Source: Ignavibacteria bacterium (GTDB lineage Bacteria; Bacteroidota; Ignavibacteria; SZUA-365). Taken from it: 64,000 bases of DNA. The translations under genes were made by a program, and so were the position numbers. Below the pieces are notes generated by a model, which saw nothing but the letters and a program-made list of their open reading frames with translations, searched no databases and was not told where the DNA came from. Location of the stretch: contig PKTF01000379.1 of assembly GCA_002869275.1 (NCBI GenBank), positions 1 through 64,000 on the forward strand, in the 5' to 3' direction. Positions within the stretch are counted from its first letter, which is position 1. Every line of letters begins with the position of its first letter. This document shows positions 1 through 64,000 of this stretch, piece after piece.

Positions 1-1
1 G

Positions 2-1624
2 CCCGAAACGAAGTCAGCAACGGATGTTCTGCCCGACCTGCTGCTGCCGGAATATGTTATCACGGGAAGCGAGATGGTCAGTTTCATCGAGGATCGCAAG
101 GGGGCTCTCGACGAACCTGACAGCCAGACCTTCACAGCCCGCGCCGGACGAGGCGAACGTGAACAGCGTTTTTACGACACCGCTCCCACACGCATGCCGC
201 TCCGAAAAGCTGCACTGACGGGAAGCGAGGAACGTTTCCTGCTGAAAGCCGGCTACGGCAGTTTCGCCACTCCTCACGTGCAGGTCTGGTACGGCAACCG
301 GTACCAACTCGGAGATATCACGGCGCATGCGCTCTATGAGAGCAGCGACGGTCATGTCTCCCACGCCGATTATTCACGTTTCGGTTTTGATGTCGCAGGG
401 GGCACCTACCTGCCGAAACACCTCCACCCGCTTCTGGCGTCATCACGGCTCCAGGCCGAATTTCACGCCGACGTGCAGGAATACGGTCTTTTCGCCGACA
501 GGCTCGACATCGCCATTCCGCAGCCCGATTTCCGCCGCAATCTGGTTGACATGAACGGACGCATTGATCTGATCTCTCGCCGCAACCGCGTGCTGGATCA
601 TCAGCTCAGCCTGGTTTTCGGTCACCTGGACCTCGAAGAGGAACTGGGTGTACGCGATACCCTTCAACTGAGTGATTACGAAGCTCTCGAAACACGTGTC
701 GGACTTGAAGGACGGGCAATGATTCGTCAGGCTCCCCTGCCTCTGGACACGCGCTTCGCTCTCCACGTAAACGAACTGGGTGATTCAGACGCCGACGCTA
801 CGCGTCCGTTCTTCCTCGAAACAGGAGCAGCCGCAACGTACCAGTTCTCTGATGGACTCTGGCTCGATGGCGACCTCGCCATGTATCATTTCCGCGGAAG
901 CGACCACGCCTCGCAGTTCCGTCTGTACCCCTCGCTTACCGTGCGATACCTCTACAGTGATTCCTGGACATTTCGCGTCGGATACGTCCCTACTGTTGAT
1001 GAGCAGACGCTGTCCGGTTTCCGGCGCCTGAATCCCTACCTGATGCTGGCATCGGAAATTCGGCATACAGATATCCCCATCCGTCTCGAAGCCGGGGCGG
1101 AATTCGATGACAGGAAAAGCACCTCCGGCCGCGTGCGCCTTTCGTATCTGCGCTCAGGCTCGTGGGCGAGATTCTCGCTTCTCCCGGATCCCGTGCTGCA
1201 GCAGTGGGACGTCCTCTACAACGGCTGGTCTTCCATCGGTGAGGTTCAGGGCGACTTCGCGCATTCCTTTTCCTCCCGCACCCAACTGCAGAGCCGCGCG
1301 GTCTTCCGTTACTCCGGGAGTGATGAGCTGGACGGCAGCATTCCCTACCTCCCGGATTACGAATTTCGTCTGCTTCTCAGGCATGAATTCCCCTTCGACC
1401 TTTCGCTGCAGACGACAGTACAGCTTGTCGGCGAGCGCAGTACCGGTACCGATGACAATCTGTCGGCCTGGATGCTGCTGGGCATGCAGCTCGAATATCG
1501 TTTCATGAAGCAGGCAGGGCTCTTCCTTCGCGCAGACAACCTTCTCGACCAGAAATATCAGTTATGGAACGGTTACCGTGAACGGCCGTTCTTCATTCTT
1601 GGTGGAATAGTGTTCCGGTTCTGA
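2..1624 (+). CDS. TonB-dependent-receptor-type outer-membrane beta-barrel, 5' partial
   Basis: The frame is open to the left edge, so the true start lies outside the window. About 540 residues are visible. They show alternating aromatic/polar strands typical of an outer-membrane barrel. The C-terminus has the NLLDQKY motif and ends in an aromatic-rich strand with terminal Phe, as in TonB-dependent receptors. A segment LPEYVITGSE near the left edge resembles the start of such receptors, but no plug domain follows and the barrel begins almost at once. It heads an operon with HU-like proteins, ExbB, ExbD and a TonB-like protein; its stop overlaps the next start (TGATG). The substrate is unknown. 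It could instead be a plugless barrel of another family. The barrel call is firm, the receptor call moderate. Confidence 0.7.
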   Translation, partial: PETKSATDVLPDLLLPEYVITGSEMVSFIEDRKGALDEPDSQTFTARAGRGEREQRFYDTAPTRMPLRKAALTGSEERFLLKAGYGSFATPHVQVWYGNRYQLGDITAHALYESSDGHVSHADYSRFGFDVAGGTYLPKHLHPLLASSRLQAEFHADVQEYGLFADRLDIAIPQPDFRRNLVDMNGRIDLISRRNRVLDHQLSLVFGHLDLEEELGVRDTLQLSDYEALETRVGLEGRAMIRQAPLPLDTRFALHVNELGDSDADATRPFFLETGAAATYQFSDGLWLDGDLAMYHFRGSDHASQFRLYPSLTVRYLYSDSWTFRVGYVPTVDEQTLSGFRRLNPYLMLASEIRHTDIPIRLEAGAEFDDRKSTSGRVRLSYLRSGSWARFSLLPDPVLQQWDVLYNGWSSIGEVQGDFAHSFSSRTQLQSRAVFRYSGSDELDGSIPYLPDYEFRLLLRHEFPFDLSLQTTVQLVGERSTGTDDNLSAWMLLGMQLEYRFMKQAGLFLRADNLLDQKYQLWNGYRERPFFILGGIVFRF

Positions 1625-1851
1625 TGGCAACATTGCGTGACATACTCCAGCGCACAGCCGCAAACATCGGCATGGATGATCAGGAACTCGAACCCTTCGC
1701 CGTTGCGATGATGCAGGTGTTGCAGCAGTCGCATGAACAGGGCGAAGACGTCGAACTGATGACCTTCGGCACGCTTTTACATGAGAAAGGATCAGTCCGC
1801 TTCCGACCGCATAATTCCCTCTTCCCTCCACGAGAAGAGGAGCCGGCGTGA
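1624..1851 (+). CDS. Small HU-like (CCDC81-type HU) protein
   Basis: A 75-residue protein. Its N-terminal helical pattern followed by LMTFGTLLHEKGSVRFRPHNSLFP matches the HU/IHF fold: two helices, then a G-x-L/F turn leading into the beta arm with an RP-type tip. The start overlaps the previous stop by one base and the end overlaps the next gene (GTGA), so it is translationally coupled to both. HU-family proteins bind DNA, but the divergent CCDC81-like bacterial clade is often linked to envelope proteins, which fits this position between an outer-membrane barrel and a membrane-anchored HU-like protein. DNA binding is not shown by the sequence. The HU-like assignment rests on pattern and neighbours. 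Confidence 0.6.
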   Translation: MATLRDILQRTAANIGMDDQELEPFAVAMMQVLQQSHEQGEDVELMTFGTLLHEKGSVRFRPHNSLFPPREEEPA

Positions 1852-2957
1852 ATCGGGACGAACTCATACAGGCACTTTCTCAGGAGCTCGAAACCTCGGA
1901 GCACAGTTGCAGCGTCTTCCTGCATGCCTTTTTCGACAGTGTGAAAACACACCTGCGAAAAGGTGAAGCTGTCGATCTCGAAGCACTCGGATCGTGGAAA
2001 CCGGTGATGGCCGGCAATACCGGCCGCCTCGAGGATGTCCGCTACGTCCCAGCAACCGGACAATCCGCAGCGCAGGACGGTGCCGTCCATGGACCCGCCA
2101 GCAGTATCGATGCATTGCATTTCATTCCTGCCGAAGCGCTGGAGAACAACGGCGGCTCGAACGCTCCGATCGATGTCGGCGTCCTGGTTGGAGAGGTCAA
2201 CAGGCTCTTCAGCAAGGAAGATGACGTATTCGAAAACGATGCTGAGCCGCAGGAAGAACGTGTATCCGGGCGTCACGATATGGAGATCCCCTCTGTTCCC
2301 GAGTTCCAGGAAGTGCTTCGTGAAGACACGCTACCTCCTCCGGCATGGTCCGAGGAAGCCGCGCTGCTGCGTGATGAAGAGGAGCTCGATCCCTCGGAAA
2401 TCGATGACACACTGGTCGAAGGCGATGATGACGAGACCGACGACAGTGTGCCGGACATGATGGCCCTCGAGGATATTCCGGATCCGGAAGACGACGAAGA
2501 TGATCCTTCTGCTGCAGAGGCGCTGGAGGATGACGTCGAAACAGAATTCGAAGCCGTCGAAGACGAATATGCCGAGACCGACGATGCTGTATCCGATGTA
2601 GACATCGATGATACTGCGGAAATTGGCGATGCGTCCGAGGCGGACGAGGCTGACTATCCCGCGAATGAAGAAGACAGCACCGGGGAAGACGCGCTGGACG
2701 ATTCCGAGGTTTTCTATCGGAATCGTGACCAGTTGTATAATCCACCCAAGGAAGCCGGAAACAAGAACCTCCTGATCACGGCAATCGTCCTGACCGTCGG
2801 TGTCATCGCGATCATTCTTTTCCTGGTCTTTGGAGGCAACGACGAATCGCCTCTGCCTGCCTCAAAACGCGGAAAGGGCGCAACCACTCAGATCCTGCAA
2901 CAGCAGGATACTCCGAACATGTATTCGCAGTCACTGAATAAAACGTTCATTCTATAA
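1848..2957 (+). CDS. Membrane-anchored HU-like protein with long acidic linker
   Basis: A GTG start overlaps the preceding stop (GTGA). Residues 1-55 resemble an HU/CCDC81-type domain, with paired helices and then a G-SW turn; a possible second divergent copy covers about 60-125. Residues about 130-295 are extremely Asp/Glu rich and probably disordered. One transmembrane helix lies at about 306-329, followed by about 40 residues that are probably periplasmic. Related Bacteroidota proteins carry HU-like domains before a membrane helix and a peptidoglycan-binding SPOR domain; no SPOR domain is seen here. Next to ExbB/ExbD/TonB, it may tether a cytoplasmic partner (nucleoid or other) to an energised envelope complex. 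That role is inference. Confidence 0.6.
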   Translation: MNRDELIQALSQELETSEHSCSVFLHAFFDSVKTHLRKGEAVDLEALGSWKPVMAGNTGRLEDVRYVPATGQSAAQDGAVHGPASSIDALHFIPAEALENNGGSNAPIDVGVLVGEVNRLFSKEDDVFENDAEPQEERVSGRHDMEIPSVPEFQEVLREDTLPPPAWSEEAALLRDEEELDPSEIDDTLVEGDDDETDDSVPDMMALEDIPDPEDDEDDPSAAEALEDDVETEFEAVEDEYAETDDAVSDVDIDDTAEIGDASEADEADYPANEEDSTGEDALDDSEVFYRNRDQLYNPPKEAGNKNLLITAIVLTVGVIAIILFLVFGGNDESPLPASKRGKGATTQILQQQDTPNMYSQSLNKTFIL

Positions 2958-2969
2958 CTGGAGCCTTCG

Positions 2970-3650
2970 ATGACGGTATTCGATCTCTTTCTCAAAGGCG
3001 GCATTGTCATGTGGTTTATCCTCGCGGCATCGCTGCTGGCAACCGCCATTATCGTGCAAAAACTGATCACACTTTCACGTGTGAAAACCGACGGTGGGAA
3101 GTTTATCCTGCAGATGCGCTCAGTCCTGAGCAAAGGTGATATTTCCGCCGCATTGTCGATGTGTTCCGAAGCGAGTACACCTCTTTCGAACATTCTGCGG
3201 GTCGGACTCCTCAAAATGAAGGGCACCCATCAGGACGTCAAGGATGCTGTGGAAAGCGCAGCACGCATGGAGGTCTACAAACTGGAGCGCGGACTGGGCT
3301 TGCTCGCTTCCGTTGCCGGCATCGCTCCCCTTCTCGGGTTTCTGGGAACCGTGACGGGCATGATCGGCGCCTTCCGTGTTATCGAGGTCAACGAGGGTGT
3401 CGTGAATCCTCAGCTCCTCGCCTCAGGAATCTGGGAAGCGCTGCTGACAACCGCATTCGGCCTGATCGTTGGTATTCCGGCGTATTTCCTCTACAATTAT
3501 CTGGTCAACCGTGTCTCCCATTTCGTTTTCGAGACGGAAAACAGCTGTAACGATTTTCTCGATATCGCGCAGGCTGAACAGCGAAAAGCGCAGGCAGCGG
3601 CGAAAAAAGCACAGCTCGCGCGCCAGCAGGCCCGGGGTCCGCAGTCATGA
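2970..3650 (+). CDS. exbB: ExbB/TolQ-family proton channel subunit
   Basis: A 226-residue inner-membrane protein with the MotA/TolQ/ExbB pattern: a first helix at about 12-32, a cytoplasmic stretch, then two helices at about 112-135 and 155-178. The conserved block GIAPLLGFLGTVTGMIGAF is present. With ExbD it forms the proton channel that drives TonB- or Tol-type energy transfer to the outer membrane. A GGAG ribosome binding site sits 6 bases before the ATG, and the stop overlaps the exbD start (ATGA). The tail is rich in Ala, Lys and Gln and is probably a cytoplasmic coiled coil. ExbB rather than TolQ is chosen because a receptor-type barrel and a TonB-like protein share the operon. Confidence 0.9.
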   Translation: MTVFDLFLKGGIVMWFILAASLLATAIIVQKLITLSRVKTDGGKFILQMRSVLSKGDISAALSMCSEASTPLSNILRVGLLKMKGTHQDVKDAVESAARMEVYKLERGLGLLASVAGIAPLLGFLGTVTGMIGAFRVIEVNEGVVNPQLLASGIWEALLTTAFGLIVGIPAYFLYNYLVNRVSHFVFETENSCNDFLDIAQAEQRKAQAAAKKAQLARQQARGPQS

Positions 3651-4069
3651 AGATCCAGATCAACCAGGAAAATAAACCACTGACGATATTCAGCTACTCT
3701 TCGCTGACGGATATCGTGCTTCTGCTGCTCGTATTTTTCCTGCTGACTTCCTCGTTCATTATCACCGAAGGCATCAAGGTCACACTGCCCGAGGCGCAAA
3801 ACACCACCGCATCGGACCAGGAACAGATCATCGTTGCACTTCTCAATGACGGCAGGATGTTCATCAACAATGACGAGATCGCAGCAGATCAGTTCGGTGC
3901 GGTCCTCCAGGAACGACTGACCGATCCCGAGAACCAGATCATCATCCTGTCCAGCGACCGTGACGTACCGCTTGAGCGAGCGGTGTTCGTGATGGACGAA
4001 GCAAAAGGCGCCGGCGCCTCGCGATTTTTCATATCCACTCAGATGAAAGAAGACGATGACACTCAATAG
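3647..4069 (+). CDS. exbD: ExbD/TolR-family channel subunit
   Basis: A 140-residue protein with a short cytoplasmic N-terminus, one transmembrane helix at about 20-40 and a periplasmic domain. The helix starts SLTDIVLLLLVFFLLTSSF; its Asp22 corresponds to the essential membrane aspartate of ExbD/TolR that carries protons. The periplasmic part (about 45-135) matches the ExbD fold, including the repeat pattern ending in VMDEAKGAGASRFFI. Its start overlaps the exbB stop, and its end overlaps the TonB-like gene by 14 bases, so the three products are probably made in fixed ratio and form one complex. Confidence 0.92.
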   Translation: MKIQINQENKPLTIFSYSSLTDIVLLLLVFFLLTSSFIITEGIKVTLPEAQNTTASDQEQIIVALLNDGRMFINNDEIAADQFGAVLQERLTDPENQIIILSSDRDVPLERAVFVMDEAKGAGASRFFISTQMKEDDDTQ

Positions 4070-4904
4070 TATCGATCTGCGCAGCTGGGGGATTTCATTT
4101 TCTCTGCACGCCGTGCTGCTGCTGATCATGATTTTCTGGATTGCGTTCCCCGACGTCCGTCCCTGGCCCGAGGAAATCGAGCTGACCTTCATCGACCTGC
4201 GGCAGAACGATCCGCCCGCGCCGCGCATCGAGACGCGTCCCCATGTTCCCCAGGCTGCTGAGCGACAGACGTCCGCCGCCACGCGTGAGAACGTGACGCG
4301 CATGCAGCAGCCGGCAGCCCGACAGGCTCCTGCGCGGCAGACCACGGCACGCAGCACGGGTGCACCCACGGCAGCCCCTTCCAGTCCCGTCCCCCCGCGT
4401 GAAATGCGCGGAACAGAGAATGCGGTTGATTTCACGGACTTCGGTGGAGGCAAACGCGACCGCAGCTCTGCCGCCACATCGGACGATTACACTCGCAGGG
4501 AATCTCGAGAGCAGGGACTGAGTACGTCTGCCCGATCTGCCGATCATGTATCCGGTGCAGGTGCCGGCGAACAGGCGGCAATCACCACGGATCCGGGTGC
4601 GCTCAGCGCGACCCCGCACTCATCGGCGGATATTCAGTGGGACGGCACCCCTGCTCGCAACCGTATCAGCGGAGTATTGCCCGAATTTCCACCCGGAGCA
4701 ACACGTGAAGTGCAGGTCGCCGTTCGTTTTCGCGTCCGTCCCGACGGCAGCATGTACGGCATGACCGTGATACAGAAAGGCGACTCCCGGTATGAACATG
4801 CCGCGCTGAATGCCATGCGCAGCTGGAAATTCAACGCACTTCCTTCGGAAAGCAAGCAGATCGACCAGGTAGGTACCGCCGTTTTCTCCTTCAAACTCAA
4901 GTAG
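4056..4904 (+). CDS. TonB/TolA-like energy-transducing protein
   Basis: A 282-residue protein with an N-terminal transmembrane helix at about 12-31 (SFSLHAVLLLIMIFWIAF), a low-complexity Pro/Ala/Arg-rich periplasmic linker (about 45-195) and a C-terminal TonB-type domain (about 205-282). The latter has the signature VRPDGSMYGMTV and ALNAMRSWKF, typical of the TonB C-terminal fold. The His in the first helix (SFSLHA) matches the conserved His of TonB and TolA. It should link the ExbB/ExbD channel to an outer-membrane partner, most likely the barrel at the left edge. The linker is Arg/Thr/Ser rich rather than the usual Pro-Lys/Pro-Glu type. Confidence 0.85.
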   Translation: MTLNSIDLRSWGISFSLHAVLLLIMIFWIAFPDVRPWPEEIELTFIDLRQNDPPAPRIETRPHVPQAAERQTSAATRENVTRMQQPAARQAPARQTTARSTGAPTAAPSSPVPPREMRGTENAVDFTDFGGGKRDRSSAATSDDYTRRESREQGLSTSARSADHVSGAGAGEQAAITTDPGALSATPHSSADIQWDGTPARNRISGVLPEFPPGATREVQVAVRFRVRPDGSMYGMTVIQKGDSRYEHAALNAMRSWKFNALPSESKQIDQVGTAVFSFKLK

Positions 4905-5160
4905 CGACTGAAACTTTTTCACTCTGCGTGCGAATCATAGAGTATCGGTCCGATCCGATATTCAATGTCATCTACACGTGTTACATGCGCGCACCATGAA
5001 AAAGCCGCGGTCAGCTATGGACCGCTACGCATCCGACCTCTCCTCTCATGCGCACCGATGTCGGTACACATCGACCGCGTCTGACATAACCGGCTCCGTC
5101 TCCGGTTCCGGTTACCGATTCCCATCGAATGTATCAAGACCGCTCCAGGAGGATAGCACC

Positions 5161-6552
5161 ATGAAAATATGGTTTGCTGGTATTGTCCTTGCATTCTGCC
5201 TGCTGCCGACAGACGTGTGGGCCTGCTCCACGTTCATCGCAACGGGATCGAATGCGGTACTTGTCGCTAACAACAAGGATTTGCGTCCGTCTGATCAGAA
5301 CGCCATGCTGTTCATTTCTCCGGCCGCATCGGGCCGCTATGGAAAAATGTTCTGGGGTCGTCGACACACGCTCACGCAGTGTGGAGTGAACGAAGCCGGA
5401 CTTTTCGTCGATGTTTCACCGGTACCCTCCGTCGCCTCATCCCTTCCGAAGGGAACAGAACTGAACGCCCCGCTCGCCTCCCTGCTTCTCGACCGCTGCG
5501 CCACCGTAGAGGAAGCGCTCGATTTCATCAGGCAGCACCATGTGCGGGACCTGCTGAAAATGCATATGATGCTGTCTGATAAAAGTGGCGCCTCCGCGAT
5601 CGTGGAGTGGGACGGATCGGAATTGCACGTTCTTCCGAAGAGCGGCGCGTACCAGATCATGACGAATTTTCGACTGAGCGATCCAGCAATGGGTGGACAT
5701 CCCTGCTATCGTTACAATTCTTTGCTTCGCATGCTGCGTTCTGAAACGCATAGTCCTCAGCTTCTGCGCAAAGCACTCGATTTCACCCACCAGGAAGATT
5801 TGACCTACTACTCCAACCTGATCGACTTGAGCGAAGGCTCGATCACGGTTTTCGGTAATCATAATTTCGGGCAGTCCCGCACCTTCGTTCTCGCCGATAT
5901 GCTGCAACAAGGTGCACAGCAATTCACGCTGGATGAACTCTTTCCTCAGCGCCGGGTCGACAAGAGCGCGCTGGAACTGCGCAACGGGCTCGTGTATGAA
6001 ATTGGCTCTGATACCCCGTTTTCGGGTATATGCGTGCAAAAACATGAGAATGGCACGCTTCTGAAGGAAGGGCTGGTCAAGAACGGCAGATGCGCCGGAT
6101 GCTGGAAGTACTTCGATGAGGACGGCGTCTGCATAGACGAGGAAAACTATCGACGGGTCCTCCTCTTCTTCGACAGCGGCCATCTTAGGGCTGAAGGGAT
6201 GCTGAAAAACAATATGATGGTCGGAGAATGGCAATGGATGAACGAGGACGGTACTCCGGCACTCAAAGGAAAAGCGATTGACGGCATGTTTTACCGCGAT
6301 GGAGAGAACCTGCCATACAGCGGAAAACTGACCGTGACCTATCGCAATGGGAAAACGTGCAGTGAAAGAAGCTTCGTCCGGGGACTACTCGATGGCGAGG
6401 CGCTGGACTGGTATGACAATGGTCATGTGCGGGTCGAAGGATACTTCGAAGACGGCCGCCATGCGGAGCGCTGGAGGTTCTACCGTCGTGATGGCGGTCT
6501 GGAACGTACGATGAATTACGAGGACTACGTTGCCCCGGTGCACCAGAAATGA
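5161..6552 (+). CDS. Secreted Ntn hydrolase (linear amide C-N hydrolase-like) fused to MORN-type repeats
   Basis: The ATG chosen follows AGGAGG by 8 bases and gives a clear signal peptide (1-21); an upstream in-frame start at 4978 adds an untidy non-signal leader. Cleavage after WA exposes Cys22 (CSTFIATGSNAVLVANNKDL), the expected N-terminal nucleophile of choloylglycine hydrolase/C45-type Ntn enzymes, which cut linear amides such as bile salts, penicillin V or acyl-lactones. The domain runs to about residue 265. Residues 275-460 hold MORN_2-like repeats (FFDSGHLRAEGMLKNNMMVGEW, WYDNGHVRVEGYFEDGR). The substrate is unknown. Repeats of this type usually mediate binding. It stands alone and ends facing the helicase gene 36 bases away. 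Confidence 0.72.
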   Translation: MKIWFAGIVLAFCLLPTDVWACSTFIATGSNAVLVANNKDLRPSDQNAMLFISPAASGRYGKMFWGRRHTLTQCGVNEAGLFVDVSPVPSVASSLPKGTELNAPLASLLLDRCATVEEALDFIRQHHVRDLLKMHMMLSDKSGASAIVEWDGSELHVLPKSGAYQIMTNFRLSDPAMGGHPCYRYNSLLRMLRSETHSPQLLRKALDFTHQEDLTYYSNLIDLSEGSITVFGNHNFGQSRTFVLADMLQQGAQQFTLDELFPQRRVDKSALELRNGLVYEIGSDTPFSGICVQKHENGTLLKEGLVKNGRCAGCWKYFDEDGVCIDEENYRRVLLFFDSGHLRAEGMLKNNMMVGEWQWMNEDGTPALKGKAIDGMFYRDGENLPYSGKLTVTYRNGKTCSERSFVRGLLDGEALDWYDNGHVRVEGYFEDGRHAERWRFYRRDGGLERTMNYEDYVAPVHQK

Positions 6553-6587
6553 GCATGATTCTCTTGTAATCGGAAACCCCTCGGACT

Positions 6588-9500
6588 TCAACTGATATCC
6601 GGGGTACCACCAGATCCCCGGATCAGGACGCGCCAGGCCCTCTGTACCGGGAAATATAATGCAGCATGCACCGGACGGCTCTCGCGCATCTGCATCAGGT
6701 CTGTATATCGCCGAAGCTGATCACGATGCGCATCGGAGTGCATCTCGAGAAATGCTTCGAGATTACTCCCCTCATGGCCAGATACTTTGTAGTCGATGAT
6801 CCACCGCTCGCCGTGCTCATCAACGAAGGTCCTGTCAATCACCGATCGCACCACTTTCCCCTGAAGCACCCCCGTCAGTGCGTACTCGCAGCGTCCATCG
6901 TGTTGCGGCTGCAGAATCCACCGCCCGCGTTCGTCGGCGAGCATGCCCTTCACGAGCTCAAGCACCTCCTCGATATCCGGATGCTGCGCGTATCCGGCTG
7001 TGTTTTCGAATCCAGCACGTACGATGCTGCGTTTCGCATGGCTGGAAAGGCCCTCCCACCAGGAAACACTCTGCATCGCGATATGTGCGAGGAGCTGATG
7101 CACAACTACTCCACGCTCGCGCGCCTGCTTCCCTGCTCGCATGCTCCATGAATCCTGCACCGCTTCTGTCTTGTCGGGCTTCTCCGTTTGATCGAGTGCA
7201 AACGTCGGTATCTCCGGCAGACTCCAATCTGAACCGAGCCGGCTACGCACACTTCCTGGACTCTGGTTCTTAATCCCCTCCTCCGTAGCTTCGATCTGGC
7301 TACCGGCAGCAGTAAACCACTGCGCTGTCGCTTCCGCTTCGATGGATTCCCACAGGTGCCCAAGAAATGAATGCTTTGCGGGACGCACCACCTGTGGCTC
7401 ATTGTCACCGTCATCAGATTGCTTGACGGTGGCTGTCAGCAGCAATCTCCGCCTTGCACGTGTCACGGCGACGTAAAGAAGTCGAAGAGCTTCATGTTCT
7501 TCTTTTCGTGCGAGAATAGAACGGATGTACCTGTATGTCTGATCTTCATCCTCACCTCTTGGCGCAAGCGGTGCGAGGATGAAGGAATGTCCATCATCGG
7601 CACGACGCTCCATCCAGAGAAGCAGCCGCCTTTCGCCGTGACGCGGTTTTCCGTCGAGTCGCGGAACGATTACCGTATCGAATTGCAGACCCTTCGCTTT
7701 ATGGATGGTCATGACCTGCAGGTTGATGTCGGCACCGGGATCTGGCGGGGCGTACAACTGTTCGACTTCTTTGTAGAGGACCTCCAATTCGGGCATGACA
7801 CCGGCCGGTGACAGAGACTCGAGGAGGTCCAGTCCGCAACGCGCAGCGTCCAATCCGGCGGCGTCCGTCGTTGCAGGTCCGCCAAGCTCAATCCAGCATC
7901 CCTCGACCTCTCTTCGAAGAGACTTCCTCCCTCGCTGCTCCATGGCATTCTGCAGGGCCGCGCGGCAGCGGATGACGCGCTGTCTACCGTCATCCGTTAG
8001 TCGCGTCAACATCGAATCGTCGGTGATCACATCCGGCAGAAGTGCGTATTGGTCGTATGCGGCGAGGGCATGCAGGTCACCGTCGCGCAGTCCGCACCAC
8101 GGAGCTCGCAGCACCGCGAGCCAGGCGATCCGGTCACCCGGATGCGTAAGTGCCCTCGCCAGTGACAGAATGTCCTGAACAGCAGGATGGCGTCCGAGTG
8201 GTTCGATTTCTACCGCCTGACAACGAATGCCGGCTTCGCGAAGTCGAGGGAGAATCTCGAGTATATGGCTCCTGCTGCGCACGAGGATGGCCGCGCTCTC
8301 ACCAAATTCATCGGGGTGCTCACGAATTTCCTGACAGAGTGCGGCGACACGTTCTGCCTCATCTGTCCTGCTGCCTCCCGCCGAGATTTCGAGACTTACA
8401 CCATGCTCCTCCTTTTCCCTCACCGCGGTAGCGCTGACAAAGGCGACAGCCCCCAGATCAGGATCGTTCTGAGCCGGCATGATGTCGGAGAAGTGTTTGT
8501 TCACCCATGCCACGAGCCCTTCCTGAGACCGGAAATTCCTGTACAGGCGCAGCGGCCACAACGGCACGGAACCCATGCGCCCCTCCTCCCAGACAGTCAG
8601 GAACAGGCCGACATCGGCTTCCCTGAACCTGTAGATCGATTGCATCGGATCACCGACGAGAAACAGCGTGTGTCCATCTTCAGTGCTCCAACCAGCTGTG
8701 AGCAGCTTCAGCAGGCGGAACTGCGTTGAGGAGGTGTCCTGGAATTCATCTACGAGCAGGTGGCGCAGACGATATTCCAGTATGAGCGCGAGGTCGGTCG
8801 GCGTGAGATCTCCGCCCAGCGCTTCGGCAGCGGCAAAGGCCATCTGCGGATGATCGAGCACCCCGCGTTGTATGAACAATCGGCGCAGCTGCTCGAGACA
8901 GAGCAGAAGGACCTGCAATATATCGTCGAGTACCTGCCACTGATCATCTTCATATCTTTCGGCCGGCAGTGTACGAACAGCAGCCAGTCGATCACACCAC
9001 TCGGAGTGCGCGACGAGCTTTTCCAGCAGTTCCTGGAGGTGCTGCTTTCTTGGGTCCTCCGGAAGGAAGCCCAAACGCTTGTCCACCCCGCGCGGCTTTC
9101 GCAGCGTTCCGGCGCTTGTGAGGAGAAGGTGCGCGATGCCCTGCCAAGCGGGGAAATCTTCGATAGCGGCTGCAGGCGGACTGTCCGCGAGCAAGCACGG
9201 ATGTAAAGGTGAAGCTTCTGACAGATTACCCGTTCCGTCCAGCGTTGCAGCCGCGTGATGAGCAAGTGCAGCGGCCTCGGCCAGCATGTCTGCAGGCAGA
9301 TCCGAATGCAGTTGAGACAAATGCTGCCGTATCACATGATGGAGTATCTGTTCCATCTGTTCGCGTGCACCATCCTTGCTGCCCTCTTCTCTGTAGAGCA
9401 CCGGAATCCACTGATCCCGAATCGCGATCATATCGACAAGAAGATTTTCCGCGAGGTAGTACCGGTTATCGAGATGGACGAGAAAACGCATCAGTTCTCG

Positions 9501-10037
9501 TCCGAACCGCGCATCGGAGCGCTCGTCCAAAAGTACGGCACGGACGGCTTCCCGATACAGGTCTGATGCGTCATCGACGATGCTGACCTGTGATCCCATC
9601 GCGCTCACCCATGGCATCTGCCGTGTCAACCAGCCGTTGAACGCATCGATGGTCATGATGCGTAGTCGCGATGGCTGATCGAGGAGTTGCCATCCCAGTT
9701 CGGTATCCCTCCGCAGGACATCATTCGCCACCTGCCAGGTGCGACGGGCATGTTCCGCGTCGGGCGCCGGAGATCCCGCTCGATCGAGCGCCTGCATAAT
9801 ACGTACACGCATCTCCGCGGAGGCTTTACGCGTGAACGTGATCGCCACAATCTCTTCGGGTGCATCGACGGTGGTGAGAAGAGCGAGGAAGCGCTGAATC
9901 AGAAGCTCGGTCTTCCCTGAGCCCGCAGGCGCCTGAACGATGAATGATCGTGTGACATCGAGAGCCTGTTCGCGAGCGAGGCTATCCTCAGTTGTACGGT
10001 CCGTGGCTGCCAGTGGCGTCTGCTCCTTGACACTCAT
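6588..10037 (-). CDS. AddA/RecB-like UvrD-family helicase-nuclease
   Basis: A protein of about 1149 residues. The chosen ATG overlaps the upstream stop (ATGA) and follows GAGGAGG by 7 bases. It has a Walker A motif APAGSGKT (36-43), motif Ia TFTRKASAEM, DEFQDT (430-435), LVGDPMQSIYRFREAD, TIHKAKGLQFD and YVAVTRARRR, so it is a full superfamily 1A helicase. A C-terminal PD-(D/E)XK nuclease has the WIIDYKVSG motif and an earlier VVHQLLAHI block. Together with the partner gene upstream it should process double-strand DNA ends for recombination, as AddAB/RecBCD does. It matches the AddA-like subunits paired with so-called probable DNA repair proteins rather than classic Firmicute AddA. Confidence 0.88.
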   Translation of the reverse strand: MSVKEQTPLAATDRTTEDSLAREQALDVTRSFIVQAPAGSGKTELLIQRFLALLTTVDAPEEIVAITFTRKASAEMRVRIMQALDRAGSPAPDAEHARRTWQVANDVLRRDTELGWQLLDQPSRLRIMTIDAFNGWLTRQMPWVSAMGSQVSIVDDASDLYREAVRAVLLDERSDARFGRELMRFLVHLDNRYYLAENLLVDMIAIRDQWIPVLYREEGSKDGAREQMEQILHHVIRQHLSQLHSDLPADMLAEAAALAHHAAATLDGTGNLSEASPLHPCLLADSPPAAAIEDFPAWQGIAHLLLTSAGTLRKPRGVDKRLGFLPEDPRKQHLQELLEKLVAHSEWCDRLAAVRTLPAERYEDDQWQVLDDILQVLLLCLEQLRRLFIQRGVLDHPQMAFAAAEALGGDLTPTDLALILEYRLRHLLVDEFQDTSSTQFRLLKLLTAGWSTEDGHTLFLVGDPMQSIYRFREADVGLFLTVWEEGRMGSVPLWPLRLYRNFRSQEGLVAWVNKHFSDIMPAQNDPDLGAVAFVSATAVREKEEHGVSLEISAGGSRTDEAERVAALCQEIREHPDEFGESAAILVRSRSHILEILPRLREAGIRCQAVEIEPLGRHPAVQDILSLARALTHPGDRIAWLAVLRAPWCGLRDGDLHALAAYDQYALLPDVITDDSMLTRLTDDGRQRVIRCRAALQNAMEQRGRKSLRREVEGCWIELGGPATTDAAGLDAARCGLDLLESLSPAGVMPELEVLYKEVEQLYAPPDPGADINLQVMTIHKAKGLQFDTVIVPRLDGKPRHGERRLLLWMERRADDGHSFILAPLAPRGEDEDQTYRYIRSILARKEEHEALRLLYVAVTRARRRLLLTATVKQSDDGDNEPQVVRPAKHSFLGHLWESIEAEATAQWFTAAGSQIEATEEGIKNQSPGSVRSRLGSDWSLPEIPTFALDQTEKPDKTEAVQDSWSMRAGKQARERGVVVHQLLAHIAMQSVSWWEGLSSHAKRSIVRAGFENTAGYAQHPDIEEVLELVKGMLADERGRWILQPQHDGRCEYALTGVLQGKVVRSVIDRTFVDEHGERWIIDYKVSGHEGSNLEAFLEMHSDAHRDQLRRYTDLMQMRESRPVHAALYFPVQRAWRVLIRGSGGTPDIS

Positions 10038-12721
10038 TGTTCCGCCTCCTCGCTGATCGCGTCGATGCGGCACAGGTGCCTCAGACTGCAGTAGCGACAA
10101 GTCTCCTCTCCGTCGCGCGGTTGCACGTCCGCTTTTCCTTGTACAAATTCTTCCGCGAGCCTGTGGAGACCATCATTCCAGAACTGGATGAGTTCGTCCC
10201 AGTCCGCGACGGGGATTCCGCGTTTCTGCATCCACTCTGCAGCGGGCGGCAAAGAATCAATACTGTTGTGATCATCACGTAATCCGCTCAACCGGCATTC
10301 ACCACGGCGCAGTATTCCGAATGCAAGGCCGGCGATGTTCGATTTCTCCTTCACCGCATAGAGAGGAAGCTGCGGGTCGCCGAGGCGCTCTCCCGTCCAA
10401 TTGCCGGGTCCCTGTTGACCGCTTTTGTAATCGATCAGGAGGATTCGGCCGTGGTCGCCAACTTCATCGATACGGTCTGCCACAATGCCGAATTCCAGTT
10501 CGCCGATCGAGACTCGCGTCTCGCGTTCCACCTCTCGAACAGTGAAATGCTCGCGCCGCCGTTCACTTCGCAGCCATTCCGTGAGGATGTCGAGGATACA
10601 GCTTCGCTCCGCCTCTTCCACATGTCCGGGCAGATCGCCCCGCAGAGGATGCTGTCTCTCCTCCAACACCTGATCCAGCAGCTGACTGAGCCGCTCACGC
10701 ACATCCTCTTCGCTCATGTTCAGTAATGCTCGCTGCGATCTACGCTCCTTCCAGAACAACTCCATCAGCCGATGCATCACCGTACCGCGATCGCGGAGCT
10801 GCACACCCCGCAGCGGTTCGGCTGGAGCGTCCGCATGAAGTCTCAATTCGGCGAAGGCCCGGAAGGGACAAGCCGACTGCAGGCTCAGAATCCTTGTCCC
10901 GCCTCGGATGTTCTCCGCCGGTTCGAGCGGCGGCGCTTCGTCCTGACCAAGCTCTTCCATACAATCGGGGTGAGCATCCTGTACGACGGAGACAAAGGAA
11001 TGATGGAGGCAGGAGTCCTCGGAGCACGGGATATGGCGCAGCAGAGGTGAGGGCAACAGCTCCTTGTCCGCCTCACGCGCGCTGCACGAATAAATGACCT
11101 CATTCGCAATGTTCTCAGTCCTGCGTGTAAGCTCGCGCATCTGCTGCAGGTACTGGTCGGGAAGGATATCTGTAATTCCGGCCCGACGCTGCACGGGCAA
11201 TGGGATGAACGCATTTGTGCGCATGGGCGGAGGCCAGCGCTCTTCATTCATCCCGATGACGCGGCAATGCTCCATCCGCATTCCCGCGGTTTCGAGGACG
11301 CCCATGATCTGTACCGGAGTACCGGTGGATTCCGGTTGGAATATCTGCTCCTGCACCAGCGCACGGAAACGGCTTATCGCCTCCCCGGCCTGCATGCCGG
11401 GCAGCATGGGTGCATACGTGGAAAACTCCTCGAGAAGCTGTCCCATCCTCCGTCTTCCCTGATACTCCCGACTGGTCAGGCTGCGAGACCCGGGCCAACC
11501 CAGTCGTTTAAGCATATCAATGAAGCGCTGTGCCCAGACGTCCGCCTCTGCTCCGGTCTGAGTATCCGCCTGCTGTGCCAGTGCCTGCAGCAGGATATCA
11601 TCCTGTTCGCTGTCACCGATGATTCTGTTCAGAAATCGCTTTGAAAAAGAAGGCACGCCAAATCCACGCAGCCGCATATCGAGGTCGATGCGTTTTCTGC
11701 GCTGTTTCTCGTTTGCAGCTGTGAACGGTCCTCGAAGAAGAGCTGAAAGCGATTCGAGCGGGATTTCAAACTGCAGCAGTTCTATCGCATGGAGTGCGGC
11801 AGCCATCATGGGTTCATCCGCGCAGCGTTTGCCAAGGGAAAGCTCAAACAGCCCGGTTTCTGCATCATGCCCGTGCAATACCTGACCGGGAGCAAGAATA
11901 TCGCTGAACCGGCGTTCTACCTGATCTCGTACATGATCGAGACTCGGAAGAACGATGGCAATATCTCTGCTGCCGTGCTGCAGCATCTCACGGCTCCATA
12001 TCGCCGCGGCATCAATTTCCTCTTCGAATGATTCATACCGCAGAAACGATGGTGAGCTGGCCGCTCCCCCACGCTCCCAGTGCGTGACAGAAACACCATG
12101 GTTTCGAACGCTGGACTGGAAAGCGCGAAACATGCTGTCTGGATAGAGGTCAAATCCCGCGAGGACAAGTGACGGCGGCAGTAACGCGGGGAACTGCTCC
12201 GCCGCGTTACGCGCGTATCTGGAGAGCCCGCCCGCCGGAAGTACCCCCAGGTCGTTCCACAACTCGCGCACAAAGGCAAGCGCACGCAGATAGAGCTCGC
12301 TGCCCGGCGTCGGGTATCGCTGTATCTCCTCATCACTGACGTCCCAGGACTGCTGCAGTTGATGCGCGTCCATCAGCTGCCGCGCGAGCAACTCGGGCTG
12401 CATATCGTGCGCAGTGAGCTCTTCACGTACCGCCCGTTCCCACGAAATCCGTTCCTGGGCGGCAGTAAGAAGACGTGCGGAGCCCGCACTCCGGTCTGCG
12501 GCCGCGAGCAGTGACGCTCGCTGGACGAGTTCCTTTTGCCATGTCATGAGGGGTAGAATGCGAGGAGTTTCCCAGACGGACTCTTTCCTGCGCAGCATCT
12601 CCCTGTCCCATTGGTCATTCAAATGTCTGGCAAGTCTCTGGGTTGCCGTGCAGACGACAGCACCCTCGGCGAGAAGTGTTAGCAGACGATCGTTATGTAG
12701 TAAACGAGAGGCTGACACCAC
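10034..12721 (-). CDS. AddB-like PD-(D/E)XK nuclease subunit with Fe-S cysteines
   Basis: An 895-residue protein. A GTG start preceded by GGGAG is used. The N-terminal half resembles an inactive helicase scaffold with no Walker A, as in AddB. The C-terminus is a RecB-type nuclease with LLIDYKSGQQG (Asp764, Lys766). Four cysteines are placed as in the AddB/Cas4 iron-sulphur staple: Cys618 in SACPFRAFAE, then Cys875, Cys878 and Cys884 in CRYCSLRHLC. It is translationally coupled to the helicase gene. The pair probably forms a two-nuclease end-resection complex. It belongs with the family often annotated as probable DNA repair protein. Confidence 0.82.
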   Translation of the reverse strand: MVSASRLLHNDRLLTLLAEGAVVCTATQRLARHLNDQWDREMLRRKESVWETPRILPLMTWQKELVQRASLLAAADRSAGSARLLTAAQERISWERAVREELTAHDMQPELLARQLMDAHQLQQSWDVSDEEIQRYPTPGSELYLRALAFVRELWNDLGVLPAGGLSRYARNAAEQFPALLPPSLVLAGFDLYPDSMFRAFQSSVRNHGVSVTHWERGGAASSPSFLRYESFEEEIDAAAIWSREMLQHGSRDIAIVLPSLDHVRDQVERRFSDILAPGQVLHGHDAETGLFELSLGKRCADEPMMAAALHAIELLQFEIPLESLSALLRGPFTAANEKQRRKRIDLDMRLRGFGVPSFSKRFLNRIIGDSEQDDILLQALAQQADTQTGAEADVWAQRFIDMLKRLGWPGSRSLTSREYQGRRRMGQLLEEFSTYAPMLPGMQAGEAISRFRALVQEQIFQPESTGTPVQIMGVLETAGMRMEHCRVIGMNEERWPPPMRTNAFIPLPVQRRAGITDILPDQYLQQMRELTRRTENIANEVIYSCSAREADKELLPSPLLRHIPCSEDSCLHHSFVSVVQDAHPDCMEELGQDEAPPLEPAENIRGGTRILSLQSACPFRAFAELRLHADAPAEPLRGVQLRDRGTVMHRLMELFWKERRSQRALLNMSEEDVRERLSQLLDQVLEERQHPLRGDLPGHVEEAERSCILDILTEWLRSERRREHFTVREVERETRVSIGELEFGIVADRIDEVGDHGRILLIDYKSGQQGPGNWTGERLGDPQLPLYAVKEKSNIAGLAFGILRRGECRLSGLRDDHNSIDSLPPAAEWMQKRGIPVADWDELIQFWNDGLHRLAEEFVQGKADVQPRDGEETCRYCSLRHLCRIDAISEEAEQ

Positions 12722-12863
12722 AGAAACTCCCGGATGAATGAGATCATGCTAATGGAAGCAGAAGCCGTTGCAGACTGATGCTGTCCCTGCTAAACCATCG
12801 CAAAAACGATGAGAGATGCAAGATACTCCCTTCGGCCATGATGTGCATTCCCCGAGGCTAATG

Positions 12864-13775
12864 TTAACGGTCCCTGCTGGAGGAAAAGATGAAGAAAACA
12901 CCTGTCGAGAACATGATGGAAGACGGCACGTTCTTCGCTGATGTTACGTACTGCATCCCTGCATTGAAGCCGATTCCATCACTCAGCCAAACGGCGATTT
13001 CCGGTCCGTACATGAGAAAGTGACGGTTGTTGGCAGCATAACCGTAACTTCCTCCCAGGAATGTGGGATCTCCATTTCCCTGCGATGCGACGGAATGCAC
13101 ACGCATGAAGAACTGCAGAAACGACAGTGGCCGCAGCTCGATCTCTCCGCGGACATGAATCTCGTCACTGTACCCGCTGTTGCGGATATTGTATCCGGTC
13201 GCGGCTCCAATTCGTGCGGGGAACGGCTCAAAGGAATGTTGATAACCGACACTGACCAGTTGATTGTATTCGTCGTCTCCGGACCAGAGGCCGGAAGCAT
13301 TTGACGTCTCACCGATGGGAATACCGAATATCCCGGAAAGGGTGATCACGTCATGGTCACTGGCGAAAATACCCACGCGAAGACCAAGTTCAATATCTCC
13401 GGGTGCTTCGACGACCTGCGTCGGCGCGCCCGCGGACTCCTGCACCACCAGTTTCCGATAACCTGGGATGTTAACTATTCCCGTGACGTATTTCGAATAG
13501 CCGTATTCGCTGTAGAGACGGTAGGTTTGCTCTTCGAGACGTTGAATACCGACCTTGTTTCCTGCTGCGTTATAATAGCTGTCTGTATCAAGCCCTCGCA
13601 GTCCCAGACGCAGATACGTCGTTCGCTTCTTTCGCGGCCAGGAATCAGCCTGCAGTGGAGCGGATTGCAATACGATGAGGAGCAGGATGAATACCGTCAG
13701 TGCCAGGGATTGCATCTGAACAATGGTACGAAATGCTTGACGGAGTATACTAGCAGTGGTCTGGGGCTTCTTCAT
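12864..13775 (-). CDS. Hypothetical outer-membrane beta-barrel protein
   Basis: About 303 residues from the first ATG; a later ATG at 13715 would start right at the hydrophobic signal segment and cannot be excluded. A signal peptide (ending near LQSAPLQA) is followed by alternating strands rich in Tyr, Gly and Phe and by a C-terminal strand FSTGVFFIF, typical of outer-membrane barrels. A weak likeness to the MetA-pathway/transporter-type barrels is seen in the DIELGLRVG and GIFGIPIGETS blocks. No ligand can be named. It lies 142 bases upstream of the AddB-like gene on the same strand, with no terminator obvious between them. Confidence 0.6.
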   Translation of the reverse strand: MKKPQTTASILRQAFRTIVQMQSLALTVFILLLIVLQSAPLQADSWPRKKRTTYLRLGLRGLDTDSYYNAAGNKVGIQRLEEQTYRLYSEYGYSKYVTGIVNIPGYRKLVVQESAGAPTQVVEAPGDIELGLRVGIFASDHDVITLSGIFGIPIGETSNASGLWSGDDEYNQLVSVGYQHSFEPFPARIGAATGYNIRNSGYSDEIHVRGEIELRPLSFLQFFMRVHSVASQGNGDPTFLGGSYGYAANNRHFLMYGPEIAVWLSDGIGFNAGMQYVTSAKNVPSSIMFSTGVFFIFSSSRDR

Positions 13776-14141
13776 ACGTAATCTTGAGCGTAATGGATGT
13801 TGCCAGTCTATCAAAAGATACAAGAATTGCCCATTCGTTCATAGCATTCGACAATATCAGCGAAATAAGGCTCTTTTCTATCATAATGGATCTACAGACA
13901 GCGAATTTATTCAATGATTGGATGCGAAGACTCCGGCGAAGATTCATCTATATCGTTATTTATCAATGTGTTCAGGGCTCTCCCTGATAATGTGGTACCA
14001 TCTGCATATTCGGTACAGATATGCCGCTCCTGGAGACCGCCACCATGCTGCTGGGGTGTAATTGTCCGTTGGTTCTTCAGTCCTTTTCAGTTGTCCTTCA
14101 GATGTGTACCTTCCTACACCATCATTGTTATAGAGGCTGCC
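13776..14141. other. AT-rich divergent intergenic region
   Basis: This 366-base gap separates the minus-strand barrel gene from the plus-strand DoxX gene, so it should hold both promoters. It is visibly richer in A/T than its surroundings. No convincing small gene, RNA gene, strong hairpin or operator repeat was found in it. An AGAGG ribosome binding site lies a few bases before the DoxX ATG. Confidence 0.5.
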
Positions 14142-14588
14142 ATGGCATCCATCATTTACACAGATGATCACGCCGCCGGTCCGATAGCACGTCTTGTGCT
14201 AGGTGCGGCGATTCTTCCTCACGGACTACAGAAAACTCTCGCCTGGTTCGGAGGACAGGGACTTCTTCCATCCCTTGAAGCCCTTGATGGATCCGGGATT
14301 CCCTATGCGTTGGGTGCCCTCGTCATCGCAGCGGAATCGCTTGGCGCCTTCGCGCTCATCTTCGGCATATTCGGAAGATTCATGGCAGCGGCCATCATAC
14401 TCGTCATGCTCGGGGCAATCTTCACGAAGCACGCGGCACACGGATTCTTCATGAACTGGAACGGCCTCCAGGAAGGTGAAGGATTCGAGTATCACCTGCT
14501 CGCCATGGGGCTGGGTCTGATTATCCTCATACTCGGTAGCGGTTCGCTCTCGTTCGACCGCTGGCTGACTCGACGCTACTGGGCCTGA
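14142..14588 (+). CDS. DoxX-family membrane protein
   Basis: A 148-residue protein from an ATG preceded by AGAGG. Four hydrophobic helices and the motifs RLVLGAAILPHGLQKTLAWFGG and the long LGALVIAAESLGAFALIFG helix match DoxX. The family is found in quinol oxidation (DoxDA), thiosulphate oxidation and redox-stress complexes, but for stand-alone copies the substrate is unknown. A longer reading with an upstream start would add about 76 residues of unlikely composition and was rejected. No functional partner is next to it; the RND operon follows after nearly 200 bases. Confidence 0.85.
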   Translation: MASIIYTDDHAAGPIARLVLGAAILPHGLQKTLAWFGGQGLLPSLEALDGSGIPYALGALVIAAESLGAFALIFGIFGRFMAAAIILVMLGAIFTKHAAHGFFMNWNGLQEGEGFEYHLLAMGLGLIILILGSGSLSFDRWLTRRYWA

Positions 14589-14711
14589 CCCATTCTCGAT
14601 GCTGCCGGGTAAGACTCGGCGTCAACGGGACGTATTCCTTCCTCGGCGCACGTATCGCGCCACGCGATGGCAGAATTCTCAACCGCTGAGAAACCCTTTC
14701 GCTGTCTTTCT

Positions 14712-14721
14712 ATGTTAACAT
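14712..14721. promoter_or_regulatory. Short palindrome upstream of the RND efflux operon
   Basis: ATGTTAACAT is a perfect 10-base palindrome placed 63 bases before the start of the adaptor gene, a reasonable place for an operator. No regulator gene is adjacent, and a 10-base palindrome can occur by chance. Confidence 0.2.
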
Positions 14722-14784
14722 CTACTCTAACCCCGCAGCGCGTTGTTCACAGGGGCGTATCCATCTACTTCCGGACATCTACTC

Positions 14785-15927
14785 ATGAAAAAACGGATTT
14801 TTTACATCATACCTGTCCTGATTCTCGTTTTGGGCTTCATCATAATGCAGATTCTGGTCGGAATGAAAGACGAACCTCAGCGCCGCGCTCCGGAACGAGT
14901 GGTGAAGCAGGTCCGTTCTGAGATCGTCAAGCTCGAGGACACGCCGACGCAGATAGAAGCATTGGGAAAGGTACTTTCATCGAGCCCAGTGCAGTTGATC
15001 AGTGAAGTCACTGGGGTTCTCCTCCCTGGAGACGTGCCTTTCAAACCGGGGCAGCGATTCAGTCGAGGCCAGGTGCTGCTTCGGATCGACAACCGCCAGG
15101 TTCAGTATACCTTGAACAGCACGAAAAGCGATTTCATGAATGCGCTCGCTACGGTACTGCCTGAAATGAAGATCGACCATCCTGCGGATTATGATGTCTG
15201 GCAGAAGTATTTCGACGGATGCGGTTTTGACGACACCCTGGCGGAACTGCCGGAGAGCACCCATCGCAGGATCAAGGTGTTACTGACCCGCGCCAACGTG
15301 TACAAGCTGTTTTTCGCTGTTCGCAACCTCGAAATCACACTGGAAAAACACGACATCACTGCCCCGTTCAATGGCTCCATTTCCATGACCACTCAGAGGG
15401 TCGGATCGAATGCGCGCAATGGAAGCGTCCTCGGAGAGATCATCAGTCTCCAGGACCTCGAAGTCGAAATCCCGATTCCCGCCGAGGATATTGCATGGGT
15501 GCGTTCAGGCAGCGACGTGATACTCCGGTCGGAGGAATTCGACAACGAATGGAAGGGTCGCATCGTTCGTACCGGCGACGTGGTCGATCGTCAGACTCAG
15601 ACCATACCGCTCTATGTCAGCGTGAACGGAACGGGCAGACCGCTCTATGAAGGAAGTTATCTCACGGCATGGATTCCAGGACGGGCTGTGACTGCAGGCG
15701 TGACCGTCCCACGACGCGCCCTCTACGAAGAACGATATGTCTACGTTATTACAAACGGACAACTCGAGATCCGTGACGTGACGATTGCACGTCGAAATCC
15801 CGAATCCGTGGTCGTGTCTGCCGGGCTCTCCGAAGGCGATACCCTTGTTACCGAACTTCTGCAGGGTGTGTCTCCAGGGATGCTGGCGCAGCCGCGCCTT
15901 CGCGGAATCGAGGAGCGCCCGCAATGA
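14785..15927 (+). CDS. RND efflux periplasmic adaptor (membrane fusion protein)
   Basis: A 380-residue protein. The ATG chosen starts MKKRIFYIIPVLILVLGF, an N-terminal signal/anchor; 14 residues upstream would spoil it. The body has the HlyD/AcrA pattern: a lipoyl-like half around SEVTGVLLPGDVPFKPGQRFSRGQVLLRID, a helical hairpin, the return half ITAPFNGSIS, and beta-barrel and membrane-proximal domains (VPRRALYEERYVYVI). It would bridge the inner-membrane pump and the TolC-type channel encoded next. Its stop overlaps the pump start (ATGA). The exported substrate is unknown. Confidence 0.9.
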   Translation: MKKRIFYIIPVLILVLGFIIMQILVGMKDEPQRRAPERVVKQVRSEIVKLEDTPTQIEALGKVLSSSPVQLISEVTGVLLPGDVPFKPGQRFSRGQVLLRIDNRQVQYTLNSTKSDFMNALATVLPEMKIDHPADYDVWQKYFDGCGFDDTLAELPESTHRRIKVLLTRANVYKLFFAVRNLEITLEKHDITAPFNGSISMTTQRVGSNARNGSVLGEIISLQDLEVEIPIPAEDIAWVRSGSDVILRSEEFDNEWKGRIVRTGDVVDRQTQTIPLYVSVNGTGRPLYEGSYLTAWIPGRAVTAGVTVPRRALYEERYVYVITNGQLEIRDVTIARRNPESVVVSAGLSEGDTLVTELLQGVSPGMLAQPRLRGIEERPQ

Positions 15928-18900
15928 GGGACATCATTTCCTTTTTTATTCGCTACAAAGTCTGGACGAATGTACTTCTGTTCAGCGTCATCCTGTTCGG
16001 GTTCCTTTTCTACCTGAACATGACCTATTCCTTTTTCCCCGAGACACGTCCTGATTTACTCACGGTGCAGGTCGCCTACCCCGGTGCTTCACCAGAAGAA
16101 ATGGAAGAAGGCGTGGTGCTCAAGATTGAGGAAGCGATTGACGGACTGGTCGGGATCGAACGTGTCACCTCGCTTTCACGAGAGAACTTCGGTACGGTCA
16201 CAGTTGAAATCACCTCTGGGTCGGATATGGACGATGTTCTGCGTGACGTGAAGAACGCAGTGGACCGCATCAACTCGTTCCCGCTCGGTGCTGAAAAACC
16301 GGTGATTTTTGAACAGAAATTCCGGACACGCGCACTCTCCATCGTGCTCTATGGAGAAACGGATCTCTACAATCTCAAATACTATGCCGAACGGATGCGC
16401 GACCGGCTGCTCGCTACCCCGGAAATCTCTCAGGTTGACACCGATGGCGTTCCACGACTGGAGTTCTCTCTTGATGTATCGGAACGAGATCTGCGTCGAT
16501 TTAACCTCAGCTTCCGAGAAGTTGCTGATGCCGTTGCAGCCGAGAATATCAACCTCTCTGGCGGAAAGATCGATACCCGCGATGAAGAAATTCTCATCAG
16601 AGCGAATGCGCGTGAATATTTCGCAAAAGAACTGAACAACATCGTCATCCGTGGTGCGAAAAACGGCACCATCGTGTACCTGAGTGATGTCGCGTCGCTT
16701 CAGGAGCGGTGGGAAGATGTTCCCGACAAGATCTCGTACAACGGCCGAAGCGCCGTGATCCTCACGATCGATAAAACCCGTGACGAAGATATCCTCGCCG
16801 TCGCTTCCGTGGCGAAAGCGCAGGTGCAGGAATTCAATGATGCGCACGAACAAGTCTCGGCGGAAGTCCTCGACGATACGACCATCAACCTTCAGCAGCG
16901 ACTCGATCTGTTGATCAATAACGGTCTGATCGGACTCGCACTGGTCATCATCACGCTCGGATTTTTCCTCAACCTTCGGCTGTCCTTCTGGGTGTCGGTG
17001 GGCATTCCCTTCTCCTTCGCCGGCATGTTCATCGTCGCAGGGCTCGTAGGGATCACGATCAACGTCATCTCTCTCTTTGGCATGATCGTCGTCGTCGGTA
17101 TACTCGTCGACGATGCGATCGTCGTGGGAGAAAACATCTACGCGCATTATGAACGTGGGAAACCCGCCCTGCAGGCCGCGCGTGACGGGACGATGGAAAT
17201 GATCGGTCCGGTAACGACCTCGGTGACCACAACCATCGTCGCCTTTCTGCCGTTTTTCTTTCTCGAAGGCTTTCTTGGAAAATTCATCTGGCATATGGCG
17301 CTCGTCGTCATCGCGACACTGTTTTTCTCCCTGATCGAGGCGTTCTTTATCCTTCCCGCTCATCTCGCCCATTCGAAAGGACTCCATCCGCATGCGCAGG
17401 ATAAGGGGATACGCAAACGTATTGACAGCGCGATAGATTGGTTCACTCAGAATGTGTACGGCACATCTTTGCGCTTCGCCCTGCGTCACAAATGGATTAC
17501 CGTCGTCACACCCATCGCGGCGGTTCTGATCACGGTCGGCCTGCTGCGCGGCGGACTGATCGGCGTAACCTTTTTCCCGTTCATTGATGGCGATACCATG
17601 CCCATCAATCTGTCTCTCGTTGCGGGCAGACAGGAAGCCGATACGGACTCCCTGCTCGCGCATATCGAACGGGCAAGCGTTGAACTGAATGAAGAATTGA
17701 AATCAGAACGGGCGGACGGCGCAGATGTGATTACAGGCTATAAACGCGAACTGGGAACAAACGATTTTGGCGAAAACGGCAGTCATACCGGACGGCTCAC
17801 GCTGGTCCTCATGCCCGGAGAAGAGCGAAACCTCGACACGCCGATAATCGCAAACCGCCTCCGCGAAAAGGTGGGCCTCATCCCGGAAGCTCAGAAGCTC
17901 ACCTATGGCCGGGTCGGCTTCTTTGGTAAACCGATTTCGGTCAGTTTGCTCGGGAACGACCTGACTCAGCTCACCAAGGCTCGCAATCTGCTGGTCGCAG
18001 AACTCAATAATTTTCCATCATTGAAGGATGTGACGGATTCAGAACAGGAAGGGCGTCGGGAAATCGATATCAGCCTGAAACCACGTGCGTATGCGCTGGG
18101 TCTGACACTTCGCGATGTGGCGGGACAGGTACGACAAGGATTTTTTGGGCTTGAAGTACAGCGAATCCAACGCGGAAGAGATGAAATCCGTGTCTGGGTG
18201 CGCTATACCGAGGATGATCGCGCAGCTCTCGGTTTCGTCGATCGTATGAGGATACGAACACCTGATGGATCCGAGTATCCCTTCAGCGAGCTTGCTGAAT
18301 ACAGCATCGCGCGTGGAATCATTACGATCAATCGTTTGGAGAATCAGCGTGAAATTAGGGTTGAAGCCAACCTCACCGATTTCGAAGCGGATCTCCCGCC
18401 GATCCTCGATGAAATCAGGGCAGAGGTGCTTCCGGCGGTTCTCTCACAGGTGACTGGTGTGCGCGCGTCGTTTGAAGGTCAGTCACGCAGCCAGGAAAAA
18501 ACAACCCGATCGATGAGAAATGCGTTCTCTGTCGCCTTCCTCCTCATGTTTATCCTGGTCATCCTCGTGTTTCGTTCCTACGCACAGGCCGCGCTCGTAT
18601 TCTCGATCATACCACTGGGCATTCTCGGTGCGATCTGGGGTCATGGAATTCACAACATCCAATTGAACACCCTTTCCATTTACGGTGTGATCGCACTTAC
18701 AGGTATCGTGATCAATGACAGTATCGTCTTCGTCGACCAGATCAACAGGAACCTCCGCGCAGGCAAAGCCCTCTTCGACGCTGTCTACGACGCGGGATTA
18801 TCTCGTCTTCGTCCTATTCTGCTTACAACCCTTACCACGTCCTTCGGACTGGCACCCCTGATCATGGAGACCAGCCGCCAGGCGCAGTTCCTGATCCCGA

Positions 18901-19091
18901 TGGCAGTGTCCGTTGCGTGGGGCCTGGCTTTCGGGACCTTTATCCTGCTCATCGTCCTGCCGGCGGGTTTTCTGGTGCTCAACAAGTTTCGACATCTCTG
19001 GGAAGTGCATGCACTCCGCAGAGGTGATATTTCTCGCGAGAACGTCGAGCCTGCGCTTAAAGAACTCGCCGTCAAGGAGATCCACGCATGA
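15924..19091 (+). CDS. RND-family efflux pump, inner-membrane transporter
   Basis: A 1055-residue protein, the usual length for AcrB/MexB-type pumps. An N-terminal helix is followed by a large periplasmic loop, a six-helix bundle, a second loop and a second bundle. The TM4 motif VVVGILVDDAIVVGENI contains the paired Asp residues that carry protons in hydrophobe/amphiphile RND pumps, which argues against the heavy-metal subfamily. It lies between its adaptor and TolC genes with ATGA overlaps on both sides, so the operon encodes a full tripartite pump driven by proton influx. Divergence from AcrB prevents naming a substrate. Confidence 0.93.
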   Translation: MRDIISFFIRYKVWTNVLLFSVILFGFLFYLNMTYSFFPETRPDLLTVQVAYPGASPEEMEEGVVLKIEEAIDGLVGIERVTSLSRENFGTVTVEITSGSDMDDVLRDVKNAVDRINSFPLGAEKPVIFEQKFRTRALSIVLYGETDLYNLKYYAERMRDRLLATPEISQVDTDGVPRLEFSLDVSERDLRRFNLSFREVADAVAAENINLSGGKIDTRDEEILIRANAREYFAKELNNIVIRGAKNGTIVYLSDVASLQERWEDVPDKISYNGRSAVILTIDKTRDEDILAVASVAKAQVQEFNDAHEQVSAEVLDDTTINLQQRLDLLINNGLIGLALVIITLGFFLNLRLSFWVSVGIPFSFAGMFIVAGLVGITINVISLFGMIVVVGILVDDAIVVGENIYAHYERGKPALQAARDGTMEMIGPVTTSVTTTIVAFLPFFFLEGFLGKFIWHMALVVIATLFFSLIEAFFILPAHLAHSKGLHPHAQDKGIRKRIDSAIDWFTQNVYGTSLRFALRHKWITVVTPIAAVLITVGLLRGGLIGVTFFPFIDGDTMPINLSLVAGRQEADTDSLLAHIERASVELNEELKSERADGADVITGYKRELGTNDFGENGSHTGRLTLVLMPGEERNLDTPIIANRLREKVGLIPEAQKLTYGRVGFFGKPISVSLLGNDLTQLTKARNLLVAELNNFPSLKDVTDSEQEGRREIDISLKPRAYALGLTLRDVAGQVRQGFFGLEVQRIQRGRDEIRVWVRYTEDDRAALGFVDRMRIRTPDGSEYPFSELAEYSIARGIITINRLENQREIRVEANLTDFEADLPPILDEIRAEVLPAVLSQVTGVRASFEGQSRSQEKTTRSMRNAFSVAFLLMFILVILVFRSYAQAALVFSIIPLGILGAIWGHGIHNIQLNTLSIYGVIALTGIVINDSIVFVDQINRNLRAGKALFDAVYDAGLSRLRPILLTTLTTSFGLAPLIMETSRQAQFLIPMAVSVAWGLAFGTFILLIVLPAGFLVLNKFRHLWEVHALRRGDISRENVEPALKELAVKEIHA

Positions 19092-20386
19092 AAATCCTGA
19101 CCTGGACCCTCATCCTTCTGCCTGCTCTGTTCCTTGCGTCTCGGGCGCAGGAGGTACTGAGCCTCGAGCAAGCCGTCTCCATCGGCCTGGAACGAAATCA
19201 CAGGATTCGTATCGCTCGCAATGATGCGGAAATCGCACGCAGCGAAACGCGGCGCGGTACCGCTGGTTTTCTCCCGACACTCGACGCGACTGGAAATCTG
19301 TCCTTCACTTCATCGCAACAGGAAACCAATTCGCCGTTCAGTTTCGGCGATTCTGATACACGAAACGCAAGTGCGCAGCTGGCATTGAACTGGACGCTGT
19401 TTGACGGGTTCCGGATGTTTGCCGAGCATGACAGGCTGCAGCAACTGGCAAGGCTTGGCGCATCTCAGGCGCGTAATGTCATAGAGCAGACGGTCATGAG
19501 CATTCTTGGCAGCTACATCCAGGTTGTACGCCAGTCACAGCTTCTCAGCGTGCAGGAAAGCACGCTGGCCCTGTCACGCACGCGATTCGAAAAAGCTCTC
19601 GTGCGGCACGAACTCGGCGGATCCCTGTCTGAGTTGCTGCAGGCACGGATAGCCTATCATGCAGACAGTGCAACGGCACTCGAACAGAAACTTCAAGTTG
19701 CCATCGCACGCAGGAATCTCAACCTTGCCGTGGGACGCGATCCACAAACCCCCTTCCTCACGGAAGAAACGATCAACCTGCCGGATTTCGCTTACGGTTT
19801 GGACGAAATGCTAGCGATGGCCCGCAAACGCAATGCCGAGCTTGATGTCGCCCGAAGCAGTTTGGAGGCTGCCGAAGCAGGCACGTCACTGAGTCATTCC
19901 GCGTTCTATCCGCGCTTGAGTCTGTTTGCGACCTACGGGTATGCCGACCGTCTGGTCGATGCCCCTGCACGCGGTGAAATCACCACGCTCAGTGCGGATG
20001 CCTCCGTTGGACTTTCGCTGAGCTTCAACCTTTTTGACGGCTTTCGGAACCTCGCTGACGTGGAACGCGCATCCCTGGCCGAGCAGAACGCACGCCTGAC
20101 ACTCGAAGAAGCTGACCTTCGGCTGGAGGGACTTCTAGATGAACAGTCGGATACGTACCGCACACGATTGCAGGCGCTGGATATCGAGGAGATCAAACGT
20201 GACGCTGCGCAGGCAAACCTGCAGTTGCAGATCGAACGATTCGATACCGGCACGATTTCCTCCCTCGAGTTCAGAGATGCTCAGCTGCAGTACATTCGCG
20301 CCGAGACCTCTGCGATCAACGCTCGTTTCGCTGCGCGTATCGCGCTGCTGGAGCTCCAGCGCCTCATCGGGGAGTTACAGATCTAA
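19088..20386 (+). CDS. TolC-family outer-membrane efflux channel
   Basis: A 432-residue protein with a signal peptide ending near FLASRAQ and two outer-membrane-efflux repeats (about 25-210 and 240-425) with long helices. Typical motifs include LEQAVSIGLERNHRIRIARNDAEIA and LSFNLFDGFRN. It provides the outer-membrane exit duct for the RND pump encoded just upstream; its start overlaps the pump stop. No terminator is seen behind it. The following 186 bases hold a 10-C run and regulatory-looking repeats that belong to the next operon. Confidence 0.9.
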   Translation: MKILTWTLILLPALFLASRAQEVLSLEQAVSIGLERNHRIRIARNDAEIARSETRRGTAGFLPTLDATGNLSFTSSQQETNSPFSFGDSDTRNASAQLALNWTLFDGFRMFAEHDRLQQLARLGASQARNVIEQTVMSILGSYIQVVRQSQLLSVQESTLALSRTRFEKALVRHELGGSLSELLQARIAYHADSATALEQKLQVAIARRNLNLAVGRDPQTPFLTEETINLPDFAYGLDEMLAMARKRNAELDVARSSLEAAEAGTSLSHSAFYPRLSLFATYGYADRLVDAPARGEITTLSADASVGLSLSFNLFDGFRNLADVERASLAEQNARLTLEEADLRLEGLLDEQSDTYRTRLQALDIEEIKRDAAQANLQLQIERFDTGTISSLEFRDAQLQYIRAETSAINARFAARIALLELQRLIGELQI

Positions 20387-20403
20387 GACACTGCCAGTTT
20401 TCT

Positions 20404-20413
20404 CCCCCCCCCC
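20404..20413. repeat. Homopolymer tract of ten C
   Basis: A run of ten C lies in the gap between the TolC gene and the signalling cassette. It is the longest single-base run noticed in the window. Such tracts can slip during replication and are also error-prone in sequencing. It lies outside any gene, so at most it would change spacing. Confidence 0.8.
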
Positions 20414-20455
20414 TCCGCTATTCCGTTCATATCCTCGGTTGTGATGGATAATGGG

Positions 20456-20469
20456 TCAATACGTATTGA
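20456..20469. promoter_or_regulatory. Perfect 14-base palindrome upstream of the signalling cassette
   Basis: TCAATACGTATTGA reads the same on both strands and lies 103 bases before the first start codon of the cassette, in A/T-rich DNA. Its size and symmetry suit a dimeric regulator such as a CRP/FNR-type or helix-turn-helix factor, but it does not match the CRP or FNR consensus. A possible operator. Confidence 0.4.
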
Positions 20470-20516
20470 TAAATCCGTATATTTACCCGTTGGCCGGTCC
20501 AAGTCATAGTTCACCG

Positions 20517-20536
20517 TCTGGATTATCGTATCCAGA
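20517..20536 (+). promoter_or_regulatory. Inverted repeat in the leader of the signalling cassette
   Basis: Arms TCTGGAT and ATCCAGA are separated by six bases and end 36 bases before the first start codon. It could be a second operator or a small RNA hairpin in the 5' leader. Confidence 0.35.
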
Positions 20537-20572
20537 TAACTGTATCACCACCGATCGAGGTTCGACGGGAAC

Positions 20573-20968
20573 ATGAAAAAAGCCATTCTTTGTGTTGACG
20601 ATGAAACACTGGTTCTGAACAGCCTGCGCACACAGTTGAGAGGTCATTTCGGTGATCGCTTCGCGTACGAAATCGCTGAAAGCGCCGACGACGCCTGGGA
20701 GGTCATTGAGGAACTCATCGGCGACGGAGTAGAAATACTGCTGATCGTCTCGGACTGGCTTATGCCCGGCATCAAGGGAGACGAGTTCCTGATTCAAGTC
20801 CACGGTCGCTATCCGGCTATCATCACGTTCATGCTCACCGGACAGGCCGACGACAGTGCCATCGAGAATGCGCGTGAGCACGCAGCCCTGCGAGCATGTT
20901 TTCATAAACCATGGGTGGAAAACGAATTGATCGAAGCAATCTGCACGGCCCTGGAGAACGGAGGATGA
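20573..20968 (+). CDS. Single-domain response regulator (receiver only)
   Basis: A 131-residue protein consisting of one receiver domain. The acidic pocket is CVDDE, the phosphoacceptor is Asp61 in IVSDWLMPG, the switch Thr is in MLTGQ and the Lys in HKPW. The LTGQ and KPW forms are typical of receivers linked to HD-GYP, cyclase and complex histidine kinase systems. It has no output domain, so it probably works as a phosphate shuttle or by binding a partner. It is the first gene of the cassette and overlaps the next gene (ATGA), whose N-terminal receiver is similar, suggesting duplication. Confidence 0.92.
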   Translation: MKKAILCVDDETLVLNSLRTQLRGHFGDRFAYEIAESADDAWEVIEELIGDGVEILLIVSDWLMPGIKGDEFLIQVHGRYPAIITFMLTGQADDSAIENAREHAALRACFHKPWVENELIEAICTALENGG

Positions 20969-22542
20969 GTAAACCCGTCCTGATGTGCGTTGATGATGAA
21001 GAAATGATCCTGCTCAGTCTCAAGGATCAGCTCCGCCATCATTTCAGCAAAGACTTCATGATAGAGATCATCGAAAGCGGTGACGAAGCGCTGGAACTCG
21101 CCAAGGACCTCATCTCATCATCGGTGGAAATCCCTGTCATCATCTGCGATCAGATCATGCCCGGAATGAAGGGCAATGAACTGCTGCGTCATCTCCATAC
21201 CCTGACCCCGAAAACATTCAGCGTACTGCTCACCGGACAGGCTGATGCAGGAGCCGTCGGCGATGCCGTCAATCACGCGAACCTGTATCGCTACATACCA
21301 AAGCCCTGGGAAGAAACGGATCTCGTTCTCACGATCAAGGAGGCAATTCGCAGCTTCTACCAGGACAAGCAACTGGAAGAGCAGAACCGTGCTCTCAAGG
21401 AAATTAACGAAACGCTTGAACAGCGCGTCGTCGACCGAACAGAAGAAGTCGTTCGGCAAAATGAGGAAATCCATAAGCAGATGCAGAGCATCGAGCAGCA
21501 ACGTGAGGAACTGCAGGTCCGCAACGAATTCATCCGCAACGTATTCGGTCGGTATGTCAGCGATGAAGTAATGAATACGGTGCTGAAGGATCCGGCAGGA
21601 TTACAGATTGGGGGTGCCAAGCGCGATATTTCCGTCCTGCTTTCGGACCTGCGCGGATTCACCATGCTCTCTGATCGGCTGCCTCCAGAGGAAGTCGTAC
21701 GCATCCTGAACCGCTATTTCGAAAAAATGGTGGAAATCATTTCCGAATACAGTGGTATCGTGATCGAATTTCTGGGTGACGGTATCATGGCCATTTTCGG
21801 GGCGCCCAAGCGCCTGGCAAACCATGCCGAGCACGCCGTTGCCTGCGCCCTGTCCATGCAGCAGGCCATGCACGAGATCAACGCGCAGCATGAAGCCGAG
21901 TCACTCCCCATGATCGAGATGGGTATTGGCGTCACATCGGGTGAAGTAGTCGTTGGGAACATCGGCTCGGAGCGAAGAACGAAATATGGCGTCATAGGCA
22001 CACCAGCGAATCTCGCGGCAAGAATCGAAGCTCTCAGTACCGGCCAACAGGTGCTGGTATCCTCGGAGACGCTTTCGCGCTGCAATGTTGAAATCGACAT
22101 CGAGAAGGAATTCGATGTCTCCGTAAAAGGTGTCGATACACCGTTGAGAATCCACTCCGTCTCCGCGATTCGTGACGGCTTCGATGTTGAATTCTTGCCT
22201 CAAAAACTCGTCATGCGCAAGGTTGAAAAAAACGTCCAGCTGGAACTCGCCGTTCTCGATGGGAAATCCGTCTCCGATACTGTTATCACGTGCACTCTTG
22301 TTGCCATCTCGAAACAGCAGGCGTTGCTCACCGGCTGCAAAGATTTGAAGCGTCACTCCGACGTCCGCGTACGCGCACTGAATATTCAGGGTGAAAATCT
22401 GCCCAGTGAGTCCTATGGAAAAGTCACCGCTGTCGGACCAGGCGGCACGGTACTGCGCTTCACGTCGCTGTTTCTCAACGAATCCGACGACTACTATTCG
22501 GAGCTGCTCGGGCTCGGGGCTGATTGGGAGGATACAACATGA
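20965..22542 (+). CDS. Response regulator with class III adenylate/guanylate cyclase domain
   Basis: A 525-residue protein from the ATG that overlaps the previous stop. Receiver at 1-125 (Asp62 in ICDQIMPGMKG, KPW), coiled coil at about 135-195, then a class III cyclase at about 215-400. Metal-binding aspartates are Asp228 (LLSDLRGFT) and Asp272 (GDGIMAIFG); Lys340 and Thr in TKYGVIGTPANLAARIE suggest ATP rather than GTP. Residues about 410-525 form a further beta-rich domain that looks like a divergent PilZ-type module without the usual RxxxR motif. Phosphorylation probably controls cyclic nucleotide output. It is coupled to the porin gene behind it by ATGA. Confidence 0.9.
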   Translation: MSKPVLMCVDDEEMILLSLKDQLRHHFSKDFMIEIIESGDEALELAKDLISSSVEIPVIICDQIMPGMKGNELLRHLHTLTPKTFSVLLTGQADAGAVGDAVNHANLYRYIPKPWEETDLVLTIKEAIRSFYQDKQLEEQNRALKEINETLEQRVVDRTEEVVRQNEEIHKQMQSIEQQREELQVRNEFIRNVFGRYVSDEVMNTVLKDPAGLQIGGAKRDISVLLSDLRGFTMLSDRLPPEEVVRILNRYFEKMVEIISEYSGIVIEFLGDGIMAIFGAPKRLANHAEHAVACALSMQQAMHEINAQHEAESLPMIEMGIGVTSGEVVVGNIGSERRTKYGVIGTPANLAARIEALSTGQQVLVSSETLSRCNVEIDIEKEFDVSVKGVDTPLRIHSVSAIRDGFDVEFLPQKLVMRKVEKNVQLELAVLDGKSVSDTVITCTLVAISKQQALLTGCKDLKRHSDVRVRALNIQGENLPSESYGKVTAVGPGGTVLRFTSLFLNESDDYYSELLGLGADWEDTT

Positions 22543-23744
22543 GCAGATTCTTCGGGACGGCAGCGCTGCTTCTGATCCTTCTCAGTATCACGGCCATGGG
22601 ACAGGATTCCGAGACGCTGCTTTTCGGATCATTGCAAACCATGTTCTTCAATCAGAAATCCAACGTGACGCTGAGTGCACCGCTGAGCACGGGCGCAATG
22701 AACATCTCGGAAGAACGCAGCACGTTCGCAGTGCAGCAAATGGATCTGTTTCTTCGCAAAGATATCGGTGAAAGTTTCTCCGCCTTCGTGGATCTTGAAT
22801 TCCAGCTGAACTATTCTTCGAACAACCGCTGGGGATCGATGAGTCTGCAGGAGGCGTGGCTCAATTATGAACCCACGGACGCCTTCAGTGTGAAAGTTGG
22901 CATGCTGTACCCTGCGTTCAACAATCTGAACGAGGTGAAAAACAGGCTGGCGCTTCTACCCTATGTTTTCAGACCTGGCGTCTACGAGCGCCTTCTCTCG
23001 TCGCTGTATATGAGTGAGAATTTTGTTCCTGAGCACGCCTTCGTTCAGATCTCAGGTGCCGTTCCGGTGGAACAGTTCTTCTTCGATTACGCAGCCTACG
23101 TCGGGAACGCCGAAAGTTCGTACATCTCCTACTCCGACAGCTACGGCAGCCCGGTCAACGACCTCGATACGAAGTTTGAATTTCTCTCTGGAGTGGATCC
23201 GAACAGTTTCGATGTCAAACTGTTCGGTGGCCGCCTCGGACTTCGCTCTCGTACTGAGAACTTCAAGGCCGGCTTTTCGCTCACGCACGACTATGACAAT
23301 CTCAACGACACGACGCAGTTCCCCCAGATGTACACCGGTCCGCGCGCTCCGCTCATCGGCGATGCCTCCCGCGTACGCCTCGGTGCCGACCTGTCGGGAA
23401 GGATCGGTCCGGTCAACTTCGAATCTGAGGTGATAAAGGTTCTCTATGACCACGAGCCTGCCGAGCGTCGAGATATCGAGCTCGACCTACTGTTTTACTA
23501 CACCATGCTCGGTTATCATGTAACGGACCGGCTATTTCTCTATGGGTCCTATGAGGGAGGCAATTCGACCTTCGATGAAAAATGGAAACGCAATACGGTT
23601 ACGGCTGGCGCCTCATATCGCATCAGCGCTGCCGTAGCGGCGAAGGCGCAGTACATCACGTACAGACAGTTTCGTGATGAGGCTCTCCGCCTCGATGAAG
23701 TGGTCATCAAGTTTGTATTTCTCGGATTCAGCATTGTATTATGA
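22539..23744 (+). CDS. Porin-like outer-membrane beta-barrel, copy 1 (OprO/OprP-type)
   Basis: A 401-residue protein with an ATG overlapping the cyclase stop and a GGGAGG ribosome binding site. A signal peptide ends near SITAMGQ. The mature part begins LLFGSLQTMFF and has the layout of phosphate-selective-porin-like barrels: FVDLEFQLNYSS, SLQEAWLNYEPTDAFSVKVGML, and a C-terminal strand KFVFLGFSIVL. It is clearly paralogous to the barrel encoded two genes downstream, with well over half of residues matching in the N-terminal half. The periplasmic binding-like protein lies between the two. Anion uptake or sensing is inferred, not shown. Confidence 0.8.
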   Translation: MSRFFGTAALLLILLSITAMGQDSETLLFGSLQTMFFNQKSNVTLSAPLSTGAMNISEERSTFAVQQMDLFLRKDIGESFSAFVDLEFQLNYSSNNRWGSMSLQEAWLNYEPTDAFSVKVGMLYPAFNNLNEVKNRLALLPYVFRPGVYERLLSSLYMSENFVPEHAFVQISGAVPVEQFFFDYAAYVGNAESSYISYSDSYGSPVNDLDTKFEFLSGVDPNSFDVKLFGGRLGLRSRTENFKAGFSLTHDYDNLNDTTQFPQMYTGPRAPLIGDASRVRLGADLSGRIGPVNFESEVIKVLYDHEPAERRDIELDLLFYYTMLGYHVTDRLFLYGSYEGGNSTFDEKWKRNTVTAGASYRISAAVAAKAQYITYRQFRDEALRLDEVVIKFVFLGFSIVL

Positions 23745-23751
23745 CGCATCC

Positions 23752-24192
23752 ATGAAAACGCATTTTTTTATAGCCTTCCTCGTGACCGGAATCGTTCTTC
23801 TCACGTGCAGTTCGCTGGCACAGACCGTGGTCATCGTGAACACATCCGTGCCATCATCGACATCATTCGATGTCGATGAACTCCTGGACGTCTATACGCT
23901 GAATAAAGCGCACTGGGAAGACGGTTCTCGCATCACCGTTTTTGACCTCAAACGTGGTAAAAGCAAAGCCGCATTCTACGAATACATCGGCATGTCGGAA
24001 GAAGAACTGCAACGAATCTGGCTGCGGAAGCAGTTCACCGGAAGAGCACGCCCCCCCAGATCACTCTCCAGCGAAGAGGAAATCGTCGAGCGTGTGGGAC
24101 GCACACCGGGAGCTATCGGATACGTGCAGAACCAGTCCGTCAAGAACAACCGGAATGTTCGCGTCGTCGCAAAAATCAAGGGGACAAAATGA
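23752..24192 (+). CDS. Small periplasmic phosphate-binding-protein-like protein
   Basis: A 146-residue protein from an ATG with the signal peptide MKTHFFIAFLVTGIVLLTCSSLA. The mature part follows the short PstS-like pattern: a VVIVNTSVPSSTSFDVDELLDVYTL start, WEDGSRITVFDLKRG, FYEYIGMSEEELQRIWLRKQFTGRARPP, and the closing PGAIGYV. Proteins of this size and pattern are commonly annotated as phosphate ABC transporter substrate-binding proteins, but there is no ABC transporter here. Between two porins and upstream of a histidine kinase, it may present a ligand to the kinase. A run of seven C at 24051 lies in the frame. It overlaps the next gene by ATGA. Confidence 0.78.
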   Translation: MKTHFFIAFLVTGIVLLTCSSLAQTVVIVNTSVPSSTSFDVDELLDVYTLNKAHWEDGSRITVFDLKRGKSKAAFYEYIGMSEEELQRIWLRKQFTGRARPPRSLSSEEEIVERVGRTPGAIGYVQNQSVKNNRNVRVVAKIKGTK

Positions 24193-25484
24193 TTGTGTCC
24201 TTTCAAGCGACAATAAGGATTCGTGAATCTGCCTGTGGATTTGGACGTGCTCTCCTCGTTCCCAGCGTAGCGGCCCTCTTACTGTTGCTACTGCACGCGG
24301 ACGTGCTGCACGCTCAGGAGTCTGACGAACTGCAGCTGTTCGGGTCGATGCAGACAATCTTTTTTCACCAGGATTCCCGGATGACGATTGATTCTCCTAC
24401 GGAGAATATCCATTTCACGGGCAGTGAATCCCGCAGCACATTCGCGCTGCAGCAAATGGACCTGTTTTTCAGAAAAGAGATGAGCGATAACTTTACCGCC
24501 TTCGTCGATCTCGAATTTCAGCTGAATTATTCCTCTGAAAAACATTGGGGCAGCCTCAGCCTGCAGGAAGCCTGGATGAATTACCATGTCAGCGATGCCC
24601 TGAACATCAAAACGGGATTGTTGTATCCGGCCTTCAACCAGTTGAACGAGATAAAGAATCGGCTCGCACTCCAGCCGTACCTTTTCCGTCCCCTCATTTA
24701 CGAACGACTGCTTTCCAGTAAATTTCTTGCAGAGGACTTCATCCCCGAGCATGCGTTCATCCAGATCTCAGGGATGGTCCCTTTCGGTGATTTTTTTGCC
24801 GAGTATGCCGTATACACGGGTAATGCCGAATCCTCCTACATCACGCAGTCTGCCCCATCGGGTGGAATCGATACCGATGTCAACGAGAATTTCGAATTCC
24901 TGAGCGGTGTCGATCCCACCGCGATCAAATTCAAACTCTTCGGCGGACGCATCGGCTTGCAGTCGCGTAATGAGCAATTGAAATGCGGCCTTTCCGTCAC
25001 GCACGACTATAACAACCTTCGTGACAGCTCAGCCACGCCGATCCATCTGGTAACATCCGAAGCGCGGTCACTGTTTGATAAGGACGCATCGCGCTGGCGC
25101 TTCGGCGCGGACTTCTCATATCGCCTCGGACCTGCATTCATCGACGCTGAAATGATACAGGTTCTGTATGATTCGAAACGAGCGGCGGAGCAGAAATTCG
25201 AGCTCGAGCAGAGCTTTCTGCACACCATGGTAGGCTACGATATCGCTTACCCACTCACGGTATACGGATCGCTGCAGTGGAGTGACTACACCTTCGGCCT
25301 CGATGCCGATTATTTCGTGTACTCTGCCGGTGCAGCATACCGTATCAACAGTGACATCGGGGCAAAAGCTCAGGTAATCGTCTACGAGGAAACGTATAAG
25401 AACGATCCCCAGGCTCTGACGATCCCCTACAACCAGAAGGTGACGATCACGTTCTTCTTTCTTGGCTTCAGTGTCCTCCTTTAA
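24189..25484 (+). CDS. Porin-like outer-membrane beta-barrel, copy 2
   Basis: A 431-residue protein starting at the ATG that overlaps the previous stop. A longer N-terminal leader precedes a signal segment that ends at VLHAQ. From LFGSMQTIFF onward it aligns without large gaps to the first porin of the cassette (FVDLEFQLNYSS, SLQEAWMNY, KNRLALQPYLFRP, YERLLSS, FEFLSGVDP) and ends in ITFFFLGFSVLL. The strong match in strands and the more variable loops suggest divergence in ligand or channel properties after duplication. It is followed by the histidine kinase 28 bases later. Confidence 0.8.
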   Translation: MIVSFQATIRIRESACGFGRALLVPSVAALLLLLLHADVLHAQESDELQLFGSMQTIFFHQDSRMTIDSPTENIHFTGSESRSTFALQQMDLFFRKEMSDNFTAFVDLEFQLNYSSEKHWGSLSLQEAWMNYHVSDALNIKTGLLYPAFNQLNEIKNRLALQPYLFRPLIYERLLSSKFLAEDFIPEHAFIQISGMVPFGDFFAEYAVYTGNAESSYITQSAPSGGIDTDVNENFEFLSGVDPTAIKFKLFGGRIGLQSRNEQLKCGLSVTHDYNNLRDSSATPIHLVTSEARSLFDKDASRWRFGADFSYRLGPAFIDAEMIQVLYDSKRAAEQKFELEQSFLHTMVGYDIAYPLTVYGSLQWSDYTFGLDADYFVYSAGAAYRINSDIGAKAQVIVYEETYKNDPQALTIPYNQKVTITFFFLGFSVLL

Positions 25485-25512
25485 AACTCTACGAGAATAA
25501 TCGCCACTGCCC

Positions 25513-27270
25513 ATGCATCGCAGACGCAACCGAAGGTTTACTGTTCGGCAGAAAATTCAGCTTCCGACGATACTGTTCATCGCGCTGCTGTCGTTGTTCA
25601 TGTGGTTTTATTTCCCCTACGAACAGCGCAACGCCCTTCGAGACAGCTTCAGGAATGAAGTACAATCGTTGGCGCAGATGGTCGCAACGGGCGTGACGCT
25701 CGGACTTTCAAATCAGGACTGGGAGGGCATGCAGCGTTCGATCGATCTCGTACGTCAGGCTCCCGGCGTCGATTTTGTTACGTTGATCGATCTTCAGGGA
25801 GAAACCTTCACCGCAGACGAAGACGATTTTCGCTATGATCCGGCATATGAAGACAGCGATTCGCTCATTGTTGCGTTCTATTCTGTAGACACGGATCTGT
25901 TTACGGGCAATGTCGTTGTCGGAGCAAGCACCGATTTCATTACCCATCGCGTGCATAAACTCGGATTCACAGCCTTCTGGGTTTCCATCATCACATTGCT
26001 GCTCGGAACGTTCTTCGGGATGTGGCAGGCGAATCTGATCGTCCGGCCTCTTTCCCTCCTGCGCCTTGCCGCCATCAAGGTCGGACATGGCGACCTGGAG
26101 ACCGAGGTGTACCGGACGACCAATGACGAAATAGGCGATCTTGCCAACGAGTTCGGCAAAATGATCACGAGCGTGCGTCATGCTCAGGAGCATGTTCAGG
26201 ATGCCAATGCGGAATTACAGACGAAGAACAGACTGCTCGAAGCCGAGCGGCGTCAGCTTGCACGCACCCTGGAGAACCTGAAAACGACACAGGCCCAGCT
26301 CGTCCAGTCGGAAAAAATGGCCGCTCTCGGCCAGCTGATCGCAGGCATTGCACATGAAATCAATACTCCGCTGGGTGCGATTCGCGCCTCTATTTCGAAT
26401 ATCGAACACGCACTTTCGCATACACTGCAGGATATGCCCGTCATGATGGCACGCCTCTCGCCGGAGATGCGTGCGCTCTTTTTCGAGATGGTCGGATGCA
26501 GCCTCTCGAAGCACCTCGCACTTTCACCGAGGGAGGAGCGCAAATACCGTCGATCCATCACCAGCACACTCGAAGAGAGCGGATATCTGCATGCTTCCGA
26601 TATCGCTGACACACTTACAGAGATGGCTCTCTTCGAGGAGTGGGAACGATATACTGCCCTGCTTCAGCACGAGGACGTCAAAGACATCCTTCAGGTGGCC
26701 TCGCGCCTCGTCCTGCAGCAGCGGAACAGCCAGAATATCGAGATGGCGGTAGAACGCGCCAGCAAGATCGTGTTCGCACTGAAAAACTTCTCACATCACG
26801 ATCAAAGCGGCCAGATGACATCCGCGGATATTACGCAAGGCATCGATACCGTGTTGACACTTTATCACAACCAGCTCAAGCATGGCATCGAAGTGCTGCG
26901 CCGCTTCAATCCCATCCCACGGATTCTCTGCTACCCGGATGAATTGAACCAGGTGTGGACAAACCTCATCCACAACGCGATTCAGGCGATGCAGTACCAG
27001 GGTCAGCTGGAAATTTCGGTCGGCCTTCTCGAGACCTGCATCGAAGTGCGCATTACCGACAGCGGACACGGCATCCCCGAAGACATTCGGGATAAAATCT
27101 TTGATCCGTTCTTCACCACCAAAGAAGCCGGCGAAGGCACGGGCCTCGGTCTCGATATCGTGAAACGCATCATCGAGAAACACAGCGGTACGATCGACGT
27201 CGAATCCGAACCGGGTAGCACCACCTTCGCCGTCTGCCTGCCGGTGCAGATCGATACAACGTCGTCGTGA
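25513..27270 (+). CDS. HAMP-domain sensor histidine kinase with inserted segment
   Basis: A 585-residue inner-membrane kinase: TM1 at about 17-36, a periplasmic sensor at about 37-150, TM2 at about 152-176, HAMP to about 228, coiled coil to about 270, then the H-box with His281 ([13 protein letters not shown]). The N-box ([15 protein letters not shown]) begins only near residue 479. About 90 extra residues, including [11 protein letters not shown] and a helical block ending DTLTEM, therefore lie between phosphoacceptor and ATP-binding domains. G boxes are DSGHGIP and GTGLGL. It is the likely phosphodonor for the two receivers at the start of the cassette. The ligand is unknown; anion binding via the small binding protein is a guess. 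Confidence 0.9.
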
Positions 27271-27307
27271 GCTGCAACCTCACCGTATCCCATCTTCCCC
27301 ACCGCGT

Positions 27308-28651
27308 ATGAATACGCGTTTGCGACAGCATCTGCGTGCAACCGCATCGCTTGCGCTGCCAGTCGCTATCGGACAGCTCGGGCATGTCATGCTCGGCGTC
27401 ACCGACAGTCTCATGGTGGGACGCCTCGGGCATGTGCCGCTCGCCTCCGCTTCCCTCGGGAATTCCGTCTTCATCCTCATTCTCGTGCTTGCCATCGGCC
27501 TGGCATCTGCCATCACTCCACTGACAGCCATTGCCCGCGGTGAGGATGACCACGAACAGGCGGGCATCGTGCTGCGACAAGGACTGCTGCTCAATAGTAT
27601 CGTCGGTGTGATTCTCGTTGCTTCGACTATTCTGCTGTCGAATATCCTCCCGTATCTGAATCAACCCTCTGACGTCGTAGAGAGGGCTATTCCATACCTT
27701 CGCATCATGGGATTCAGCTTCTTCCCGATGATGGTGTTCGTCAGCTTTCGCAATTTCATTGAAGGACTGTCGTTCACTCGCCCTGCCATGGTCATCATTC
27801 TCCTGGCAAACCTTGTCAACGTTGGCGGAAACTGGGTATTTATCTACGGCAACCTCGGAATGCCCGCGCTGGGACTCAACGGTGCCGGATACAGCAGCCT
27901 TTGCGTCGAGGTCTTCGCCGCAATTGCCATCGTCATCTACGTTTTTCGTTCGCCGCGCTTTAGACGCTATCAACCGCTGCTCGAGTTCAGATCGTTCAAC
28001 ATCCCGATGCAGATAAGACTTCTCCGCATCGGCGTCCCCAGCGGTGTGCAGTATTTTTTTGAAGCCGGTTCGTTTTCCTTCTCGGCAATCATGCTGGGGT
28101 GGCTGGGCGCGACAGCGCTCGCCGCACATCAGATCGCGATCAGCCTCGCCTCCATCAGCTTCATGATTACGCTCGGTGTATCGCATGCAGCGACGATTCG
28201 GGTGGGACACGCCATGGGGCAAAAAGATCGGGGGTTGGTCCGCCAGGCCGGATTCAGCGCTGTCATCCTCGCCATCGGGCTCATGTCCACCGCGGCGCTT
28301 ACCTTTATTCTATTCAGGGATTTCCTCCCGACCCTGTATATCAGCGATGCCGAGGTCATTCCCCTCGCTTCCACCCTGCTGATCCTCGCGGCGGCGTTCC
28401 AGCTTTCTGACGGACTGCAGGTCGTGGGACACGGACTTCTTCGCGGCATGACGGATGTCACCGTCCCAATGTTCATCGCCATCGTCGCATACTGGATCAT
28501 CGGGTTGCCGCTCGGGTACTTTTTCGGATTTGTTGTCGAACTCGGAGCACCCGGTGTCTGGATGGGATTTGTCGCCGGACTCAGTACTGCTGCGGGTGCC
28601 TTCCTGTTCCGCTTTCACAGACAGAGTCGCAGACTCTTTACTTCCCGATGA
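27308..28651 (+). CDS. MATE-family multidrug/metabolite exporter
   Basis: A 447-residue membrane protein with twelve hydrophobic helices and MATE motifs: [27 protein letters not shown] at the start and the matching pattern in the second half ([59 protein letters not shown]). The NorM/DinF-like family exports cationic compounds using sodium or proton gradients. It begins 37 bases after the histidine kinase and may share its transcript. Its end overlaps the convergent TcdA gene by 14 bases, so no separate terminator is present. Confidence 0.92.
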
Positions 28652-29360
28652 TCCCGCGCAACACCACGGAGGCGCAGCAGCATCCGAATACGGGCGGCAT
28701 GTAGGATATCGTCCCCACCACTGTTTTCTTATTCGGTTCGTCTTCCACCGGACGCATTGCGTGTTCGCCTACAACTTCAGGAGAGTACACTGCCGTGATT
28801 CCCTTACGGATCCCGAGGCGATGGAGCCGCTTCCGCAAAATCTTGCCCAGCCGGCAGTGATGTGTTTTCGAAATGTCATCGATGCGCACCTGCATCGGGT
28901 CCACCTTGCCTCCGGCACCGAGAGAGGTCACCACGCGCTGACCGTTAGTCACTGCTGCAGCGAGAAGAAATACTTTTGGTGAAAGCGTATCGATCGCATC
29001 CACCACGAAGTCATACGATGGTTTGAGAATTTCGTCCAGCCGTTCATCACGCAGATATTCCTGCAATACATGCAGTTTGATATTTGGATTGATATCGCGC
29101 AGACGCTCTGACAGGACCTCTGCTTTCGCCCTCCCCTGTGTACTCACGAGAGCGGGCAGCTGCCTGTTCCGGTTGCTCTCGTGCACGGCGTCCCCATCCA
29201 CGATCGTCATCTCACCCACGCCGCCTCTGCAGATCTGCTCCGCCGCGTAGGCTCCCACGCCGCCAAGTCCGATCACGAGGACGTGCGACCTCTGAAGCGT
29301 TTCTACGTCTTCTGCTCCGAGGAGGAGTTCTGTTCGTTCAAGCCATGGGGGTATCTTCAT
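28638..29360 (-). CDS. tcdA: tRNA threonylcarbamoyladenosine dehydratase (TcdA)
   Basis: A 240-residue ThiF/E1-like enzyme. It shows the ATP-binding loop GLGGVGAYAAEQICRGGVG, the N-R-Q signature ESNRNRQLPAL and the family-specific end [23 protein letters not shown]. TcdA uses ATP to cyclise N6-threonylcarbamoyladenosine at position 37 of ANN-decoding tRNAs to the cyclic hydantoin form. Length and order match E. coli TcdA (CsdL). The start lies within the end of the TatD gene (23-base overlap), so the two are co-translated. No CsdA/CsdE partner is nearby. Confidence 0.93.
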   Translation of the reverse strand: MKIPPWLERTELLLGAEDVETLQRSHVLVIGLGGVGAYAAEQICRGGVGEMTIVDGDAVHESNRNRQLPALVSTQGRAKAEVLSERLRDINPNIKLHVLQEYLRDERLDEILKPSYDFVVDAIDTLSPKVFLLAAAVTNGQRVVTSLGAGGKVDPMQVRIDDISKTHHCRLGKILRKRLHRLGIRKGITAVYSPEVVGEHAMRPVEDEPNKKTVVGTISYMPPVFGCCCASVVLRGIIGK

Positions 29361-30042
29361 GCGTTATACCAAAATCTCTGATGAAGTTTGCATACAGTTG
29401 CTCCCGAAGCTGCTCGACGGTAACCTCACGCAGGCCGGCGGCAGCAGCGTACACATCCATTATGGAGCATCCTGCCTCGTCCGTCTCGAGATACAGGCGA
29501 TCGTCAGGTACGGCCAGAAATGCCTCGCGCAGCGGCGCGGGTGCACGGAGAAGCGCCTCCCCGAAAGAAAGGCGCGCACCGTTTCGCAGCAGCTGTCCGG
29601 CGGTCTGCAGCTTGCCTCGAAATCCGTGTACGATCCAGATTGGCGGAAACACGTTGCTTTTATGGACCTGAAGAATATCCGCGTGCGTGCGGGCGCTATG
29701 GACGATAACGGGAAGCCCTGATTCACACGCCAATCTGCATTGTGCGACAAATACTTCGCGCTGCAGGTCAAAATCGACATCGCAGGCACGATCCAGTCCA
29801 ATTTCTCCGATGGCTGCACATGCAGGCAGCTGCGCCATGACGCGTATCATATCGAGGGCGATATCCATCTCGATGTCATCTGCATGCCAGGGATGCACGC
29901 CGACACTGAACAGATCTCCACCGGTGAAAGGAGGAGAAACGCCCTCCTGCCGGAAAGAATCCCGGGCAAACACATTGCGGATGGCTATTGCACCGGGCTG
30001 CTCTGTCTGGCGGTGGGTATGGATATCGATATAGCGCGCCAT
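29338..30042 (-). CDS. TatD-family metal-dependent hydrolase
   Basis: About 234 residues from the ATG that begins MARYIDIHTHR; in-frame ATGs at 30051 and 30078 are possible and none has a clear ribosome binding site. Metal ligands of TatD are visible: HTH near the N-terminus, Glu in AAIGEIGLD, His in PVIVHS, His in IVHGFRG and Asp in YLETDEAG. The family contains 3'-5' DNA exonucleases and D-aminoacyl-tRNA deacylase-like enzymes, with two divalent metals at the site. It is shorter than E. coli TatD (about 260). The substrate cannot be told from sequence. Confidence 0.85.
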   Translation of the reverse strand: MARYIDIHTHRQTEQPGAIAIRNVFARDSFRQEGVSPPFTGGDLFSVGVHPWHADDIEMDIALDMIRVMAQLPACAAIGEIGLDRACDVDFDLQREVFVAQCRLACESGLPVIVHSARTHADILQVHKSNVFPPIWIVHGFRGKLQTAGQLLRNGARLSFGEALLRAPAPLREAFLAVPDDRLYLETDEAGCSIMDVYAAAAGLREVTVEQLREQLYANFIRDFGITHEDTPMA

Positions 30043-30334
30043 GTCATCCATAAGCGCCAATATAGAGGATTTCGGCATTCGGAACAGCTTCGGCGGCCTT
30101 CGCCCGAACCGCCTACGATGCACCGTGCCGTGATCAGCCCGCCCTGAATCTGAGGAAACAGCACATCTGCACTGCAAACATGCTCAATCGGGGCTGTTTT
30201 CTTCATCTGGTCGGGATAATTCCATGGTTCATGCCTGAGAAAATCATTATGTTCTGCTTGGGATGCGGAACTCTTCACGATTGTTACGTACATAAGGAAC
30301 ATAATCCCTTGCCGCACGTCTATAGGAATGTATT

Positions 30335-30949
30335 GTGAAAACGCCGGAAGGTATGGCCGTCGAGATTGCAGAAAAAATCGCACCACCGCGAACACAGGAT
30401 CCCAGTGACGATATCCTCGTCACCCGTTTCCAGAGCGGTGATGATCATGCCTTTCGTCTGCTGGTCGAACGGTATTCCGAGCGCATACGCAACCTGGTGT
30501 TCTCGGTCTTTCACGATACCGATCTGATTGACGACGTGACACAGGACGTATTCATCAAGGCATACCGGGCGCTGCCGAATTTCCGTTTCGACGCTTCACT
30601 GTACACATGGTTATACCGCATTACCATCAATCACTGCCGTGACATCATGCGCAAACAGAAGCTTCGCCGTACACTTTCGCTGAATACGCTGCTCGAGAAC
30701 CGGGATAAAGAGCTGACGATGAAAACCGCTGTACAACCCGAGGAATCCGACACCCGTGACTGGATCAACCGCGGATTGCAGCGACTGCCTGAAAAATACC
30801 GCACGCCGGTAATTCTCAAGGACATGGAAGGATGCAGTTACCAGGAAATGGCTGAAATCATGCAATGTGAACTCGGAACCGTGAAATCAAGGCTTTCCCG
30901 CGGACGCTCTATGCTGCGCAGCTGGCTTGAACCGATTCTGGAGGGATAG
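30335..30949 (+). CDS. ECF-type RNA polymerase sigma factor
   Basis: A 204-residue sigma factor of the RpoE group. A GTG start is chosen because AGGAA lies six bases upstream; a later ATG at 30353 has no such site. Region 2 spans about 45-115 (FHDTDLIDDVTQDVFIKAYRALPNFR, TWLYRITINHCRDIMRK) and region 4 about 145-200 (LPEKYRTPVILKDMEGCSYQEMAEIM, GTVKSRLSRGRSML). It should redirect RNA polymerase to an envelope or stress regulon under control of the membrane anti-sigma factor encoded 11 bases downstream. Confidence 0.93.
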   Translation: MKTPEGMAVEIAEKIAPPRTQDPSDDILVTRFQSGDDHAFRLLVERYSERIRNLVFSVFHDTDLIDDVTQDVFIKAYRALPNFRFDASLYTWLYRITINHCRDIMRKQKLRRTLSLNTLLENRDKELTMKTAVQPEESDTRDWINRGLQRLPEKYRTPVILKDMEGCSYQEMAEIMQCELGTVKSRLSRGRSMLRSWLEPILEG

Positions 30950-30960
30950 GAAACAGCGTC

Positions 30961-32700
30961 ATGAAACGACAGAATCACATATCACTTCTGCTTTCACTGT
31001 ACCTCGACGGAGAGCTATCTGCGGATGAGCGCCGTTCGGTCGAATCCCTCATCGCACAAGATGAGGCCGTTCAAAAAGAGTTCGAACAGCTTTCTGCTCT
31101 GCGCTCCATGCTCGCGGATCGCGAACCACTCCCTGAAAATCCGTTTCTGCCCGAACGCATCATGAACCGCATTCACGACCGGACGGAAGTCGAGGAAACA
31201 ACAGCGTTCATTCCACGGCGGTTCATGCCGGTGACCGCTACCCTCGCGGTGGTGGTACTGAGTGCCATTGCGGTCTTCGCATGGATACAACGCGATCAGA
31301 TTTTTCAATATGTCGCCGATACCGGTACGCAAGTGCAGCAGGCATACGAAGAGTCGATTCTGAAAGGCTGGATCATGCCGCTGTTCGAGCGAACGGATCG
31401 TGACCAGGTGCTTCATTTCGCGATGTTTGGTACGCTTCCCCTGGATGCGGGCGACGGCACGATGCTCCGCGTCGATGATTCGGCCGAGGACGGATATCGC
31501 ATCGAGCTCAGCAGCAGCGGAGATCCCGAGCAGCCTATGGCGAGCCTGCACGATCTGTATGAAGAGATTCAGCCGACTGATTCACAGCGCAAAGTGTTCG
31601 ATACCCTCTTCCTCTACGCCCAGCGTCAAATCGAATCGTCCGTTCTCATGAATGATGAGAAAGAGCTCGCTATCGATCCCGCGATCAGCACCTATCAGAA
31701 GGTGATCCTCTCGGGCATCGCCGCAAGCCTTGAGAACGATCAGCTCGTGCGTTTCGAGCGTTTCCTCAACGACCGCAATACGCCCTATACACTTGTTGCG
31801 CAAACCGCCTCCCGGCACGTTGCTGCAACCGAAGCGCCAACACAGATGATCCGGCGCATCCGCAGCTCCCGGATGCCAGAGGAATTCGTGGTGCTCGCAC
31901 ATGACGAACAGACTCCGGCCCGTATCCGCCTCGACATGGACAGCCTCCGCCGTCTGATGCGCGTCGTGGAAAACCGCATGCCACGTCTCGATGTGCGCTT
32001 CGAGCAGCTCGCCCGCATGTATCAGCACTCCGACACCCACGGTGTGCGCACCGTCTCAACCTCCCCCGTCCGCGTCATTTCTCATGGTCAGCCGGGTGGA
32101 TTGCGTACTGTAACCATTTCCATCCAGACCGATGCTGAGGATTTCCGAAGCATGGAACGGGAAATGAACGATATGATGCGTCATGTCGCCGTCATGAGAC
32201 GCGAGAAAGCGGAGCTGCAAAGCGTTCTTGCTCCCCGTGGCCGGACCCGCGATCGGCACTCGACCCGCCGCGTCGAGGTCGTCGTTACGCCGAACGCAGA
32301 AATGGAAGTGCATGTCAATGTTGATTCAATTCTCCAGGACGCGTTTGAACCCCTGCAGGAACTCGAGATGCATTTCGATATGCGGTTTGACGATGAGACC
32401 GACGGCATGCGCCAGCATTTCGAGTGGCGGCAGATCGTACCGCGTCAGTCTCGTGAGGCACTCGACAGCCTCCTGAAGCAGGGCTTGATTGACGATGATG
32501 CCGTGCTGAAAAGACTGCAGTGGATGCGCGACAGCGAGGAGCCCTCCCGGCCCCGGCGTGACGAAATGGACATCCGCGACAGACGCAGACTTCCGATGCC
32601 CTTGCCCGTCCCTGATGCACCTGAGCACGCGCGTCCCGTGCAACCGACCACCCCCCCCAAAACCGGACATACTGTCAGCGATACGTCCAGTACTATCTGA
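30961..32700 (+). CDS. Large transmembrane anti-sigma factor
   Basis: A 579-residue protein. Residues 1-75 form an anti-sigma-like cytoplasmic domain (LSLYLDGELSADERRSVESLI) that lacks the H-x3-C-x2-C zinc motif. One transmembrane helix spans about 88-109. The remaining 470 residues are extracytoplasmic, with repeated Arg/Glu/Met-rich helical stretches and no recognised domain, far longer than usual for such proteins. Direct linkage to the sigma gene supports the role. The Pro-rich tail includes a run of eight C at 32651, where slippage would change only the last dozen or so residues. The signal sensed is unknown. Confidence 0.75.
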   Translation: MKRQNHISLLLSLYLDGELSADERRSVESLIAQDEAVQKEFEQLSALRSMLADREPLPENPFLPERIMNRIHDRTEVEETTAFIPRRFMPVTATLAVVVLSAIAVFAWIQRDQIFQYVADTGTQVQQAYEESILKGWIMPLFERTDRDQVLHFAMFGTLPLDAGDGTMLRVDDSAEDGYRIELSSSGDPEQPMASLHDLYEEIQPTDSQRKVFDTLFLYAQRQIESSVLMNDEKELAIDPAISTYQKVILSGIAASLENDQLVRFERFLNDRNTPYTLVAQTASRHVAATEAPTQMIRRIRSSRMPEEFVVLAHDEQTPARIRLDMDSLRRLMRVVENRMPRLDVRFEQLARMYQHSDTHGVRTVSTSPVRVISHGQPGGLRTVTISIQTDAEDFRSMEREMNDMMRHVAVMRREKAELQSVLAPRGRTRDRHSTRRVEVVVTPNAEMEVHVNVDSILQDAFEPLQELEMHFDMRFDDETDGMRQHFEWRQIVPRQSREALDSLLKQGLIDDDAVLKRLQWMRDSEEPSRPRRDEMDIRDRRRLPMPLPVPDAPEHARPVQPTTPPKTGHTVSDTSSTI

Positions 32701-32739
32701 CACGTATACTTCACAAAGGGGAGCCAATGTCAAATCGGG

Positions 32740-32768
32740 TTGAAAACAGTAGCATTTATATATACGAT
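32740..32768 (+). promoter_or_regulatory. Possible sigma70-type promoter of the TldD/PmbA pair
   Basis: TTGAAA and TACGAT are separated by 17 bases within an A/T-rich gap, 57 bases before the first gene. The -10 box is imperfect and the promoter consensus of this lineage is unknown. Confidence 0.3.
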
Positions 32769-32824
32769 TTTAGTATCCTACGTTACTTCTTTATTCCTTA
32801 GCCATTCAAACCTGGAGGGTTGAT

Positions 32825-34552
32825 ATGACATTACCACGTCCCGCACGTGTGGCGGCGATCTGTATGTTGATTGCTGCCGTGGCTCCATGGACTACGCTGC
32901 AGGCACAAGACGCTCTGCTCGACGTCATGGCCAGTGAGATCAAGCGCGAGATGGAAACACTGCAGGCACAGAATCCACCCGCGTACTTCCTTTCGTACCG
33001 CATCAATCATTCGTACACCTGCTCGATCAGCACGGAGTTCGGTGCTCTCGAGCAAAGCCGGGAAACGAAAGGCAGCAATATCACGACGCAAATACGCGTG
33101 GGTGACCATACGATGGACAATACCCGTGAAATACGCGGGAGCGGCGGATTCGACTTCAGCTTCCCCCAGTTTACCTCGATGCCTCTCGATGGAGATGAAA
33201 CCGCGACACGTTTGCTCCTGTGGAACGAAACGAATAAGCAGTATCGCAAGGCTTCGAAAAAATACCAGGAGGTGAAAGCGAACACTGCGGTCAAAGTCGA
33301 GGCAGAGGATCAGTCTGCGGATTTCGCGAATGATATTCGTGTTGAATCGTACATCGATCCCCCTGTCGACATCGATGCAATCAAACCTGACATCTCACGG
33401 TGGGAGCAACGGCTCAAGCGCATCTCCAGGGAGTTCCTCGCCTGCGATGATATGTTCGAGGGCACTGCATCACTGACCTTTGAGGTCGCCCGGAAGCGGA
33501 TTGCTACCAGTGAAGGAAGCAAGATTGCGGAAAATCGCGTTTCAGCCCGCGTCATGCTGCGGGCTAAGGTGAAATGTGATGACGGAATGGAACTGCAACT
33601 GCACCGAAGTTATTTCGCCTTCGATCACATGAAACTTCCTGACGAGAAACAGATGATCGCAGACGCGCGTGAAATGGTTGCTACACTGAAGGCAATGCGC
33701 CAGGCACCGGTCATCGAACCGTATGTCGGTCCTGCGCTGCTTTCCGGCGAAGCCTCAGGCGTGTTCTTCCATGAGATTTTTGGTCATCGTGTCGAAGGAC
33801 ATCGCCAGAAAAAGGAATCCGAAGGACAGACCTTCAAGAAAAAAGAGGGCGAAGAGGTGCTTCCGGTGCATATGTCGGTGACCTTCGATCCTACTCTGAA
33901 ATCGTTCTCGGGCATAGACCTGAATGGCCACTACGTCTTTGATGATGAAGGTGTACGCGGCAACAAGGTAGGCGTCGTTGAGAACGGAGTCCTGCGCGAT
34001 TTCCTGATGAGCCGCACTCCGTTCGACAAACACCCGACATCAAACGGACACGGACGCGCACAGGCCGGGTACACGCCTGTATCCAGACAGTCGAACATGA
34101 TTGTCGCGACGTCGAATCCACGTACAGAACAGAAACTTCGTGATCTTCTGCTCGAGGAATGCCGTGCGCAAAACAGGCAGTTCGGTCTGTACTTCAAGGA
34201 CGTCCAGGGTGGATTCACGATGACCGGACGATTCGTACCCAACGCGTTCAACGTCACCCCGACGGAAGTCTACCGCGTGTATGTCGATGGCCGCCCTGAT
34301 GAGCTCGTTCGTGGAGTCGATCTGGTCGGAACTCCACTCGTCATGTTCAGCAATATCACGGACGCCGGTGATATTCCTGCGGTGTTTACCGGAACCTGTG
34401 GTGCCGAATCCGGTGGAGTCCCGGTTTCCGCTGCCTCTCCAGCACTCCTTGTTTCACAGATTGAAGTGCAGAAAAAAGAGAAGTCGCAGGAACGCGCACC
34501 CATCCTCCCGCGTCCCGACATTGACAATCAGACGCAGCAGCCTTCAAACTAG
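32825..34552 (+). CDS. Exported TldD/PmbA-family metalloprotease (catalytic member)
   Basis: A 575-residue protein; GGAGG precedes the ATG. An N-terminal signal peptide ends at TTLQA. The TldD zinc motif HEIFGHRVEGHR is intact (His316, Glu317, His321), and the C-terminal GTCGAESGGVPV matches the conserved Cys/Gly block of TldD. TldD and PmbA (TldE) normally form a cytoplasmic heterodimer that trims unfolded peptides and matures microcin B17 and similar products. Here both members carry signal peptides, so the work is likely periplasmic. The next gene, 36 bases on, encodes the partner. The substrate is unknown. Confidence 0.88.
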   Translation: MTLPRPARVAAICMLIAAVAPWTTLQAQDALLDVMASEIKREMETLQAQNPPAYFLSYRINHSYTCSISTEFGALEQSRETKGSNITTQIRVGDHTMDNTREIRGSGGFDFSFPQFTSMPLDGDETATRLLLWNETNKQYRKASKKYQEVKANTAVKVEAEDQSADFANDIRVESYIDPPVDIDAIKPDISRWEQRLKRISREFLACDDMFEGTASLTFEVARKRIATSEGSKIAENRVSARVMLRAKVKCDDGMELQLHRSYFAFDHMKLPDEKQMIADAREMVATLKAMRQAPVIEPYVGPALLSGEASGVFFHEIFGHRVEGHRQKKESEGQTFKKKEGEEVLPVHMSVTFDPTLKSFSGIDLNGHYVFDDEGVRGNKVGVVENGVLRDFLMSRTPFDKHPTSNGHGRAQAGYTPVSRQSNMIVATSNPRTEQKLRDLLLEECRAQNRQFGLYFKDVQGGFTMTGRFVPNAFNVTPTEVYRVYVDGRPDELVRGVDLVGTPLVMFSNITDAGDIPAVFTGTCGAESGGVPVSAASPALLVSQIEVQKKEKSQERAPILPRPDIDNQTQQPSN

Positions 34553-34588
34553 ACCTATTAATCGAGCTTCCAAGCAGGAGAACATATT

Positions 34589-36439
34589 ATGAAATCATAC
34601 ATTCGTATCAGCCTTGGAACACTCGTCTGCCTTCTCACATTCGCCACCCTGCCCGCGATCGCGCAGGAGCAGGATGTACTGCTCAAGGCAATGAATGATG
34701 AACTGCAGAGAAACGTGTCTCGGCTGTCACTCGAAGGCGTAAGCACCCCGTTCTTCATCAGTTACCAGGTGAAGGACAATCGCAGCGTCCATATTCAGGC
34801 CACCACCGGCGCCATAACACGTTTTGACACCTCGCATACCCGCAGCATGGATGTGCGGGTGCTCGTAGGTGACTACAAACAGACGCAGGAGCATTACCTG
34901 GCTTCTGATCTTTCCTTCTCCTATTTCAATTTCAACAGTTCGCTTCCTGTTGAAAACGACTATGCCGCAATACGACGCGCACTCTGGCTGAGTACCGACC
35001 GTGCGTACAAATCGGCAACGGAACAGCTTGAAAAGAAACGCGCTGCGATCAAACAGCAGAACCTCTCCGAGGAACTCAAGGATCTCGAAGATTTCTCACG
35101 CGCGGAACCTGAGACGCACATTTCTCCTCTGCATGAAGCGCAGATGGAGATTTCATCCCTGCAGGAGCGCGTTCAAAAGCTTTCAGGTATTCTGAAGGAA
35201 TATCCGGAAATCTATCTTTCAAATGTGACGCTCTCAGTTGACCAGGTGACTCTGTATTTCGTGAACAGTGAAGGCACGGTGCTGCGGCAGCCACGGACGC
35301 TGGTAAGCTTCCTGGCCTCCGCCGCCACGCAGGCAGAGGACGGTGAAGTGCTCGACGACGTCATCGTTCACCATGCGCTCGCTCTCGACGCCCTCCCCGA
35401 TGATGAGAAGCTTGCCTCCGAGATTCGCATGATGGCGAAAGACCTGGTCGCATTACGGTCCGCGCCATTGGTCGAGGACTCGTACTCGGGTCCCGTCCTC
35501 TTCGAGGACCAGGCGGCGGCCGAACTGTTCGTACGTCTGTACCTCGGCAGCGAGGGCCTGGTTGCATCCCGAACACCGATCATTGAAGGCCCCATGGCGA
35601 TGATGAGCGGTCAGATGCAGAAGCGGAACCTCGGGGAAAAGATCAATAAACGGGTTCTGCCGAAGGACGTTTCGATCAGCTGTGTTCCCGGGATGACACG
35701 ATATGAGGAGACCGATCTCATCGGTCATTTCACCGTCGATGCCGAAGGAATCACTCCGGAGGAACGCTTTGATCTGGTGAAAAACGGTAAAGTGCTCGCT
35801 CTTATGTCCGATCGAGTACCTACACAATTTACCAAGGCTTCGACGGGACATCGGACTGCATCACTCGGGATGGGCCTCGACGATGGAGTTGCACCCGGTG
35901 TCATGGAGATCACCGTTCAGGAGGGTGAGTCTTTCAAAGCGATGAAAGGACTGCTCCTTGAACGTGCGGATGACGAGGGCCTGGAATACGCGTATATCGT
36001 TCGCAGAATACGGCCTGAGACCGTCGCGCCACCAGCACTCGATGATGCATTCAGCATGTCGTTTTCCATGATGCAGTTTGGCGGAGGCGGCCAGACTCCT
36101 CTTGGTGACGGTCTCCAACTACTGCGCGTCCGTGTCTCGGACGGAACTGAAACCGTGGTCCGTTCTGCTGAAGTGATGCGTCCGGGGGCGAGCGCCATGC
36201 GTCGCATCGTCGTATCGAAAGAACGCAAACCATGGAATACCACTCTGGAAGGACAGAGCTCAATTCCGGGCTTGGGTTCGTTCATCAGCATAGGTCGGTC
36301 CATTGCCGGATTGTCAGGCGGAATCCCCACATCGCTCATCACACCTCGTGGTGTGCTGATCGAGGAGCTTGAGGTACGAAAGGAAAAGCGGCCGTACACA
36401 CCCAAACCACCGCTGGTCCAGTCACCCCTGGTGAAATAG
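34589..36439 (+). CDS. Exported TldD/PmbA-family protein lacking the metalloprotease motif
   Basis: A 616-residue protein with AGGAG before the ATG and a signal peptide ending at LPAIA. Its layout follows the upstream TldD-like protein: an N-terminal VSRLSLEGVSTPFFISYQVKD domain, a coiled region with several Lys/Glu-rich helices (about 140-205), then the central domain. At the place of HExxxH it has AAAELFVRLYLGSEG, so no zinc site remains. That is the same division of labour as TldD (catalytic) and TldE/PmbA (non-catalytic). A GC-rich hairpin follows 24 bases after the stop and probably ends the transcript. Confidence 0.82.
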   Translation: MKSYIRISLGTLVCLLTFATLPAIAQEQDVLLKAMNDELQRNVSRLSLEGVSTPFFISYQVKDNRSVHIQATTGAITRFDTSHTRSMDVRVLVGDYKQTQEHYLASDLSFSYFNFNSSLPVENDYAAIRRALWLSTDRAYKSATEQLEKKRAAIKQQNLSEELKDLEDFSRAEPETHISPLHEAQMEISSLQERVQKLSGILKEYPEIYLSNVTLSVDQVTLYFVNSEGTVLRQPRTLVSFLASAATQAEDGEVLDDVIVHHALALDALPDDEKLASEIRMMAKDLVALRSAPLVEDSYSGPVLFEDQAAAELFVRLYLGSEGLVASRTPIIEGPMAMMSGQMQKRNLGEKINKRVLPKDVSISCVPGMTRYEETDLIGHFTVDAEGITPEERFDLVKNGKVLALMSDRVPTQFTKASTGHRTASLGMGLDDGVAPGVMEITVQEGESFKAMKGLLLERADDEGLEYAYIVRRIRPETVAPPALDDAFSMSFSMMQFGGGGQTPLGDGLQLLRVRVSDGTETVVRSAEVMRPGASAMRRIVVSKERKPWNTTLEGQSSIPGLGSFISIGRSIAGLSGGIPTSLITPRGVLIEELEVRKEKRPYTPKPPLVQSPLVK

Positions 36440-36462
36440 CGACACACGACAATTTTCATAAC

Positions 36463-36484
36463 GAGGGCCCCAACCGGGGCCCTC
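36463..36484 (+). terminator. GC-rich hairpin terminator behind the TldD/PmbA pair
   Basis: A perfect 9-base stem GAGGGCCCC/GGGGCCCTC with loop AACC lies 24 bases after the stop codon. The T-rich stretch comes only later (from about 36500), so intrinsic termination may be incomplete. Confidence 0.65.
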
Positions 36485-36540
36485 TCGCATCCCGGGCGGT
36501 TTTCCCTTTTATTGTCACCCGGCAGTAAGTAGATTTCTGC

Positions 36541-37980
36541 ATGTGCATACGATCAACAACACTGTTGCAGCTGTTCATCTCTCTGATGCTCGCAGGTATG
36601 TCGGCCTGCGACAGCACCGAGCCCTCAGAAGTGCCTGCTCCTCCACGGATAATCAGTGTCAGCGACACCACACAGGTGAACCAGACCGTTGATGTCGTGG
36701 CCGTCGCCGTGAGTGCCGATAACACGCCATTGACCTATGAAATAGACTGGGGAGACAAACGCGGCCTTCAATCCGTGCCTGATGTGGAAAGCGGCCTGTA
36801 CGTCACACTGCAGAACAGGTATTTCGATCCTGGGAACTACAGCATGCGCTGCCGTGTCATTGACGCGGGCGGACGCCTCTCCGCATGGTCACAAACCCTG
36901 CAATTGCATGTTTACGGACAGTCGGTCGTCGGCAAGGGTGATTGGTGGATGTTCATGCATGACGCACAGCATACGGGACGCAGTTCCTACCAGGGGCCGC
37001 TCTCACCGGTCCTGCTGTGGAAATACCACGCAGCCTCCCCTATTCGATCGAGCGCGACGTTTGACGCCTACGGACATGTGTATGTCGGTGCTGATGATTT
37101 TCGACTTCATGCCATTCTCCCCGGTGGAGCGCCCCGCTGGCAGTACTGGTCCGGCAACGCACAGATACAGAACAGCCCTGCGATAGCCTCGGACGGATCA
37201 GTGTACTTCGGTGGAAGCAGTGCCAACATTTACCGTATCAATCGGTTTGGTCTCAAAGAATGGAATACGTCCACAAACACTGCGATTACGACATCGAGCG
37301 TTGCTCTCGATGACGACGGCTCGATATATATCGGCAGCGAAGACGGCGGTTTGTATTGCCTGGATAATGACGGAATCGTAGTCTGGCAAATGGTGACGAA
37401 CGGACCGATTACCGGAAGTCCGGCTCTCTCAAGGGATGCGACACGTATTTACTTCGGCAGCAGTGACCGAATTCTTTACGCCGCTGATCGGCAGGGTAAC
37501 CTGGTGTGGACTTATCCGACGGGTGGAGCGATCAGCGGTTCTCCATCGATCGGTCCGCATGGATCGATATTCTTTGGGAGCGAGGACAACTATGTCTACG
37601 CGTTGACAATGAATGGGAATCTGCGTTGGAAACACAACCTCCATGCTGCTGTGCGGTCTGCACCGGCCATCGGGATTGAAGGACACATCTACGTTGTCAC
37701 TTCGGATGGTGTGCTCTACTGCTTCGATAATGCTGGAACCGTGATCTGGGACCTCCGTTTCAGCTCCGCAGGCGCTGACTCCAGTCCCATACTCGATATT
37801 CTGGAGACCGTTTACGTTTCAGATATCGAAGGGATCCTGTATGCCGTGTCACGTTCCGGGAAACTTCTCTGGCAGTACGACACCGAAGCACCTGTGCACT
37901 CGACTCCATCCATCGGCCCCAATGGAATTATCGTTATCGGCGATGATGACGGAATTCTGCATGCGATAGGAGATAAATAA
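36541..37980 (+). CDS. PQQ-type beta-propeller lipoprotein
   Basis: A 479-residue protein. The N-terminus has a hydrophobic segment and a plausible lipobox (AGMSAC, Cys at about 21). Residues about 35-125 resemble an Ig/PKD-type domain (TYEIDWGD, YSMRCRVIDAGG). From about 135 to the end there are at least eight repeats of the PQQ/BamB type (GSVYFGGSSANIYRINRFG, GSIYIGSEDGGLYCLDNDG, RIYFGSSDRILYAADRQG), forming a beta-propeller. No PQQ-binding catalytic residues are evident, so a binding or scaffold role in the envelope is likelier than a dehydrogenase. No operon partner was found. Confidence 0.8.
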   Translation: MCIRSTTLLQLFISLMLAGMSACDSTEPSEVPAPPRIISVSDTTQVNQTVDVVAVAVSADNTPLTYEIDWGDKRGLQSVPDVESGLYVTLQNRYFDPGNYSMRCRVIDAGGRLSAWSQTLQLHVYGQSVVGKGDWWMFMHDAQHTGRSSYQGPLSPVLLWKYHAASPIRSSATFDAYGHVYVGADDFRLHAILPGGAPRWQYWSGNAQIQNSPAIASDGSVYFGGSSANIYRINRFGLKEWNTSTNTAITTSSVALDDDGSIYIGSEDGGLYCLDNDGIVVWQMVTNGPITGSPALSRDATRIYFGSSDRILYAADRQGNLVWTYPTGGAISGSPSIGPHGSIFFGSEDNYVYALTMNGNLRWKHNLHAAVRSAPAIGIEGHIYVVTSDGVLYCFDNAGTVIWDLRFSSAGADSSPILDILETVYVSDIEGILYAVSRSGKLLWQYDTEAPVHSTPSIGPNGIIVIGDDDGILHAIGDK

Positions 37981-38080
37981 GAATGAGAAAAGAAGCCGTT
38001 AGGCATTGATATGAAAAGACTTGGCATAATACACCTGCGTGTCGGTGTTCAGTGGTCATGCTGCGTCTGGGGGGAATACA

Positions 38081-38308
38081 TCACGAGCGGATAATCAGCT
38101 TATAAAATGTCTGCCCTTCCTCCCTCCGCATGAAATCGAAATCGTGTTTGAATCCCATCTTTTTATTCAGAAAGAACGCCAACCGCTCGAGCAGTTTTTC
38201 GAGCGCTTCGTCTTCATCTCTGGCCCAGGTCTCACATTCCGGAATCGAGGGAATGGAAGCATCCACTCCTTCGATCGTTTTTTCCACAACAACAGTAAAC
38301 TGCAGCAT
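38081..38308 (-). CDS. HicB-like small protein
   Basis: A 75-residue protein whose pattern FTVVVEKTIEGVDASIPSIPECETWARDEDEALEKLLERLAFFL matches the HicB partial RNase-H-like fold. HicB proteins are antitoxins of HicA toxins, but no HicA gene is next to it and the usual C-terminal DNA-binding domain is absent. It lies 10 bases behind the acyl-CoA dehydrogenase gene on the same strand, so it may be co-transcribed. Many orphan HicB-like proteins have no known toxin. Confidence 0.6.
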   Translation of the reverse strand: MLQFTVVVEKTIEGVDASIPSIPECETWARDEDEALEKLLERLAFFLNKKMGFKHDFDFMRREEGQTFYKLIIRS

Positions 38309-38318
38309 ACAATCAGGG

Positions 38319-39458
38319 TCAGCTTAACAGGTACCGGGAAATCACCAGACGCTGGATTTCGGATGTACCCTCGCCGATCTGCAGAAGTCTCTGGTCACGA
38401 TAGAACCGTTCGATGTCATATTCCTTCATCAGGCCGTAGCCTCCATGAATCTGCACGGCTTCGTCCGCGACTTCCTTGGCGATTTCCGAACAGTACAGCT
38501 TCGCCATAGCGGATTCCTTGGCGAACGGCTGCCCAGTCTGCTTGAGCCAGCAGGCCTTGTAAAGCAGGTTTCTTGCGAGCTCAACTTTCATCGCCATGTC
38601 TGTCAGCTTGAAGGCGATCACCTGGAATTTGGAGATTTCCTTGCCGAATTGTTTGCGTTGCTTTGAATACTCCAACGCCATCTCATACGCGCCCTGCGCG
38701 AGGCCCAGTCCCATGGCTACGATGGACAGCCTGCCGTCATCGAGCGTTTGCAGCATGATATGCGAGCCATCCCCACGGGCGCCGAGCAGATGGTCTTCGG
38801 GTACCGTACAGTCATCGAAATACAGTTCAGATGTGTTCGATGCTCTCCACATCATCTTTTCCTTCATCGTCCGCTGGGTAAATCCCGGCGTGCTCTGATC
38901 GACGATGATGGTGGAAAACTCTTTCTTCCCGCCTTCTTCTCCTGAGACGGTCTGTACGGTCGCACCGAGAGTGATTTCGCTCGATCCGTTAGTGATGAAG
39001 ATCTTGGATCCGTTGATGATCCATTTCCCATCTTCAAGTCTGGCAGAGGTTTTTGAATTTCTCGAATCCGAACCTGCATCGGGTTCGGTCAGACCGAAGG
39101 CCCAGAGCCCGTCCCCGGTGCAGAGAGGAGGAATATACTTCTGTTTCTGTTCCTCACTGCCATAGTTGTACAGGGGGCCCAGACCCAGCGAATTATGTGC
39201 GGCAACTGTAGCGGCGTGCGAACCGTCGACACGAGCGAGTTCCTCAACCGCGATGATATAAGAGAGATAATCCATGCCCTGGCCGCCGTACTTGGTAGGA
39301 ACGACCATGCCGAAGAGTCCGAGTTCTCCCATCTGCTTCGTGAGCTCGTAGGAAAATTCTTCATTTTCGTCGAGTTCCTTGGCTCGGGGTTTGATTTCCT
39401 GTTCGGCAAACTCACGAACCGTACTCCGGATCATGCGATGTTCTTCATTCTCGTACAT
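38319..39458 (-). CDS. Acyl-CoA dehydrogenase
   Basis: A 379-residue FAD enzyme starting at the ATG behind GGAGGG. It has the standard domain order: helical N-terminal, beta middle with FAD motifs WAFGLTEPDAGSD and WIINGSKIFITNG, and helical C-terminal with QIHGGYGLMKEYDIERFYRD. The catalytic base is the Glu of GEGTSEIQR, the position used by short-chain and butyryl-CoA dehydrogenases. It oxidises acyl-CoA to enoyl-CoA, passing electrons to an electron-transfer flavoprotein. No other beta-oxidation genes are nearby. The chain-length preference is probably short to medium. Confidence 0.93.
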   Translation of the reverse strand: MYENEEHRMIRSTVREFAEQEIKPRAKELDENEEFSYELTKQMGELGLFGMVVPTKYGGQGMDYLSYIIAVEELARVDGSHAATVAAHNSLGLGPLYNYGSEEQKQKYIPPLCTGDGLWAFGLTEPDAGSDSRNSKTSARLEDGKWIINGSKIFITNGSSEITLGATVQTVSGEEGGKKEFSTIIVDQSTPGFTQRTMKEKMMWRASNTSELYFDDCTVPEDHLLGARGDGSHIMLQTLDDGRLSIVAMGLGLAQGAYEMALEYSKQRKQFGKEISKFQVIAFKLTDMAMKVELARNLLYKACWLKQTGQPFAKESAMAKLYCSEIAKEVADEAVQIHGGYGLMKEYDIERFYRDQRLLQIGEGTSEIQRLVISRYLLS

Positions 39459-39589
39459 AACGCCCTCCATGCGGCACTGTGCAGGTCATGCTGCAGAATT
39501 CTGCTATCGGCATGATTCCCGCTGCATGAGTATTCAACGGTGTGAACTGTTTTCAAGAATATACGTCATGGACGCCGCTGAATCCACCG

Positions 39590-41044
39590 TTATGCTCCCT
39601 TGTGCGGAAGGGGTTTTGGCGCGGTGTCGAAAATGACCTCTCCTCGGTCGGCCAGGAGTCTGTGCTCGTTCCTCTCACGTGCAGCGACCTTCTCTTCATG
39701 CGCAACGCGTTCGAAACGATACAGCACTCTGCCATCTTCACCCAGCGTCGTATTCCCACCGTACTCCGAAGCGACTGCTTGAAGGAGTTTTTCCATCTCC
39801 GCCTCGGAAATCGGCTGTTTGCTGCCCGTGTTCACGCGATTCAGCATCTGTTCCACAGTAAACGGCTTATCAGGGCGAGCGAAGATCTCACGCAGTATGC
39901 GGCGCTTACGATTTCGCGCCTTGCGCTGTGCTTCACGTCTGCTGACAACAGGGGCACGCAAAATCGGAATGAGAAAGAATAGCAGTGAAAAAATCATCGG
40001 CAGGACACCAAGAAACAGTCCGGCAAAATCGCCAGGAATCCCGAATTCTTCGAAGACATATGCGAAATCCGACATCAGATACGGAGACAGCATCAGAGCC
40101 GATGAAATCAACAGGTTAAAGGCGTTGAGACCGATAATCGCGGCATTCCTCCCCGAGGTGTTTCCTGTCTGCTGATATGGTGCTTCGTACTCGTCCCAGA
40201 ATAACTCTACCTTTCCGCCTTCCATCTCGCCGTCACCACTCATCAGCATGCGATCGAAACGCCCGATGAGCACACCGTCATCGGTGATTCGGGCCTCGCC
40301 ATTGAATCGCGTGAGGTAATCAGCCATGCGTTCGGAGGCCTGGTCATAGGTCCAACCCGCCAGAGCCACGATCTCGGTCATCGTCAGCATTCCGCGCTGT
40401 TCACGAAGCCAGGCGGCCACTTCCTTTTCATCGGCGAATGGGTCAAATGCCGGTCGTGGAGGACTGAAAACGAAGTCATACACTGACTGTACGAAACGCT
40501 TTTTCTTCTCCAGGTCCTGCTTCTTTTTGCGCTTTCGCTGTTGATAACTGCGATGCCTGTATCCGTCTCCATCCGTCGCATATACCACCGCCATATTTCG
40601 CGGAGCGAACCAGAACAGGTCTGCGAAAAGATCACCGATCCAGCTGAAACTGAAGATTCCGTCCTCATCGCGAGAATAGAAGATGAGTGCGAGGATAATG
40701 AGAACGTACACGATGAAATACACGATGAGCGTCACAGTGATCCAGACCTTGAATCCTGCCTTGAGACCTCTCCACAGCAGGTCGCCCATGGTCTGCAGAT
40801 GTTCGGCCAGGGACTTCTTCCCCCGACGGCGCAGAGATGTTCCGAAATTGAATAACACTTCCCCCGACTCGGTGACCTGTAACCGACACACATATCTGTT
40901 CATCAGGATTTCGAGAGCCTGCTCCGCATCGAATAGTGAGAGTCCGCTCGCCGCGGCAGCGTCGGCCACCGTCAATGATCCTGAAAACGATGGTAACGTC
41001 TGTTCGAGAACAGTAAGCGCTTGATCCGATTGTATCTCAGCCAT
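39590..41044 (-). CDS. Membrane protein with three winged-helix-like repeats
   Basis: A 484-residue protein not recognised as a named family. Three similar blocks of about 60 residues occur at about 18-68, 215-263 and 392-446. Each begins with a G/K-x-(L/F)-T-(V/M) strand-helix, has a helix-turn-helix-like middle and ends in an E/D-D/S-G-x-V-L-hydrophobic-F strand (ESGEVLFNF, DDGVLIGRF, EDGRVLYRF). Hydrophobic segments lie at about 97-124, 300-322 and 337-363. Basic stretches RRRGKKS, QQRKRKKKQ and RRKAQRKARNRKRR flank them and suggest a cytoplasmic face. A membrane-bound nucleic-acid or protein-binding scaffold is possible. It lies upstream of the acyl-CoA dehydrogenase gene by 131 bases. 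Confidence 0.6.
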   Translation of the reverse strand: MAEIQSDQALTVLEQTLPSFSGSLTVADAAAASGLSLFDAEQALEILMNRYVCRLQVTESGEVLFNFGTSLRRRGKKSLAEHLQTMGDLLWRGLKAGFKVWITVTLIVYFIVYVLIILALIFYSRDEDGIFSFSWIGDLFADLFWFAPRNMAVVYATDGDGYRHRSYQQRKRKKKQDLEKKKRFVQSVYDFVFSPPRPAFDPFADEKEVAAWLREQRGMLTMTEIVALAGWTYDQASERMADYLTRFNGEARITDDGVLIGRFDRMLMSGDGEMEGGKVELFWDEYEAPYQQTGNTSGRNAAIIGLNAFNLLISSALMLSPYLMSDFAYVFEEFGIPGDFAGLFLGVLPMIFSLLFFLIPILRAPVVSRREAQRKARNRKRRILREIFARPDKPFTVEQMLNRVNTGSKQPISEAEMEKLLQAVASEYGGNTTLGEDGRVLYRFERVAHEEKVAARERNEHRLLADRGEVIFDTAPKPLPHKGA

Positions 41045-41146
41045 GAAATCCTGCTGCTGTTACAGTGTAGTGAATGTAGTAAAACACTGCGACTTTGTAT
41101 GTATGCATCGAGCTGACGATATTTCACTGCACATGAAAACACCGAT

Positions 41147-42751
41147 ATGAAACGCAAACGCCTCAATACCATTCTCCTGGTGCTGCTTCTGCTGATCCTC
41201 CTCCCGGCATTGATGTACACGGGTTATGAGCTTTCACGGTTGAGCGAATCGGAATCAGAGCTGTCGCAGCTGTATGAACAGCAGTTGGATGCGGTCCTGT
41301 TTTCGATCAACCAATACGCATGGGATATCACGGGCAGTTGGATGAATATGGTCGAGCAGGAATTATCCGGGTCCGGTGATGTGATCCTGACCGGATTTCC
41401 TGATGACAGGGGTTCACCCGATTTCCTGTCGGAATTTCTGCAGTCGACACCGTCGGTGCATGCCGTGTTGCTGTTCGATTCCACCGGGAGCTTGCTCCGT
41501 GAACTGCCCTCCCCCATGGACACAAGACCAAGGTTTGAATGCGGCATTCAGCTGAGCGACAGTCTCCGGGGAAACGACGCCATGCGTGCTCGCCTCCTTC
41601 GCCTCCATGCAGGGCAGTATCAGAAAATCGAACCGGTGCAGCTTTCCTCGGATAGCGGTTCCTCAATGCTCGCCCTGGTAGCCACTGTAAGAAGCGGCAG
41701 CGGACGCACACTGCTGGTTGCACTGTGCATCGACTCTGAATTCTTCATCAATCTCGTTCTCGGCCCGAAATTCCACGAGATCGCGGGCGACAGCTTCCTG
41801 TTATTCTGCGTCGACACAAGAGACAATCGTATCGTACTTGCGACAACGGCTACCTCAGGCAAGCTGCATCTTTCGCAGTCCCGCAGTCTCTGGCTGTTTC
41901 CGCACTACGAATTCGGGATCCGGCTCAAGGACAGGACGCTACAGGATGTTGCCGAGGAGCGTTTTCGCGAAAACAGCATATTATTTCTTTCCGTCGACCT
42001 GCTTCTCGTCATTGCTGCGCTGTTCGTCTATCGCAACCTCAGACGTGAAGTTGAGCTTGCGCAGTTGAAATCTGATTTCGTTTCCAACGTGTCGCACGAA
42101 TTGAAAACACCTCTCGCGCTCATTCGCATGTATGCCGAGACGCTCGAGATGAACCGCATTTCCTCGGAAGAAAAGAAGCGCGAGTATTACAGTATCATCG
42201 TCCAGGAAACAGAGCGACTGACCCGGCTGATCAATAACGTGCTTACGTTTTCCCGCATCGAAGCCGGACGCAAGGAATACCGTTTCGCGGAAACCGATAT
42301 CAATCGCGTCGTCGGAGACGTCATGTCCATGTATCGCTTTCATCTCGAGCACCGGGGGTACGCCGCAGAAGTGCAGACTGCGACGGAGCTCCCTCGTATT
42401 CAGGCAGACGAGGAGGCCGTGGCGGAAGCGCTGCTCAACCTTTTGGACAATGCCATGAAGTACAGCGGAGACACCAAGGAGATCCGCCTGGCAACAGGCA
42501 CGGAAAACGACATGGTATTCATCGCTGTACGCGACAGGGGAATCGGCATCGCAGCGGAACATCAGAAACATATTTTTGAGAAGTTTTATCGAGTATCAGA
42601 CGGACTCGTTCACACGGCCAAAGGCAGCGGCCTCGGCTTGTCCCTGGTATCCCACATCATGAATGCGCATGGCGGTAAAGTCGAGCTGAAAAGCGAACCT
42701 GGAGAAGGCAGCTGTTTCCGTCTCTATTTCCCATGTGATTACAAGTCTTAA
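41147..42751 (+). CDS. Two-component sensor histidine kinase
   Basis: A 534-residue kinase with TM1 at about 8-28, an extracytoplasmic sensor of about 245 residues and TM2 at about 278-297. No HAMP domain is evident; the second helix leads almost directly to the dimerisation domain with His317 (FVSNVSHELKTPLALIR). The ATPase domain has N-box LLNLLDNAMKYS, DRGIGI, F-box and GSGLGLSLV. The sensor contains a double-Cache-like layout (HAVLLFDSTGSLL, DTRDNRIVLAT), but this is tentative. It is followed by an OmpR-type regulator 22 bases downstream, its obvious partner. Confidence 0.92.
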   Translation: MKRKRLNTILLVLLLLILLPALMYTGYELSRLSESESELSQLYEQQLDAVLFSINQYAWDITGSWMNMVEQELSGSGDVILTGFPDDRGSPDFLSEFLQSTPSVHAVLLFDSTGSLLRELPSPMDTRPRFECGIQLSDSLRGNDAMRARLLRLHAGQYQKIEPVQLSSDSGSSMLALVATVRSGSGRTLLVALCIDSEFFINLVLGPKFHEIAGDSFLLFCVDTRDNRIVLATTATSGKLHLSQSRSLWLFPHYEFGIRLKDRTLQDVAEERFRENSILFLSVDLLLVIAALFVYRNLRREVELAQLKSDFVSNVSHELKTPLALIRMYAETLEMNRISSEEKKREYYSIIVQETERLTRLINNVLTFSRIEAGRKEYRFAETDINRVVGDVMSMYRFHLEHRGYAAEVQTATELPRIQADEEAVAEALLNLLDNAMKYSGDTKEIRLATGTENDMVFIAVRDRGIGIAAEHQKHIFEKFYRVSDGLVHTAKGSGLGLSLVSHIMNAHGGKVELKSEPGEGSCFRLYFPCDYKS

Positions 42752-42773
42752 GCAACATGAAGGAGAATTCGTC

Positions 42774-43466
42774 ATGCCGATGATCCTCGTCATCGACGAT
42801 GAAGCGGACATGCGCCGCGGTCTCGTCGACAATCTGCACTTCGAAGGCTACGAAACTGCTGAGGCGGAAGATGGCATCGCAGCCCTTGAGCTGATTTCAT
42901 CTACTCCTGCAGATCTGATCCTTCTCGATGTCATGATGCCAGGCAAAAATGGCTTCGACGTCTGTCGTGAAGTGCGGGCGAAAGGCATCGACACTCCCAT
43001 CATCATGCTCACCGCCAAGGGCGAGGAAATCGATCGCGTGCTCGGACTTGAGATGGGAGCGGACGATTACATCACCAAGCCCTTCAGCCTGCGGGAATTG
43101 CTTGCCCGTGTGAAAGCCGTGCTGCGACGTTCGCAATCGCAGCCCCCTGCAGCCGGGCACGCGGTGCGAATCGGTCGATTGACCGTGGAATTTCAATCCT
43201 ATCGCGCAGCGGAAGGCAACACGGAAGTCACGTTGACACATCGTGAATATGAAGTGCTACGATATCTCTGGGAACACCGTCGCAAGACCGTGAGCCGCGA
43301 CAGTCTGCTCGAGAATGTCTGGGGCTACGATGAACATATATCCACGAGGACGATCGACAACTTCGTCCTGAAACTGCGCCAGAAAATCGAAGTGGACCCC
43401 TCGCATCCTCGCGTTATCATGACCGTACACGGTGTCGGATACAAACTGCTCGAAAGCGGCCTGTGA
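42774..43466 (+). CDS. OmpR/PhoB-family response regulator
   Basis: A 230-residue regulator. The ATG chosen follows AAGGAG by 8 bases and gives MPMILVIDDE; a start 39 bases upstream lies inside the kinase gene. The receiver has Asp52 (LILLDVMMPG), LTAKG and ITKPFS. The C-terminal winged helix (about 130-228) has LTHREYEVLRYLWEHRRKTVSRD and VHGVGYKLL. It is the transcriptional partner of the kinase upstream. The secreted jelly-roll protein 85 bases further on is a candidate target. Confidence 0.94.
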   Translation: MPMILVIDDEADMRRGLVDNLHFEGYETAEAEDGIAALELISSTPADLILLDVMMPGKNGFDVCREVRAKGIDTPIIMLTAKGEEIDRVLGLEMGADDYITKPFSLRELLARVKAVLRRSQSQPPAAGHAVRIGRLTVEFQSYRAAEGNTEVTLTHREYEVLRYLWEHRRKTVSRDSLLENVWGYDEHISTRTIDNFVLKLRQKIEVDPSHPRVIMTVHGVGYKLLESGL

Positions 43467-43551
43467 CATCTGATGACAAAAAGTGACTCAGACACGACAC
43501 CTCGCTCCATCAGCACCCGTACATTGGATATATGATGCACCCGGCACACTG

Positions 43552-44622
43552 ATGAGAACACTTCTGTTTCATATCGTCCTTTTCTCCCTCGTTTCCTGCG
43601 CGGCAGCACAGGAAATGGAGCAAGTGGTGGATTTGACCGGTCGTTGGAGATTCGAGATCGGTGATGACACGACTTGGGCGAGCAAGAATTTCGACGATTC
43701 GGATTGGGACCGTATTGCGGTACCTGATTACTGGGAAAACCAGGGATATCCAGGGTACGACGGATGGGCCTGGTACCGCCAGAGCTTCAGAATCAACGAA
43801 TCGTACCGCTATGCCTCCCTCTTCCTGCATATGGGAGGGATCGATGACATCGACGAAGTGTATGTCAACGGCAAACTCCTATCCTTCAGCGGCTCCCCAC
43901 CTCCGCAATACTTTACCGCCTACGCCGAGGATCGTTGGTATTATCTCCCGTATGAGTATCTCTCCTATCACGATGAAAACGTAGTTGCAGTGCGCGTGTT
44001 CGACCGCGAAATGGGAGGCGGCATCATCAGGGGTAGAATCGGGATATACAGACAGCTCTCCTACCTCGTTCCGGATCAATCACTGCGCGGAAACTGGAAG
44101 CTGCGCCTCGGCGATCGACGCGAATGGAGCAAACCAGACTACAGCGATGACGACTGGCATGACGTATTCGTGCCGGCGTACTGGGAAACGCAACGCGATA
44201 GACATTACGACGGTTTCGGCTGGTACCGTCGGCATTTTCGACTGGACCCCGCGCTTGCCAATCAGAGGCTCATCCTGCTTCTCGGACGTATCGATGATGT
44301 TGACGAAGTATGGTTGAACGGCAAACAGATTGGCCGTACCGGAAAGATGCCGGAGCAACGCGGCACCTTCTTCGATAACAGTTCATATCTGAAACTGCGC
44401 TCCTACTACATTCCGAAAACACTGCTGAGAGCAAATGAGGATAACGTCATAGCGGTACGCATCTACGACGGCTTCATGCACGGCGGGATGTATCAGGGTC
44501 CAATCGGCCTGGTCAGACAGAAACGGTATCGGGAATGGGACGCAAAAAGCACGCGGCATGAGAAGGGAGGTTTTCAGCGTCTCATCGAATCTATTTTTGG
44601 GAAGTCTGAACAGAACCGGTGA
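43552..44622 (+). CDS. Secreted protein with two tandem GH2-type jelly-roll domains
   Basis: A 356-residue protein from the ATG that opens a signal peptide (FSLVSCAAAQ; LVSC could also be a lipobox). Two homologous domains follow, about 27-167 and 178-325. Both have the glycoside hydrolase 2 N-terminal sugar-binding jelly-roll pattern: GxWxxxxGD, a W/Y-S-x-x-D/N-(F/Y)-(S/D)-D-x-D-W block, P-x-Y-W-E, WYR-x-x-F, the GxIDD-x-DEV-(Y/W)-(V/L)-NGK core and a NV-(V/I)-AVR-(V/I) end. There is no glycosidase catalytic domain. It probably binds a polysaccharide or cell-surface glycan. Position behind a two-component system suggests controlled expression. The end overlaps the convergent EamA gene by 32 bases. 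Confidence 0.75.
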   Translation: MRTLLFHIVLFSLVSCAAAQEMEQVVDLTGRWRFEIGDDTTWASKNFDDSDWDRIAVPDYWENQGYPGYDGWAWYRQSFRINESYRYASLFLHMGGIDDIDEVYVNGKLLSFSGSPPPQYFTAYAEDRWYYLPYEYLSYHDENVVAVRVFDREMGGGIIRGRIGIYRQLSYLVPDQSLRGNWKLRLGDRREWSKPDYSDDDWHDVFVPAYWETQRDRHYDGFGWYRRHFRLDPALANQRLILLLGRIDDVDEVWLNGKQIGRTGKMPEQRGTFFDNSSYLKLRSYYIPKTLLRANEDNVIAVRIYDGFMHGGMYQGPIGLVRQKRYREWDAKSTRHEKGGFQRLIESIFGKSEQNR

Positions 44623-45505
44623 GTCCCTCCCCTCGTTCCAGGACCTTCTGCACAACGATCCCCCCCACGATCAGGACCAATCCGACAACCGTTGAAGGAT
44701 AGATATTCTCTCCAACAACGAGATGAATGACAATCAGGGAGAGAAATGGTGACAGAAATACGAGGTTACTGATCCTCGCTGTGGTCGTGGACAGTTTCAG
44801 CGCCTGCATCCAGAAGACGAAGGTAAGTCCCATCTCGAATATCCCGACATACACCCCACCCCAAAGGCCTGGCCCCAGTTGCTCCCAGCTGCCGATGGCC
44901 AGGAATAAAATGAAAACATAGGCCGCCCCGAACAGGAAGTTCACTGCGAGACGGAGAATGGGATCTCCGTGCTTTCTCATGTTCAGAATCCAGTAGGACG
45001 CCCAGATCACCGAACTACCCACTGCAAGGGACACCCCTTCCACATCAGTAAACGAGAGTGACAGCAGTTCGCCGCGCGTGGAAATTATAGCGACGCCCGT
45101 GAAGCTGACCAGCATGGCGATGATGATTTTCCAGCTGATGCTTTGACGCAGGAATATCACGGACAACAGAACAAGGACGATGGGCCAGGTATAATTCAGA
45201 GGCTGTGCTTCCTGAGCGGGAAGCAGGTCGTATGCACGAAAAAGCACGAGGTAGTAGAGAAACGGATTGATGAGGCCCAGACCTGCAGATCGCAACCAAT
45301 CGCTCAGCCCCCATTGTCTCAGTTCTCCCAGACTTCCCTTCACAGAGGCTGCCACCAGAAGCACGAACAGAGAAGTAATCGTGGATATCGTGAGCAGTTC
45401 GACAACCCCGGTACTTCCGAGTGTCAGCTTAAATGCGGAGGCCACGGTAGACCAGCAGAGGATCGCCGCGATGGCGTAACTATATGCCTTGTTCTGTGTG
45501 TTCAT
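44591..45505 (-). CDS. EamA/DMT-family transporter
   Basis: A 304-residue membrane protein starting MNTQNKAYSYAIAAILCWSTVASAF; a longer reading from 45655 begins with non-membrane sequence and is unlikely. Ten hydrophobic helices in two homologous EamA halves, with the usual PAQEAQPLNYTWPIVLVLLSVIFLRQ and the second-half NLVFLSPFLSLIVIHLVVGENIYPST. The drug/metabolite transporter superfamily exports amino acids, nucleotides or other metabolites; the substrate cannot be assigned. It stands alone behind the terminator of the phosphate operon. Confidence 0.88.
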   Translation of the reverse strand: MNTQNKAYSYAIAAILCWSTVASAFKLTLGSTGVVELLTISTITSLFVLLVAASVKGSLGELRQWGLSDWLRSAGLGLINPFLYYLVLFRAYDLLPAQEAQPLNYTWPIVLVLLSVIFLRQSISWKIIIAMLVSFTGVAIISTRGELLSLSFTDVEGVSLAVGSSVIWASYWILNMRKHGDPILRLAVNFLFGAAYVFILFLAIGSWEQLGPGLWGGVYVGIFEMGLTFVFWMQALKLSTTTARISNLVFLSPFLSLIVIHLVVGENIYPSTVVGLVLIVGGIVVQKVLERGEGLTGSVQTSQK

Positions 45506-45542
45506 CAGCTTACTTTGACGCTGAATATACAAGAAAATGAAA

Positions 45543-45570
45543 AACGGGTTCCGAAAAATCGGAACCCGTT
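45543..45570 (-). terminator. Intrinsic terminator of the phosphate operon
   Basis: A perfect 12-base stem AACGGGTTCCGA/TCGGAACCCGTT with a four-base loop lies 20 bases after the transporter stop on the minus strand and is followed there by a T-rich run (TTCATTTTC). Confidence 0.88.
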
Positions 45571-45590
45571 CTATGGATAGCATGAAAATG

Positions 45591-47849
45591 TTATGCTTCC
45601 GAATTCTTCTCAGGCATGAAACACTCGTTACAGAGTCGGCAGAGCGCGCCTGCATGATACACGATCTCCTCGCATTCGGTCAGTACTTCGAGGTACAAGA
45701 GACTGGTACGAGAGCTGTATTTGTCCTTTTTGGATCGCTTGAGCTGCTGCTTGTCTGCCTTGCGGATGCGGTTCCGTAATTCGTCACCGTCCTCCGTCAT
45801 CTGGTCGAGCTGACTGAAATCCTGTCGGGCAATACTCTCAGATACGCGTGTCAGTTCCTGCTTCATATCCCGGATGATCTCGGCGAGTTCCTCGGTCTGG
45901 AAATCACTGAGACCCTTGTGGTTATTGTCGACATGCGTGTACACCTGCAGGGTCAGATTGCGGAGACTGCGCAGAAGGAGCTGCAGAGAACTGATCGCCT
46001 GGGTATACGTTTTCTGATCCATGTCTTCCTCACCTTCCTCGAGCTGCGAGGTGCGAAGAATTGCAGCCGACATGCCTTTACCCTTTTTATGCAGCGACTT
46101 GGCCAGGTTCCGTGTTTCTTTCAGCGCGAGACGGTCTTCATCGATGAGGCCCTGGTACGTCTGTTCCACGAGGTTTGTTGTGGTACGGATCGTGTCACTC
46201 AGATCGTCCTGCAGATACTTCATCGCATCTTCGATGCCCATATCACTGTTGCCGCTATGCAGGCGCTCTTCCTCAGCGAATTCCTTCTCACGTTTGCGAT
46301 GAATGCGCACGGTGCGCAGGAGCAGGAAGCCCGCGAGTCCAGCCAGCCCTATCAGGCCGTAAATCTGGGTAAAGAAGATAATGGTGGCAATGATTGCCGC
46401 GGCTGTGGAAGCGAGAAACGCCGTGAAGAACCAGCCGCCGATCACGGTAAGGACACCGGAGACACGATATACAGCGGAATCTCGACCCCAGGCGCGGTCG
46501 GGCAGCGCCGTGGCCATCGCGACCATGAACGTGACATATGTCGTTGAAAGCGGCAGCTTCAGCGATGTACCAAATGAAATGAGCAGGGCTGCAACAATGA
46601 GATTCACCGCTGCACGCAGGAGGTCGAACGACGGTGCCTCACCGTCTTCATTGGAAGTCGGAACGTACTTTGTCGTATCAAAGCGTCCTTCGATTTTCTG
46701 TTTGATCGAATCCGGCGTGATGATCGAGAAAAACTTGAAGACGGAGAGGACGACGCGAACAATCGAGCGTGCCGGAGCAATCGATTCGAACCGTTCGAAT
46801 CCTTCGCTCTGGCGTCCGAGATTGAGAGAGGTCGCGGTGACCGTCCTTGCTTTCTTATTTATCCACAATGTCACAGCCATGATGCTACCAGCTGCGAGGA
46901 GAATCCACGTATTCGCACGCACAGGTTCCGCGAGCGAATTCATTGCATGGGACCACGGATCGGCTGAACCATGAGCGTTAATGTAGGCAGCGAGGCCGCC
47001 CATCGGCGCACCGATGAAGTTCACAAGGTCATTTGCCGCGAACGCGAGCGCGAGCGCGAAGGTACCAGCGAGCACGATCGGTTTGAACACGTTGATCTTG
47101 AATATCCAGACCAGAAGCTGCATGATCACCGTCCAGACCACAAACGAAAGCATGGTCAGATAAAACGCATTCGCTTTTAGCCAGGCAGCCTGGTCAGCAT
47201 CGAGGAAGGACGCACCCTTCGCACCCTTGACCATCATGAAGTACGTAAGCGCGGCGAGTGCAAATCCACCCCAGAGCGATCCGTATCGTTTTAATCGTTT
47301 GCCGTATTCGAACGTGAACAGCATTCGTGAAAAGTACTGCACCAAGGCTCCGACGATAAACGCGACAATCACCGATGCAACGATACCAAACAGGATCTTA
47401 AAGACACTCGCAGTGTTGATGTAGGTAAGAATCTCACCAATTCCACCATCACCTGCCTGCAGTACCTTGATGGTGGATATCGCGAAGGCCGATCCGAGAA
47501 GTTCGAAGACAAGCGAAACCGTGGTTGACGTTGGGAGCCCGAGCGTGTTGTAGAAATCGAGCAAGAGCACGTCCGTGAGCATTGTCGCAACAAAAATGAA
47601 CATGACCTCGGGGAAGGTCAGCATTTCCGGGTTGAAAATGCCTTTTCGCGCTACTTCCATCAATCCGCTAGAAAAGGTCACACCCACCACGATTCCAATG
47701 GTCGCGATGATCATAATGACAAATCTCGGTGCAACCTGTGCCCCGATGGCGGAATTCAGAAAATTCACGGCATCATTAGCTACACCAACCATCAGGTCGA
47801 TAATGGCCGCAGCGAGAAGAATCACAAGGATGATGATAAAAATGTCCAT
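45591..47849 (-). CDS. PiT-family phosphate transporter fused to a PhoU-like C-terminal domain
   Basis: A 752-residue protein. The first about 530 residues contain the PiT layout with the two signature repeats GVANDAVNFLNSAIG and AFAANDLVNFIGAPMGG and about twelve membrane helices split by a cytoplasmic loop. From about 560 to the end there is a soluble all-helical region with PhoU-like heptads (DDLSDTIRTTTNLVEQTYQGLID and further helices). PiT carriers bring in phosphate with protons or sodium; the attached PhoU-like tail probably gates transport. It is the last gene after phoB, phoR and phoU, and no PstSCAB genes are present in the window. Confidence 0.88.
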   Translation of the reverse strand: MDIFIIILVILLAAAIIDLMVGVANDAVNFLNSAIGAQVAPRFVIMIIATIGIVVGVTFSSGLMEVARKGIFNPEMLTFPEVMFIFVATMLTDVLLLDFYNTLGLPTSTTVSLVFELLGSAFAISTIKVLQAGDGGIGEILTYINTASVFKILFGIVASVIVAFIVGALVQYFSRMLFTFEYGKRLKRYGSLWGGFALAALTYFMMVKGAKGASFLDADQAAWLKANAFYLTMLSFVVWTVIMQLLVWIFKINVFKPIVLAGTFALALAFAANDLVNFIGAPMGGLAAYINAHGSADPWSHAMNSLAEPVRANTWILLAAGSIMAVTLWINKKARTVTATSLNLGRQSEGFERFESIAPARSIVRVVLSVFKFFSIITPDSIKQKIEGRFDTTKYVPTSNEDGEAPSFDLLRAAVNLIVAALLISFGTSLKLPLSTTYVTFMVAMATALPDRAWGRDSAVYRVSGVLTVIGGWFFTAFLASTAAAIIATIIFFTQIYGLIGLAGLAGFLLLRTVRIHRKREKEFAEEERLHSGNSDMGIEDAMKYLQDDLSDTIRTTTNLVEQTYQGLIDEDRLALKETRNLAKSLHKKGKGMSAAILRTSQLEEGEEDMDQKTYTQAISSLQLLLRSLRNLTLQVYTHVDNNHKGLSDFQTEELAEIIRDMKQELTRVSESIARQDFSQLDQMTEDGDELRNRIRKADKQQLKRSKKDKYSSRTSLLYLEVLTECEEIVYHAGALCRLCNECFMPEKNSEA

Positions 47850-47902
47850 GGTACCAAACTGTTAGTAGATGTAGTGCAGTAATATACGAGTAATCGTGTT
47901 GA

Positions 47903-48568
47903 TCATCTCTCCGCCCTGTGATGATGCCGTATGATTTTTTCTTCCTGAACATAGACGACATTTTCGGCAATATTCGTCGCATAATCAGCGATACGCTCGA
48001 GATGCCTTGAAATCGCAAGTACATTGAGAAGCCTTTCTGTCTGTTCAGGATTCTCTTGGATTCTGTTCCTGACCAGGTCATGCATCTCACGATGCAGGGC
48101 ATCCACCTCACTGTCGGCGGCACATACGTCACGCGCCCCTGCTGCATCCATCCCGACCAGTGAATCGAGACTGAGTCTCACCATGGTCATCGTGCGTTCA
48201 GCCAGGATCATGAGTTCATTCGGCAGTACGAGTTGATCGTGTTCTCCGATGTTGAGAACGCGTCGGGCAATGTTCGCCGAGAGGTCTCCGATACGCTCGA
48301 GGTCGCTGTTGATCTTCAGGATTGCAACGATCAGGCGGATCTCTTCCTTCGGAAGTCCCCCCAGCATCAGGAGATGAACGCAATCTTCCTCGATTGCGAT
48401 CTCGAGCCTGTCGACGTCTTTGTCTGAAGCGATCACGCGTTCCGCAGCTTCCCGATCGCGCTGGCGAATGGCGATGACACAGCGTCGGGCGTTTTCTTCA
48501 ACGAGAGCGCTGAGCGAAAGAATCCTGCGCTTAAGCTGTTCCGAATTTATTGCGGGCCTGTCCGTCAT
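47903..48568 (-). CDS. phoU: Phosphate signalling protein PhoU
   Basis: A 221-residue all-helical protein with two PhoU repeats. The metal-binding-type motifs ILKINSDLERIGDLSANIARR and VLAISRHLERIADYATNIAENVVY contain the conserved E/D-R-I-x-D-x-A-x-N-I signature of PhoU. PhoU keeps the PhoR kinase in its inhibited state when phosphate is plentiful and modulates the transporter. It lies between phoR (49 bases) and the PiT gene (53 bases) on the same strand, so kinase, brake and transporter are made together. Confidence 0.95.
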   Translation of the reverse strand: MTDRPAINSEQLKRRILSLSALVEENARRCVIAIRQRDREAAERVIASDKDVDRLEIAIEEDCVHLLMLGGLPKEEIRLIVAILKINSDLERIGDLSANIARRVLNIGEHDQLVLPNELMILAERTMTMVRLSLDSLVGMDAAGARDVCAADSEVDALHREMHDLVRNRIQENPEQTERLLNVLAISRHLERIADYATNIAENVVYVQEEKIIRHHHRAER

Positions 48569-48617
48569 GTGCTTGCTTCAATTTCAACGATGTAGCAGTT
48601 CGTGTTATCGTACCCGG

Positions 48618-50423
48618 TCATGCGACCTCCAGGTCGTCATCGCGATCGATGGTCGTGCGCAGGACGATGGTGAAGACACTTCCCTGGCCTGGCGTACTCT
48701 GTACCTCGACGAATCCTCGGTGCGCCTGAGCGATGTGCTTGACAATGGCGAGTCCGAGTCCGGTACCACCCATTTTTCTGCTTCGCGCTTTATCGATACG
48801 ATAAAAGCGCTCGAAGAGACGAGGGAGATGTTCCGCTTCAATACCACAGCCCTCGTCGCGAACCATGATCGTCACAGTGTCTTTGTCTCCGAGCTGCGCG
48901 CTCACCCACACGTCCTTACTTTCTTCGCTGTACTTGATCGCGTTTCCGATCAGATTGACCAGCGCCTGCTCCAGCAAAGGAGGATTCATCAAAGCCCTGA
49001 GTGCCTCATCCCCGTCAAGATGCAGCGTTATGGATTTCGCATCGGCGTCGTGCGAACAGGATTGGACCGCCGACACCATGGCATCGTACACTGAGCCTGT
49101 GACCAGTGTGATTTCCTCACGCTCACTACCCTGTTCGATACGGGAAAGACTGAGGAGATCTTCTATGATTGCATTCAGACGATCTGCCTGCTTGGAGACG
49201 ATGCTGAGAAAACGTGCGGCATCATCCTTGTCGTGCATCGCGCCATCGAGCAATGTTTCGACGAATCCTTTAATACTCGTGATGGGGGTTTTCAACTCGT
49301 GAGACACATTCGCGACGAAATCCTTGCGCACGTTTTCCAGCGTACGCAATTCCGTGACATCGTTGAGCACGACCAGCACGCCGATGACGGTGTCGCTGGT
49401 GTCTTTCAGAGTACTGCCGTGCGCCTGCAGAAAACGCTCCTTCGTGTCTACGAGCGTGATATACCCCTCGATCGCATGATCGGTACTCAGCGCATGCTCG
49501 ACAAAATGCTGTAATCCCACGTTTCGGACAGCTTCCTGGATACTTCTTCCCAGCGCCTTCTCGGGATCGATATTCAGCAGCTCCGCCGCACTGTTGTTGA
49601 TGTTAATCAGTCGTTCCTCGGTGTCGAATGCGAGAACTCCCTCAATCATGCTGGAAAGGACTGCATCTTGCTGACTGTGCTGCTGTACGATCACCGAGAT
49701 TCTGTCCTGCAGCTGTTCCGCCATGGTATTCATCACCCTGGCAAGGTCGCGGAGCTCATCCGTGCGTGGCAGCGGCAGTCGGAAACCGAGTTCTCCATCA
49801 GCAAAACGTCGCGCTCCGTCTTTCATCTCCTCGATCGGACGTGTTATTCGCCTCGAGATGAGGAGGCTCATCAATCCGGCAAGAAAGGTGATACCGAGAC
49901 CACCGAGCGCGATCTGCCACTGAATGCTGCGGATACTCGTTTCCACTGTTTGAACTGGAACCGCCGTTCGGAGAACACCGAAGACCCTTCCGTGCCGGCG
50001 CAGTGGAATTGCAGCGTACATGGTACTCAATTCCAGCGTTGCGCTGAACCGTGTCGATGTGCTGACGCGACCGCCCAGTGCACCTTGAACTTCAGGGCGG
50101 GATCGGTGATTATCCATAGACCGTGGATCATGCTCCGAATCCGCTATCACTCTGCCATCCGGCAAGATGACGGTAATCCTCGTCTGCGACCGTCTGCCCA
50201 GGTCATCACACAGCGCATCGAGGTCATCGAGACGATCAGATGCGAAGCGCTGCGTAATATCCTCGTGCAGAAGCTGCGCTCTGGCTTCGAGATCATCGGA
50301 CACGCGATGCATGAGTATACTCTCGATCGTCAGCGTGATCACGAAGGTAAACGCCAGCAGGGCGAGGAAAATGATCAGGAAATTTGATGTGAAGAGTTGC
50401 CAGAACAGACGTTTGATTCGCAT
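48618..50423 (-). CDS. phoR: Phosphate-regulon sensor histidine kinase PhoR
   Basis: A 601-residue membrane kinase: TM1 at about 14-38, a periplasmic sensor of about 130 residues, TM2 at about 172-192, HAMP, PAS domain at about 255-355, phosphoacceptor His375 (FVANVSHELKTPITSIKGF), and an ATPase domain with NLIGNAIKYS, DEGCGI and GTGLGLAIVKHIA. The domain order matches Gram-positive-style PhoR/PnpS with an extracytoplasmic domain, longer than E. coli PhoR. It is two bases from phoB and followed by phoU, so the assignment to phosphate control rests on context as well as architecture. Confidence 0.9.
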   Translation of the reverse strand: MRIKRLFWQLFTSNFLIIFLALLAFTFVITLTIESILMHRVSDDLEARAQLLHEDITQRFASDRLDDLDALCDDLGRRSQTRITVILPDGRVIADSEHDPRSMDNHRSRPEVQGALGGRVSTSTRFSATLELSTMYAAIPLRRHGRVFGVLRTAVPVQTVETSIRSIQWQIALGGLGITFLAGLMSLLISRRITRPIEEMKDGARRFADGELGFRLPLPRTDELRDLARVMNTMAEQLQDRISVIVQQHSQQDAVLSSMIEGVLAFDTEERLININNSAAELLNIDPEKALGRSIQEAVRNVGLQHFVEHALSTDHAIEGYITLVDTKERFLQAHGSTLKDTSDTVIGVLVVLNDVTELRTLENVRKDFVANVSHELKTPITSIKGFVETLLDGAMHDKDDAARFLSIVSKQADRLNAIIEDLLSLSRIEQGSEREEITLVTGSVYDAMVSAVQSCSHDADAKSITLHLDGDEALRALMNPPLLEQALVNLIGNAIKYSEESKDVWVSAQLGDKDTVTIMVRDEGCGIEAEHLPRLFERFYRIDKARSRKMGGTGLGLAIVKHIAQAHRGFVEVQSTPGQGSVFTIVLRTTIDRDDDLEVA

Positions 50424-50425
50424 TG

Positions 50426-51124
50426 CTACTCCACGAAGCGGTAACCGACACCCCGCACTGTTTCAATGTATCGGCCCGCAGTTCCCAGTTTCTTACGCAG
50501 CCCAACGATCTGGACATCAACGGAACGATCTGTCACCGGATATCCGTCACCACGAACGGCCTCGACGATCTGAGAACGCGTGAACACCCACCCGGGCTTG
50601 TTCGCAAGAAAATGAAGCACTCGAAATTCCGTCAATGTCAGAGAAACCTGTTCTCCGTCTACAAGAACCTCATGGCGACCGGGATTTACGATCAGGTCAT
50701 GGATGCGAATCATATCCATTTCGCTGGCGGTATTCTCTTCCTCGCTTCTGCGAAGCACTGCCTTGACTCGCGCAAGCAAAACGCGACGGCTGAAGGGCTT
50801 CGTGATATAATCGTCGGCCCCGAGTTCAAGTCCGGTCACGATATCCGCTTCCTCGCTTCGGGCAGTCAACATGATAATCGCGACGTTCTCGGTTTCAGGC
50901 TTTCGTTTTAGAATCTTGCAGACCTCGAGCCCGTCCACTCCGGGCAGCATAAGATCCAGGAGCACAAGGTCCGGGGGCGATGCAGTAATATTGTGCAATG
51001 CGTCCTCTCCGGATGTAACGCTGTCGACCTCATAACCTTCCTTCGTCAGGTTATATGTGACAAGCTCGAGAATCTCTTCTTCGTCCTCGACAACAAGTAT
51101 TCTGCGTTTGCTGCTCACGACCAT
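50426..51124 (-). CDS. phoB: Phosphate-regulon response regulator PhoB
   Basis: A 232-residue OmpR-family regulator from the ATG giving MVVSSKRRILVVEDEEE; no strong ribosome binding site marks the start, and a GTG six bases later is possible. Receiver with Asp57 (LVLLDLMLPGVDG), LTARS and ITKPFS; a winged-helix output with LTLTEFRVLHFLANKPGWVFTR and VRGVGYRF at the end. It is the first gene of the operon with phoR, phoU and the PiT transporter. No clear Pho-box repeat was found in the upstream gap. Confidence 0.9.
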   Translation of the reverse strand: MVVSSKRRILVVEDEEEILELVTYNLTKEGYEVDSVTSGEDALHNITASPPDLVLLDLMLPGVDGLEVCKILKRKPETENVAIIMLTARSEEADIVTGLELGADDYITKPFSRRVLLARVKAVLRRSEEENTASEMDMIRIHDLIVNPGRHEVLVDGEQVSLTLTEFRVLHFLANKPGWVFTRSQIVEAVRGDGYPVTDRSVDVQIVGLRKKLGTAGRYIETVRGVGYRFVE

Positions 51125-51434
51125 TCTGATTACAGTGCGACAAATACTTCTCAAATATCGCACTAATAATGTTAGGGTTTCATTAGAGCTGTGTAAGTAT
51201 TTCGCAATGCAGCCCAATAACCGCGGTGATATCCGTCATTTCGTTGGAATTCCAGCACGATGGAAACGTTCAATGTGAGTTTCACGAGTTTCCCTCCTGC
51301 TACATGCCTGAAAACCTAGGATAAAAGACAGGGCGGTATTATCTTAAAAGACGTGGATCAATGCACGGATTCCATCCCGAATCCGTCTCCCAATAAATCA
51401 TTTATCGTCGATTTTTATACTGCAAGGATCGTAC
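51125..51434. other. Divergent intergenic region between phoB and iorA
   Basis: A 310-base gap that should hold the promoters of both operons. It contains several A/T-rich blocks (around 51150-51200 and 51310-51420). No small gene, no E. coli-type Pho box and no strong hairpin was seen. An AAGGA ribosome binding site lies just before iorA. Confidence 0.5.
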
Positions 51435-53042
51435 ATGAAACGGATGCTGCTTCTCGGCGACGAGGCGATTGCGCAAGGCGCTCTCGATGCCGGCCTATCC
51501 GGGGTTTACGCCTATCCCGGCACCCCTTCGACGGAAATAACCGAATATATTCAACGCTCGAATACTGCGCGTGAGCGCAATGTCCATTCCGACTGGAGTG
51601 CGAACGAAAAAACGGCGATGGAAGCGGCACTCGGAATGTCGTATGCCGGAAAACGCGCAATGGCCTGCATGAAGCATGTCGGACTCAATGTCGCGGCGGA
51701 TGGCTTCGTCAATGCCGGTATCACCGGAGCGAACGGCGGTCTCATCGTGCTCGTCGCAGACGATCCTTCGATGCACTCCTCACAGAATGAACAGGACTCC
51801 CGTTATTACGGAAAGTTCGCCCTGATCCCGGTCATCGAACCGGCGAATCAGCAGGAAACCTACGAAGCAGCCTGGTACGGCTTCGAAATGTCCGAAAAAT
51901 ACGGCACACCGGTCATGGTGCGAGTCACGACGCGTCTCGCGCATTCCCGCGCGGGCGTCGAACTCAAAGAGGCCATCGCAGAGAATGAGCTCACGCTGCC
52001 TGCGGACAAGCGACAGTTCGTGCTTCTGCCGTCCATTGCACGCCGCAATTACCAGACGCTGCTCGGCAAACAGGCGGCATTCGAGGAGGAATCCGAAAAA
52101 TCTCCCTTCAATGCCTACATCGAAGGCGAAGATACGTCTCTCGGTATTATCGCCTGCGGCATCGGCTACAACTACCTGATGGAAAACTATCCCGATGGCT
52201 GCCCGAATCCGATCGTCAAGGTGGGACAGTATCCGGCACCCCGCAACATGATCAAACGCCTCCTCGATGAGTGCGACCGAGTCCTGATTCTCGAAGAAGG
52301 CGCCCCTTTCCTCGAAGAACAGCTACGTGGACTCATGGATGCAAGCTTCAATATCAGCGGCCGTCTCGATGGCACCGTCCCGCGTGCAGGCGAATTGAAT
52401 CCGAACATCGTCGCTGCTTCCCTCGGAAAATCGATTCAGGTGACCGAAGCGAAGTCAGATATCGTCATGCCTCGCCCCCCCGAACTCTGCACAGGTTGTC
52501 CGCACATCGACAGCTATAATGCGCTGAATGTCGCTTTGGCAGAACTCGAGCCCGGACGCGTCTTCAGCGATATCGGCTGCTACACGCTCGGCGCTCTGGA
52601 ACCGTTCAACGCCATCAACTCCTGCGTCGATATGGGAGCATCGATCACCATGGCGAAAGGCGCTGCGGATGCCGGCCTCTTCCCCGCTGTCGCTGTGATC
52701 GGCGATTCTACCTTTACCCACTCAGGTATGACTGGACTGCTCGACGCAATCATCGAGGATTCTCCGATTACCGTCATGATCGTGGACAATGAAACCACCG
52801 GAATGACCGGCGGACAGACTTCTTCCGCACGCGGCAAGCTCGAAGACATCTGCAAGGGACTAGGCGTGCCCGAAGATCACATTCGTGTCGTAGAGCCGCT
52901 GAAGAAAAACCATGAAGACAATGTCGCGATGATCAAGGAAGAACTGTTCCATAAAGGCGTATCGGTCATCATCGAACGTCGTGAGTGCATTCAGACTGCT
53001 GTGCTGAGCAAGAAACTCGCAAAGGAGGCGGCGAAAAAATGA
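51435..53042 (+). CDS. iorA: Indolepyruvate ferredoxin oxidoreductase alpha subunit, short form
   Basis: A 535-residue thiamine-diphosphate enzyme subunit. The N-terminal pyrimidine-binding domain opens LLGDEAIAQGALDAGLSGVYAYPGTPSTE; the C-terminal pyrophosphate domain has RPPELCTGCPH, GDSTFTHSGMTG and NETTGMTGGQ. With IorB it oxidatively decarboxylates aryl pyruvates from aromatic amino acids to aryl-acetyl-CoA, reducing ferredoxin. The protein stops at RRECIQTAVLSKKLAKEAAKK, where archaeal IorA continues into a two-cluster ferredoxin domain, so the [4Fe-4S] tail is missing. Its stop overlaps iorB (ATGA). Confidence 0.92.
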   Translation: MKRMLLLGDEAIAQGALDAGLSGVYAYPGTPSTEITEYIQRSNTARERNVHSDWSANEKTAMEAALGMSYAGKRAMACMKHVGLNVAADGFVNAGITGANGGLIVLVADDPSMHSSQNEQDSRYYGKFALIPVIEPANQQETYEAAWYGFEMSEKYGTPVMVRVTTRLAHSRAGVELKEAIAENELTLPADKRQFVLLPSIARRNYQTLLGKQAAFEEESEKSPFNAYIEGEDTSLGIIACGIGYNYLMENYPDGCPNPIVKVGQYPAPRNMIKRLLDECDRVLILEEGAPFLEEQLRGLMDASFNISGRLDGTVPRAGELNPNIVAASLGKSIQVTEAKSDIVMPRPPELCTGCPHIDSYNALNVALAELEPGRVFSDIGCYTLGALEPFNAINSCVDMGASITMAKGAADAGLFPAVAVIGDSTFTHSGMTGLLDAIIEDSPITVMIVDNETTGMTGGQTSSARGKLEDICKGLGVPEDHIRVVEPLKKNHEDNVAMIKEELFHKGVSVIIERRECIQTAVLSKKLAKEAAKK

Positions 53043-53629
53043 AACGTGATATCATTCTCGCCGGTGTCGGCGGACAGGGCATCCTCACTATAGCAACCAT
53101 CGTTGGATACGCTGCTGTGGAGCGTGGACTGAACCTCAAGCAGGCGGAAGTTCATGGAATGTCGCAGCGGGGTGGTGATGTACAGTCGCATCTGCGCATC
53201 AGCGATGCGCCCATCTACTCTGATCTTATCCCCGAAGGCCGTGCTGATCTCATCATTGCCATCGAACCGATGGAGTCCCTTCGCTATACCAGCTATCTCC
53301 ACCATGACGGTTGGCTCATCACCAACAAAAAGCCCTTCGTCAACATCCCGGACTACCCGGATCATGAAGATGTGTGGAAAAAGATCGAAGCGCTGCCCCA
53401 CAGCATTCTCATTGATGGAGACAAGATCGCTCGTGAGGTCGCAACCGTCCGTTCGATGAACATCGTCGTCCTCGGAGCGGCCTCCCCCTTCCTGGAACTT
53501 CCGGCCGAAGAAATCGAACAATCGATTAAAACAATCTTTCAGAGGAAAGGCGACGCTATCGTTGAACAGAATCTCGCGGCCTTCCGCGCGGGACGCGCCA
53601 TTGCAGAGGAACGCAACCTCGCGATGTAA
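53039..53629 (+). CDS. iorB: Indolepyruvate ferredoxin oxidoreductase beta subunit
   Basis: A 196-residue gamma-type (catalytic-interface) subunit of the pyruvate:ferredoxin oxidoreductase superfamily. It begins IILAGVGGQGILTIATIVGYAA, contains EVHGMSQRGGDVQSHLRI and ends with a helical tail. The start overlaps the iorA stop, so both subunits are coupled. A strong intrinsic terminator lies 45 bases after the stop. Confidence 0.93.
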   Translation: MKRDIILAGVGGQGILTIATIVGYAAVERGLNLKQAEVHGMSQRGGDVQSHLRISDAPIYSDLIPEGRADLIIAIEPMESLRYTSYLHHDGWLITNKKPFVNIPDYPDHEDVWKKIEALPHSILIDGDKIAREVATVRSMNIVVLGAASPFLELPAEEIEQSIKTIFQRKGDAIVEQNLAAFRAGRAIAEERNLAM

Positions 53630-53674
53630 GTATGCGTCGTGCCGCAACAGTGGTACGATAAACTGATATGTTGC

Positions 53675-53703
53675 ACAGCCCCTGTCCATCCAGCAGGGGC
53701 TGT
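53675..53703 (+). terminator. Intrinsic terminator behind iorAB
   Basis: A perfect 10-base stem ACAGCCCCTG/CAGGGGCTGT with a 9-base loop is followed by TTCTTTTTC on the plus strand. Confidence 0.9.
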
Positions 53704-53755
53704 TTCTTTTTCAGCTGATTCTCCACTGAAACGTATTCCCGAAAAGGACAAAAAA

Positions 53756-53781
53756 AATCCCGCACCTGTTGGTGCGGGATT
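53756..53781 (-). terminator. Intrinsic terminator behind the first S46 peptidase
   Basis: A perfect 11-base stem AATCCCGCACC/GGTGCGGGATT with a 4-base loop; on the minus strand it runs into eight T. It faces the iorAB terminator, insulating the convergent operons. Confidence 0.9.
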
Positions 53782-53804
53782 CAGTTCCATTAAAGAAACC
53801 TGAA

Positions 53805-55970
53805 TTACTCCACGATCTTTCCGGCACGCAGCTCTCTTGCGAGGCGCTCGAGGCGGTAGATGTGATTCATTGCTTCTATCATCGCCGAGCTGTGAACGGA
53901 CACAGTACGGTTGCCCATCTCGGGTGCAAAGATGAATTCACCCGGCAGGCTCTCGATGTTGCCGTCGAATGCCAGGCCGACTACTTCCTTATTGCGGTTG
54001 ATGAGAGGACTTCCAGAATTACCACCGATGATATCATTTGTGGATACGAAATTCAGCGGTGTGCGCAGATCGAATTCCGCAGGCGGATTCTTCCAGCGCT
54101 CGGGAAGCGACCACTGCTCGTCTTTCGGGAAGGAATAATGACGGTCGTACATACCGAAATAGGTCGTGAACGACGGAGCCTTCGTGCCGTTGTAGCGGTA
54201 ACCATCAACGATGCCATCAGAGATGCGCAGCGTGAATGTTGCATCAGGCGGAACGCTGGTGCCATAAATTTCGAAAAGTGCGCGACCGAGAAGAGCGTTG
54301 TTCACTGCATCACGAGCACTGACATCGCGTGCGACCTGCTGTGCGGCGTCACGACGGGGCGTCGCCATTCGCGCGATCGCGATCAGAGGATCATTTGACG
54401 TGCGGGCGGACTCGGGAAAACCTTCGGCCAGTGCCGCGTACTTCACAGAGTCAGTAAGGATTGACTCACTCAGCAGACGCTTTGCCGCCTCGGCGCAGTT
54501 CTGTCCCTCAAACGCCATCTGCACCAGAGGATCGGAGTCTCCGAGCATGCTGCGCATCATTTTGAGCTTCTTCGTCAGTGCGAGGCGCTCCATGTCCATA
54601 TCGGGAGAGACGAACTTCGAGAGCGAACGCAGGGTCAGCTTCAGTGCGTTGTCCTGGTACGCCTTCGAGCGCTCCTCTTCCGGCTTGTCGATCTCACCCA
54701 ACATGCGGGCGAGGTTCATGGCCCTGTTGAGGTATTCCGAACCACCGAGCACTTCGAAGCGCAATCCGAGAAGATCAGGTGCGACTTCGCGTACCTTCTG
54801 ACGGGATGCAGCAATCTCATCCCAGATATGACCGTATTCGGCGGCCAGATTGGGCTTCGCCATGATCTGTCCCCTGAACTTCGAATCGAAGTCCTTGCGA
54901 CGCTGCATGAGAACATCGTTTTCCAGACCGTCGAGCTGACCTTTATACGCTTTTTGCGAGTTCGCCATCGAGAAGATCTGATTCGTCATCTCTTCCTTCT
55001 GCTCGGGGTGCAGCTTGATGTACTCTTTCAGAATATCGACGTAATCGTCGAGCAGGTTCGCTATCCACGGAAACTGCACGTCACGATTAAATTCGAGCTG
55101 GGCCGAGGTGCTGAGACGGCTGGTACTTCCGGGATTACCGACGGTGAATACGAGTTCGCCTTCGGCAGGTCCATTCGCGCTCCACTTGTAGAAATGCTTG
55201 GTCTTGAGCGGCTTTCCGTCCTCGTCGTATACGCGGAAAAAGTTGCAGTCGAGCGTGTAACGCGGGAACGTGAAATTATCATCGTCGCCACCGAAGAAGC
55301 CGAGAGAAAGCTCCGGCGAGAATACCAGGCGTACATCGTCGTAGCGCTTGTAGATATACGCGGAGTACTTTCCACCGTTGAAGAAAGTCACGAGCTGACA
55401 GCGGTTACCCGTCTCCTCGCTCAAGCGCTCTTCGATCTCACCGATTTTCTTGTCGCGTGCTGAAAGTCGTTCGCGATCTCCATCGACAGCGTCCATGGCC
55501 GCGATGACTTCGTTGGTCACATCACGGATTTCCACGAGCTGCTCGACGAAAAGGCCATCGACCTTGCGTTCGTCAGCGAGCGTCATTGCGACGAATCCAT
55601 CTACAGGGAGATTCTCCCCTTCAATCGAGACCGCCTCGACGGACTGACGTCCGCAATGGTGGTTGGTCATGACCAGACCGTCTTCGCTCACGAAGGAGGC
55701 GGAGCAGTACGTGGCAAAACGAAGAGCCGACATGCGGACGTCATCCATCCACTGCTGATCCGGCGTGAAGTTGTACTCGTCCTTGAAGTATTCCATGGGC
55801 GGGTAGTCGAAAGTCCACATCCGGCCGTTATCAAAACGCTCGGCCTCGATGCTTTCAAGTTTCGCCTGCTTGGCTTTTTGATACGGAGTCAGTTCCTGTG
55901 TACCGCCGCATCCGGCAATGAATGCTGCGGCGATGAGGAGCACGATCCCTTTCTGAAAGATGGTGCGCAT
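53805..55970 (-). CDS. S46-family dipeptidyl-peptidase lipoprotein (DPP7-like), copy 1
   Basis: A 721-residue protein with a lipobox (FIAGC, Cys21). Catalytic features of family S46: LVMTNHHCG (His104/105) near the N-terminus and GGNSGSP with Ser652. The residue 18 positions after this Ser is Gly670, in FDGNIES; in DPP7 this is Gly and in DPP11 it is Arg, so a preference for aliphatic/aromatic rather than acidic P1 residues is predicted. Such enzymes release dipeptides from the N-termini of oligopeptides and feed amino-acid fermentation in Bacteroidota. It lies 166 bases from a paralogous gene on the same strand. Confidence 0.92.
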   Translation of the reverse strand: MRTIFQKGIVLLIAAAFIAGCGGTQELTPYQKAKQAKLESIEAERFDNGRMWTFDYPPMEYFKDEYNFTPDQQWMDDVRMSALRFATYCSASFVSEDGLVMTNHHCGRQSVEAVSIEGENLPVDGFVAMTLADERKVDGLFVEQLVEIRDVTNEVIAAMDAVDGDRERLSARDKKIGEIEERLSEETGNRCQLVTFFNGGKYSAYIYKRYDDVRLVFSPELSLGFFGGDDDNFTFPRYTLDCNFFRVYDEDGKPLKTKHFYKWSANGPAEGELVFTVGNPGSTSRLSTSAQLEFNRDVQFPWIANLLDDYVDILKEYIKLHPEQKEEMTNQIFSMANSQKAYKGQLDGLENDVLMQRRKDFDSKFRGQIMAKPNLAAEYGHIWDEIAASRQKVREVAPDLLGLRFEVLGGSEYLNRAMNLARMLGEIDKPEEERSKAYQDNALKLTLRSLSKFVSPDMDMERLALTKKLKMMRSMLGDSDPLVQMAFEGQNCAEAAKRLLSESILTDSVKYAALAEGFPESARTSNDPLIAIARMATPRRDAAQQVARDVSARDAVNNALLGRALFEIYGTSVPPDATFTLRISDGIVDGYRYNGTKAPSFTTYFGMYDRHYSFPKDEQWSLPERWKNPPAEFDLRTPLNFVSTNDIIGGNSGSPLINRNKEVVGLAFDGNIESLPGEFIFAPEMGNRTVSVHSSAMIEAMNHIYRLERLARELRAGKIVE

Positions 55971-56080
55971 AATGTTACCTGAAAGTGAAACGTATTAGAG
56001 ACTGCTAATCCTTTTTCCCTGATTCGGGAATTCCAATAAAGTACGAAAATTCCATGATATGTGGTCCCAATTACATCTTG

Positions 56081-56126
56081 TATCAACGATAACGCCGCTT
56101 CTTCTGAAGCGGCGTTATCGTTGATA
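56081..56126 (-). terminator. Long perfect hairpin behind the second S46 peptidase
   Basis: A 21-base perfect inverted repeat with a 4-base loop (TTCT) starts 10 bases after the peptidase stop. No T run follows on either strand, so it may act as a termination or mRNA-stabilising element between the two peptidase genes. Confidence 0.7.
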
Positions 56127-56136
56127 GCCTTGAATG

Positions 56137-58317
56137 TCAGCGCATGTTCGGGAGACTGCCGCGCTCGAGTTCCTTGGCGACCCGTTCGGCACCGAAAATG
56201 TGCCGCACTGCTTCGAGAATGCCCGAGGAATGCACGGAGACGGTACGATTGCCCATGTCTTCAGCAAAAATGAAATCGCCAGGGAGGCTTTCAATGTTTC
56301 CGTCGAAAATGAGTCCGACGACTTCGCGATCGAGATTGATCATCGGACTGCCACTGTTACCCCCGATGATATCATTGGTCGAAGAAAAATCGAGAGGCGT
56401 GCTCATATCGAATTCCGCCGGCGGGTTCTTCCAGCGATCGGGAAGGTCCCACGATTCCTCGCCGGGGAAAGAATAATAGCGGTCGTACATGCCGTGGAAG
56501 GTCGTATGTGCCGGAGCCCGCGTGCCGTTGTAGTCATATCCTTTCACCACACCGTCGGCGATGCGCAGTGTGAATGTGGCATCCGGCGGGATATTCGTGC
56601 CATAGACATCAAACAATGCGCGTCCGAGAAGCGTGCGGTTCACCTGGTCGCGGGCGCTGGTCTCGCGTGCAACCTGCGTCGCTTCCTGATAACGCGGTAA
56701 CGCCATATTTGCAGCAGCGACAAAGACATCCTTGCAGGCACCGATCGCAGCGGGGGCTCCATCGACCAGCGTGGCGAGCTTTGCGGAATCCGTGAGAACG
56801 GAACCGTCGATCAATGCACGGGCGGCATCTACGCAGTTGCGTCCCTGCAGCAATGTCTGAATCACGGGGTCGTCCTTGCCGAGCATCTTTGCCATCAATT
56901 TGAGCTGACGCTCGAGGGTCAGGCGATCGAGATCCATATCAGTACGGACCGGGTTCGCGATCGATTTCTTCGTCAATTCGAGTTTGCTGCCTGTATACGC
57001 ATCGGCACGATCCGCTTCCGGCTTCGCGAGCTGATCTGCAAGATTTGCCAGCTGCGCAGCCTTGGAGAAGAACGCGGATACGCCGAGTCCGCCACTGCGG
57101 AATGCGTACAGGTCACCGGCGACCGCGCGCGTCTGCATGCGGGTTTCCGCGATCTCATCCCACACATGGCCGTATTTCTCCTTCAGTTCCGGCCGCTTCA
57201 TGACCTCGGCCTTGAACTGGCGGTCAAAATCACGACGGCGCTGCAGGAGAACGTCGTTGCGCAGACCTGAGAGGCGCCCCATATATGCCTTCTGTCCGTT
57301 GGCGATACTGAGAATGTCCGTGCGCATCTGTTCTTTCTTCTCAGGATACATCTCCGTGTAGGTGAGCAGCGCATCCATGCGATTGTTGAGCAGGTCCGAA
57401 ACGAACGGGTACTGCACATCGCGATAATATTCGAGCTGTTCGGTTGTACTCAGACGATTGGTGCTGCCCGGATTTCCGATAACGAACACACCCTCGCCTT
57501 CCTTGGCACCGGACTTGCTCCAGTTGAAGAAATGATCAGGCTTGTACGGTTTTCCATCTTCGTCATACACGCGGAAAAACGTCACGTCGAGTCCGTAACG
57601 CGGGTAGGTGAAATTGTCATCTTCGCCGCCGTAATGCGCGACTTGAAGTTCAGGAGCGAATACCAGGCGCACGTCGTCAAACCGCTTGTACAGGTAAAGC
57701 GAATACTTCCCGCCATTATAGAGCGTCACGACCTGTGCGCGATATCCTGTTTCTTCCTCCACAGCCTTGGAGATCCTGTCTGTCGTCGCATCACGTGCGT
57801 CGAGACGTGCCTGGTCGGTCTCTGCAGCATCCATCGCCGCGTGCACGTCTTTTGAGATGTCACGGATCTCGATCAGCTGTTCGACGAACAGGTCCGGGAC
57901 CTTCCTCTCATCCTCGAGGGTTTCAGCGAAGAATCCGGTGTCCAGCAGAATTTCACCTTCCTCCTGCACATCGACGATCGGGGATCGCGAACAGTGATGG
58001 TTCGTCATCACGAGCCCATCGCCGCTCACGAAGGAGGCGGAGCACCAGGTGGCGAAGCGGAGGGCCGACAAGCGAACATCCTTGAACCACTCATCATCGG
58101 GACTGAAGTTGTAGGTCTCTTTGAAATACTCAACCGGAGCATCTTCGAATGTCCACATACGTCCGCTGTCAAACGGACCTGCTTTCACCTGTTCGAGCTG
58201 CTCTTTTTTTGCCATTTCGTACGACGACATACTGCCGCTCGATCCACAACCAGTGAGGAGAGCGATCGTCGTCACGATGGCAACGGAACGGAAAACGTTG
58301 CGTAGCATCATGGTCAT
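56137..58317 (-). CDS. S46-family dipeptidyl-peptidase lipoprotein (DPP7-like), copy 2
   Basis: A 726-residue protein. The ATG chosen (MTMMLRNVF) follows AGGA by 7 bases; a reading from 58344 adds nine unlikely residues. Lipobox LLTGC with Cys24. S46 motifs: LVMTNHHCS near residue 107 and GGNSGSP with Ser655; the specificity residue is Gly673 (FDGNIES), again DPP7-like. It aligns along its full length to copy 1, with many identical blocks such as RMWTFxxxPxEYFKxxYNFxPD and NRTVSVHSS. Both probably act in the periplasm on peptides taken up from outside; different specificities are likely but not readable from sequence. Confidence 0.92.
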   Translation of the reverse strand: MTMMLRNVFRSVAIVTTIALLTGCGSSGSMSSYEMAKKEQLEQVKAGPFDSGRMWTFEDAPVEYFKETYNFSPDDEWFKDVRLSALRFATWCSASFVSGDGLVMTNHHCSRSPIVDVQEEGEILLDTGFFAETLEDERKVPDLFVEQLIEIRDISKDVHAAMDAAETDQARLDARDATTDRISKAVEEETGYRAQVVTLYNGGKYSLYLYKRFDDVRLVFAPELQVAHYGGEDDNFTYPRYGLDVTFFRVYDEDGKPYKPDHFFNWSKSGAKEGEGVFVIGNPGSTNRLSTTEQLEYYRDVQYPFVSDLLNNRMDALLTYTEMYPEKKEQMRTDILSIANGQKAYMGRLSGLRNDVLLQRRRDFDRQFKAEVMKRPELKEKYGHVWDEIAETRMQTRAVAGDLYAFRSGGLGVSAFFSKAAQLANLADQLAKPEADRADAYTGSKLELTKKSIANPVRTDMDLDRLTLERQLKLMAKMLGKDDPVIQTLLQGRNCVDAARALIDGSVLTDSAKLATLVDGAPAAIGACKDVFVAAANMALPRYQEATQVARETSARDQVNRTLLGRALFDVYGTNIPPDATFTLRIADGVVKGYDYNGTRAPAHTTFHGMYDRYYSFPGEESWDLPDRWKNPPAEFDMSTPLDFSSTNDIIGGNSGSPMINLDREVVGLIFDGNIESLPGDFIFAEDMGNRTVSVHSSGILEAVRHIFGAERVAKELERGSLPNMR

Positions 58318-58422
58318 AACATTCCTGTTCTTTAAACAATACATGTATTGAAGTGCATCACATGCAGATGGTCCATCGGAAAAAATACGAAATTATCGCT
58401 ACAATCAGAGGAAGGTCCTTCC

Positions 58423-58971
58423 TCACCCCGGCATGACAAGAAATTCCTCGGGAATGGGTGTATCCTCCCGTTCCTCGTCCCAGAGAACTGAAACGATCCA
58501 CCAGCGTGATCCGTCGAAAAACAGCTGAATACTGTTGATACCTCGTGTAAATGGAACCGGATCGAGCTGCGAATGATAGCTCTCATACGTGCTGAAGACC
58601 TGAGCCATGTTTCCAAAACGCTGCACCTGTCGACCAATCTCCTTTTCGTGGAAACTGTTCGCCTCGAAGAAGGTCGTGGCGAAACTGATGTATTCCTCAA
58701 CAGAGACGTTTCGCAGTTCGGTTTGTTCATCACCGCGCCAGATCACCGGCATCAGACGCGCGTCCTTCACGAATAATGCGCGCATGCGATCCCAATTCCT
58801 TGATGCGCCGGCTTCACCGGAAACCGAAGCATACAGGGCGGTGATAATTGCATCGATACTCGCCCCGTCACCAGCACGGAAAGACCGCTTCTTTTCGGTG
58901 GTGAACGCCTGAAGATTTGTCGCACTGAGAATGAGCAGGAATGCCAGAGAAAGCCGGATCAGTGTAATCAT
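58423..58971 (-). CDS. Secreted SnoaL/NTF2-like protein
   Basis: A 182-residue protein whose ATG follows AGGAGGG by 6 bases. A signal peptide ends near TNLQA. The mature part matches the DUF4440/SnoaL pattern: IDAIITALYASVSG, NWDRMRALFVKDARLMPV, SVEEYISFATTFF, and the strand GINSIQLFFDGSRWWIVSVLW. The NTF2-like fold can be enzymatic or ligand-binding. No catalytic residues can be named. It is flanked by the S46 genes and the polysaccharide operon without obvious coupling to either. Confidence 0.75.
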   Translation of the reverse strand: MITLIRLSLAFLLILSATNLQAFTTEKKRSFRAGDGASIDAIITALYASVSGEAGASRNWDRMRALFVKDARLMPVIWRGDEQTELRNVSVEEYISFATTFFEANSFHEKEIGRQVQRFGNMAQVFSTYESYHSQLDPVPFTRGINSIQLFFDGSRWWIVSVLWDEEREDTPIPEEFLVMPG

Positions 58972-59142
58972 ACGAAACCCTCCTGATAGTGCCATCATAC
59001 TGGTATTCGTAAAAAACACGCTTTTGTTTCCATTTTTGTTTTTTCTCTTCCTCAAAACTACCCCACAATCTCAGTTCTTCCATTCTGCCACCCGGACATA
59101 CCGCCTCTCACCCCCACTTTTCGTGCCTGCCACCCTCCGATC

Positions 59143-60426
59143 TCACCAGTCTCCCGAGAGCACCAGCGCCACCTGATTAATGTTGTAATCGTGATAGGCA
59201 TTGTTCGACCGGTTGCGGATGTAGTTGTAGGCAAGGCCGACTGACAATCCCTTTCCCGCGCTGTTCCGAAAAAACGGGTACAGCGCCTGGAGCCGCAGTT
59301 CGACCCGATTATCCACGCGTTGCGGCGCTCCCGGACGCGCAACACCATTGAGATCCGTTGCCGTGCGCGGGTAATCCTTCTGAAGAAATGCGAGGACATT
59401 GGTGGTGCGAATATTCCCGGGCAGCGTGCCATCCATCTGCAAACGCAGTTCGTCTGCCTGATACCCATATCTGTCGTCAAAAATCTCATCCTCGCTGAGA
59501 CCGAATATCGCGTCCTCGCGAACATAGCGCGCATCGGTGGAGGGATTGCTTCGCCGGACATAGGACAGGGACAGGGGGGCTCGGGCGAACAACCGGTAAC
59601 TGAGACCTCCTGAAAAGACGAACTGTGCCGTCGATGGAGTGGAGAACTGCGAAATGACCGCTACAGGAGGCTTGATCCCTCCTTTCCCTTTCCCCGGCTT
59701 GCCGTCGCTGACCCAGAGCGTGTCGCTCATGGATGCCGTATACGATTTGAATCCGCCATCCGCTGAACCGAACAGCTCCCATCCGCTCCCCAGTGCATGA
59801 CTGAACAACGCTCCTGCGTAGTGCTCGACATGGGTGAACTGCTCGAGATTCGGATACTGTTTGTACTGAATCGTGTAATACAGCCGGCTCATCAAATCGC
59901 CCGCGACATGCCTGCGCAGACGCAGGAGCAGCGAACCCCGGTTGAAATCATAGAAATCCCAGTTATCATGATCCAGCCGCATTCCGACTTGAGGGATCAC
60001 AAAAAGATAGGAGACGAGACTGTCGCTGAACACCTCCTGTTCAATCGCGACGTCTGCAGGCGGCGGTGACGGTCCTGACTGATGCGCGTACAGTTCATGT
60101 GACATCGCCGCCGCGCTTTCACTGCCGTCGTTTCGATAATTTAATTGAAATTGCGAGTACGAGCCGAGGGTGTGGATGTTGTACGTGCGATCGGCATACG
60201 TGCGAAAAAGGACGAGGGCGCCGTAGTAATACCCCTGATGATAGCTGTGCTCCCCCGAGAATCCGGCAGAGACCGCACCAAACAGGGCATGGTACACATC
60301 CTCGCGTTTCTCATAAAAAGCGAAGGAATTATCATCGTACATGCTCGAGGTGTAGAGCGATACACTGACCTGCGCCGTGAGTTCAGCAGAGAAACAGAGC
60401 ATGAGCACAACGATGGCGACCCTCAT
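59143..60426 (-). CDS. Outer-membrane beta-barrel of the polysaccharide operon
   Basis: A 427-residue protein with a signal peptide ending at AELTAQ. The mature chain is rich in alternating aromatic strands (SVSLYTSSMYDDNSFAFYEKR, YYYGALVLFRTYADRTYN, SLLLRLRRH, LRLQALYPFF) and ends with NQVALVLSGDW, a barrel-type last strand. It is not a member I recognise of a named family. It is the last gene of an operon with a processive glycosyltransferase (ATGA overlap) and a glycosidase-like protein, so it is a candidate outer-membrane exit pore for the polymer. Its size would suit a 16-18-strand barrel, but strands were not counted precisely. Confidence 0.7.
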   Translation of the reverse strand: MRVAIVVLMLCFSAELTAQVSVSLYTSSMYDDNSFAFYEKREDVYHALFGAVSAGFSGEHSYHQGYYYGALVLFRTYADRTYNIHTLGSYSQFQLNYRNDGSESAAAMSHELYAHQSGPSPPPADVAIEQEVFSDSLVSYLFVIPQVGMRLDHDNWDFYDFNRGSLLLRLRRHVAGDLMSRLYYTIQYKQYPNLEQFTHVEHYAGALFSHALGSGWELFGSADGGFKSYTASMSDTLWVSDGKPGKGKGGIKPPVAVISQFSTPSTAQFVFSGGLSYRLFARAPLSLSYVRRSNPSTDARYVREDAIFGLSEDEIFDDRYGYQADELRLQMDGTLPGNIRTTNVLAFLQKDYPRTATDLNGVARPGAPQRVDNRVELRLQALYPFFRNSAGKGLSVGLAYNYIRNRSNNAYHDYNINQVALVLSGDW

Positions 60427-61712
60427 GGCGTCCCTCCGGATGCTTCCTCGTCCTCATGACGAAAGCGCACGGTCTTGGCCCATGTCATGCGCTCCTTCCG
60501 TATCACATCCAGATACATAGCCCTCGCCACCACCACGAGCCACAGCTGACAGTACGTCAGGTACATGACTCCGATCAGCAGGAAAGCGGTGAAGGAATCC
60601 TCCCGGTCATACGACAATGCAAGCATGATTTCAGCGAAAAACAGCACCACCGCCATCACCCAGACCATGGTGTACGGTCCGGGCAGTGGTATTGCGATAA
60701 GGCCTGCGGCAGACGCCAGGAATAGCAGGTCGGATATCACGATTGCGACAAAGAACACGTAATACAGAGCGATGGAGTACAGTAGTTCGAAACGCATCCG
60801 GAGACTGCGCACTTCGCCGCGCTGCTGCAGAAATTTTCGTGATACGTAGTTGTTGCCACGCACCCAGCGCGTGCGCTGCTGGATCCAGACCGACCACGTC
60901 TCCGGTTCCTGTTCGAACGTCACGGAATAGGGAATGAATTTGATTTTCCATCCCTTCATATACATCCGTATGCTCAGCTCGCTGTCTTCGGTTATCGCGT
61001 CTTCGTCCCAGCCGCCGAGTTCCTCGACGATGGAACGGCGAATCACAAAATTGGTGCCGGGCAGAGTGGAAATATGCAGCATCTTCCAGCGTCCCGCCTG
61101 CAGGATGCTCTGAAAACTCAGCGTTTCGATATTGATGAAGCGTGTCAGAAGCGTGCGGTTCTTGTTCACCGTGCGGAATTTCCCGAGTACCGCACCAAGT
61201 TCGGGGTGCTCGAGCAGTTGGATGACAAGATATTTCAAAGCATCCGCTGCCGGCGTGTTGTCAGCGTCATACACCGCGATGAACTCATGTGCTGCCTGTG
61301 TGATTCCCAGGTTCAGCGCACGCGACTTACCCTTTCCGCCCTCACCTTCGGGCACATCGTAACACACGACACGCGAATCACGTGCGGCGATGGTCTTGAC
61401 GATGTCTCCGGTTCCGTCGCTGGAACCGTCATTGATCACGATGATCTGTAGCCGGTCCGCCGGATATTCCAGCGCGCACATGGCCTCCAGCGTACGTTCG
61501 ATCACCACGGCTTCATTGTGCGCGGGAATCAGAATGGTGACACCGGGGAAATCATACTCTCGTGCATCAACCGTCCGTTTCTCCCGGTGCGAGGAGGATT
61601 GGTGAAAATACCCGGCCAGGGTGAGCAGCAGCTGCCATCCGATCATGAACCAGATCAGGATGACCGCAAGAACAAAGAGCGCACTGATGATGTCATGCTG
61701 GAATGCTTCCAT
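60423..61712 (-). CDS. Processive GT2-family polysaccharide synthase (PgaC/BcsA-like)
   Basis: A 429-residue inner-membrane glycosyltransferase. The ATG (MEAFQHDIISALF) shares its A with the upstream TAA stop; a longer reading is rejected. One N-terminal helix (about 10-33), a cytoplasmic GT-A domain (about 55-300) and about four C-terminal helices. Catalytic motifs of processive synthases are all present: Asp95 (INDGSSDG), Asp149/Asp151 (DADN), TED at 241-243 and QRTRW (Gln279-Trp283, the QxxRW motif). It probably polymerises and extrudes a beta-linked polymer, closest in layout to poly-N-acetylglucosamine synthase PgaC. No PgaD or PilZ domain is seen. Confidence 0.88.
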   Translation of the reverse strand: MEAFQHDIISALFVLAVILIWFMIGWQLLLTLAGYFHQSSSHREKRTVDAREYDFPGVTILIPAHNEAVVIERTLEAMCALEYPADRLQIIVINDGSSDGTGDIVKTIAARDSRVVCYDVPEGEGGKGKSRALNLGITQAAHEFIAVYDADNTPAADALKYLVIQLLEHPELGAVLGKFRTVNKNRTLLTRFINIETLSFQSILQAGRWKMLHISTLPGTNFVIRRSIVEELGGWDEDAITEDSELSIRMYMKGWKIKFIPYSVTFEQEPETWSVWIQQRTRWVRGNNYVSRKFLQQRGEVRSLRMRFELLYSIALYYVFFVAIVISDLLFLASAAGLIAIPLPGPYTMVWVMAVVLFFAEIMLALSYDREDSFTAFLLIGVMYLTYCQLWLVVVARAMYLDVIRKERMTWAKTVRFRHEDEEASGGTP

Positions 61713-64000
61713 TACAATGCTCCCCTTTGCGGCGGTGCGGCAGGAAGCGGTTGCTTCCGACGGCGGATTCGTACGATCAGGTACATCGCGGAAAGAAGAA
61801 CCAGGGAAAGCAGACCGAACAGAACGATGAATGTCGAGGACCACAGGCTCGTGAGGTCGATGCTGTACGACACCGTACCCTGTGTGATGACACGAACGGA
61901 ATGCCGGCCTTCAGGCAGCAGGATACTGTAGCGTTCGACGCCTTCGCGAATAGGTGTTTCGAGCAGCGTGCCGTCAACAAACACCTCGAGCGGACGCTTA
62001 TTGAACGTCGCATAGCAGCGCTCATCACTCTCGTAATCGAAACGCACACTGCGCTCTCCTTCGTCGATGGCGAGAACGTTACCGGTGCACGAAAGCAGAG
62101 TCGCGTGCAGCGTGTTGGGATCGAAAAGGCCCTCTCCCTCATCCGTCAATACTATCTGATGTGTACCTGCAGGGATGAGAAAACGGCCATCTCCGGCAGA
62201 TGTGCGGACCTTGCCATCAATGAGGATGAAGCGCTGCTCCCTGCCGAGCTGCATCGTCAGCGAAAGAGGCGAATGGACCTTGTATCCCTCGTTTGTCGTA
62301 AGGATGCGTGCCTGCCCTGTGGAGGCGAAACTCATGAGCGGCAGATCCTGCGCGTTGATGCTCGATTCCGCATACATCAGTGTACGGGTGACTTCCTCGC
62401 TGCTGATGCGGGAAAGTGCGAAGGCTTCCAGCCCTGATTGCACCAGCGTCGGAAACATCGTCGGTTTCTCTTCGCTGCGGAATGAGAGGATATTGATGTC
62501 GAGAGCAAAATCATCGCCGAGCCGTTCCCGGTACATGCGGGCAATCCCGCGGTAGCGGTCCGGATGTTCCGACCACCGTGCCATCGGATCCTCCACCACG
62601 AGAGTGAAAGGATAGCGTTCGTGCAGCTCCAGGATGCGCTCGATATCGATACCCTGAGAACGGCGCAGCTCCGGTGTACCGATATTATCGAGCATGGTCA
62701 CGACAACTCCAAAGCCGGGCTTCTCTTCGCGAATCTCGTACGCGAGCCCCAGCAGGCGCTGATGCATTTCCACGACCTTGTCCACGCGATAGTCCTCGAA
62801 CGCCTTCCATGCCGCGGCATTCATTTGCCAGTAATACTGCGAGGTTTTATCGAACAGCTTTATCGGATCGAAACCGCGCCGTTGTGCGAATTCCTTCCTC
62901 GTACTCGGATGCATGGGAGCGAAACTGCCGGGCTCTTTCGGACCCCGGACATCAGATTCGAAGTACGTCTCCGCAATGTTCACGCCATCGAAATCGTAGA
63001 CGCGCAGGAATTGCCTGAATTTTCGCAGCATCGCGGAAACGGCAGCCGAATCGGTCATGGCGAGCGGGTAGCGCCAGGAAGCCCGATTGTCCTCGCCATG
63101 CACATTCTTCTCTCGCCACTCCGGATGCTCCTCCCAGAACTTGTGACTGACCTGCGGTGCCTCAAGCCACGCGTAGACGAGTATCCCGTTCTCATGACAG
63201 AGTCGGATCAGACGGTCGTAATCGTAGGTGTAGCTGGCGTATTCATGCCAGTTACCGACGTGAATCGCTCGAACGCCATGTTCGATCCACCTGCGCACAA
63301 GTGCTTCGACCGGAATGGCACTGCGAAAACCCGGGTCGAAAAACAGCTCGAGGCCGTCGCGCCGGAATACGGGATGCAGTTCGAGATACGATGCCACGTA
63401 CTGCAGCAGGAAGGGGTAGCGGCTGAAGCCCCCGCCGCTCAATGGATCGAAACGCGTCCCGATATACAGGAAACGTCCCTCGCCGAAGCGGCGTCCGATG
63501 ACGATGGGCGAACCGCTCTCTGGATCCGAGGCGAAAATGATGTCATCCGCCTGAACTTCGAATTTTCGAAAAGGAGTTGAAACGTGCCACTGCACGTTGT
63601 CTTCTGGATACAGATGCTCACGCAGGCCGAGAACGCCGATGCTGTTTCCCGTGTACTCCATGCCAAGTTCGAGGGCGAACTCGTTGTATCCGTCGGTGAT
63701 GGCCATGCCTCCGGCCCGAATCCATTCGATCAGATCGCTGAACAGCGGATTACGCAATCGTTCGACCGCGGGTTGCGGCACGACGAGCAGCGTATACCTG
63801 TCGGCATCGAAGCGGTCACCGAAATGGAGCGTATCGACATCGACGCCGATATAGCGGAAGGCGTTCGCAAAGCTCTGCTGATCGCGCATTCCCCCTCCTG
63901 TCGCGGTGGAATCCCACAGCAGGGCAACACGCAGGGCATGTCGCGCGTCCTCCTCCTCGAAAAGCTCCGCGTACCATCCATGCAGTTTTCGCATGATACC
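61712..64000 (-). CDS. Membrane-anchored glycosidase-like protein, probably 5' partial
   Basis: At least 760 residues; the frame stays open to the right edge and the visible N-terminus has no signal peptide, so the start is probably outside. Residues about 15-210 look like a class I glutamine-amidotransferase-type domain (LRVALLWDSTATGG, LLVVPQPAVERL, IEWIRAGGMAITDG, GRRFGEGRFLYIGTRFDP). About 230-500 form a TIM-barrel glycosidase-like region (VRAIHVGNWHEY, ILVYAWLEAPQVSHKFWEEHPEWRE, DFDGVNIAETYFE with a candidate catalytic Glu). Beta-rich modules follow, then one membrane helix near the C-terminus (about 725-745) and a basic tail. It resembles the PgaB/PelA type of helper that trims or modifies polymer in the periplasm. 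Confidence 0.7.
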   Translation of the reverse strand, partial: GIMRKLHGWYAELFEEEDARHALRVALLWDSTATGGGMRDQQSFANAFRYIGVDVDTLHFGDRFDADRYTLLVVPQPAVERLRNPLFSDLIEWIRAGGMAITDGYNEFALELGMEYTGNSIGVLGLREHLYPEDNVQWHVSTPFRKFEVQADDIIFASDPESGSPIVIGRRFGEGRFLYIGTRFDPLSGGGFSRYPFLLQYVASYLELHPVFRRDGLELFFDPGFRSAIPVEALVRRWIEHGVRAIHVGNWHEYASYTYDYDRLIRLCHENGILVYAWLEAPQVSHKFWEEHPEWREKNVHGEDNRASWRYPLAMTDSAAVSAMLRKFRQFLRVYDFDGVNIAETYFESDVRGPKEPGSFAPMHPSTRKEFAQRRGFDPIKLFDKTSQYYWQMNAAAWKAFEDYRVDKVVEMHQRLLGLAYEIREEKPGFGVVVTMLDNIGTPELRRSQGIDIERILELHERYPFTLVVEDPMARWSEHPDRYRGIARMYRERLGDDFALDINILSFRSEEKPTMFPTLVQSGLEAFALSRISSEEVTRTLMYAESSINAQDLPLMSFASTGQARILTTNEGYKVHSPLSLTMQLGREQRFILIDGKVRTSAGDGRFLIPAGTHQIVLTDEGEGLFDPNTLHATLLSCTGNVLAIDEGERSVRFDYESDERCYATFNKRPLEVFVDGTLLETPIREGVERYSILLPEGRHSVRVITQGTVSYSIDLTSLWSSTFIVLFGLLSLVLLSAMYLIVRIRRRKQPLPAAPPQRGAL

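Follow-up and report, generated by a model that had tools for sequence, protein, structure and literature searches.

A six-gene locus of an Ignavibacteria bacterium that may relay an outer-membrane signal through a one-lobed PstS relative to a predicted guanylyl cyclase

To our knowledge, few routes lead from the state of an outer-membrane channel to a cytoplasmic second messenger, and bacterial cGMP signalling has been described in few systems. YfiBNR of Pseudomonas aeruginosa consists of an outer-membrane protein (YfiB), a small soluble periplasmic protein (YfiR), and an inner-membrane receptor (YfiN), the last with a PAS/CHASE8-type periplasmic domain, a HAMP domain, and a second-messenger output. 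YfiN is freed when YfiR is sequestered by YfiB at the outer membrane (PMC4655355). In PstS–CtpL phosphate chemotaxis, as in LuxPQ, a member of the periplasmic binding-protein family signals to a membrane receptor. In P. aeruginosa, CtpL is bound by PstS in its Pi-loaded state and is stimulated by it (PMC4926252). For the output, class III guanylyl cyclases are recognized by two metal-binding Asp residues, substrate positions at which Glu replaces Lys and the second residue is other than Asp, and an Asn and an Arg (PMC4215837). Cya2 from Synechocystis is such a guanylyl cyclase with an E–G pair, and is converted to an adenylate cyclase by the E488K replacement (PMC5995499, PMC4215837), and XC_0250/XC_0249 of Xanthomonas constitute one bacterial cGMP pathway (PMC3770947).

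The locus analysed here, of which no description was found in the open-access literature, lies in a window of 64,000 nt (contig PKTF01000379.1, C128) from an Ignavibacteria assembly of 3.93 Mb in 436 contigs. As the first-pass annotation had stated, six genes stand in a row, all of them intact ORFs on the plus strand (20573–27270). They encode a stand-alone receiver (REC1, 131 aa; 20573–20968), a receiver–cyclase (REC-cyclase, 525 aa; 20965–22542), a porin-like outer-membrane barrel with a signal peptide (barrel A, 401 aa; 22539–23744), a secreted single-lobe relative of PstS (mini-PstS, 146 aa; 23752–24192), a second porin-like outer-membrane barrel that is a tandem paralogue of the first (barrel B, 431 aa; 24189–25484), and a histidine kinase (585 aa; 25513–27270). 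The junctions, described at first pass as nearly all joined by ATGA, show this overlap at three of five positions (20965, REC1/REC-cyclase; 22539, REC-cyclase/barrel A; 24189, mini-PstS/barrel B), and the remaining two are gaps of 7 nt (barrel A/mini-PstS) and 28 nt (barrel B/kinase). The initial family assignments held in Pfam for the receivers (REC), the cyclase (Guanylate_cyc), and the kinase (HAMP/HisKA/HATPase), whereas the porin-like and PstS-like matches stayed below cut-off; for the barrels no porin family exceeded the curated Pfam cut-off, with only Porin_4, Porin_O_P, and DUF2490 below it. The 52% identity between barrels A and B points to a tandem duplication. REC1 and the receiver of REC-cyclase (REC2) are 44% identical, and the response-regulator pocket is complete in both (phospho-acceptor D61, D9/D10, T89, and K112 in REC1; D10/D11, D62, T90, and K113 in REC2). 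A promoter scan gave no more matches than shuffled sequence. We assign a probability of about 50% to the reading of these genes as a sensory relay across the envelope, in which the kinase links two modules.

Mini-PstS is a true relative of PstS. Its AlphaFold2 model (pLDDT, 93) retrieved PstS proteins in a Foldseek search, in which ~120 residues align to part of a two-lobed protein of 240–320 residues. The PBP_like_2 match, below the Pfam cut-off, covers only the middle of the family (94–199 of 267), and the profile alignment with the full PstS of the same genome covers only residues ~95–206 of the compared stretch. No second lobe was found in the 146 residues, which make up one lobe with lobe I absent. 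In the profile alignment, GSGTTHIF of the same-genome PstS stands opposite GKSKAAFY of mini-PstS, and the SGT phosphate-binding motif is absent from the cassette family. Conservation is instead concentrated in IWLRKQFTGxAxPP and GAIGYV, and the invariant IWLRKQF-G-A-PP stretch is a candidate protein-contact face. On account of the single lobe and the lost motif we reject a full phosphate-binding protein, and with lobe I and the SGT oxyanion motif missing, the first-pass assignment to the usual binding proteins for phosphate, sulphate, or molybdate is not supported. A single lobe without this motif suggests, by analogy with YfiR, that mini-PstS is more likely a periplasmic adaptor than an anion-binding clamshell. 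The fold matches of mini-PstS are PstS proteins, YfiR is not among the listed Foldseek matches, and no YfiR family appeared in the Pfam or NCBIfam results for the cassette. In PstS–CtpL the binding protein has two lobes and serves transport, whereas mini-PstS has one lobe without the phosphate motif and is encoded together with a barrel and a receptor. A mini-PstS subgroup at eight loci retains an S-x-T-type motif, mostly with a barrel beside it and without a clear receptor; one of these loci (L087) has three tandem copies.

The kinase comprises a transmembrane segment, a small periplasmic PAS-like/CHASE8-like domain (residues ~38–150), a second transmembrane segment, HAMP, a DHp domain with His281, and HATPase. 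The model of the sensor domain is PAS-like (pLDDT, 84), and among the structures that it matches are WalK and, from a LapD orthologue, the periplasmic output domain; the periplasmic domains of LapD-type proteins and WalK have other proteins as their partners. After HAMP, the Pfam family matched most often is CHASE8, in nine of 24 receptors (best E-value, 1.8e-6), the match of the cassette kinase itself being weak (E = 0.076). The receptor may resemble that of YfiBNR in its periplasmic and HAMP domains, but the latter carries a diguanylate cyclase (GGDEF) in the same polypeptide, whereas the cassette has a HisKA/HATPase kinase and a separate receiver–cyclase. The path first envisaged, from ligand entry through the binding protein to the kinase, is one possible path only, an adaptor or anti-sensor role being at least as likely. 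In its explicit form, the barrels would admit a small anion, mini-PstS would bind it, alone or as a cleft-forming homodimer, and the loaded form would stimulate the kinase in the manner of PstS and CtpL. The behaviour of Pi-loaded PstS toward CtpL, the true kinship of mini-PstS with PstS, the four-helix-bundle sensor of the receptors at L067, L070, and L072, and the S-x-T-type motif retained in the subgroup above (L078, L083, and L088, among others) speak for this route; we nevertheless regard it as unlikely for the cassette family, in which lobe I is lacking, the known phosphate site is gone with the change from GSGTTHIF to GKSKAAFY, and conservation lies in the two other motifs.

On the cytoplasmic side, the DHp hairpin of the kinase contains a ~90-residue insertion (residues ~300–395) with an LSxREER motif, for which no name was found among the Pfam or NCBIfam results for the kinase. 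This insertion is common to kinases of Leptospira, a deltaproteobacterial MAG, and other Bacteroidota; the catalytic core is shared by kinases of Leptospira and Nostoc, beside which no cyclase is annotated. Within the class, 31 of 197 genomes encode the insertion-kinase core (E ≤ 1e-60). The kinase–receiver–receiver–cyclase block recurs without porins at one locus of the same class (L134), where two DHp-insertion kinases with TPR or multi-TM inputs, a lone receiver, and a receiver–cyclase stand in a row, and neither barrel nor mini-PstS was detected. Identities with the cassette are 53% for REC2, 44% for REC1, and 42–43% for the kinase core, and in the L134 cyclase the substrate positions are occupied by K and D, as in the adenylate type. 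Beside an insertion kinase, the related receiver is found on a SpoIIE domain at L135 and on a kinase at L136. These recurrences indicate that the C-terminal half of the kinase and the receivers belong to a relay that serves other inputs and outputs as well, and support the output order of kinase, receivers, and cyclase in the first-pass annotation. The cassette combines two modules, each also found without the other: an envelope input of barrel, mini-PstS, and receptor, and an output relay of kinase, lone receiver, and receiver–cyclase.

REC-cyclase consists of the receiver, a coiled coil, a class III nucleotidyl cyclase domain, and a C-terminal PilZ-like domain. Its catalytic residues are the metal-binding Asp228 and Asp272, the substrate pair Glu268/Gly342, and the transition-state residues Asn349 and Arg353, so that the class III guanylyl cyclase set (PMC4215837) is complete; Glu and Gly of the substrate pair are invariant in five aligned cassette cyclases. 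The nearest solved structure is the Cya2 catalytic domain (PDB ID: 2w01), and since Glu268/Gly342 is a Cya2-type pair, we predict cGMP as the product, which narrows the cyclic AMP or GMP named at first; adenylate cyclase output is disfavoured by the pair. Ala352, however, stands where Cya2 has a Tyr that boosts guanylyl cyclase activity, so that the enzyme may be weak or mixed in its activity. Unlike Cya2, a membrane protein with CHASE2, and XC_0250, which has TPRs, the cassette cyclase, which shares bacterial cGMP signalling with them by prediction, is a response regulator and ends in a PilZ-like tail. We keep the term PilZ-like, rather than PilZ, for these C-terminal 125 residues, as one of eight members gave a PilZ match (0.0015). 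For the receiver and linker, the top-scoring NCBIfam model is NF053512, whose cut-off of 400 is not reached (145.6 bits), and in this they resemble the NosR-type response regulators, c-di-GMP phosphodiesterases whose output differs from the nucleotidyl cyclase of the cassette. Four cNMP-binding proteins encoded elsewhere in the genome are candidate targets of cGMP.

Barrel A has matches in seven of the 12 family genomes (three of five genera), the other five being without it. Gene order, which had been named beforehand as the feature to be tested, is kept for all six genes in four relatives of two genera (G001, G002, and G004 of one genus, and G006 of a different one); in G003 the contig ends within a barrel gene. 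One-porin versions occur in G008 of another genus (REC, REC-cyclase, mini-PstS, single barrel, kinase) and in G012 of another family (REC, REC-cyclase, single barrel, mini-PstS, kinase), suggesting that the core consists of five gene types and that the barrel was duplicated in part of the family. An HlyD-type adaptor, an RND pump, and TolC (14743–20386, plus strand) precede the cassette, and a MATE transporter (27308–28651, plus strand) follows the kinase. RND and TolC stay beside the cassette in G002, G004, and G006 and are absent from the versions at L020 and L028; the MATE gene is found 3' of the kinase across family f1, including L020, and not at L028. Kept in most of the family, not in every version, these exporters are neighbours only, and core membership is ruled out by L020 and L028, which retain the core without the RND pair. 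They bear on a reading in which the barrels are anchors rather than ligand channels, the assembly of the outer membrane decides whether mini-PstS is sequestered or released, and RND/TolC and MATE belong to the regulon. The flanking exporters and the sequestration of YfiR by YfiB would fit such monitoring of envelope integrity; the absence of the exporters in G012 and of the RND pair in G008, as well as the nature of YfiB, an OmpA-like lipoprotein and no barrel, make it a doubtful explanation, less probable still than the anion path. Elsewhere in the window, the minus strand carries a Pit-type transporter (PHO4), PhoU, a PAS–HAMP histidine kinase, and an OmpR-type regulator (45591–51217), ~18 kb from the cassette, which look like PhoR/PhoB with Pit, and two big consecutive putative lipoproteins of 721 and 735 aa (53805–58344).

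Beyond the family, a scan of 396 genomes of the phylum with the mini-PstS profile gave matches in 29. At 32 of the 37 phylum loci read, mini-PstS has a related barrel no more than 600 nt away, and none was found elsewhere in the DNA of those loci; a match to the sensor profile, which includes HAMP and in a few cases matches HAMP only, lies within the same distance at 22 of 37. With the order kept in relatives and the adjacency of barrel and mini-PstS phylum-wide, the linkage is far beyond chance. Over 19 loci, mini-PstS, barrel, and sensor diverge in a correlated manner (r = 0.85 for mini-PstS and barrel, 0.77 for mini-PstS and sensor, and 0.68 for the third pair; Mantel p = 0.0002 each; first two r, 0.81 and 0.65 without close relatives), values that include any contribution of the species tree, for which they are not corrected. 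According to Pfam, the adjacent receptor is a methyl-accepting chemotaxis protein (MCP) at eight loci, as would parallel PstS–CtpL, a kinase or hybrid kinase at seven, a four-helix-bundle kinase at L067, L070, and L072, and a SpoIIE protein at L084; at L067 and L070 a receiver–cyclase also lies beside the kinase. A common periplasmic domain is thus combined with MCP, HK, hybrid HK, HisKA_2, and SpoIIE outputs. On plasmids of Pseudomonadota, mini-PstS adjoins a porin and an MCP in Pseudoalteromonas and Agarilytica, and a porin and a GGDEF–EAL protein in Caballeronia; on the Alteromonas macleodii plasmid pKD01 (L119), its gene is ~2 kb from a type IV CRISPR (csf) locus. At some loci the barrel is present with no receptor beside it, and the pair may have a different job there.

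The company of receptors with many output types supports the first-pass view of sensing rather than uptake. That the porins serve nutrient entry, with mini-PstS delivering to a distant transporter and the kinase only regulating their expression, is very improbable: the full-length PstS gene directly 3' of a porin-like ORF on another contig (C157; L113:255–2376) indicates that this genome does use pairs of porin and PstS for uptake, but mini-PstS repeatedly adjoins receptors, including MCPs and a GGDEF–EAL protein, which would not be direct regulators of uptake genes, and the cassette, as noted at first pass, contains no ABC transporter, neither permease nor ATPase. The conventional pair on C157 may resemble the ancestor of barrel and mini-PstS.

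In the trans-envelope relay that we infer, including its protein contacts, signal, and direction of regulation, the barrels and the one-lobed mini-PstS would act on the kinase and control it by way of the small PAS-like domain that it has in the periplasm, with mini-PstS acting, like YfiR, as a soluble messenger or adaptor between the outer membrane and the receptor. The kinase with the DHp insertion would autophosphorylate on His281 and pass the phosphate to the lone receiver, a possible sink, timer, or shuttle, and to the receiver of REC-cyclase, which when phosphorylated would make cGMP, as predicted from Glu268/Gly342; the cGMP would have at least one of the four cNMP-binding proteins as its target. 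More tentatively, and at less than even odds, barrel and half-PstS may be a general plug-in envelope sensor of many bacterial groups, in which the lobe lost its ligand site, became a dedicated periplasmic messenger, and informs its partner receptor, of whatever kind, about the cargo or state of an outer-membrane barrel, be it for chemotaxis, a kinase, a phosphatase, c-di-GMP, or a kinase-driven guanylate cyclase. If this is true, many short proteins annotated as 'phosphate ABC transporter substrate-binding protein' would be sensors and not transport proteins, and the MCPs, kinases, and cyclases beside mini-PstS would gain a testable input.
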